Source: a virus
DNA: 27,256 nt
Direction: 5' to 3' (one strand)
Virus record (IMG/VR): IMGVR_UViG_3300010354_009484
Span: 1-27,256 of that record
Made by a program: the position numbers and the translations under genes. Position 1 is the stretch's first letter. Each line of letters starts with the position of its first letter. Shown here piece by piece: positions 1 to 27,256 of this stretch. The notes beneath the pieces are model-generated. The model searched no databases, had not been told where the DNA came from, and saw only the letters and a program-made list of their open reading frames with translations.

Positions 1-740
1 AGCAGGAAGAGGACCGACTATTTTGGGAAGCGTTTGATAACCTTAAAACGTTCCTGTCAGAAAAGACTAATTGCACAGTTCTTCAACATCCAGAACTTGA
101 AGCAGATGATCTTATTGCAGGATTCATACAGGCACACCCCGATGACGATCACGTTATTATTTCTTCCGACACAGATTTCTACCAGTTACTGGCGCCAAAC
201 GTCGAGCAATACAACGGTGTTAGTGACGAACTACACACGCTGACAGGTATTAGAGACAAAAAAGGCAACCTAGTAATTGATAAGAAAACCAAAGAACCCA
301 AAGTCATACCTGATCCGCAGTGGATCCTGTTTGAGAAGTGTATGCGTGGCGATCCAACAGATAATATTTTTTCCGCATATCCGGGTGTTAGGACCAAAGG
401 TAGCAAGAACAAAATTGGTCTCACTGAAGCTTTTGCTGACAAACATAGCAAAGGATATGCGTGGAATAACCTTATGCTTCAAAGATGGACAGACCATAAC
501 GGTGTGGAACATCGAGTACTAGATGACTACGAGCGCAATAGAGTGTTAGTGGACTTGACAGCACAACCACCAGAAATCAAAGCCAAGATTGCAGAAACTA
601 TAGCAGCAGGAGCAGTAAAACAAAGTAGGCCAATGGTAGGTGCACAATTCTTGAAGTTTTGTGGCAAGTATGAGCTGAATAGACTAAGCGAACAAAGTTC
701 TAGTTTCTCGGAATTCTTAGGTGCGGAGTATCCCGGATGA
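1..740 (+). CDS. FEN/PIN-family 5'-3' exonuclease (RNase H-like), 5' end cut off
   Basis: Partial gene; the first full codon is at base 3 and 245 residues are visible. The fragment shows FEN-type 5' nuclease metal-binding motifs: ELEADDLIAG at visible residues 31-40, SSDTDFYQLL at 54-63, and RGDPTDNI at 115-122 followed by a YPGV stretch like the helix-hairpin-helix entry of the family. In T4-like phages this class (T4 Rnh, flap endonuclease) removes RNA primers and flaps during lagging-strand synthesis. A Lys-rich insertion lies between the SDTD and GDxTDN blocks. The stop overlaps the next start (ATGA), so the gene heads a coupled chain. The family call is strong; the exact orthologue (RNase H or another 5'-3' exonuclease) is not settled because the N-terminus is missing. 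Confidence 0.88.
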   Translation, partial: QEEDRLFWEAFDNLKTFLSEKTNCTVLQHPELEADDLIAGFIQAHPDDDHVIISSDTDFYQLLAPNVEQYNGVSDELHTLTGIRDKKGNLVIDKKTKEPKVIPDPQWILFEKCMRGDPTDNIFSAYPGVRTKGSKNKIGLTEAFADKHSKGYAWNNLMLQRWTDHNGVEHRVLDDYERNRVLVDLTAQPPEIKAKIAETIAAGAVKQSRPMVGAQFLKFCGKYELNRLSEQSSSFSEFLGAEYPG

Positions 741-1111
741 TTACATGGCTAATATTGGCCTTGTTGTTTTTTAAACACTTTCTAGCAGACTTCTGCTGGC
801 AAAGTGATCAAATGATCAAAGACAAAGGTCACCTTGGTAGGTTAGGCGGCCTTCAGCATGCAGGATTACATGGCGCTCTAACTTATGTAATTCTCATGCA
901 TTTTTTGAACATACAAGCCTGCTTTATAATTGCCATGTTTGATAGTGTTATGCATTATATTTTTGACTACATGCATCGCAGAGCCACAGTGCGTTTGAGC
1001 GTAGATTCAAACGCCTTCTGGTTGTGGATTGGACTGGATCAATTCCTACACGCAATGATTTATTTGATTATTGGCTTTACAGTGACGTTTTTGACTGCAG
1101 ATTACATATGA
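737..1111 (+). CDS. DUF3307 family membrane protein
   Basis: 124 aa. It begins with a hydrophobic stretch followed by HFLADFCWQSDQM, which matches the HxxADFxxQxxxM signature of DUF3307 proteins; a later HAGLHGALTY block and two to three further hydrophobic segments also fit (roughly residues 3-15, 45-70 and 95-122). It is probably an integral inner-membrane protein. The function of DUF3307 is unknown; copies occur in bacteria and phages. The start at 737 overlaps the upstream stop by 4 nt, and the stop overlaps the next start in the same way, so it is co-translated with both neighbours. Confidence 0.75.
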   Translation: MITWLILALLFFKHFLADFCWQSDQMIKDKGHLGRLGGLQHAGLHGALTYVILMHFLNIQACFIIAMFDSVMHYIFDYMHRRATVRLSVDSNAFWLWIGLDQFLHAMIYLIIGFTVTFLTADYI

Positions 1112-1449
1112 TAAAACATATAAACCCAGGGTCGCCTCACATTACTGTTAATACCAGTCAAAATCCCATACCAATTAGTCCTGGTGCAGTAAGTGCGGGC
1201 ATGGTAAGATACAACCCCAACATACAACAGTTAGAAGTGTATGATGGCATTGCATGGCATGGTATGAATACTCAAGCCACAATTGATTTAGGTTGGGACT
1301 CTCGACAAGCAATAGAATGGGCGCATAAAAAAATGCACCAAGAAAGAAAATTACAAGAACTCATGGACCGACACCCTGGCTTGAAAGATTTACACGACAA
1401 GTTTGAAATCATGAAAGTATTATGTCAAGAAGAGGAGAAACACGAATGA
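1108..1449 (+). CDS. Hypothetical protein, 113 aa
   Basis: Not recognised. The start at 1108 (ATGA overlap with the DUF3307 stop) is preferred over an in-frame upstream codon that would bury 84 nt in the previous gene. The N-terminal half is Pro/Asn/Val-rich with short beta-like stretches, including MVRYNPNIQQLEVYDGIAWH, which resembles the repeated beta units of phage fibre or adhesin tips. The C-terminal half is helical and charged (about residues 62-113). A small virion-associated role is conceivable but unsupported otherwise. Confidence 0.7.
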   Translation: MIKHINPGSPHITVNTSQNPIPISPGAVSAGMVRYNPNIQQLEVYDGIAWHGMNTQATIDLGWDSRQAIEWAHKKMHQERKLQELMDRHPGLKDLHDKFEIMKVLCQEEEKHE

Positions 1450-1721
1450 ATTGGTTACGACGAATCATACGCAATTGGATCAATCAAGAAGATGAAATTA
1501 AAATGAGTCGAGCCACGGTAGTAGAAAGAGATAGATCGGCGCCGGCACAAAACGGTATGAACTTTTGCTTGTACCAAGCAGTGGGTGGTCATATTCTTGA
1601 ATCCCGTACCTACAATCAAAAAACTGATCGCACTGAAGGAACACTGTATATGATTCATGACGACGAAGATTTTGCCCGACAAGTGGCGCATGCAATTATG
1701 TTGGAGCAAATGAAACTATGA
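1446..1721 (+). CDS. Hypothetical protein, 91 aa; paralog of the next gene
   Basis: Not recognised. The start at 1446 overlaps the preceding stop by 4 nt; an in-frame upstream codon at 1422 would create a longer overlap. A basic, Trp/Arg-rich N-terminus (MNWLRRIIRNW) precedes a domain ending in LYMIHDDEDFARQVAHAIML. The next gene ends in the similar pattern MYVISDDKDLGQELGKIV, and both have a Gly-Gly pair about 25 residues before it, so the two look like diverged tandem duplicates. Function unknown. Confidence 0.7.
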   Translation: MNWLRRIIRNWINQEDEIKMSRATVVERDRSAPAQNGMNFCLYQAVGGHILESRTYNQKTDRTEGTLYMIHDDEDFARQVAHAIMLEQMKL

Positions 1722-1978
1722 GTCACTACAATGTTGCCACTGGACCCAGCCCTATCACTGTAACCGATCTATCAGGAATAGATTTGAGTTTTGGTGGAGA
1801 AACTAGATTGCCTAACAAAAAAATATCTTTTGACATTCATACTGCCAATGGCGGATATGTGGTCAAAGTTTCACAAGGATCTTTCAAAGAAGAAGAAATG
1901 TATGTAATTTCAGATGATAAAGATCTTGGACAAGAACTAGGCAAAATTGTAACACATCATACACTGGCAAGACAATGA
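1718..1978 (+). CDS. Hypothetical protein, 86 aa; paralog of the previous gene
   Basis: Not recognised. ATGA overlaps at both ends. The C-terminal half (about residues 37-80) follows the same plan as the upstream protein: beta-like stretch, Gly-Gly, variable loop with Glu residues, then Y-x-I-x-DD-x-D and a helix. The N-terminal 35 residues differ. The pair may form a heterodimer or be a recent functional split; neither can be tested from sequence alone. Confidence 0.7.
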   Translation: MSHYNVATGPSPITVTDLSGIDLSFGGETRLPNKKISFDIHTANGGYVVKVSQGSFKEEEMYVISDDKDLGQELGKIVTHHTLARQ

Positions 1979-2451
1979 ATCAACCGATAGCTAAACCAGT
2001 AATTAAAAACAAATTCTGGGTGGTAGAAGATCATGGTCAAAAAATAGCTACCATTCAAGCTAGAGAAGGTGGCGGTTTTGTATATGTGTACGACAACCAA
2101 CGTGAATATTTTCATTCAACCAAACAACTTACAAAACAACTTAACATAAAATTTTCTAGCTTGGTTACTAAACCACCCAAAGACAACAACTATGTGTATG
2201 GATTTCCAATCAAAGGAAAAGCGTACAATGAGGTTTTTGATGTAATTAGAAAATTACCAATCTACAGTAAAAATTCTAAAAGCAAAAGTTTGTATTGTGC
2301 TGGATATTACTACATATGCCTGAACGATATATGGACTTTGTCTTTTTGTCCAAAGAATATAACTTTAAATCGTTACAAATTTTATGGACCGTACAAATCT
2401 CAAATTGATGCAGAACACGATTTTTTAAGGATTAAAAATGCAAGCAATTAG
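1975..2451 (+). CDS. Hypothetical protein, 158 aa
   Basis: Not recognised. The start at 1975 overlaps the upstream stop by 4 nt. The protein is Lys/Tyr/Asn-rich. The N-terminus (NKFWVVEDHGQKIATIQ) reads as a small beta domain. The middle, YVYGFPIKGKAYNEVFDV, and the Tyr/Cys-rich stretch LYCAGYYYICLNDIW look like a folded core, and a last FYGPYKSQIDAEHDFLR segment resembles short phage display-like repeats. No signal peptide or membrane span is seen. It is soluble, likely an accessory protein of the coupled gene chain. Confidence 0.65.
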   Translation: MNQPIAKPVIKNKFWVVEDHGQKIATIQAREGGGFVYVYDNQREYFHSTKQLTKQLNIKFSSLVTKPPKDNNYVYGFPIKGKAYNEVFDVIRKLPIYSKNSKSKSLYCAGYYYICLNDIWTLSFCPKNITLNRYKFYGPYKSQIDAEHDFLRIKNASN

Positions 2452-2653
2452 TTTAGCAATAAGAAACTTCAACAACAGAGTCAAACAGATGAATCAAACC
2501 AACAGTAAACAGTTGGTGTTATCGGCCGAAGAGGCACGTAATTTACACAATGATATTTTTTCGTTATTAAACAACATAGCAGAAATTGTATCAGTACCAA
2601 ATCAAAAAGAAAAGTCTGCGAACTCAGTGAGTTTGGATGGTGGTGCTTTCTAA
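2438..2653 (+). CDS. Hypothetical small helical protein, 71 aa
   Basis: Not recognised. It starts 14 nt inside the previous gene. About residues 28-55 (SAEEARNLHNDIFSLLNNIA) form a predicted amphipathic helix, and the C-terminus ends in Gly-Gly-Ala-Phe after a Ser/Asn-rich linker. A helix plus an exposed C-terminal peptide could be a docking tail, but this is speculation. It is the last gene before the late promoter at 2673. Confidence 0.6.
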   Translation: MQAISLAIRNFNNRVKQMNQTNSKQLVLSAEEARNLHNDIFSLLNNIAEIVSVPNQKEKSANSVSLDGGAF

Positions 2654-2672
2654 TTAACTACCCAGATTTTCA

Positions 2673-2680
2673 TATAAATA
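2673..2680 (+). promoter_or_regulatory. T4-type late promoter (TATAAATA)
   Basis: Exact match to the T4 late consensus TATAAATA in the 47-nt gap before the gene at 2701. Its 3' edge is 20 nt before the ATG, leaving room for a short leader. T4-like phages use this element with the gp55-type sigma factor and the sliding clamp. No sigma70 -35 box is evident at the right spacing. Confidence 0.65.
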
Positions 2681-2700
2681 CATAATACAGGATTTCAATT

Positions 2701-2988
2701 ATGTCGCGACCTAAACCAAATGTGATATTAGAATACGTTAACAAAACAAACTACAAAAGCGATCAAGTTTTGAGTAGTGAAGGTATTTGGGCAGTTTTTT
2801 ACGATAACAAGCCTATAAACTTGAAAACACACAATATTTTAGTGCATTATCCGGGCCCAAAGTACAAAAAAGTAAGCTTCAGTAACAGTGGGCATGCTAT
2901 TAATCTTTGCAAAAAACTCAACACCCTTTTCAAAACCGACAAATTCACCGTGGTCCTGATGAAACAAGGTGACCAAATCTACCCGTAA
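2701..2988 (+). CDS. Hypothetical protein, 95 aa
   Basis: Not recognised. First gene after the late promoter at 2673-2680. The protein is basic (many Lys) and mixes beta-like stretches (GIWAVFYDNKPINL; KFTVVLM) with a short helix, compatible with a small globular fold. No signal peptide or membrane segment. Upstream spacing shows no strong Shine-Dalgarno. It overlaps the next gene by 20 nt, suggesting co-translation. Confidence 0.6.
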   Translation: MSRPKPNVILEYVNKTNYKSDQVLSSEGIWAVFYDNKPINLKTHNILVHYPGPKYKKVSFSNSGHAINLCKKLNTLFKTDKFTVVLMKQGDQIYP

Positions 2989-3334
2989 TCAACGAAGCTA
3001 TACTGAGAGCATACTACAAGCAGCAGGACATGATGCCTCAGAATATCCGCAGTATGTAAAAGTTTGGTGGTGGAATCATACCGATCCCACTAGCTTGAGG
3101 TTAAGCCAGTCCGGATTAAAGTTTATAATAAAATTCACCCAAATCCCAACATATGAAGTTGACCTGCCCAATCCTTTACTAAATCGCACTCTGCTGCAGA
3201 TGAGCAGACTTTTAACTTGTCCGTACTACATCAATAAACACACAAGGATAACTTTGTTAGGCGAACAAGAAACTGTGATGTTGCGGTTGCATGCAGACAA
3301 CTTACAACAATATCTCGACAACTTACAACTTTAA
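2969..3334 (+). CDS. Hypothetical protein, 121 aa, GTG start
   Basis: Not recognised. The longest reading frame begins with GTG at 2969 and overlaps the previous gene by 20 nt; no ATG is available near the 5' end, so GTG is the best start but is uncertain. A three-Trp run (VKVWWWNH) is followed by LRLSQSGLKFIIKF, a helix-turn-like stretch, and a C-terminal LGEQETVMLRLHADNLQQYL segment. The Leu/Thr composition suggests a soluble small domain. Likely transcribed from the late promoter at 2673. Confidence 0.6.
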   Translation: MTKSTRNQRSYTESILQAAGHDASEYPQYVKVWWWNHTDPTSLRLSQSGLKFIIKFTQIPTYEVDLPNPLLNRTLLQMSRLLTCPYYINKHTRITLLGEQETVMLRLHADNLQQYLDNLQL

Positions 3335-3340
3335 CAACCG

Positions 3341-3369
3341 TTGCACATAATTCGTGTTTTGCATATAAT
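3341..3369 (+). promoter_or_regulatory. Sigma70-like promoter for the 111-aa gene
   Basis: TTGCAC (3341-3346), a 17-nt spacer, then a perfect TATAAT (3364-3369). It lies in the 61-nt gap before the gene at 3396, which also has a very strong Shine-Dalgarno, AAGGAGG at 3385-3391. Host RNA polymerase could read this early in infection. Confidence 0.75.
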
Positions 3370-3395
3370 GTATAGTCTTCTTAAAAGGAGGATAT

Positions 3396-3731
3396 ATGCA
3401 AGCTCGTACATATATTGCAAAATATGCAACCGGCAATAGCAAAAAAGCAATAATACCCTACTACAAAATTAAAGCAACAGACAAATGGGTAGAATACATG
3501 CTAGACAAGCATGATATTAACAAAATACTAATGCATAGCGATTTTGCAACAAAAATGGACTTGTTAGAAGTTTTGCAAGTTTTAGAACGCAAAATAGACT
3601 ATATGTATCGTCATCCAAATTTTAGTTTTAAAAAAGCAACAGATCTGTTTCATATTTTGAAAAATGCAACAAAAGTTGCAACTTTAACAACACCCCAAAA
3701 AGTTGCAAAAAAGCAACAGAAAAAACGGTAG
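3396..3731 (+). CDS. Hypothetical basic protein, 111 aa
   Basis: Not recognised. It has its own promoter (3341-3369) and a strong Shine-Dalgarno 4 nt before the ATG, so high early expression is likely. The core (about residues 25-85) looks helical, with DFATKMDLLEVLQVLERKID as one amphipathic helix. The tail is Lys/Gln/Arg-rich (KVAKKQQKKR at the end), which suggests nucleic acid binding. The coding DNA is unusually rich in TGCAAC/GTTGC elements. An early host-takeover or nucleic-acid-binding role is inference only. Confidence 0.65.
   Translation: MQARTYIAKYATGNSKKAIIPYYKIKATDKWVEYMLDKHDINKILMHSDFATKMDLLEVLQVLERKIDYMYRHPNFSFKKATDLFHILKNATKVATLTTPQKVAKKQQKKR
3665..3717 (+). repeat. Two short hairpins made of TGCAAC/GTTGC inverted repeats
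   Basis: TGCAAC (3665-3670), four A, GTTGCA (3675-3680) forms a perfect 6-bp stem. GTTGC (3702-3706), six A, GCAAC (3713-3717) forms a second stem. Both lie inside the 3' end of the 111-aa gene. Further TGCAAC copies occur at 3425-3430 and 3545-3550, and GTTGCA is in the promoter of the same gene. They may only reflect Ala-Thr/Val-Ala codons. Confidence 0.4.
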
Positions 3732-3748
3732 ACCAAAAATATCCATTT

Positions 3749-3757
3749 TGCTATACT
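3749..3757 (+). promoter_or_regulatory. Extended -10 promoter for the 147-aa gene
   Basis: TGC followed by TATACT gives an extended -10 (TGn-TATAAT type), 47 nt before the ATG at 3804. No good -35 is seen at 16-18 nt, which extended -10 promoters tolerate. Similar TTGC-TATA(A/C)T-ATG blocks precede the genes at 3396 and 5574. The gene has a clear ribosome site, TAGGAG at 3793-3798. Confidence 0.5.
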
Positions 3758-3803
3758 ATGTCTGTTGGGTAGTTAATTTCGACTGTAATTTATAGGAGAG
3801 CTT

Positions 3804-4247
3804 ATGTCTAAGACTTTTACTTTTGCGGGTACTTGCACTGAGAACGGTGCTGTTGTTTACAAATTTGCTAACGACGCTAACCGTGCTAAAGCACTTGAGC
3901 GTTTTGGTTGCACAGATGTTAACATGATTCAGCTGCCGTTTGCGATGGGTAAAGAAGAAGCAGTAGAATGGCTCAATGGGCAAGGCATGACTGCTACTAA
4001 GGCACCTCGTGCTGCTAAGGCTGTAAAGCCTGCCAAGGCTGTTGCTGCCAAACTGCCTAAAGTCAAAACCACTGGTGGCGACGAGATGATCCGTGAGAAC
4101 TATGCTGAGGCTATGGGTGAGCGCAAGGCCAACGGCATGCCGGTTATTAGTTTTGCACAATACAAGCGTGATGCAGCCAAGGTTGCGGCGTTCTTCGCCA
4201 AGTGCGATACCAAGATGGCTGCAAAGCGTGAAGCAGGCAAGGCATAA
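3804..4247 (+). CDS. Hypothetical two-domain protein with Ala/Lys-rich linker, 147 aa
   Basis: Not recognised. Residues 1-62 form a compact N-terminal domain (starting MSKTFTFAGTCTENG, with FANDANRAKALERFG as a helix). Residues 64-88 are an Ala/Lys/Pro-rich linker with repeated AKAVKPAKAV-type units like histone H1-type tails. Residues 93-147 form a charged helical C-terminal domain. It has its own extended -10 promoter, a good Shine-Dalgarno and a downstream hairpin terminator, so it is a single-gene transcript. Codons are more G/C-ending than in most neighbours, often seen in highly expressed phage genes. DNA or nucleoid binding is a reasonable guess from the linker, not a demonstrated function. 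Confidence 0.7.
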   Translation: MSKTFTFAGTCTENGAVVYKFANDANRAKALERFGCTDVNMIQLPFAMGKEEAVEWLNGQGMTATKAPRAAKAVKPAKAVAAKLPKVKTTGGDEMIRENYAEAMGERKANGMPVISFAQYKRDAAKVAAFFAKCDTKMAAKREAGKA

Positions 4248-4257
4248 TAATAATAAG

Positions 4258-4287
4258 AGCGTCTGTTGTGTTTAAGCCACAGACGCT
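4258..4287 (+). terminator. Hairpin terminator after the 147-aa gene
   Basis: AGCGTCTGT (4258-4266) and ACAGACGCT (4279-4287) form a perfect 9-bp stem with a 12-nt loop, followed by a T-rich run ending in TTTTAT. It sits 11 nt after the stop codon and just before the next promoter. The T tract is interrupted, so termination may be partial. Confidence 0.65.
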
Positions 4288-4302
4288 TATTCTGTTTTAT
4301 AT

Positions 4303-4308
4303 TATAAT
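4303..4308 (+). promoter_or_regulatory. -10 box for the MoxR-like gene
   Basis: A perfect TATAAT lies between the terminator hairpin and the ATG at 4340. No convincing -35 is seen at 17 nt. The gene has a strong Shine-Dalgarno, AAGGAG at 4327-4332. Confidence 0.45.
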
Positions 4309-4339
4309 AATGTTTCACACGTTATGAAGGAGAAACTTA

Positions 4340-5446
4340 ATGGCTGTTACAGAAACTCGTACGGTTACGCCCGAAGAGGCTCGTAGTCGTATTCTTCGGT
4401 CGTTTAAACACAAGCGACCCATGTTCCTTTGGGGACCGCCTGGTGTAGGAAAATCCGAAGTCGTAGCCGACATTACAAGCGAGCTCGGCGGCTACATGAT
4501 TGACTTGCGTCTAAGTCAAATGGAGCCAACTGATATTCGTGGCATCCCGTTCTTTAATAAAGATAACAGCAAGATGGATTGGGCACCGCCCATTGAATTG
4601 CCCGACGAAGAACTAGCGGCTCAGTTTCCAATTGTAGTATTACTATTGGACGAGATGAATTCGGCTGCACCCGCAGTGCAAGCCGCAGCATATCAGCTGA
4701 TTCTTAATCGTCGTATCGGCAAGTATCATTTGCCAGACAATGTAGTAATGGTGGCAGCGGGTAACCGTGATAGCGACAAGGGTGTTACTTATCGTATGCC
4801 TAGTCCGCTTGCCAATCGTTTCGTACATTTGGAGGTCCGTCCTGACTTCGAATCTTGGCAGAATTGGGCCGTAAAGAACAAGATCCATGCTGATGTTGTA
4901 GGTTACTTGAGCTTTGCCAAGTCGGATATGTTTGACTTTGATCCACGTAGTAATAGTCGTTCTTTTGCTACACCTCGTACTTGGACCTTTGCTAGTGAAT
5001 TCTGCCACGACGAGAGCAGCAGTGCGGCTGAACTAACGGACCTTATTGCAGGCTGCGTGGGCGAGGGTATTGCACATAAGTTTATGGCTCACCGCAAAGT
5101 GGCCGGTTCTCTTCCCAAGCCCGAAGACATCCTCGCAGGCAAGGTCAAAGAACTCAAGACCAAAGAAGTGTCGGCCATGTATTCGCTGACCACTAGTATG
5201 TGCTACGAGTTGCAAGACTTTTACACCAAAAACGGCAAAGACAAGATCGCCGAGTTCCACAAAATGGCCGACAACTTCTTGCGGTTCATGATGGACAACT
5301 TTACAACCGAAGTAACGGTTATGGGTGCTCGTGTTGCACTGACCACGTACAATCTGCCAATGGTTCCTGGCAAGATGCCAAGCTTTGATGAGTTCCATCA
5401 GCGTTACGGCAAGTATGTGTTAGCGGCTGCTGGTTCGTCTAAATAA
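4340..5446 (+). CDS. MoxR-type AAA+ ATPase
   Basis: 368 aa. AAA+ motifs in order: Walker A GPPGVGKS (residues 32-39), a MoxR-like IDLRLSQMEPTDIRGIP block (54-70), Walker B VVLLLDE (99-105), sensor 1 in VMVAAGNR (N142) and a PSPLANRF arginine-finger region (154-161). About residues 190-368 form a helical C-terminal part. MoxR ATPases usually act with a VWA-domain partner to remodel or activate protein complexes. The next gene here is such a partner, only 127 nt downstream but with its own promoter. The gene has its own -10 box and Shine-Dalgarno and is relatively rich in G/C-ending codons. The substrate in phage is unknown; virion or replication complex assembly, or interference with the host, are possibilities. 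Confidence 0.9.
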   Translation: MAVTETRTVTPEEARSRILRSFKHKRPMFLWGPPGVGKSEVVADITSELGGYMIDLRLSQMEPTDIRGIPFFNKDNSKMDWAPPIELPDEELAAQFPIVVLLLDEMNSAAPAVQAAAYQLILNRRIGKYHLPDNVVMVAAGNRDSDKGVTYRMPSPLANRFVHLEVRPDFESWQNWAVKNKIHADVVGYLSFAKSDMFDFDPRSNSRSFATPRTWTFASEFCHDESSSAAELTDLIAGCVGEGIAHKFMAHRKVAGSLPKPEDILAGKVKELKTKEVSAMYSLTTSMCYELQDFYTKNGKDKIAEFHKMADNFLRFMMDNFTTEVTVMGARVALTTYNLPMVPGKMPSFDEFHQRYGKYVLAAAGSSK

Positions 5447-5465
5447 GTTTTATCGCGTGTGAGGC

Positions 5466-5512
5466 AGGAGGCTGGACGACGGATGTAGGTCCGTACCGTA
5501 AGTCCTCCTTTT
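5466..5512 (+). terminator. Structured RNA, probable terminator after the MoxR-like gene
   Basis: AGGAGG (5466-5471) pairs with CCTCCT (5504-5509), and an inner ACGGA (5479-5483) pairs with TCCGT (5490-5494) over a 6-nt loop; TTTT follows at 5509-5512. GGAC/GTCC offers an alternative pairing. Position between two genes with separate promoters supports a terminator. The two-part stem and the masked AGGAGG could also be a regulatory structure. Confidence 0.55.
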
Positions 5513-5521
5513 ATAATGAAA

Positions 5522-5550
5522 TTGACTATAAATCCAGAACTTGCTATAAT
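5522..5550 (+). promoter_or_regulatory. Strong sigma70-like promoter for the VWA gene
   Basis: TTGACT (5522-5527), a 17-nt spacer ending in the extended -10 TTGC, then a perfect TATAAT (5545-5550). It is the best host-type promoter in the window. A Shine-Dalgarno AAGGAG at 5563-5568 follows, 5 nt before the ATG at 5574. Confidence 0.8.
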
Positions 5551-5573
5551 GTATTACACAATAAGGAGTGACC

Positions 5574-6824
5574 ATGGCAGATTCTACTGTAATTGATAAA
5601 GCAAAAACAGTGACCGTAACTGATCCAAAAACGGATGCAGCGGCTCGCGAAAAACTTACTACAGCTCGTATTGGCTTGCTACTAAAGGCTCCGTTCTTCG
5701 GACAGCTAGCCACTCGTATGACACTTACTAATGCGGACGAGTGGTGTTCGACTGCTGCTACAGACGGACGCAAGTTCTATTACAATAGTGAGTTTGTAAA
5801 CAAGATGCCGCTTAAACAACTCGAGTTCTTAGTCGGGCACGAGATTCTACATGCGGTTTATGATCACATGGGTCGCCGCGGAGACCGTATGCCGCGACTG
5901 AGTAACATTGCTGCCGACTATTGTGTTAACCAAGACCTAGTAGAACAACGGATCGGAGAGAAGATCAGCGTGGTGCCAATCTTGTATGATTCAAAATTTA
6001 AAGGTTGGAGCTACGAAGAAGTATACGATCACCTATACGAAAATTCGGATAAAATTAATCTTGATCAACTTGAAAAAATGCTATTGGATGATCACCTCGA
6101 AGAAGAAGGTGAAGGTGATGACAAAGATGGCAACGGCAAACCAAAACTAAGCAAAGAAGAAGCACAAGCAATCCGTGATGAAATCAAAGGTGCTGTAATT
6201 GCAGCGGCCCAGGCTGCAGGAGCAGGCAACTTGCCAGCAGGTGTCAAGCGTCTACTAAAAGACATTACCGCACCCGTAATTGGTTGGAAGGAACTGTTAC
6301 AACAGCAGATCACAAGTGTAATCAAGAACGACTATACTTTTAATCGTCCTAATCGTCGAGGTTGGCACATTGATGCAATTTTACCAGGCCTCAAGCCCGG
6401 CGAAATGATTGATATCTGTATTGCCATGGACCAGTCTGGATCCATCAGCGAAGAAGATAGCAAGGCATTTTTGGGCGAGATAAAAGGCATTATGGAGGCG
6501 TTCGATGAATACAAGATCACGTTGTGGTGCTTTGATACTGAAGTGTACAATGTACAAACTTTTACAAGTGATACCATCGAAGATATCATGCACTACGAAC
6601 CCATGGGTGGCGGTGGTACAGATTTCGAAGTAAATTGGCAGTTCATGAAACAAGAGAACATCGAACCCAAGAAGTTTATCATGTTCACAGACGGCATGCC
6701 ATTTGATTCATGGGGTGATGAGAACTACTGTGAAACAGTATGGATCATTAAAGGCAATCCTGGTTGTGAGCCACCGTGGGGCATTTGGGCACATTACGAA
6801 GAAGCAGCACGAGGAGGACGATAA
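5574..6824 (+). CDS. DUF2201-type putative metallopeptidase with VWA-like domain
   Basis: 416 aa. The N-terminal domain has an HExxH zinc-protease motif, HEILHAVYDH (H89, E90, H93). An acidic Glu/Asp/Gly-rich linker follows (about 165-190). The C-terminal VWA-like domain has the metal-site motif DQSGS (286-290), a Thr in GGGGTDF (T349) and the FTDG Asp (D373). ATG at 5574 is chosen over GTG at 5568 because the GTG overlaps the Shine-Dalgarno. This domain pair is the typical partner of MoxR ATPases, and the MoxR-like gene lies directly upstream, so the two probably form a remodelling complex. Whether the protease site is active is not known. The stop overlaps the next ATG by 1 nt. Confidence 0.88.
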   Translation: MADSTVIDKAKTVTVTDPKTDAAAREKLTTARIGLLLKAPFFGQLATRMTLTNADEWCSTAATDGRKFYYNSEFVNKMPLKQLEFLVGHEILHAVYDHMGRRGDRMPRLSNIAADYCVNQDLVEQRIGEKISVVPILYDSKFKGWSYEEVYDHLYENSDKINLDQLEKMLLDDHLEEEGEGDDKDGNGKPKLSKEEAQAIRDEIKGAVIAAAQAAGAGNLPAGVKRLLKDITAPVIGWKELLQQQITSVIKNDYTFNRPNRRGWHIDAILPGLKPGEMIDICIAMDQSGSISEEDSKAFLGEIKGIMEAFDEYKITLWCFDTEVYNVQTFTSDTIEDIMHYEPMGGGGTDFEVNWQFMKQENIEPKKFIMFTDGMPFDSWGDENYCETVWIIKGNPGCEPPWGIWAHYEEAARGGR

Positions 6825-7090
6825 TGTCAAAAGCTTGGCGTTTTGTTAAATGGTATGTAGCAAAAACATCTTGGTCCGAATATGTAATGTTTATAGCATG
6901 GGGTGCATTCGTATTTGGTATAGCTGCCAAAGAAGGGGTTGCAAAAGACGTGGCACTGATCTTGGCTTTAACAATAGCCGCCGGCGCAATACTAAAATTT
7001 TTATGGTGGGGAGTCCGAGAAGTTTGGTCTGACTTTAAAAAACATGACAATCAAGTATTTGAAATATTAAAAAAGGATGACATCAAATGA
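6824..7090 (+). CDS. Small membrane protein, 88 aa
   Basis: Not recognised. The ATG overlaps the VWA gene stop (TAATG), so that start is preferred over in-frame upstream codons. Two hydrophobic segments, about residues 20-34 and 41-60, are separated by a short charged loop (AAKEGVAKD). A Trp/Lys-rich N-terminus and a charged C-terminal helix flank them, giving a likely two-span hairpin in the inner membrane. Coupling to the MoxR/VWA genes suggests it could anchor that complex at the membrane; this is inference from position. Confidence 0.65.
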   Translation: MSKAWRFVKWYVAKTSWSEYVMFIAWGAFVFGIAAKEGVAKDVALILALTIAAGAILKFLWWGVREVWSDFKKHDNQVFEILKKDDIK

Positions 7091-7305
7091 TAGTAGAACT
7101 TAATGGTGAGGCAGTAGACGGTATTATAAAAAGTATTCTTATTCAAGATTACAAAAATCTTTGTTCGGATATCCTCAACCTAGAGTCAGCTAAAGAGTTG
7201 CCACAGTACAAGCAAGAGGATCTCGTGGCCAACCGTGAATATAAAAATGCCATGGAGAAGCTAATGGAATATTACATTGGTTTTAACTGGCAAAAAGAAA
7301 TTTGA
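7087..7305 (+). CDS. Hypothetical protein, 72 aa
   Basis: Not recognised. ATGA overlap with the upstream membrane protein. Acidic, mostly helical: after a short beta start (MIVELNGEAVDGII) come two helices, with KNAMEKLMEYYIGFNWQ at the end. No membrane segment. Small phage proteins of this shape are often protein-binding, but there is no direct clue here. Confidence 0.6.
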   Translation: MIVELNGEAVDGIIKSILIQDYKNLCSDILNLESAKELPQYKQEDLVANREYKNAMEKLMEYYIGFNWQKEI

Positions 7306-7315
7306 AAGGATAGTT

Positions 7316-7603
7316 ATGGAACCAGTGAACTTTGGAGAAATTAAAGCCAGTAAAAAAGTAAAAAAATTAATCTATGAATTGCAAGAGCGACTATTGCTAA
7401 CCGAAGATGCGTTAGAAGACATTACTCGTGCAGCCGAGATTGTAGAAGTCACCGGACAGCGTGAAATTTTAAGCACCTGGATTGAACAGTCAAACGAATT
7501 TTTAAAAGATCGTGTTGTACGTCCTGATAGCAGTGTGAGTGCCGATCAACAAAAGATAGTTGTAGTCACAGACGAAACCACGAGTAATAAGAATGTTACG
7601 TGA
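7316..7603 (+). CDS. Hypothetical helical protein, 95 aa
   Basis: Not recognised. Start at 7316 is chosen because GAAAGG lies 6-11 nt upstream, whereas the longer frame from 7277 would overlap the previous gene by 29 nt. Residues about 10-72 are a helical, charged region (KKVKKLIYELQERLLLTEDA), possibly coiled coil, followed by a Ser/Asp/Thr-rich tail. It overlaps the next gene by 11 nt. Confidence 0.6.
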   Translation: MEPVNFGEIKASKKVKKLIYELQERLLLTEDALEDITRAAEIVEVTGQREILSTWIEQSNEFLKDRVVRPDSSVSADQQKIVVVTDETTSNKNVT

Positions 7604-7877
7604 CGGCGAAGCCAATCCATTGACAGTACACGGGCTAAGAGAATTGTCTCATTGCCCTCCTCATTTTGTGCAAGTACGTTTCGAACTGCGCAACAGTCAC
7701 AAGCAAGTGTCTGATTGGATTTGGGAAAATCTCCAAGGACGTTTTTGGATCGGAGATTTATACCATCCAACAGACACAGGATCTATTGCTATGACTGCCT
7801 GTGCAGCTTTTGAACTACCCGGCGAAGCCAGCATGTTTAGTCTCTGCTTGGATCAAATCCAAATATCCTATTACTAA
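7593..7877 (+). CDS. Hypothetical protein, 94 aa
   Basis: Not recognised. It starts inside the last codons of the previous gene. Aromatic-rich, with HFVQVRFELRNSHKQVSDWI, then GRFWIGDLYHP and a Cys/Ala segment AMTACAAFELPGEASMF; it reads as an alternating beta fold. Last gene before a 56-nt gap that holds a weak AT-rich box. Confidence 0.6.
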   Translation: MLRDGEANPLTVHGLRELSHCPPHFVQVRFELRNSHKQVSDWIWENLQGRFWIGDLYHPTDTGSIAMTACAAFELPGEASMFSLCLDQIQISYY

Positions 7878-7933
7878 AAAAATTTAAGCGATCATATCTC
7901 CGTTAAATATATGTAACTTTAATGGAGAAAAAA

Positions 7934-8155
7934 ATGGATGAGAATCCGCAACCAATCGAACAACCCAGTCTAGCATTATCCGACCTGGTATTGCTTCTAA
8001 ATCTAATCAGAATAACCAGTGAACGCGGTGCTATCAAGGCAGACGAACTAAGTGCTGTTGGCGCTGTTTATGATAAACTTTTCAAATTTTTAGAAGCAAG
8101 TGGTGCCATAAATAAACAAGCACCGGCCGAACAGCCCGCTGACCCGTCTGAATAA
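7934..8155 (+). CDS. Hypothetical small protein, 73 aa
   Basis: Not recognised. The ATG at 7934 is chosen because GGAG at 7924-7927 is a good Shine-Dalgarno for it; an in-frame ATG at 7922 would overlap that site. Residues about 14-55 are helical (LALSDLVLLLNLIRITSERG, then ELSAVGAVYDKLFKFLEASG). The C-terminus is Pro/Ala/Glu-rich and probably unstructured. Confidence 0.65.
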   Translation: MDENPQPIEQPSLALSDLVLLLNLIRITSERGAIKADELSAVGAVYDKLFKFLEASGAINKQAPAEQPADPSE

Positions 8156-8172
8156 AATCAAGGAGAAATAAA

Positions 8173-8850
8173 ATGTTAAAACATGTCGGTAAACATAACG
8201 ACAAGCGATGCGTTATCGTTTTTAGAAAAATTCCAGAATTAGAACACATGGCCTTAATTGTCTACAGTGATCTGTTGCCACGAATGGTCCATGATGAAAT
8301 TATGAAGGCAGTGGAAAGCCCACAAGGACAGGCTGCTGTGGAAATAAGCGATGTTCTGTTTAGAACTATAATGGCAGACGGTACCAACTGTCTAGAAAGC
8401 CTACATCGAAATGGACTGATGAAGAAAGTGCCAACCAATCAGGTCTTGGTGAATCCTACTTCCACTTCAAGTGTAAGATTAGATGAGCTCAATGATATCT
8501 TGGATGAAATGGCCAAGGGAGAAGAAGCATTAAAACGTTTACAAGATCTTGATTCCAATCGCGGAATATCAGGAAAAACTGCTCCAAGAAAAGCAGAAAT
8601 TCAAGAATTAGGCGAAAGAAAAACAAGAGAAGCACAAGGCAATACAAGTGCAGCAGAAATGTTATCCGGAATGTTAAGTGACAGCGACATAGCTACACAG
8701 AGAATGGAACAAGCTCAAAAAATGGAAGCAACTGCGCAGCAGTTGTTGGCCGAGGCAGCTAGATTGAAACAAGAAGCAGAGACACTAAGTCCAAAGGTAA
8801 ACGATGCCGGAAAAACCAAAAAAGTCACGTCCAAAAAGCAAACGGCTTAA
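8173..8850 (+). CDS. Hypothetical protein with coiled-coil tail, 225 aa
   Basis: Not recognised. A good Shine-Dalgarno, AAGGAGAA, lies just upstream. Residues 1-100 form a mixed domain starting MLKHVGKHNDKRCVIVFRKI, with a DLLPRMVHDEIMKAVES helix. Residues about 100-215 are charged and helical with long Gln/Ala/Glu stretches (KMEATAQQLLAEAARLKQEA), a probable coiled coil. The end is Lys-rich. A scaffold or virion-accessory role would fit the shape, but nothing confirms it. The last 47 nt overlap the next gene. Confidence 0.7.
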   Translation: MLKHVGKHNDKRCVIVFRKIPELEHMALIVYSDLLPRMVHDEIMKAVESPQGQAAVEISDVLFRTIMADGTNCLESLHRNGLMKKVPTNQVLVNPTSTSSVRLDELNDILDEMAKGEEALKRLQDLDSNRGISGKTAPRKAEIQELGERKTREAQGNTSAAEMLSGMLSDSDIATQRMEQAQKMEATAQQLLAEAARLKQEAETLSPKVNDAGKTKKVTSKKQTA

Positions 8851-9142
8851 TTTAAATACCAAATCCCAATGGGAGTCTATTTTAAAAAGTGTAGAAAAAA
8901 AAGAAGTTCCAATTCAAATGTTAAACAGTCTGTCAGTGAATCTCAAAGATGGCAGTACTGTTAACATTAATATCAAGGAACTAATTGACGAAGGCAATGA
9001 TCCAGACGAACTTGAAATCACAATCAAACAAAAATTAAAAGCCCTCGACAATATCATCACTGATATAGATTTCTATATCAGTGTCACGGCTGTTCAAAAA
9101 ATTGTGCAACCGGCCACAGATGAAATTTTAAAAAACTTATGA
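8804..9142 (+). CDS. Hypothetical protein, 112 aa
   Basis: Not recognised. It starts 47 nt inside the upstream gene; AAAGGT at 8793-8798 could serve as ribosome site. The first 17 residues are very basic (KPKKSRPKSKR). The rest has a beta hairpin (SLSVNLKDGSTVNINIKELI), an acidic loop and a long helix. The stop overlaps the DHFR start by 4 nt, so it is co-translated with folate/thymidylate genes, although nothing ties it to that pathway. Confidence 0.65.
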   Translation: MPEKPKKSRPKSKRLNLNTKSQWESILKSVEKKEVPIQMLNSLSVNLKDGSTVNINIKELIDEGNDPDELEITIKQKLKALDNIITDIDFYISVTAVQKIVQPATDEILKNL

Positions 9143-9648
9143 TTTGTACAATATTTGCCACCGACCAAGCAGGCACATTTGGTAATCGTGGCACATTACC
9201 ATGGCCAATCGATCCCGAAGATATGGCCTGGTTTCGTGAACATACAGTTAATCAAGTTGTTGTAATGGGCAGGCGTACATGGGACGATCCTAAAATGCGA
9301 AAGCCCTTACCAGATAGGATAAACTGTGTAATCAGCAGTAAACCAATTGAAGGTTATCCCAATGTGCGTAGATTATCGGGCGATTACAAAAAACAGATAC
9401 GTGAACTTCAAACACTGTTTCCAAACAAAAATATCTTTATAATTGGTGGGCCTGATATTATTATGGAATGTAAAGATTTAATCGACTATGCCTATGTGAC
9501 TCACCGAAAAGGTGCAGCGTTTAGTGATGTTAGAATTGATCTTCGTTCATTTATGGTTGGAATGCGCATCACAAGCAGTAGACCTAGCACAGATAAAATG
9601 TTAAACTTTAGTATCTATAAAAACGTAGATATCTTTAGACCTTTATAA
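9139..9648 (+). CDS. folA: Dihydrofolate reductase
   Basis: 169 aa, the usual DHFR length. It reduces dihydrofolate to tetrahydrofolate with NADPH, needed because thymidylate synthase produces dihydrofolate. Motifs: GNRGTLPWPIDPEDMAWF at residues 15-32, with the catalytic acid equivalent to E. coli Asp27 at D28; VVMGRRTWDD; CVISSKP; and IFIIGGPDII for the cofactor site. ATGA overlap upstream, and its TAA is directly followed by the thyA ATG with no gap, so the two enzymes of the cycle are made together. Confidence 0.93.
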   Translation: MICTIFATDQAGTFGNRGTLPWPIDPEDMAWFREHTVNQVVVMGRRTWDDPKMRKPLPDRINCVISSKPIEGYPNVRRLSGDYKKQIRELQTLFPNKNIFIIGGPDIIMECKDLIDYAYVTHRKGAAFSDVRIDLRSFMVGMRITSSRPSTDKMLNFSIYKNVDIFRPL

Positions 9649-10566
9649 ATGGAACAACAATATTTAGATGCATTACGTGATGTTTTAGAAACAGGCACAC
9701 GTAGAGACGATCGTACTGGCGTAGGTACCATAAGCAAATTTGGTATGCAACAACGGTATGATTTAAGCAAAGGTTTTCCTGCTGTAACTACTAAAAAACT
9801 TGCTTGGCGAAGTGTTGTAGGCGAACTACTCTGGATGATCGAAGGATCAGGTGACGAACGTAGGCTAGCAGAGATTACTCATGGTAGCCGAGATGGTACT
9901 GTTACTATATGGACTCCTAATGCACTTGCACCCTACTGGAAACCCAAGGCCAAATTCGAAGGCGACTTAGGTCGTGTGTATGGAGTACAATGGCGACATT
10001 GGCGTACTATTAAACCTAGAGAAAAAGAAGGAACATTCCGAGATAGTTTTGGCGTTACGTATCGTCGTGTGGGTAACAATGTTGAAGTACGAGAAATTGA
10101 TCAATTGACAGCATTAATTGAAGGTATTCGATCAGATCCGTACGGCCGTAGACACATATTAACCGCATGGAATCCCGGCGAATTAGAAGCCATGGCTTTG
10201 CCTCCTTGTCATTGCTTTGCACAGTTTTATGTGTCAGACGGAAAGTTGTCGTGCCAGATGTATCAGCGTTCTTGTGATATGTTCTTGGGTGTTCCCTTTA
10301 ACATAGCGAGCTATAGTTTACTGACACACATGATTGCTCATGTGTGCGGTCTTCAGGTAGGCGAGTTTGTTCACGTACTCGGCGATGCACACATATATCT
10401 GGATCATGTAGAACAGGTAAAAGAACAGCTAAAGCGTGAACCATTACCTGCTCCACGACTATTATTAAGTCCAGGAATACAAGAAATCACAGAGTTTACA
10501 ATGGGTGACATTGTATTACATGACTATCAAAGTCATGACACTATAAAGGCTAAAATGGCAGTATGA
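9649..10566 (+). CDS. thyA: Thymidylate synthase (ThyA type)
   Basis: 305 aa. It methylates dUMP to dTMP using methylene-tetrahydrofolate. The catalytic Cys is C187 in LPPCHCFAQF; the phosphate-binding block YQRSCDMFLG and PFNIASY with N218 are intact. N218 matches the Asn that gives dUMP specificity (Asp in dCMP hydroxymethylases), so this enzyme should make dTMP, not hydroxymethyl-dCMP. It is longer than the 264-aa E. coli enzyme because of an insertion around residues 105-155. It follows folA without a gap and overlaps the next gene by 4 nt. Together with dCMP deaminase (16577-17230) it completes dTMP synthesis. Confidence 0.95.
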   Translation: MEQQYLDALRDVLETGTRRDDRTGVGTISKFGMQQRYDLSKGFPAVTTKKLAWRSVVGELLWMIEGSGDERRLAEITHGSRDGTVTIWTPNALAPYWKPKAKFEGDLGRVYGVQWRHWRTIKPREKEGTFRDSFGVTYRRVGNNVEVREIDQLTALIEGIRSDPYGRRHILTAWNPGELEAMALPPCHCFAQFYVSDGKLSCQMYQRSCDMFLGVPFNIASYSLLTHMIAHVCGLQVGEFVHVLGDAHIYLDHVEQVKEQLKREPLPAPRLLLSPGIQEITEFTMGDIVLHDYQSHDTIKAKMAV

Positions 10567-10793
10567 TACTGCATGAATTTAGTATGCCGGATGTTGAGGA
10601 TCCTTATCTTTATGCAGGATTTCCTATAGGCGAATGGCAACAAACTGAACATGGAAAATGGGTAATGGCCAATGTTACAGAACAACCTGTGTTCCATGTC
10701 GTGCCAGATCCTAACACACTGGGATATCGAGTAGTAATAACAGGGAATCTTAGTCCCGAAGCAGCGACTTACTTTAGACTAAAATATAAATGA
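10563..10793 (+). CDS. Hypothetical protein, 76 aa
   Basis: Not recognised. ATGA overlaps on both sides, between thyA and the epimerase gene. A small acidic protein with several Pro and aromatic residues (DPYLYAGFPIGEWQQTEHGK) and a beta-like C-terminal half. No membrane segment. Position hints at nothing specific. Confidence 0.6.
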   Translation: MILHEFSMPDVEDPYLYAGFPIGEWQQTEHGKWVMANVTEQPVFHVVPDPNTLGYRVVITGNLSPEAATYFRLKYK

Positions 10794-11764
10794 AAATATT
10801 TATAACAGGTGCCGGTGGCTTTATTGGACATAACGTTGTACGTTTTTTTGAACAACGTGCTATTGAGTGTTTTGGAATTGACAATCGAACCACATATGGA
10901 TTCGTTCCACAGGAAGAATTGGATTATCTTTTAAAAGAAAGATTTAAAAGAATACGTGCTATTCCTCTTGTGGCAGATATTAGAAATACAGACGACATCA
11001 GAAGTAGAATAGGTATTTTTAATTGCGACACCGTGGTTCACTTGGCCAGTTTTCCAAGACAAAAAATAGTTGCTCAGAATCCGGTGGTTGCCAGTGAAGT
11101 CATGAGTACTGGATTAATCAATCTATTAGAAGCAGCTCGATTTAACAAAATCAAAAGATTCGTTTATATAAGTTCTAGTATGGTGTACGGAGACTTTGAA
11201 TCAGATGTTACCGAAGATACTGTGTGTCAGCCAATTGGCCAATACGGGATCATGAAATACATGGGCGAAAAACTTGTAGAAGATTATGCTCGACAATACG
11301 GATTTGAATATGTGATCATTCGACCCAGTGCTGTATATGGCGAATTGGATGTGGAAGATCGTGTGGTATCAAAATTTATGCTAGGTGCCATGCGAGGTGA
11401 CGTTTTAAAAGTCAAAGGTGCCAACGAAGTACTTGACTTTACCTATGTACAAGATGCTGCCATGGGTATTGTGCAGGCCACTTTGAGCAAGAACAGTGCA
11501 AACAAAATTTACAATATCACACGCAGTTCAGAACAACAATACACATTAAAAGACGCAGCCGAACTGGCTATCAATATAGCCGGACAAGGCAGTTTACAGA
11601 TAGAAGATAGAGATTTGGCTTTTCCCAAGCGTGGTAGATTGAACATTGATCGTGCAATCAAAGACTTTAACTATGCCCCAACAGTAAACGTAGAAGAAGG
11701 ATTTTTTAAATATTATAACTGGTTCAAATCTTCTACTTACTGGCAACAAAAGTTATGCAAGTAA
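10790..11764 (+). CDS. NAD-dependent epimerase/dehydratase (extended SDR, nucleotide sugar)
   Basis: 324 aa, full length for the family. The N-terminal Rossmann motif GAGGFIG is at residues 7-13; an acidic residue after beta-2 (FGIDNRT) fits NAD use; VVHLASFPR, YISSSMVYGD and the catalytic Y152-x3-K156 follow; then RPSAVYG and VLDFTYVQDAA. These are typical of UDP/GDP-sugar 4-epimerases or 4,6-dehydratases. The coupled DegT-type aminotransferase downstream points to amino-sugar synthesis. The exact substrate cannot be read from sequence. Overlaps the upstream gene by 4 nt and the downstream gene by 10 nt. Confidence 0.9.
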   Translation: MKIFITGAGGFIGHNVVRFFEQRAIECFGIDNRTTYGFVPQEELDYLLKERFKRIRAIPLVADIRNTDDIRSRIGIFNCDTVVHLASFPRQKIVAQNPVVASEVMSTGLINLLEAARFNKIKRFVYISSSMVYGDFESDVTEDTVCQPIGQYGIMKYMGEKLVEDYARQYGFEYVIIRPSAVYGELDVEDRVVSKFMLGAMRGDVLKVKGANEVLDFTYVQDAAMGIVQATLSKNSANKIYNITRSSEQQYTLKDAAELAINIAGQGSLQIEDRDLAFPKRGRLNIDRAIKDFNYAPTVNVEEGFFKYYNWFKSSTYWQQKLCK

Positions 11765-12855
11765 TACCTTTCTTTGGTGTCGATAGGCAATATCGTAATC
11801 TTCGCGAAGAAATCTTAGACACCATAGACAGAGTATATTCCACTGGTCGTGTGTTAGATGGTGAATATACCAAGGAATTTGAAAGAAACATTGCTCGTCG
11901 TTGTCATCGCAGTTATGCTTTAGCAGTAAACTCAGGTACACAAGCATTGATATTTTCTCAGCAAGCAGCAGTATCAAACTCACCATATTCTGTTTTAATC
12001 CCCACTGTTAGTTTTGTAGCCACTATCAATAGTGTGTTAATGAATGGCTATACTCCTGTTTTTTGTGATATTGATCACAAAGGTTTACTAGACCTAGACA
12101 CTTACGAAAACAAATTAGATCTAAGTGTTGGTGCAGTTATGTATGTAAATTTGTTTGGTAATTGTATAGATTATGATAAATTTCGTATGCAAACAGAGTT
12201 CTTCAATGACAATTTAATTACCATTGAAGATGCTGCGCAAAGCTTTGGTGCAAGTTATAAAAATATACCCAGTGGTAAAATGGGCGATGTCAGTATACTA
12301 AGTTTTGATCCTACAAAAAATTTAAACAACTATGGATCCGGGGGCATGATACTTACAGATGATTTTGAAATTTACAGTAGATGTTTGGCTCTTAGAGATA
12401 ATGGAAAAATGTCACACGATGTTCCGGGAACTAATAGTAAAATGAACGAAAGTGACTGTGCTCAAATGTTGATAAAACTAAAGCACTTTGACAGCTGGCA
12501 GCAGCGTCGAGCGGAGATAGCCGATTACTATATTGATCAATTGTACCAATACTGCGATATTTTAGTGCCAAACAAAGATGTTACACATGCATGGCACAAA
12601 TTTGTACTGAGAACCAATAACAGAAATAGTTTAATGCATCATCTGAGTTTGGCCGGTATCGAAACTAAAATACATTACGAACATGCACTTTATGATTTGG
12701 GTGTAGGATTTAACTACATGGATTACAGTAAAGATCTGTATACAGAAACATCAGCATTTACGAGAGAATGTGTTAGTTTGCCTATATATCCTGAACTACA
12801 GGATACAGAAGTTGAAAAAATAGCGGCGCTGGTCAAAAGCTATCTGACTTATTGA
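11755..12855 (+). CDS. DegT/DnrJ/EryC1/StrS sugar aminotransferase
   Basis: 366 aa, PLP-dependent. It shows the N-terminal block STGRVLDGEYTKEFE, the NSGTQAL phosphate-binding loop, IEDAAQSFGA (the PLP-ring Asp) and the PLP-binding lysine K188 in FDPTKNLNNYGSGG, followed by LRDNGK. Members transfer an amino group to a keto sugar nucleotide, so it probably acts on the product of the upstream epimerase/dehydratase. Starts within the last 10 nt of that gene. Its 3' end overlaps the convergent large minus-strand gene by 23 nt. Confidence 0.92.
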   Translation: MQVIPFFGVDRQYRNLREEILDTIDRVYSTGRVLDGEYTKEFERNIARRCHRSYALAVNSGTQALIFSQQAAVSNSPYSVLIPTVSFVATINSVLMNGYTPVFCDIDHKGLLDLDTYENKLDLSVGAVMYVNLFGNCIDYDKFRMQTEFFNDNLITIEDAAQSFGASYKNIPSGKMGDVSILSFDPTKNLNNYGSGGMILTDDFEIYSRCLALRDNGKMSHDVPGTNSKMNESDCAQMLIKLKHFDSWQQRRAEIADYYIDQLYQYCDILVPNKDVTHAWHKFVLRTNNRNSLMHHLSLAGIETKIHYEHALYDLGVGFNYMDYSKDLYTETSAFTRECVSLPIYPELQDTEVEKIAALVKSYLTY

Positions 12856-15445
12856 ATCTATCTCGAAGCCAAACCCATTCAAAACTCAACATTAGTTTGT
12901 TGTAATCACCGTCAACTTCTTTGTAGTAACTGACAGCATCCTGAGCTCCACGCAAACACCAATCACTATAATCGCCTGATGCCACAGTCAACCATGTGTC
13001 CAGCCTGTGTTCAGTTTCTAGTGTAGGTTGTGTAGCCATAAAATGTTTTAACTTGACAACTTCTCTAAATGCTGTACGCCAGGTAGTCCACGGATCTTGA
13101 TTAAACTGTGCTACCCCACTCAGTAATGGCACACTCTCATGAGGCTGACTCAATGTGAAATCAATACCAGGATCGTTGTTTGCCAATACCAACTTTTTAT
13201 TGTAAGCAATCATGCCTTGATGTCCGTACTCGAGACCATTGACTGGATTACGAGCATTGAAGATATAATGCTTGGGCTCTTGCCAGTAATCAGGTTGCCA
13301 AGTTTCCCATGGAAATGTATTGCCGACCACTTGTAACTTTGCAAACACAGCAAAGAACCATGCGGTATCGCTAGCACGAGCCGCGGCCTGATAAGCAGCC
13401 ACACGACCGTTTATACCTCTAACCCATTTAACTGGCGCATTGGTCATATATTCAGTATGATGGAACATTAGTTCTTCATCAGGTTCTCCGTTACTAATGA
13501 ATACGATGTCTAGCGGTTGTGATTTATGTAAGACTACTGTTTCTTTATTGATGTATGGATAATCATACACCTGTGTTTTGAGGTAAGTCTTTACATCTCT
13601 GGGTATCAATGCGGTACCATGGGTAGTAGACAACGGTTCTGCTATTCTATCTTTGGCACTCCATAAACAAGGACTAGGCGGATAACATGGAGTCTCGTCT
13701 TGTTTATTAACAAAAATAGCATACGGAAAGTCAAAGGTAGTTGCCTTGATTGTATCTACAATAGTATCATCATCATACAAGATTTCTGGTACTTCGTATC
13801 TTGGTACCACTTGATCTTGACAGTAATTTATAACATTAAACCAATCGAGTATTTCTAGTTCATACATTTGTTTTTTGAATGAACCTACATGTATGTAAAA
13901 TGTGTCACCTCGTTTTTGTGTGCCGCTGGGAAACACATGAATCATTTCTGATTGCCAAGCTTCTGGATGCCAAGTAAAATCAAATTGTCTATAATCACAG
14001 ACGCTGTTTATGATCCATACATATTCTGTGTCGGCTGTAGACATTATTCTTTTAAATGTATCAAGATAGTTGTCTACAAATCTAGTTATTTTAATTTTAG
14101 GATATTCTTTTTGTAGAGCAGCAAGATGATGATTTTCATTACCATGGTCCACGTAGTATATGTTATTACCGTCACTGTCGGCATGAACCTGTTGATTACT
14201 GACAAAATTTAAACTAGGAAATTCTTTTATGCTCTTGGCCCATTTATTATTCCTTTCAAACTCCCATCGGTTAATAAGGAAAGTGTCACTCCATTTATTC
14301 CATTGACTAGGGAATATGTGTGTCATGCCATGTTGCCACGGGTCCGGTTGCCAATCAAAGTCAAATTGGTTATAATTATTTTTGCTACTTACGACCCAAA
14401 ATCTTGCAGTATTAGATCTTGCGCAGCATCTTGTAATAGTATCCATTATGCTATTTGCATGACGAATTCGCTGTATGTGTGGATACTTTTCTTTAAGTGT
14501 TTCATACCTAGACATACTGTTTGGATTATGATAATCTACATAAAAAATGTCTAATGTAGATAGTTTTGCACGTATATCTCCAACAAATTTTCTTTCTGTT
14601 GCTCCAGGTACATGATACTCAACGGTACTACTGCGTTCACCATCCCAGTGTTGATTACCAAACACATAGATATAAGGAGGATCGTGCGGATCGGGGCACC
14701 ACGAGAAATCAAACTCCACTGGTACATCACTATTGACTACCCAGTTGTCTTGTGTTGCAGGTAGTGTTGCCTGCGGCTCATATAGATACTTACGTTCTGT
14801 TGCTCCGGGTACATGATATTCCACTGTGGGCATTTGCTCGGGACTGTACCATTGATTACCAAATACATAAATGTAAGGAGGATCTTTGGGGTGAGGATGC
14901 CAATCAAAATCAAAACTTTCGATATTTACAAGGCATTTAAAATCTGCTTTATGTTCTTTATACTCTGCAACAATTTCATTTACATATTTTGTTTGAACAG
15001 CATTGTTAATACAAAATTTAGGTCCGCCCTCGGGATAAAACTTGGTCGGAAACTCGTAATTATAGGGCGGGTCAATTGAATTAGGATGCCAGGAAAAATC
15101 AAATAAAGCACTGTCAATGTTATCTGGTATTTGCCAATTTTCTTTACTTGGTAATCTTACTACTTTTTGCTCGTTTCTGAAATTATAAATTTTTTGATCA
15201 AGTGTATATTTGTTGGCCAAAAATACATCGCCGCATGGTTGCCATTGACTTGGAAAAACGTGTATATGATCTTGCTCCCAAGGCGGCGGTCTAAATTCAA
15301 AATCAAAATTGGTGTAATCGTTGTCACTATAAATAAACCAGTAGAACTTGGTTCTACTTAAATACCCTGCTTCTTCTAAACTGTTTGCAAATTTTTCATG
15401 TGCAAACAAATTAGGTTTTTTTCCAAAATAAAATATATCAAACAT
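12833..15445 (-). CDS. Large repeat protein, FDF-W-P modules, possible glycosyltransferase-like
   Basis: 870 aa. Seven copies of an FDF-x-W-x-P signature are visible, at about residues 47, 115, 178, 245, 361, 488 and 711 (the last degenerate, FPWETWQP). In full modules the signature comes after LDIFYVDYHNP-like and TARFWVVSS-like strands and before IFPSQW...DTFLINR, so the repeat unit is roughly 130 aa. LDIVFISNGEPDEELMFHH near 645 begins the last module. Strand, charged loop and Asp patterns resemble GT-A glycosyltransferase fragments, and the neighbours are sugar genes; this is inference. Residues 780-870 are a separate helical C-terminus. No signal peptide. The start codon overlaps that of the divergent gene; no clear Shine-Dalgarno is seen. 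Confidence 0.85.
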   Translation of the reverse strand: MFDIFYFGKKPNLFAHEKFANSLEEAGYLSRTKFYWFIYSDNDYTNFDFEFRPPPWEQDHIHVFPSQWQPCGDVFLANKYTLDQKIYNFRNEQKVVRLPSKENWQIPDNIDSALFDFSWHPNSIDPPYNYEFPTKFYPEGGPKFCINNAVQTKYVNEIVAEYKEHKADFKCLVNIESFDFDWHPHPKDPPYIYVFGNQWYSPEQMPTVEYHVPGATERKYLYEPQATLPATQDNWVVNSDVPVEFDFSWCPDPHDPPYIYVFGNQHWDGERSSTVEYHVPGATERKFVGDIRAKLSTLDIFYVDYHNPNSMSRYETLKEKYPHIQRIRHANSIMDTITRCCARSNTARFWVVSSKNNYNQFDFDWQPDPWQHGMTHIFPSQWNKWSDTFLINRWEFERNNKWAKSIKEFPSLNFVSNQQVHADSDGNNIYYVDHGNENHHLAALQKEYPKIKITRFVDNYLDTFKRIMSTADTEYVWIINSVCDYRQFDFTWHPEAWQSEMIHVFPSGTQKRGDTFYIHVGSFKKQMYELEILDWFNVINYCQDQVVPRYEVPEILYDDDTIVDTIKATTFDFPYAIFVNKQDETPCYPPSPCLWSAKDRIAEPLSTTHGTALIPRDVKTYLKTQVYDYPYINKETVVLHKSQPLDIVFISNGEPDEELMFHHTEYMTNAPVKWVRGINGRVAAYQAAARASDTAWFFAVFAKLQVVGNTFPWETWQPDYWQEPKHYIFNARNPVNGLEYGHQGMIAYNKKLVLANNDPGIDFTLSQPHESVPLLSGVAQFNQDPWTTWRTAFREVVKLKHFMATQPTLETEHRLDTWLTVASGDYSDWCLRGAQDAVSYYKEVDGDYNKLMLSFEWVWLRDRFNKSDSF
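14582..14914 (-). repeat. Internal duplication in the 870-aa gene
   Basis: Residues about 178-221 and 245-288 are near-identical: both have FDF-x-W, DPPYIYVFGNQ and TVEYHVPGATERK. The DNA is also closely similar (the segments near 14590-14640 and 14790-14830 share long runs). This suggests a recent tandem duplication of about 200 bp. Confidence 0.8.
15328..15335 (+). promoter_or_regulatory. T4-type late promoter for the plus-strand glycosyltransferase
   Basis: Exact TATAAATA on the plus strand, inside the opposite-strand 870-aa gene, 108 nt before the ATG at 15444. No other promoter can sit between the two divergent genes because their start codons overlap, so this is the best candidate for driving the 378-aa gene. 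Confidence 0.5.
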
Positions 15446-16580
15446 GTATAATATTCATAGCCACTACGAAAATATTTTTGCCTATCTCAAAACAATTATA
15501 GAATATCCAGTTTTACTTTATTTCTATCCATATGGATCAATAAAATATGACAATATAGAAATGATGCATAGCAATGGAAATTGCACCAGTCCTGTGCTTT
15601 TTTGCTTTGACCAAGAACCAATAACACCAGACTTTGAAAACTTAATAAATCAATTGATTGATCATTGGAGCAAGTATAGAAATATTATTATACTTAACAC
15701 AGAACCAGATAGTCAAATAAAAACCTCTATAATAGAAAAATTAAAATTACAATCATACAGATTATTTGATTGTAATTACTTTTTCCATATTTTTGCAGCA
15801 GCAGATTGGTATAGAAGTTATTATTATCATTCGGGCATAATTCCGCCTCAAGAACGTAAGATAAACAAAAAATTTATTACCTTCAATCGAATTACAGGAA
15901 ACAGTAGAGCTTACAGAGGTATTTTTGTAGCTCAACTAATCAAAAGAAATTTACTAAATCATGGACATGTTAGTTTTAGCCATATTTGCCCCGAGCATGG
16001 ATCATATTCGGAATCGTCATTGGATTTGATTACCAAACATGGAGTTGATTCTGATTTAATTTATGATACTATAAAAACTCTGAATTCAATCGAATACAAT
16101 CTACGTATTGACCACGTGGACGAACCTTTTATTTTAAATGGCAGTCAGACTATAGACTGTTTACCACAGTTAATGGAAACATTTGTAAATATTGTTACAG
16201 AGACTTGCTTTTGGGAAGATAAAAAACATCTCACTGAGAAAATTTTTAAACCAATTGTTACAAAACACCCTTTTATATTATTGGGTTGTTGCAATAACTT
16301 GAAATATCTTAAAAGTTATGGCTTCAAGACATTTGACAAGTGGTGGGACGAAAGTTATGATGATATTCAAGATCCAATACAGCGTCTTATGGCTGTCACA
16401 CGCATAGTAGAAGAAATATGTTCTCGTGATACAGAAACATTAGAAAAAATGCTTTGCGAGATGCAATCTGTACTAGATTACAACTTTAACTTATTTTATA
16501 GTAAATCATTTCTAGATACTGCATGGAACGAGTTGACTGAAAATTTACGCAATACAATAGAACAAACAAAACTATCCTAA
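15444..16580 (+). CDS. Putative GT-B-like glycosyltransferase
   Basis: 378 aa. The N-terminal half has FCFDQEPI and a KFITFNRITGNSRAYRG block; the C-terminal half has ETCFW (253-257), then LTEKIFKP (263-270), HPFILLG and GFKTFDKWWDESYD. The T-E-K motif followed by a Pro-Phe-Ile segment resembles the nucleotide-sugar-binding region of fucosyltransferase-like (GT10-type) GT-B enzymes. Related proteins are common in T4-like phages of aquatic bacteria. Acceptor and donor are unknown. Start codon overlaps the divergent gene by 2 nt; the stop codon overlaps the convergent dCMP deaminase stop. It is the only plus-strand gene after 12.9 kb. Confidence 0.7.
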   Translation: MYNIHSHYENIFAYLKTIIEYPVLLYFYPYGSIKYDNIEMMHSNGNCTSPVLFCFDQEPITPDFENLINQLIDHWSKYRNIIILNTEPDSQIKTSIIEKLKLQSYRLFDCNYFFHIFAAADWYRSYYYHSGIIPPQERKINKKFITFNRITGNSRAYRGIFVAQLIKRNLLNHGHVSFSHICPEHGSYSESSLDLITKHGVDSDLIYDTIKTLNSIEYNLRIDHVDEPFILNGSQTIDCLPQLMETFVNIVTETCFWEDKKHLTEKIFKPIVTKHPFILLGCCNNLKYLKSYGFKTFDKWWDESYDDIQDPIQRLMAVTRIVEEICSRDTETLEKMLCEMQSVLDYNFNLFYSKSFLDTAWNELTENLRNTIEQTKLS

Positions 16581-17230
16581 TCACTTGTGTCGCGAGACAA
16601 TTTTTGAATTAATATTTTAGATTTTCTAAGGAATTCAATACCAGTAGTCTCGCGATACTCATCGTGGTAATACACCTCGGTGATTCCAGATTGATAAATT
16701 AATTTGGCACACTCTAAACAAGGACTATGAGTGACAAATAAACTAGCGCCATGTCCACTTTCGTTTGATTTAGCCAACTTTGCTATAGCATTTGATTCAG
16801 CATGTAATACCTCTGGTTTAGTTTTTAAACTACCATCCTCGGATGTATCTTCGCAAATATTACTCCAGCCGGCTGGCATTCCGTTGTAACCAATTGAAAT
16901 AATTCTATCATCTTTGACAATTATACAACCAACTTTTAATCGCTGAGCATGACTTAATTCTGCAAAAGTTTGCGCGGTCTTCATGTAGGTTTGTTTAAAT
17001 TTTTCTTTCATTGATCTATCTCGTATTATAGCTGTTTTGTTTGTAATGGTCAGATAACCTTCACAGTAAACATTCCATTTTTCAACACCGTTTTCTATAG
17101 TCACATCATCTCGTAAGGGCACACGAACATCTAAATGTTCTAATAGGTGCTCATTACCGTTTTCAAACACACGCCAGACTTTTCCACTACCGTTATGTTG
17201 ATGATTAAATCTTATGTGATATTTGTTCAT
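16577..17230 (-). CDS. dCMP deaminase with an extra N-terminal domain
   Basis: 217 aa. The deaminase domain (about residues 74-210) has the zinc motif HAE (H143-E145) and PCLEC (C171, C174), plus GYNGMPAGW, typical of dCMP deaminases that supply dUMP. Residues 1-70 (from MNKYHIRFNHQHNG) form a separate small beta domain. Start at 17230 is preferred because a longer frame from 17320 would overlap the upstream gene by 116 nt and has no family similarity. An internal Met (residue 74) coincides with the domain boundary and could give a second, shorter product. Last gene of the minus-strand cluster; overlaps the kinase-like gene by 26 nt. Confidence 0.9.
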   Translation of the reverse strand: MNKYHIRFNHQHNGSGKVWRVFENGNEHLLEHLDVRVPLRDDVTIENGVEKWNVYCEGYLTITNKTAIIRDRSMKEKFKQTYMKTAQTFAELSHAQRLKVGCIIVKDDRIISIGYNGMPAGWSNICEDTSEDGSLKTKPEVLHAESNAIAKLAKSNESGHGASLFVTHSPCLECAKLIYQSGITEVYYHDEYRETTGIEFLRKSKILIQKLSRDTSD

Positions 17231-17624
17231 ATATTGTCTTTGCCCATCGTCCTGCATCTTGCTCGGTAACTCTGATGTTGTAATAATCAGGCGCAACAAA
17301 TGCTCGATTGGTATCTTCAAATCTGCCTTCAGTTAAGGTATCTACCCAAACAGTAAAATGCGGATCGTAGATCCCACGCATTTCTGGTAAAGGACAAACA
17401 AAGTCTGCTATTACATATTTGGTACCTGCACGGTCGGCCAGTTGTCTCATTCTTGAGCTTTGACGTACTCGGCCTTCATGATCAAAATCCCAGTCATTGT
17501 ACTTTTTTCTCACTTGGTCTGCATTGAGCCAGATGACATCCGGTTGCAGATAGTGCATTAGATTCAAAGCCAGTGTTGTTTTCCCGGCACCGGGCAATCC
17601 CATTATTAATATACGCTCGGTCAT
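17205..17624 (-). CDS. Adenylylsulfate kinase-like P-loop protein, 139 aa
   Basis: Walker A GLPGAGKT is at residues 9-16, followed by WLNADQVRKKYNDWDF, which resembles the DGDNVR-N-LGF block of APS kinase (CysC), and KYVIADFVCPLPEMR, like its AAFISPxRxxR block. APS kinases are usually about 200 aa, so this is a short version. It may phosphorylate a sugar or sulfated intermediate rather than APS. Overlaps the carbamoyltransferase by 4 nt. Confidence 0.75.
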   Translation of the reverse strand: MTERILIMGLPGAGKTTLALNLMHYLQPDVIWLNADQVRKKYNDWDFDHEGRVRQSSRMRQLADRAGTKYVIADFVCPLPEMRGIYDPHFTVWVDTLTEGRFEDTNRAFVAPDYYNIRVTEQDAGRWAKTIYEQISHKI

Positions 17625-19105
17625 GAAAAAACCTTTACACCGTATTGTTGTTCAAATCTATCTGCATCACTACGATCATTGACCATGGGTTCACCCTTAA
17701 TGTTTAAACTGGTATTCAGCAACATAGGACAATCTGTTATCAAGAACCATTTCTCCAATAGTTCTCGGATGCCCGATCCATCTCGTGGAACCGTTTGAAC
17801 TCGGCTGGTACCATCATAATGGCATATAGCAGGGTAACGGTCAGGATACCTACACCTAGCGACTGACTGCATATAACGGCTAGTATTCCACCCAGGGCTG
17901 AAATCAAAATACTGATCAGCCATCTCTTCAAGGATGACAGGGGCGAAAGGTCTAAACTTTTGTCTGCGTTTGATTTCATTTACTCTATCCTTTATATCAG
18001 GTCCTCTTGGATCTGCTAGCAAACTTCTGTTGCCTAAAGCACGAGGACCAAATTCAGCACGACCATTAGCAACACCACAAATACCGTCAACCAATAAACT
18101 ATCAAGTATAGATGTAACCGGATACGGTCCTGGAATATCGTGGCCAAGATAAGCATTGACCCAATTAAGACGACGCCCATATTCAAGTGCGGCAGCACCA
18201 AGGCTGCTACCAGCATCACCAGGATTAGGCATAATCCAAATATTTTCAAAGTATTCTCCTAGGTTTCTATTGGCCAAACAATTAAGTGCCACTCCGCCCA
18301 TGTAAACAAGATTTGTACTCCACTTAAAATCTCTTGCTCTACGCATGACATTATAAACTAGGTTTTCTAATACTTCTTGTGTAGCAGCAGCAATATGAAC
18401 ATCTTTCATATCGTCTAGTATTTGATCATGAAAACCAGTATGCCAATTTTCTTTAAAAGAGATTTCCCACTCATTATTAATTGCTCTATTTTTTAAATAA
18501 TATCCTAAGTCATCTTTTAAAGAAGATCCATACGCAGACATTCCCATTAGGATGTATTCATCTTCGTTGGGTTTAAGCCCAATCTTTTGAGTCATTGCAC
18601 TGTAAAACAAACCTATACTATGAGGATATTTTTGCGACCACAATTTACGATATCTTGCAAGACCCTGATCGTCATATTCGGCACCCCAAATACTTACGGT
18701 ATCCCACTCGCCAATTGCGTCGATGACTACTACTGTTGCCCGATCGTATGGGCTAGTTTGAAAGCCGCCGGCGGCATGACTTAAATGATGATCAAAAGAA
18801 TGAATGAGACAATTATATTTTTTGCCTAATTCTTGTGTGACACATTGTGTAGCAGTCAATCGCTTCCATTGTATTCCTTCGCCGGAATACATTCTGCGTA
18901 ATTGTTTTTTCCAAGATTTTTCGTAATAGGCTATTGCACCAATATTGTATTGTTCTATATCTTTAAGAAGATCAGGGCTAATATGTTCGTCATTTTTTAA
19001 TTTGCTATAACGTTCACTGTGCCCTGCAAATAATATGTCGCCTTGACGATTTATTACGCTTATTGCAGCATCATGAAATCCAGTCGAGAGTCCTAATATG
19101 TTCAT
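17621..19105 (-). CDS. NodU/CmcH-family carbamoyltransferase
   Basis: 494 aa. It transfers a carbamoyl group from carbamoyl phosphate to a hydroxyl. N-terminal domain: ILGLSTGFHDAAISVI, HSERYSKLKNDEH, the HHLSHAAGGF metal-binding block (H106-H110) and VVVIDAIGEWD. C-terminal domain: GGVALNCLANRN, PGDAGSSLGAA, RAEFGPRALGNRS and KFRPFAPVILEE, ending in MLLNTSLNIKGEPMV. All key blocks are intact, though it is somewhat shorter than typical 550-600 aa members. In this sugar-gene setting the acceptor is probably a sugar. Cytosine carbamoylation is less likely because the local ThyA is dUMP-specific. Overlaps the SGNH gene by 35 nt. Confidence 0.93.
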   Translation of the reverse strand: MNILGLSTGFHDAAISVINRQGDILFAGHSERYSKLKNDEHISPDLLKDIEQYNIGAIAYYEKSWKKQLRRMYSGEGIQWKRLTATQCVTQELGKKYNCLIHSFDHHLSHAAGGFQTSPYDRATVVVIDAIGEWDTVSIWGAEYDDQGLARYRKLWSQKYPHSIGLFYSAMTQKIGLKPNEDEYILMGMSAYGSSLKDDLGYYLKNRAINNEWEISFKENWHTGFHDQILDDMKDVHIAAATQEVLENLVYNVMRRARDFKWSTNLVYMGGVALNCLANRNLGEYFENIWIMPNPGDAGSSLGAAALEYGRRLNWVNAYLGHDIPGPYPVTSILDSLLVDGICGVANGRAEFGPRALGNRSLLADPRGPDIKDRVNEIKRRQKFRPFAPVILEEMADQYFDFSPGWNTSRYMQSVARCRYPDRYPAICHYDGTSRVQTVPRDGSGIRELLEKWFLITDCPMLLNTSLNIKGEPMVNDRSDADRFEQQYGVKVFS

Positions 19106-19631
19106 TGATTTTTTCTGCTATTCGTTGATGACCTAATTCTAAAGGATGCCCGCCTGAACCTTTTGGACAATCCCACATCCATTCCACAAAACCAGATCTA
19201 GGCCATCCTAGCCACGGTGCTGGAGGTTTACCCATTGCCCATGGTTGTATATCAAAAGCACTGACAAATAAATGATTAATTCTTTTTGACTTTAGATAAT
19301 GATGCATCAATTTGACTGTGGTATAAAATCTATCTCTGGCCCAAAAAATATCCCAATCTTTAAAGACCTCGTCAACTATTTTGCCATATTTTCTATTGCT
19401 AGTCGGAGTCAAATGTTTACCACATAACTCTATTCTGTTAGGGCTTGTCCATGCTATTATAGCATGAGAAGGTTTTTTCACTTCTTCAATATACTTGACT
19501 GTACTATGTAATATATAATCGTTACTGGCTCCGGGAGTGGCAATATTGATTGTATCAGGAATCAGACTGGGCCAAGCTATGGGACTCTCTTCCCCGCTAG
19601 TAAAACTACATCCGTTGACTAATATTTCCAT
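19071..19631 (-). CDS. SGNH-hydrolase-like protein, 186 aa
   Basis: Starts MEILVNGCSFTSGEE, a GDSL-like block with the nucleophile Ser in GCSF, then ATPGASND (block II Gly and block III Asn) and GGHPLELGHQRIAEKI (block V, His). This fits SGNH/GDSL hydrolases, which often acylate or deacylate sugars. The second SGNH-like gene lies upstream, separated by the 33-aa gene. Its ATG starts 1 nt after the stop of that small gene. Confidence 0.7.
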   Translation of the reverse strand: MEILVNGCSFTSGEESPIAWPSLIPDTINIATPGASNDYILHSTVKYIEEVKKPSHAIIAWTSPNRIELCGKHLTPTSNRKYGKIVDEVFKDWDIFWARDRFYTTVKLMHHYLKSKRINHLFVSAFDIQPWAMGKPPAPWLGWPRSGFVEWMWDCPKGSGGHPLELGHQRIAEKINEHIRTLDWIS

Positions 19632-19632
19632 T

Positions 19633-19734
19633 TTACTTATATATAAAAGGATCTCGCTTACGCAATTCGCGTAATTTACGGCGATATTTTATTTCTAATT
19701 TAATTCTGTTCCAAAGATTTCTTAACCAATGCAT
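19633..19734 (-). CDS. Very small basic protein, 33 aa
   Basis: Reads MHWLRNLWNRIKLEIKYRRK, then LRELRKRDPFIYK, ending in TAA. It fills the otherwise empty gap between the two SGNH-like genes, overlaps the upstream gene by 35 nt, and its stop is 1 nt before the next ATG, so it is translationally placed. The protein is Arg/Lys-rich, one amphipathic helix with a Pro-Phe tail. Position and composition support a real gene; function is unknown. It is too short for most gene finders. Confidence 0.65.
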   Translation of the reverse strand: MHWLRNLWNRIKLEIKYRRKLRELRKRDPFIYK

Positions 19735-20440
19735 TAAATTTCTCTTTCATTAATTCCGCAGCATCATAATGTGCCTGCTCTAGCGGATGTTGATAAGGCC
19801 CTATAGGATATTTATTTTCTACTGCCCATTGATAGAAACCTCTAGGAGTAGTAGTATTATATGGTTCTGTAGCAGAAGGGAACATAAACCAATTATCATA
19901 ATCAACCATTTGCCAGTATTCGATCAACTGCGGATCATTTTTGTAAGAAAATACAATATTGTCAGTTGCAGTAAACAAATAAGGAATATTATTAAACTTG
20001 AGATACGTTTGTAACATTACAATACTTTTAATGGTATTGAAATGTTGAAACCAATCTATTCTAATATTGGTAAAAAATTGCTTTGCAAACTCTTTTACTG
20101 GCTTTCTATTGGTTCCTTCGTGTATGCTGATAGTAGCAAAAGGACTATCTGGACTATCCGTATTGTAGTCAAATGGAAACTCAAATCTTGGAACAAATGT
20201 CCATGCCACAACAACAATAGGAGTTTTATTCTCTTTCCGAACTTGATTGCATTTATTAACGGTCATTCTCAATATAGCATCATTGGAATTTCCCGGTCTC
20301 GCACAGCATACATAATTCAAATTGTTCCAATTACTTAACAAAGAAGTAAATGTCAACAAACTATCCTTTGGACTGTTTATGTCCCAGTCAGATAATTCAT
20401 TACCGTGAACAAAACTATCACCGCCGGCTACTAAAATCAT
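19700..20440 (-). CDS. SGNH-hydrolase-like protein, 246 aa
   Basis: N-terminus MILVAGGDSFVHGNE carries a GDSF (GDSL-like) nucleophile block; RPGNSNDAILR gives the block II/III Gly and Asn, and QHPLEQAHYDAAELM gives the block V His. Overall plan and end motif match the shorter SGNH-like protein at 19071, so they are paralogs. It has a longer insert with Phe/Asp-rich stretches. A sugar O-acyl-transfer or esterase role is possible. Overlaps the upstream gene by 23 nt. Confidence 0.7.
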   Translation of the reverse strand: MILVAGGDSFVHGNELSDWDINSPKDSLLTFTSLLSNWNNLNYVCCARPGNSNDAILRMTVNKCNQVRKENKTPIVVVAWTFVPRFEFPFDYNTDSPDSPFATISIHEGTNRKPVKEFAKQFFTNIRIDWFQHFNTIKSIVMLQTYLKFNNIPYLFTATDNIVFSYKNDPQLIEYWQMVDYDNWFMFPSATEPYNTTTPRGFYQWAVENKYPIGPYQHPLEQAHYDAAELMKEKFNALVKKSLEQN

Positions 20441-21611
20441 ATCCTGGCCTCATCATATCAATCTGCATTTGTTTGTAATCTTTATCACTCCAGCAATAGT
20501 CATATACTTTTTTAACTCCGTTGATCTCTATAGAATATATGTCTAAATGATCACTCAGTATATCCCATATTTTAAATTTATCATCTGTGCCAAAAGAGGA
20601 TTTCAATTGAATTTCTCCAATTGGCAAATAACCATTACTCAAGTCAGGGTCGTCTGGATCTTTTCCATTTGTTATCATCCAATCTCTAAACTCATCTATG
20701 TGATTAGTAAACCATGGAGTCTCGGGGTTGTTGTAAATAGTATCTTTGCCCCACTCAACATCAAATTCTCCGCTATAGTATTGTAATTGCGTAATAGCTT
20801 CGCAAACGGTATCATCTAGTTTGGGAGCATTTTCATCTCTAAATACTTCAAAAAAAGTTTTGCCAATTTGAGTCCAGTGCATATAAACTCCTCCAAGTTT
20901 TCTGTCAAATTTATTTTGCACAAAACCTTGTCGATGTTCATCGGTCAAATTGTATCTTGGGGCATGTAGCCACGTGGTAATTTGACTGGGTCTTATCCAG
21001 TCTGGAACATATTTTAATTTTTGTTGGCTTAAAATTAAATTTTCTATTTCATGGCATAGATTGTTTAACTGCCTAATAGCGTATTTTGTTTCATAATCTG
21101 CGATACGATAATAATCACTCAAATTCCAAACTGTGCCTTGTAATTTTTCAAAATGATTATGCAATGCATTCATTGCACTTTTTTTTGTTTGAAGCCCAAG
21201 ATGTTGACAATAGTATTCTTCAGTCTGCAGATTCTTTTTATATCCTTTGTCACCTATATCGTATTCTTCTCCAAATCTTACAACATCAGGAGTAAAGTAA
21301 TCTTCAATGATATATGATTCTAAACCATTTTTTTGCCACTCGAGACTGGCATTAAACATATTGATTTGAAAAATTGCTTTGTTGACTTCTGTACAGAGAT
21401 ATTCTAAATTTCTTTGTGTCTTAGGAAATCCTATAAAACAAAAATTTTTTTCTAGAACATTGTTAGATTTCAACAGTTCTTGTAATGCATTGATCCAATC
21501 ATTGGCCAACGTATTTTCATATGGCATGATATCATAATCAATCTCATCTTTGAAGTTCAGGGGATTACGTAATACAACTTTAACCAATGGAGTTCCACCA
21601 CTCATATACAT
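20418..21611 (-). CDS. Unrecognised protein paired with radical SAM gene (family X), 397 aa
   Basis: Not recognised. It starts within the last 32 nt of the radical SAM gene at 21580. The start at 21611 has a GAGAG ribosome-like site; 21605 is an alternative ATG. It shares its plan with the protein at 22877: a VKVVLRNP-type start, NTLANDW, a helical IRQLNNLCHEIENL segment, a KLGGVYMHWTQIGKTFFEVF strand region and a GYLPIGEIQL block. It is longer and has an extra C-terminal part (about 340-397). No known catalytic motif, signal peptide or membrane span. It is probably a substrate-binding, carrier or partner protein of the radical SAM enzyme; this is inference. Confidence 0.75.
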   Translation of the reverse strand: MYMSGGTPLVKVVLRNPLNFKDEIDYDIMPYENTLANDWINALQELLKSNNVLEKNFCFIGFPKTQRNLEYLCTEVNKAIFQINMFNASLEWQKNGLESYIIEDYFTPDVVRFGEEYDIGDKGYKKNLQTEEYYCQHLGLQTKKSAMNALHNHFEKLQGTVWNLSDYYRIADYETKYAIRQLNNLCHEIENLILSQQKLKYVPDWIRPSQITTWLHAPRYNLTDEHRQGFVQNKFDRKLGGVYMHWTQIGKTFFEVFRDENAPKLDDTVCEAITQLQYYSGEFDVEWGKDTIYNNPETPWFTNHIDEFRDWMITNGKDPDDPDLSNGYLPIGEIQLKSSFGTDDKFKIWDILSDHLDIYSIEINGVKKVYDYCWSDKDYKQMQIDMMRPGYDFSSRR

Positions 21612-22887
21612 CTGCTCTCTTTGATAATATTTCGTCCATAGTTGTTGACTGTGTACGAATAGATTCTAATTTTAACACACGAGCCTTGCCTTGAGCAACT
21701 CCTTTGAGATAAGCATCTGTTCCGTATTGTTCAAAAAATGTAGGGCGTGTCTTTAACTGAACTAGTATATCCTTTAACGATCCAGCAACTCCGGCATTTA
21801 AGATTTCATCTACCCAAGGATCTAAAACGGACCTAGGTAAGGCCAATGGTGACATAATTATGTCTGGACCAAAACTAAACATAACTTTGGCTAGGATGTC
21901 AACACCTAACTCGTCGCCCAACTGCTGTATATTTGTGACTTCAAACATACCCGGAAGGGTAAGCGTAAAGTCTAGTCTCATTTGTCTTGAGTGTGTAGAG
22001 ACTCTAACTCCTTCCTTAAAGTTTTCAAGCCAGCTTTCATAATCAAGGCCTGTTCGAATATACTCTCCAATCGCTCCTGTGCCGTCGATGCTGGCGCAAA
22101 TTTGCCAATCACGCAAATGAGCGAGTACATCTTTATAAAGATTGCAACCTCTATAATTAATGCGGCTAAGATTAGTATTGTATCTAGCGTAAACATTCTT
22201 TCCGTCTCCCAGTTCTATTATTCGTTGCATATACCGCCAATGTTGCTCGTACATTAACGGTTCGCCACCTACCCAATATACTTCTTCTACACGGTGGTTC
22301 TCTACTGCTGCTGCAAACTCTTCTTCAACATGAGTATTCTGGAACTGTTCAATTTCGTGTTTGATCTCAGGTTTCATCCAATTGTTTTTTGGATCCAACC
22401 AATTGATCATATCGTGTTGTCTTTGTTCACTTTCCCAACTACTAGACAACATGTCACCGCACATACGGCATTTGAAATTACAAAGATTACTAAACCTATA
22501 ATCCCAACTAACAGGCTGCATGGTTGTATAACCTGTTTCGTCTGTACTTTCTAGCACTTGCAAATACTTATGTCCGAATAAATTATTAAAATAACTACGG
22601 TAAACATCTGTGTTTAATAATTTATTGTTACAAACTTCACACTCGGGTAATGTTTCGCCAGCTAACATGCGTTTTCTTACTGAACGCATATGCTCACCGT
22701 TCCAATGTTCTTCTAATGTGATTGGTATGTATTTTCCTGTGCCGGCCGTGGTATCAATATACTGTTCAAAATTTTGTGCGGGTTCTCGGCTGGCACAACA
22801 CATTCGTCTTTCAGTTTGTGGACTTAGATACGTATGAGTCCATGGTGCCATGCAAAGAGTTTTAGATTTTTCTAGTTTATTCATCAA
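21580..22887 (-). CDS. Twitch-domain radical SAM protein, 435 aa
   Basis: N-terminal Cys cluster CMAPWTH (C12), MCCAS (C30-C31) and ECEVC (C83, C86), as in N-terminal-twitch radical SAM proteins, probably binding an auxiliary iron-sulfur cluster. The core has SNLCNFKCRMCG (CxxxCxxC, C136, C140, C143), which binds the SAM cluster, and the WVGGEPL SAM-amino-group motif. Substrate unknown. It overlaps family-X genes at both ends (11 nt with the one at 22877, 32 nt with the one at 20418). Second residue is also Met, so the start could be 3 nt later. Confidence 0.9.
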   Translation of the reverse strand: MMNKLEKSKTLCMAPWTHTYLSPQTERRMCCASREPAQNFEQYIDTTAGTGKYIPITLEEHWNGEHMRSVRKRMLAGETLPECEVCNNKLLNTDVYRSYFNNLFGHKYLQVLESTDETGYTTMQPVSWDYRFSNLCNFKCRMCGDMLSSSWESEQRQHDMINWLDPKNNWMKPEIKHEIEQFQNTHVEEEFAAAVENHRVEEVYWVGGEPLMYEQHWRYMQRIIELGDGKNVYARYNTNLSRINYRGCNLYKDVLAHLRDWQICASIDGTGAIGEYIRTGLDYESWLENFKEGVRVSTHSRQMRLDFTLTLPGMFEVTNIQQLGDELGVDILAKVMFSFGPDIIMSPLALPRSVLDPWVDEILNAGVAGSLKDILVQLKTRPTFFEQYGTDAYLKGVAQGKARVLKLESIRTQSTTMDEILSKRADVYEWWNSIG

Positions 22888-23668
22888 AAGTAATTGATTC
22901 TAATTCTAAAACAGGAGCAGTCACTATCATTGCCAAATCATCTAAATTTTGCACTTTTCCTACAACTGGGTACCCTGTATAGGCCAATATTTTTTCTTCA
23001 GTGTGCTGCGCTACAAATTCAGGACTTTGTGTTTTAAATGCTGTCAACACATCCATTGGGTCTATCACAGGAAAATCCTGAACTGTGATATTAATACCAG
23101 GTTTAACGAAATTGTGGAATTTACATGTCTGTGATATGTTTGTAAAATCATTCTCTAAATACACTTGCAAAGGGCCATGTCCAACATATGGGTTTTGTAA
23201 ACGCACATCACCAAATACTAGTCGATTTCTAAATATATTGGTGTTGTCAAGAGGAAATCCAATATCATTGTACCATTCAATTTGAAGCCACCCGGTTCTT
23301 TTTTTTGATGTTTTTCCGTCTTGAATGATGTGTAAGCAATAGTGCAATTCGTGTATCAGATTGTCTAGTTCTTCGGGTATTGCATCAAAACCAGCAGATC
23401 CTATCAGTCTCTCAATATCTTTGTGTAATAATGCAGTAATTGATATGTCATAGTTATCAAAACACCATTCCCACCCTAGTTTTTCTTTTGCTTCCCTTGC
23501 CAGCTGTAGCATGTACTCAACTGTATACTTGGGTCTATCTCTGAATAATGGAAACGATTTTCTATAATTATTCTTGACCAACGCAACATACTTTTTTCCT
23601 AGAGCAGTGTTATCAATGTCTAATACCAACTGATTATAGTTTTTAAATTTTACATTAATAGTTGGCAT
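22877..23668 (-). CDS. Unrecognised protein paired with radical SAM gene (family X), 263 aa
   Basis: Not recognised. Start at 23668 (MPTINVKFKN) is 1 nt after the stop of the preceding radical SAM gene and aligns with the start of the paralog at 20418; a longer frame from 23689 adds 7 residues inside that gene. Shared plan: a short beta start, LDIDNTALGKK, EELDNLIHELHYCLHI helix, RLVFGDVRLQNPYVGHGPLQ strands and YTGYPVVGKVQNLDD. It ends in an acidic tail. No catalytic motif is evident. The conserved GVYMHWTQIGK/GDVRLQNPYVGHG region may be the functional core. Confidence 0.75.
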   Translation of the reverse strand: MPTINVKFKNYNQLVLDIDNTALGKKYVALVKNNYRKSFPLFRDRPKYTVEYMLQLAREAKEKLGWEWCFDNYDISITALLHKDIERLIGSAGFDAIPEELDNLIHELHYCLHIIQDGKTSKKRTGWLQIEWYNDIGFPLDNTNIFRNRLVFGDVRLQNPYVGHGPLQVYLENDFTNISQTCKFHNFVKPGINITVQDFPVIDPMDVLTAFKTQSPEFVAQHTEEKILAYTGYPVVGKVQNLDDLAMIVTAPVLELESITFDE

Positions 23669-23669
23669 A

Positions 23670-24881
23670 CTATTTGTACCCCATGGCATCTGCTATTTCC
23701 GGATGTGTATCAGCAAAATTTTGATTTCTATATAGATCAGTTTGCTTCATTCTTGTAAAAAAGTCTTTACCGTCACTACCTGGGCCGTTTTCAATGAATT
23801 TTATTACGGCATCTATCTCTTTGCGAAATAGTACAGCCCAACTGTGAGTTTTTAATTTAGATAAAACCAGTTCTCTTGCTTGTTCAGTCATATACTGAAT
23901 ACTCATATGATTTGGGCTATGCATCATGTTCCAATGAATGCTTCCGAAGTTTTTAGTACCGGCCCATGCAAGCAATTCATCAATGTAATAAACATTTTGT
24001 ACATTAATTGTAAAACAAAGTTGAGTGGTAATATTCGGATAAGAAGATTTCATATCGTTAACTGCATCAATAATTTCGTTTGCAGTATTCCAATTTGCAC
24101 CGTATCTTTCGAATTCAAATCTATTGCCAACATTATCAATACTAAATGCTACATCAACACGACCAAAATCTTTCCATATTTCTACTAGATCTTCAGGCCA
24201 CTGAGTGGCATTGGTATTGTAGTGTATATCAATATTTTTAGAATATCCTTGTTTTACAGCATATGTCAATAAATCAATATGTTCTTGTATAAGCCAAGGT
24301 TCGCCGCCGGTAAATTCAAAGTACTTTATGTTTGGCAACAAGGATTTTAAATTATCCCAAAAATTTGTATCTTGATTTCTAGGCCATGCTCCTTGTTTTA
24401 ACCACTGGTAAGCAATGTGTTTTGTTTTGTTAGATTGAGCAGGCATGTATTTTAATTCTTCGTCTGCCCACTTGCTGCTAGACCAAGACCCACAAATTCT
24501 ACACTTTAAATTACAAATATTACCCAATTTTAAATCAAGAAACCATAATTGATTAGGCGTATCATTTTGCCAATCAACTTGTGCATACAATTCTTTTAAT
24601 CTTATTCTACTGTTAATTCTTTTACTGGTTCTACCTGCTGCTTCTTCGTCCCAACACAATTTGCATGTTTCTGGTTTTTCGCCAGATCTAAACTGTCGGC
24701 GAAGATTTTGCATGTATTCGCTTTGGTATATAGTTTCTAGATTGTCGACGTTGAGATCGAACTTTTTACCATCGCTATCAACTATCTCGCTTCTTGCCAA
24801 ACAACAAGGTCGCGCTGTTCCAATTGGACTAGTTTCTATACTGATCCAGGGAAGCATACATATTGTTTTAGGTAGTTCCAT
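23670..24881 (-). CDS. Twitch-domain radical SAM protein, 403 aa
   Basis: N-terminal Cys residues ICMLPW (C8), RPCCLAR (C26-C27) and ETCKLC (C73, C76) match the twitch pattern of its neighbours. The SAM-cluster motif is GNICNLKCRICG (C123, C127, C130), and EFTGGEPWL supplies the GGEP motif. It is followed 1 nt later by a family-X gene. A TATAAATT box (24914-24921) lies 32 nt before the start, so a promoter inside the cluster is possible. Substrate unknown. Confidence 0.9.
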   Translation of the reverse strand: MELPKTICMLPWISIETSPIGTARPCCLARSEIVDSDGKKFDLNVDNLETIYQSEYMQNLRRQFRSGEKPETCKLCWDEEAAGRTSKRINSRIRLKELYAQVDWQNDTPNQLWFLDLKLGNICNLKCRICGSWSSSKWADEELKYMPAQSNKTKHIAYQWLKQGAWPRNQDTNFWDNLKSLLPNIKYFEFTGGEPWLIQEHIDLLTYAVKQGYSKNIDIHYNTNATQWPEDLVEIWKDFGRVDVAFSIDNVGNRFEFERYGANWNTANEIIDAVNDMKSSYPNITTQLCFTINVQNVYYIDELLAWAGTKNFGSIHWNMMHSPNHMSIQYMTEQARELVLSKLKTHSWAVLFRKEIDAVIKFIENGPGSDGKDFFTRMKQTDLYRNQNFADTHPEIADAMGYK

Positions 24882-24913
24882 AAAAATTTGTTAAGTGATT
24901 TGTTATCAATGAA

Positions 24914-24921
24914 AATTTATA
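24914..24921 (-). promoter_or_regulatory. Possible late promoter (TATAAATT) inside the minus-strand cluster
   Basis: On the minus strand TATAAATT matches 7 of 8 bases of the T4 late consensus. It lies in the only real gap (40 nt) in this cluster, 32 nt before the ATG at 24881. It could boost the genes from 24881 leftwards. Confidence 0.4.
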
Positions 24922-26388
24922 CTAAGCAAGTTTTTCAAATTCTGGAAAAGTTTTCCAGAAATCTTCTCCTCTTATAAGATCTAATTTTTGAACTTGTTGT
25001 TTAAATTCTTTATAGCTATTGGTTTGTTTGATAGAAGCTACAAAGTTTTCAATTTCCTCATCTACAAATTTGTTACCTGTTTTGATGTTTTCATTGAATT
25101 CTTCCCAACTTGGCCAATCGTTGCCTTTCATTTTATTGTATTCAAATTCAGGAATTAGTACATTCCTAGTAGTTGGATCTGACATTACATAACTTAATAA
25201 AGATTTGTATCCGGAAGTGGCTCGACATAATTTATCTTGCGGTTCTAGCCATTTCAAATGTTCTTCATATTTAGGTTTAATAATTTCTTCTTTAAACCAT
25301 TTAGGAAAAATATTTGGGCGATACCACTCGGGGCCTTGGCAATGATTAATATTCCAATCTTTTGCTTCTATCAGTCCCAGTTCGGTCCATTCTCTATGAA
25401 AATCCATAACATGCAATACATTCATAGAACTCACCGTAGAGCTTACATAAAAATCCACATGCGGAACTTCCTCGATCATTCTTTGTCGATTTTCTATAGT
25501 TTGTTGCCAATCCGTTCCTTTGCGCATCAATTCTGCTCTTGCTCCACTGGCATCTAAGCTAGCACCTACACTTATATTTTTAAAATGCTTCCAGTAGTCA
25601 AATACATGTTTATCCTTGTATCTTAGTTCGCTGAAATTGGTATTATACTGAATGCGAACATCTGTTTTACCTAACTCGATCAACTTTTCTAACATGAAGT
25701 AATGTTCCTTCATGATTAGAGGTTCGCCTCCGGCAAAATAAACTTGTTCAAGATATGGAATGTGAGGTAACATTTGCTCGAGCATGCTATCTTCATCGCC
25801 CGCAGTATATTCTACTCGTGCCATTTCTCTTCCTAGTACATCAGGTTTACGATTATAAAGTTTAATATGATCGTTGTACCAATTGCTACTAAAAATAGGT
25901 CCACAAGAGCGGCAACTAAAATTACATAGATTACTAAATCTTACATCCCAATATCTTATTTTAAATTCTGGATGAGTTCCATCTTGGGCAGTTTGATTGA
26001 TTTCGTTGATGTGGTGACCGTAATTACGATTGGCATCATTGCGCATACTAAATGCACCATGTTCCTCTCGTTCGTAACATTTGATGCATTCCTTGCATGG
26101 TTGATCATTCAGCATGTTTGTACGCATTGTACGGTAGGCTTCTTGGTTCCATACCTCTTCCATGGTATGTTTACGCAAGTCGCCCACTGGGTGCCAGTAT
26201 TCGCTCAAACAACAAGGATAAGCACGACCATCAGGAAATGCATGCATATGAACCCATGGAAGCATACAAAAAGATTTGCTTTCTACCAATTTGTACCATT
26301 GATCATCAGTCAAAAGATCTTTGTTAATGAAATAAGGCGCTCTTTCATTGTAAACAAAACCTTTGTTATAAAATTTTTTAATTGTCAT
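24922..26388 (-). CDS. Twitch-domain radical SAM protein, 488 aa
   Basis: The largest copy. N-terminal Cys: SFCMLPWVHMH (C41), YPCCLSEYW (C59-C60) and PCKECIKC (C98, C101, C104). Core: SNLCNFSCRSCG (C155, C159, C162) and YFAGGEPLIM. The extra 40 residues at the N-terminus and a long charged C-terminal helix distinguish it from the others. ATGA overlap with the upstream radical SAM gene shows coupling. Not directly followed by a family-X gene. Confidence 0.9.
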   Translation of the reverse strand: MTIKKFYNKGFVYNERAPYFINKDLLTDDQWYKLVESKSFCMLPWVHMHAFPDGRAYPCCLSEYWHPVGDLRKHTMEEVWNQEAYRTMRTNMLNDQPCKECIKCYEREEHGAFSMRNDANRNYGHHINEINQTAQDGTHPEFKIRYWDVRFSNLCNFSCRSCGPIFSSNWYNDHIKLYNRKPDVLGREMARVEYTAGDEDSMLEQMLPHIPYLEQVYFAGGEPLIMKEHYFMLEKLIELGKTDVRIQYNTNFSELRYKDKHVFDYWKHFKNISVGASLDASGARAELMRKGTDWQQTIENRQRMIEEVPHVDFYVSSTVSSMNVLHVMDFHREWTELGLIEAKDWNINHCQGPEWYRPNIFPKWFKEEIIKPKYEEHLKWLEPQDKLCRATSGYKSLLSYVMSDPTTRNVLIPEFEYNKMKGNDWPSWEEFNENIKTGNKFVDEEIENFVASIKQTNSYKEFKQQVQKLDLIRGEDFWKTFPEFEKLA

Positions 26389-27256
26389 ATATTATTGTAC
26401 CAATCTGCCAGTTGTGGAAAAGTTTGAACAAAATCTTTTTTCCTACGTAAATCGTATTGTGTATAAAACTTTTTAAAATCTTGCTGCAACATTGATTGTT
26501 CAGCCGCTCCACTGTGCGGAGTTTTGACTACATCTAAATAATCAATTAACCGTTGAATATGATTTTTTTCGTGCTGATGTAACCATTCGTTATTGTTATT
26601 ACTAGATAACCATTGTTCAAGATTATTTTTGTGCCGAGTTCTTATTTCATCAGACAATACCAATGGACTTTGAAAACTAGGAAATCTTAATATATTTAAG
26701 GTAAAATTGGGAAAGTCTCGTCCATAACACATTTTCCATTGTATCATACAATCTAAAAACTCAGTTAAACTTTCTAAACAAAGTGCATTAATAGTACACA
26801 TTACATGCAGCCTATATAATTTCACTTCTGCATAGTTGTCACAGATTAGTTCTATATTATTAGCCCAATCGTCCCAAACCAATCCGTCTCTAATATACTC
26901 TGCATGACTGCCGACACTTTCATTACTAGTGTATAGGTCAATGGGTGCATCCACACTTGCAAATAAACGATCAAGATCAACTTGAGTTCCTAGGTTACTG
27001 TTAATTGCTAATCTTGTTTGACTTCGGCCTTTATTGTTTTTAAACCAATCAAGCAACTGCCAGGTATAACCTGACATGAGAGGTTCGCCTCCGGTAATAC
27101 GTAATTCGTTTAGTGTTTTGTGGAGATCTGATTCCCACCATTCAAAGAAGGCGTTGATATACGGGTTATTTTCACCATATTTAAAAAGCTGCGCACTGTC
27201 ATGGCTATGAGTAAAATGATTGCGGCCATCAGACTCCAACCCCATGTATGGCCCAT
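26385..27256 (-). CDS. Radical SAM protein, 5' end beyond the window
   Basis: Partial; about 290 C-terminal residues are visible and the reading frame is open to the right edge. LRITGGEPLMSG is the GGEP motif, and RLAINSNLGTQ and the C-terminal plan (DFVQTFPQLADWYN at the end) match the other radical SAM proteins here, whose ends also read DFxxxFP or similar. The CxxxCxxC cluster should lie beyond the edge. An apparent Met at 27245 is internal, not a start. The stop overlaps the next gene by 4 nt. Confidence 0.85.
   Translation of the reverse strand, partial: GPYMGLESDGRNHFTHSHDSAQLFKYGENNPYINAFFEWWESDLHKTLNELRITGGEPLMSGYTWQLLDWFKNNKGRSQTRLAINSNLGTQVDLDRLFASVDAPIDLYTSNESVGSHAEYIRDGLVWDDWANNIELICDNYAEVKLYRLHVMCTINALCLESLTEFLDCMIQWKMCYGRDFPNFTLNILRFPSFQSPLVLSDEIRTRHKNNLEQWLSSNNNNEWLHQHEKNHIQRLIDYLDVVKTPHSGAAEQSMLQQDFKKFYTQYDLRRKKDFVQTFPQLADWYNNI

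Follow-up and report, generated by a model that had tools for sequence, protein, structure and literature searches.

A five-gene radical SAM cassette closed by a new partner family in lake phages, with a possible role in glycan tailoring

What would a phage do with four radical SAM (rSAM) genes in a row? The question is raised by a viral DNA of 27,256 nt (IMG/VR record IMGVR_UViG_3300010354_009484, positions 1 to 27,256; hereafter the window), in which a preliminary description had correctly recognized four minus-strand rSAM genes. We refer to them as beta (26385..27256), gamma (24922..26388, 488 aa), delta (23670..24881, 403 aa) and epsilon (21580..22887, 435 aa, with a TTG start and an ATG at 22884). 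All were compared with NF033640, the NCBIfam model of twitch domain-containing radical SAM proteins (N_Twi_rSAM), which has a cut-off of 170 bits. The whole-protein scores of gamma (370.6 bits), delta (342.6 bits) and epsilon (289.6 bits) exceed this value, and gamma additionally matches the SPASM and Radical_SAM families of Pfam. Beta is a fragment whose 5′ part, including the N-terminus and the CxxxCxxC motif, falls beyond the window end; it scored 159.2 bits over model positions 150-398 and was assigned by its clear position in a phylogenetic tree, within a beta clade of ~449-aa proteins. The window proteins have in common with the model an N-terminal, Cys-rich twitch/SPASM-like part followed by a core with CxxxCxxC and GGE. 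These two motifs are intact in 95/95 proteins checked across five rSAM clades, with 19/19 orthologues each for gamma and delta. The N-terminal Cys sets are conserved within every clade, and the SPASM match of Pfam is likewise N-terminal.

Comparison of 20 loci from related phages demonstrated that the row in the window is part of a larger unit, consisting of five orthologous rSAM paralogues, alpha to epsilon, in a fixed order, of which the window holds beta to epsilon. The basic unit is these five distinct genes plus a partner gene, PA2, which follows epsilon. In many lake phages the row stands directly behind tail-fibre genes and is almost always closed by PA2. The cluster was found in 18/18 large phage contigs, each with 5 to 14 N-twitch matches and one PA2. 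NF033640 itself is silent on function, and we found no description of an arrangement with five orthologues in set order and a locked partner.

One function proposed for phage rSAM genes is host cofactor biosynthesis, such as that of PQQ, as suggested for methylotroph phages of Lake Baikal. The rSAM genes of T4-like Methylophilaceae phages with 35% GC have been read as PQQ-related (PMC7678222), and the cassette phages may belong to this type. However, the PqqE model gave gamma (24922-26388), the window protein for which a score is listed, 15.8 bits against a cut-off of 381.35; the rSAM proteins of the window all fit NF033640 instead, and the PQQ pathway does not need five distinct paralogues. 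Given a PqqE score so far under the cut-off, PQQ biosynthesis is disfavoured, and we consider a cofactor role very improbable.

Two genes for partner proteins are interspersed with the rSAM genes on the minus strand. As had been noted before, PA2 (20418..21611, 397 aa) shares 32 nt with epsilon, and its coupling to this gene is general: its homologues directly adjoin an rSAM gene in 92/98 distinct proteins (82/85 ORFs in a count at ORF level), epsilon is followed by PA2 in 19/20 loci of the tree set, and the two reading frames mostly overlap, usually by 4-59 nt. At least 523 relatives of PA2 are present in IMG/VR. The longest ORF of PA1 (22877..23668, 263 aa) starts at 23689, but homologues favour a start at 23668; with that start, the 1-nt gap to delta given in the preliminary description holds. 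The expectation that both partners keep rSAM neighbours was borne out for PA2 and failed for PA1: of its 42 distinct homologues, only about 10 adjoin an rSAM gene. PA1 is thus an optional member, and delta is without it in 13/19 loci.

These counts bear on the suggestion, also made in the preliminary description, that a two-part module of rSAM enzyme and partner had been duplicated. Such a history would lead each partner to keep its rSAM neighbour, which PA2 does and PA1 does not. Moreover, delta groups with gamma (support 92/86) rather than with epsilon, leaving the duplicated unit unsupported. Since a tree grouping delta with epsilon was not rejected (p-AU 0.152), the sequences do not firmly reject a duplication either.

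Neither partner was named by searches of Pfam, PHROGs and NCBIfam, and no matching chain was returned by a PDB sequence search with the PA profiles tried. Nor is their relationship visible directly: BLASTP of PA1 against PA2 gave nothing significant (E 0.79), and a direct profile comparison with hhalign gave nothing. It appeared only through bacterial intermediates, with a bacterial PA profile matching PA1 over 235 columns (hhalign probability 95.7, E 8.7e-9) and PA2 at a probability of 100 (E 1.3e-59), while reversed and unrelated control profiles reached probabilities of at most 0.4. The AlphaFold models of the two proteins (pLDDT 91.6 for PA1 and 92.4 for PA2), compared by the order of their secondary-structure elements together with the profile match, are collinear. 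PA1 and PA2 are therefore remote homologues within one new superfamily, in agreement with the earlier proposal that both belong to the same unrecognized family. H89, E93 and H120 of PA1 align with H151, E155 and H187 of PA2 and with H117, E121 and H153 of the bacterial protein; both His are conserved in 100% and the Glu in 96%. These residues, a His-x3-Glu motif and a further His, are placed on two adjacent helices and are a candidate site for binding a metal or ligand. Cyclophilins are the top PDB matches of both models in Foldseek, at values below significance (E 0.11, probability 0.89; E 0.6, probability 0.15), and PA differs from the cyclophilin fold in bearing a long helical insertion with conserved residues of its own. 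Neither the PA family nor the substrate of the cassette has been described before. For PA this may be because no phage of the INPHARED set has a sequence match to PA1 or PA2; a tblastn with either partner over 50,697 phage records found nothing.

The genes around the cassette point to its possible substrate. Beyond PA2 lie, all on the minus strand, two SGNH-like proteins (19700..20440 and 19071..19631), a NodU/CmcH-type carbamoyltransferase (17621..19105; PF16861 156.8 bits and PF02543 133.4 bits, both over cut-off, and phrog_1601 309.9 bits), a P-loop kinase-like protein with AAA_33 and APS_kinase matches (17205..17624) and a dCMP/cytidine-type deaminase (16577..17320; PF00383, 83.8 bits). 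The first SGNH-like protein has GDSF and C-terminal HP motifs by reading and a match to Pfam DUF6071 below cut-off; the second is of the same family, with iterative searches from the two reaching an identical set of 177 ORFs, and in 63/85 loci PA2 is immediately followed by a member of this family. Further along are two conserved flanking families, D11 (15444..16580, plus strand; glycosyltransferase-like by reading, with no family match over cut-off and 98 relatives in the fetched loci) and the repeat-rich D10 (12833..15445, minus strand; no Pfam or NCBIfam match), followed by a DegT/DnrJ sugar aminotransferase (11755..12855, plus strand; PF01041, 261.8 bits) and an NAD-dependent sugar epimerase/dehydratase (10790..11764, plus strand; PF01370, 141.6 bits). 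Upstream of the cassette, the fetched large contigs start the series with a giant structural gene; tail-fibre-like genes come next, then two GT8-like genes preceded by a protein of ~310 aa, a GT2-like D10 gene and finally the rSAM row. The GT8-like assignment is a sequence reading, for which Pfam gave nothing above cut-off, and the GT2 match of the short D10 relative upstream of the cassette is weak (Glyco_tranf_2_3, E 0.0063, below cut-off). The cassette is thus flanked by tail-fibre and GT8-like genes on one side and by SGNH, carbamoyltransferase and sugar-nucleotide genes on the other, and the glycan or envelope setting suggested in the preliminary description is supported by these neighbours.

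Our preferred reading, to which we give a probability of roughly 0.45, is that the locus serves large tailed phages as a glycan-building and glycan-tailoring cassette within their host-recognition cluster, with PA2 working together with epsilon. We infer in this the glycan substrate, the reaction types, the function of PA and the site of action. Under this proposal, the glycosyltransferases and sugar-nucleotide enzymes would supply a sugar chain, and each rSAM enzyme would alter it by a radical reaction of its own, such as epimerising, dehydrogenating or deoxygenating a sugar carbon. The SGNH and carbamoyltransferase proteins would decorate hydroxyls, and PA2, whose frame overlaps that of epsilon, would act with this enzyme in presenting the substrate or in the next step. 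The finished glycan would sit on the tail fibres or on the envelope of the infected cell. If this is correct, phages use radical chemistry to remodel the sugars of surfaces or virions, which would affect adsorption and superinfection exclusion.

There are parallels in other large phages. Host-recognition clusters of pelagimyophages, which are rich in glycosyltransferases, gain rSAM cassettes (PMC7029224), and rSAM-rich T4-like phages are known from the ocean, one with 12 rSAM genes (PMC5332604); according to the parts of these accounts available to us, freshwater pelagimyophages are without rSAM genes (PMC7029224/PMC5332604). Both groups are large T4-like phages with rSAM genes in a hypervariable region alongside tail fibres and glycosyltransferases, while neither the five-paralogue order nor a PA-like partner is reported in the available parts of either account. 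Vibrio phage K566/K567, an isolated phage of 255 kb, has five N-twitch-type rSAM genes interleaved with glycosyltransferase-like genes. In the tree its rSAM proteins form long branches that fall in none of the five clades, and a profile search found no PA homologue in K566, at a threshold that also missed a structural relative of PA in the isolated Agrobacterium phage Atu_ph07. The K566 cluster is an independent parallel for the glycan reading.

A different possibility is that the rSAM enzymes and PA modify protein, either a small peptide in the manner of RiPP maturases or side chains of the tail-fibre or decoration proteins encoded nearby, with PA as a substrate binder in place of an RRE domain. 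In the fetched large contigs, tail-fibre-like genes of the same strand directly precede the cassette, which is consistent with this idea, as are the weak scores of N-twitch proteins on several peptide-maturase models and the eight rSAM genes within the tail-fibre cluster of Aeromonas phage 332-Vera (PMC12390700). Cyclophilins, the weak top matches of both PA models, are a peptide-binding fold. Additional evidence comes from Atu_ph07, where a PA-fold ORF overlaps an SPASM rSAM gene of the peptide-maturase type and a neighbouring protein of the operon ends in CHSSCHASCHNSRSRR, a RiPP-core-like tail. This favours a peptide substrate and counts against a glycan. The PA relative was found only via a structure library, the profile search having missed it at its threshold, and it then ranked as the top ORF at a non-significant E of 0.016-0.03. 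The cassette resembles the radical SAM/SPASM RiPP systems (DynA, PapB, DarE, His-Xaa-Ser) in the tight coupling of rSAM enzyme and partner. It differs in its N-terminal twitch part and in that neither a precursor peptide, sought beside the cassette as CH-repeat tails, nor an RRE domain, sought in the partners with Pfam and NCBIfam, was found. A pattern search of K566 and of 19 large viral contigs, 18 of which have the PA2 cassette, found no exact CHxxCHxxCH tail; Atu_ph07 gave the sole exact match. A CH-repeat RiPP-like substrate for the PA2 cassette was rejected on this basis. Glycan genes, moreover, surround both the PA2 cassette and the K566 cluster. We consider a protein substrate rather unlikely overall.

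PA might also be an independent family, for instance a metalloenzyme or binding protein with its own pathway, with PA2 merely travelling together with epsilon. PA1 homologues mostly lie away from rSAM genes, one PA relative in a T4-like contig has a gp32-like and a uvsX-like gene as its neighbours, and in Bdellovibrionota, where a genome may have several PA copies, most copies are solitary. Against this, PA2 adjoins epsilon in more than 90% of distinct cases, mostly with overlapping frames, and of the seven contigs above 40 kb with a non-adjacent PA1 that were searched, five have above-cut-off N-twitch genes elsewhere. The distribution of PA outside phages also argues for a connection. It was found in 19/129 genomes of Bacteriovoracaceae relatives and hardly elsewhere, being almost missing from Pseudomonadota; N-twitch rSAM proteins occur in 19/19 of the PA-bearing Bdellovibrionota genomes and in 44/110 others (p = 2.4e-7 by Fisher's test, without a correction for relatedness). 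We regard independence as rather improbable.

The most far-reaching version of our proposal is that PA is a new cyclophilin-like superfamily with a two-His-one-Glu metal site, acting as a dedicated rSAM partner, that the cassette is a radical assembly line of the phage, whose product, a modified sugar or side chain not known from elsewhere, would sit on tail fibres or on the surface of the infected cell, and that Bacteriovoracaceae make use of this pairing as well. As a whole, this is doubtful. The PA family also opens a way to learn what bacterial N-twitch rSAM proteins do. Among the Bdellovibrionota there is one true pair of rSAM and PA genes (L148), two genes on one bacterial contig; inspection of its neighbouring genes revealed no glycan genes, which counts against the glycan reading.

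The right third of the window, a 27,256-nt piece of an IMG/VR virus record, carries, on its minus strand, four N-terminal-twitch (N-twitch) radical SAM genes (NCBIfam NF033640) and the partner genes PA1 (22877-23668) and PA2 (20418-21611), whose products have no match in Pfam, PHROGs or NCBIfam. Five orthologous clades were resolved in a tree built on 125 radical SAM sequences sampled at 20 loci, plus proteins from Vibrio phage K566 and from L148, a bacterial locus. In phages, the corresponding genes stand in a constant order, alpha (~461 aa), beta (~449 aa), gamma (~440 aa), delta (~404 aa) and epsilon (~435 aa), followed by PA2. The catalytic motifs are intact, with CxxxCxxC and GGE kept in 95/95 clade members checked; the fourth radical SAM gene of the window falls in a well-defined clade and runs off the end of the window, which leaves its CxxxCxxC motif out of view. 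PA2 has at least 523 relatives in IMG/VR. A radical SAM gene lies directly upstream of PA2 in 82 of 85 loci, with overlapping frames in nearly all, coupling PA2 to epsilon. These data support a basic unit of a five-enzyme row and one locked partner, PA2.

The preliminary description read the locus as a duplicated module of radical SAM plus partner. The place between delta and epsilon is taken by PA1 only in some loci, delta lacking PA1 in 13 of 19, and in a careful tree delta joins gamma (92/86), not epsilon, with a delta-epsilon grouping not rejected (p-AU 0.152). Because PA1 is optional and delta groups with gamma rather than epsilon, duplication of the unit is not supported. The related claim that the partners travel with radical SAM genes holds for PA2, which adjoins one in 92 of 98 distinct proteins, and fails for PA1, which does so in only about 10 of 42 distinct homologues. 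On larger contigs where PA1 lies away from radical SAM genes, N-twitch genes often occur elsewhere, with as many as 13 or 14 matches on a single contig. Seven phage contigs of about 200-350 kb (G136, G139, G140, G144, G148, G149 and G150) each have 11-14 matches to the N-twitch model, many outside the cassette.

Comparison of PA1 with PA2 gave nothing by BLAST or by direct profile comparison. When the PA2 alignment was run against bacterial genomes, a divergent relative (30% identity) emerged at L148, in a Bacteriovoracaceae genome bin, and PA homologues are present in 19 of 129 genomes of its class, Bdellovibrionota. The bacterial PA profile matched PA2 with an E-value of 1.3e-59 and PA1 with a probability of 95.7 (E 8.7e-9, 235 columns), while control profiles (reversed PA1 and six unrelated) reached at most 0.4. 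The two partners thus belong to one superfamily, as originally proposed. AlphaFold models of PA1 (pLDDT 91.6) and PA2 (92.4) share one order of elements: two strands, followed by helices, strands and a strand-helix-strand at the C-terminus. An alignment of 69 members has two invariant histidines and one glutamate conserved at 96% (PA1 H89/E93/H120, PA2 H151/E155/H187, L148 H117/E121/H153). One histidine and the glutamate sit one turn apart on one helix, with the second histidine on the next long helix, and these residues could form a metal site. Cyclophilins head the solved-structure matches for both models, without significance; ten confident relatives among viral models, all uncharacterised, were found by structural search.

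At L148, the radical SAM and PA genes overlap by 4 nt as a two-gene operon; the contig is an ordinary bacterial one, with genes for peptidase S9, SNase, deoxyhypusine synthase and MscS alongside. Most other Bdellovibrionota copies of PA stand alone, and a relative in a T4-like contig of genome bin TMED46 (L232:1426-2223) lies between gp32-like and uvsX-like genes, with no radical SAM gene in the 3.3 kb of sequence covered. It is nevertheless rather unlikely that PA acts independently of radical SAM enzymes. All 19 PA-bearing genomes of the class have N-twitch radical SAM genes scoring over the cut-off, versus 44 of 110 others (Fisher p 2.4e-7, uncorrected for relatedness). Across the class such genes occur in 63 of 129 genomes, often several per genome. 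Among 398 Pseudomonadota genomes, PA was present in only one, the bin that had yielded an earlier match.

In 15 regions fetched from large contigs, the same-strand order upstream of the row begins, where coverage allows, with a giant structural gene and continues with several tail-fibre-like genes, a gene for a ~310-aa protein, two GT8-like genes (assigned by reading, with no Pfam match), a GT2-like gene and alpha, with other genes sometimes in between. This matches the pelagimyophage host-recognition cluster, in which radical SAM cassettes and GT8 genes have been noted (PMC7029224); a T4-like ocean phage carries 12 radical SAM genes (PMC5332604). The radical SAM subfamily and radical SAM cassettes in host-recognition clusters are known; no account of the PA superfamily, of its coupling or of the order of five paralogues was found in the open-licence literature. 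In 50,697 phage records, tblastn found gamma-like genes only in Vibrio phages K566 and K567 and one short single-cell record. K566 has five N-twitch-type radical SAM genes (L267:17980-35347; four annotated as such, 23454-24716 as hypothetical), most interleaved with glycosyltransferase-like genes. By reading, the interleaved genes are GT8-like and GT4-like, and a PagP-annotated gene is near.

In the window, PA2 is followed by genes for SGNH-like proteins, a carbamoyltransferase with both NodU/CmcH domains, a P-loop kinase-like protein and a deaminase; further left, the opposite strand encodes a DegT aminotransferase and an NAD-dependent epimerase. An 870-aa protein (12833-15445), made of repeats such as FDFSWCPDPHDPPYIYVFGNQ, has no family match, and its relatives differ strongly in length. 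We tentatively propose (probability about 0.45) that the row acts on a glycan, given the sugar-nucleotide, glycosyltransferase-like, carbamoyl and SGNH-like genes around it and the similar setting in K566. On this reading the five radical enzymes, which are non-redundant, would modify sugar carbons one after another or as alternatives, and PA2 would help epsilon or take the step after it. The product may be borne on tail fibres, whose genes lie directly upstream, or on the envelope of the host; in the latter place it could keep out competing phages, a role proposed for glycosyltransferases in PMC7029224. A role in PQQ biosynthesis, the suggestion made for radical SAM genes in a phage population from Lake Baikal (PMC7678222), is disfavoured, since the PqqE score is 15.8 against a cut-off of 381.

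A protein or peptide substrate is rather unlikely, and is considered mainly because the row adjoins tail-fibre genes and because of an operon in Agrobacterium phage Atu_ph07. There, a 300-aa structural relative of PA, one of the ten from the viral models, was assigned, by length and best profile match among 989 ORFs, to ORF 117995-118897 (profile E 0.016-0.03, not significant alone), which overlaps a SPASM radical SAM gene. The operon (L275:1997-9646, at about 116-124 kb in Atu_ph07) comprises several radical SAM genes, a cupin-like gene, a CH-tail protein gene and the PA-fold ORF, all annotated "hypothetical protein". CH-tail phage proteins (about 175-300 aa) end in the RiPP-core-like CH[SA]SCH[ST]SCH[GS]SRGRR and are found at 40 IMG/VR loci (L302-L374) and in Atu_ph07 (L275:7118-8008; MF403008 121118-122008); their PHROGs entry gives only unknown function. 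A radical SAM gene lies directly upstream in 33 of the 40 IMG/VR stretches and a gene of a conserved ~245-aa family directly downstream in 30, often with a cupin-like gene present. This set appears to be a phage protein-modification system in its own right.
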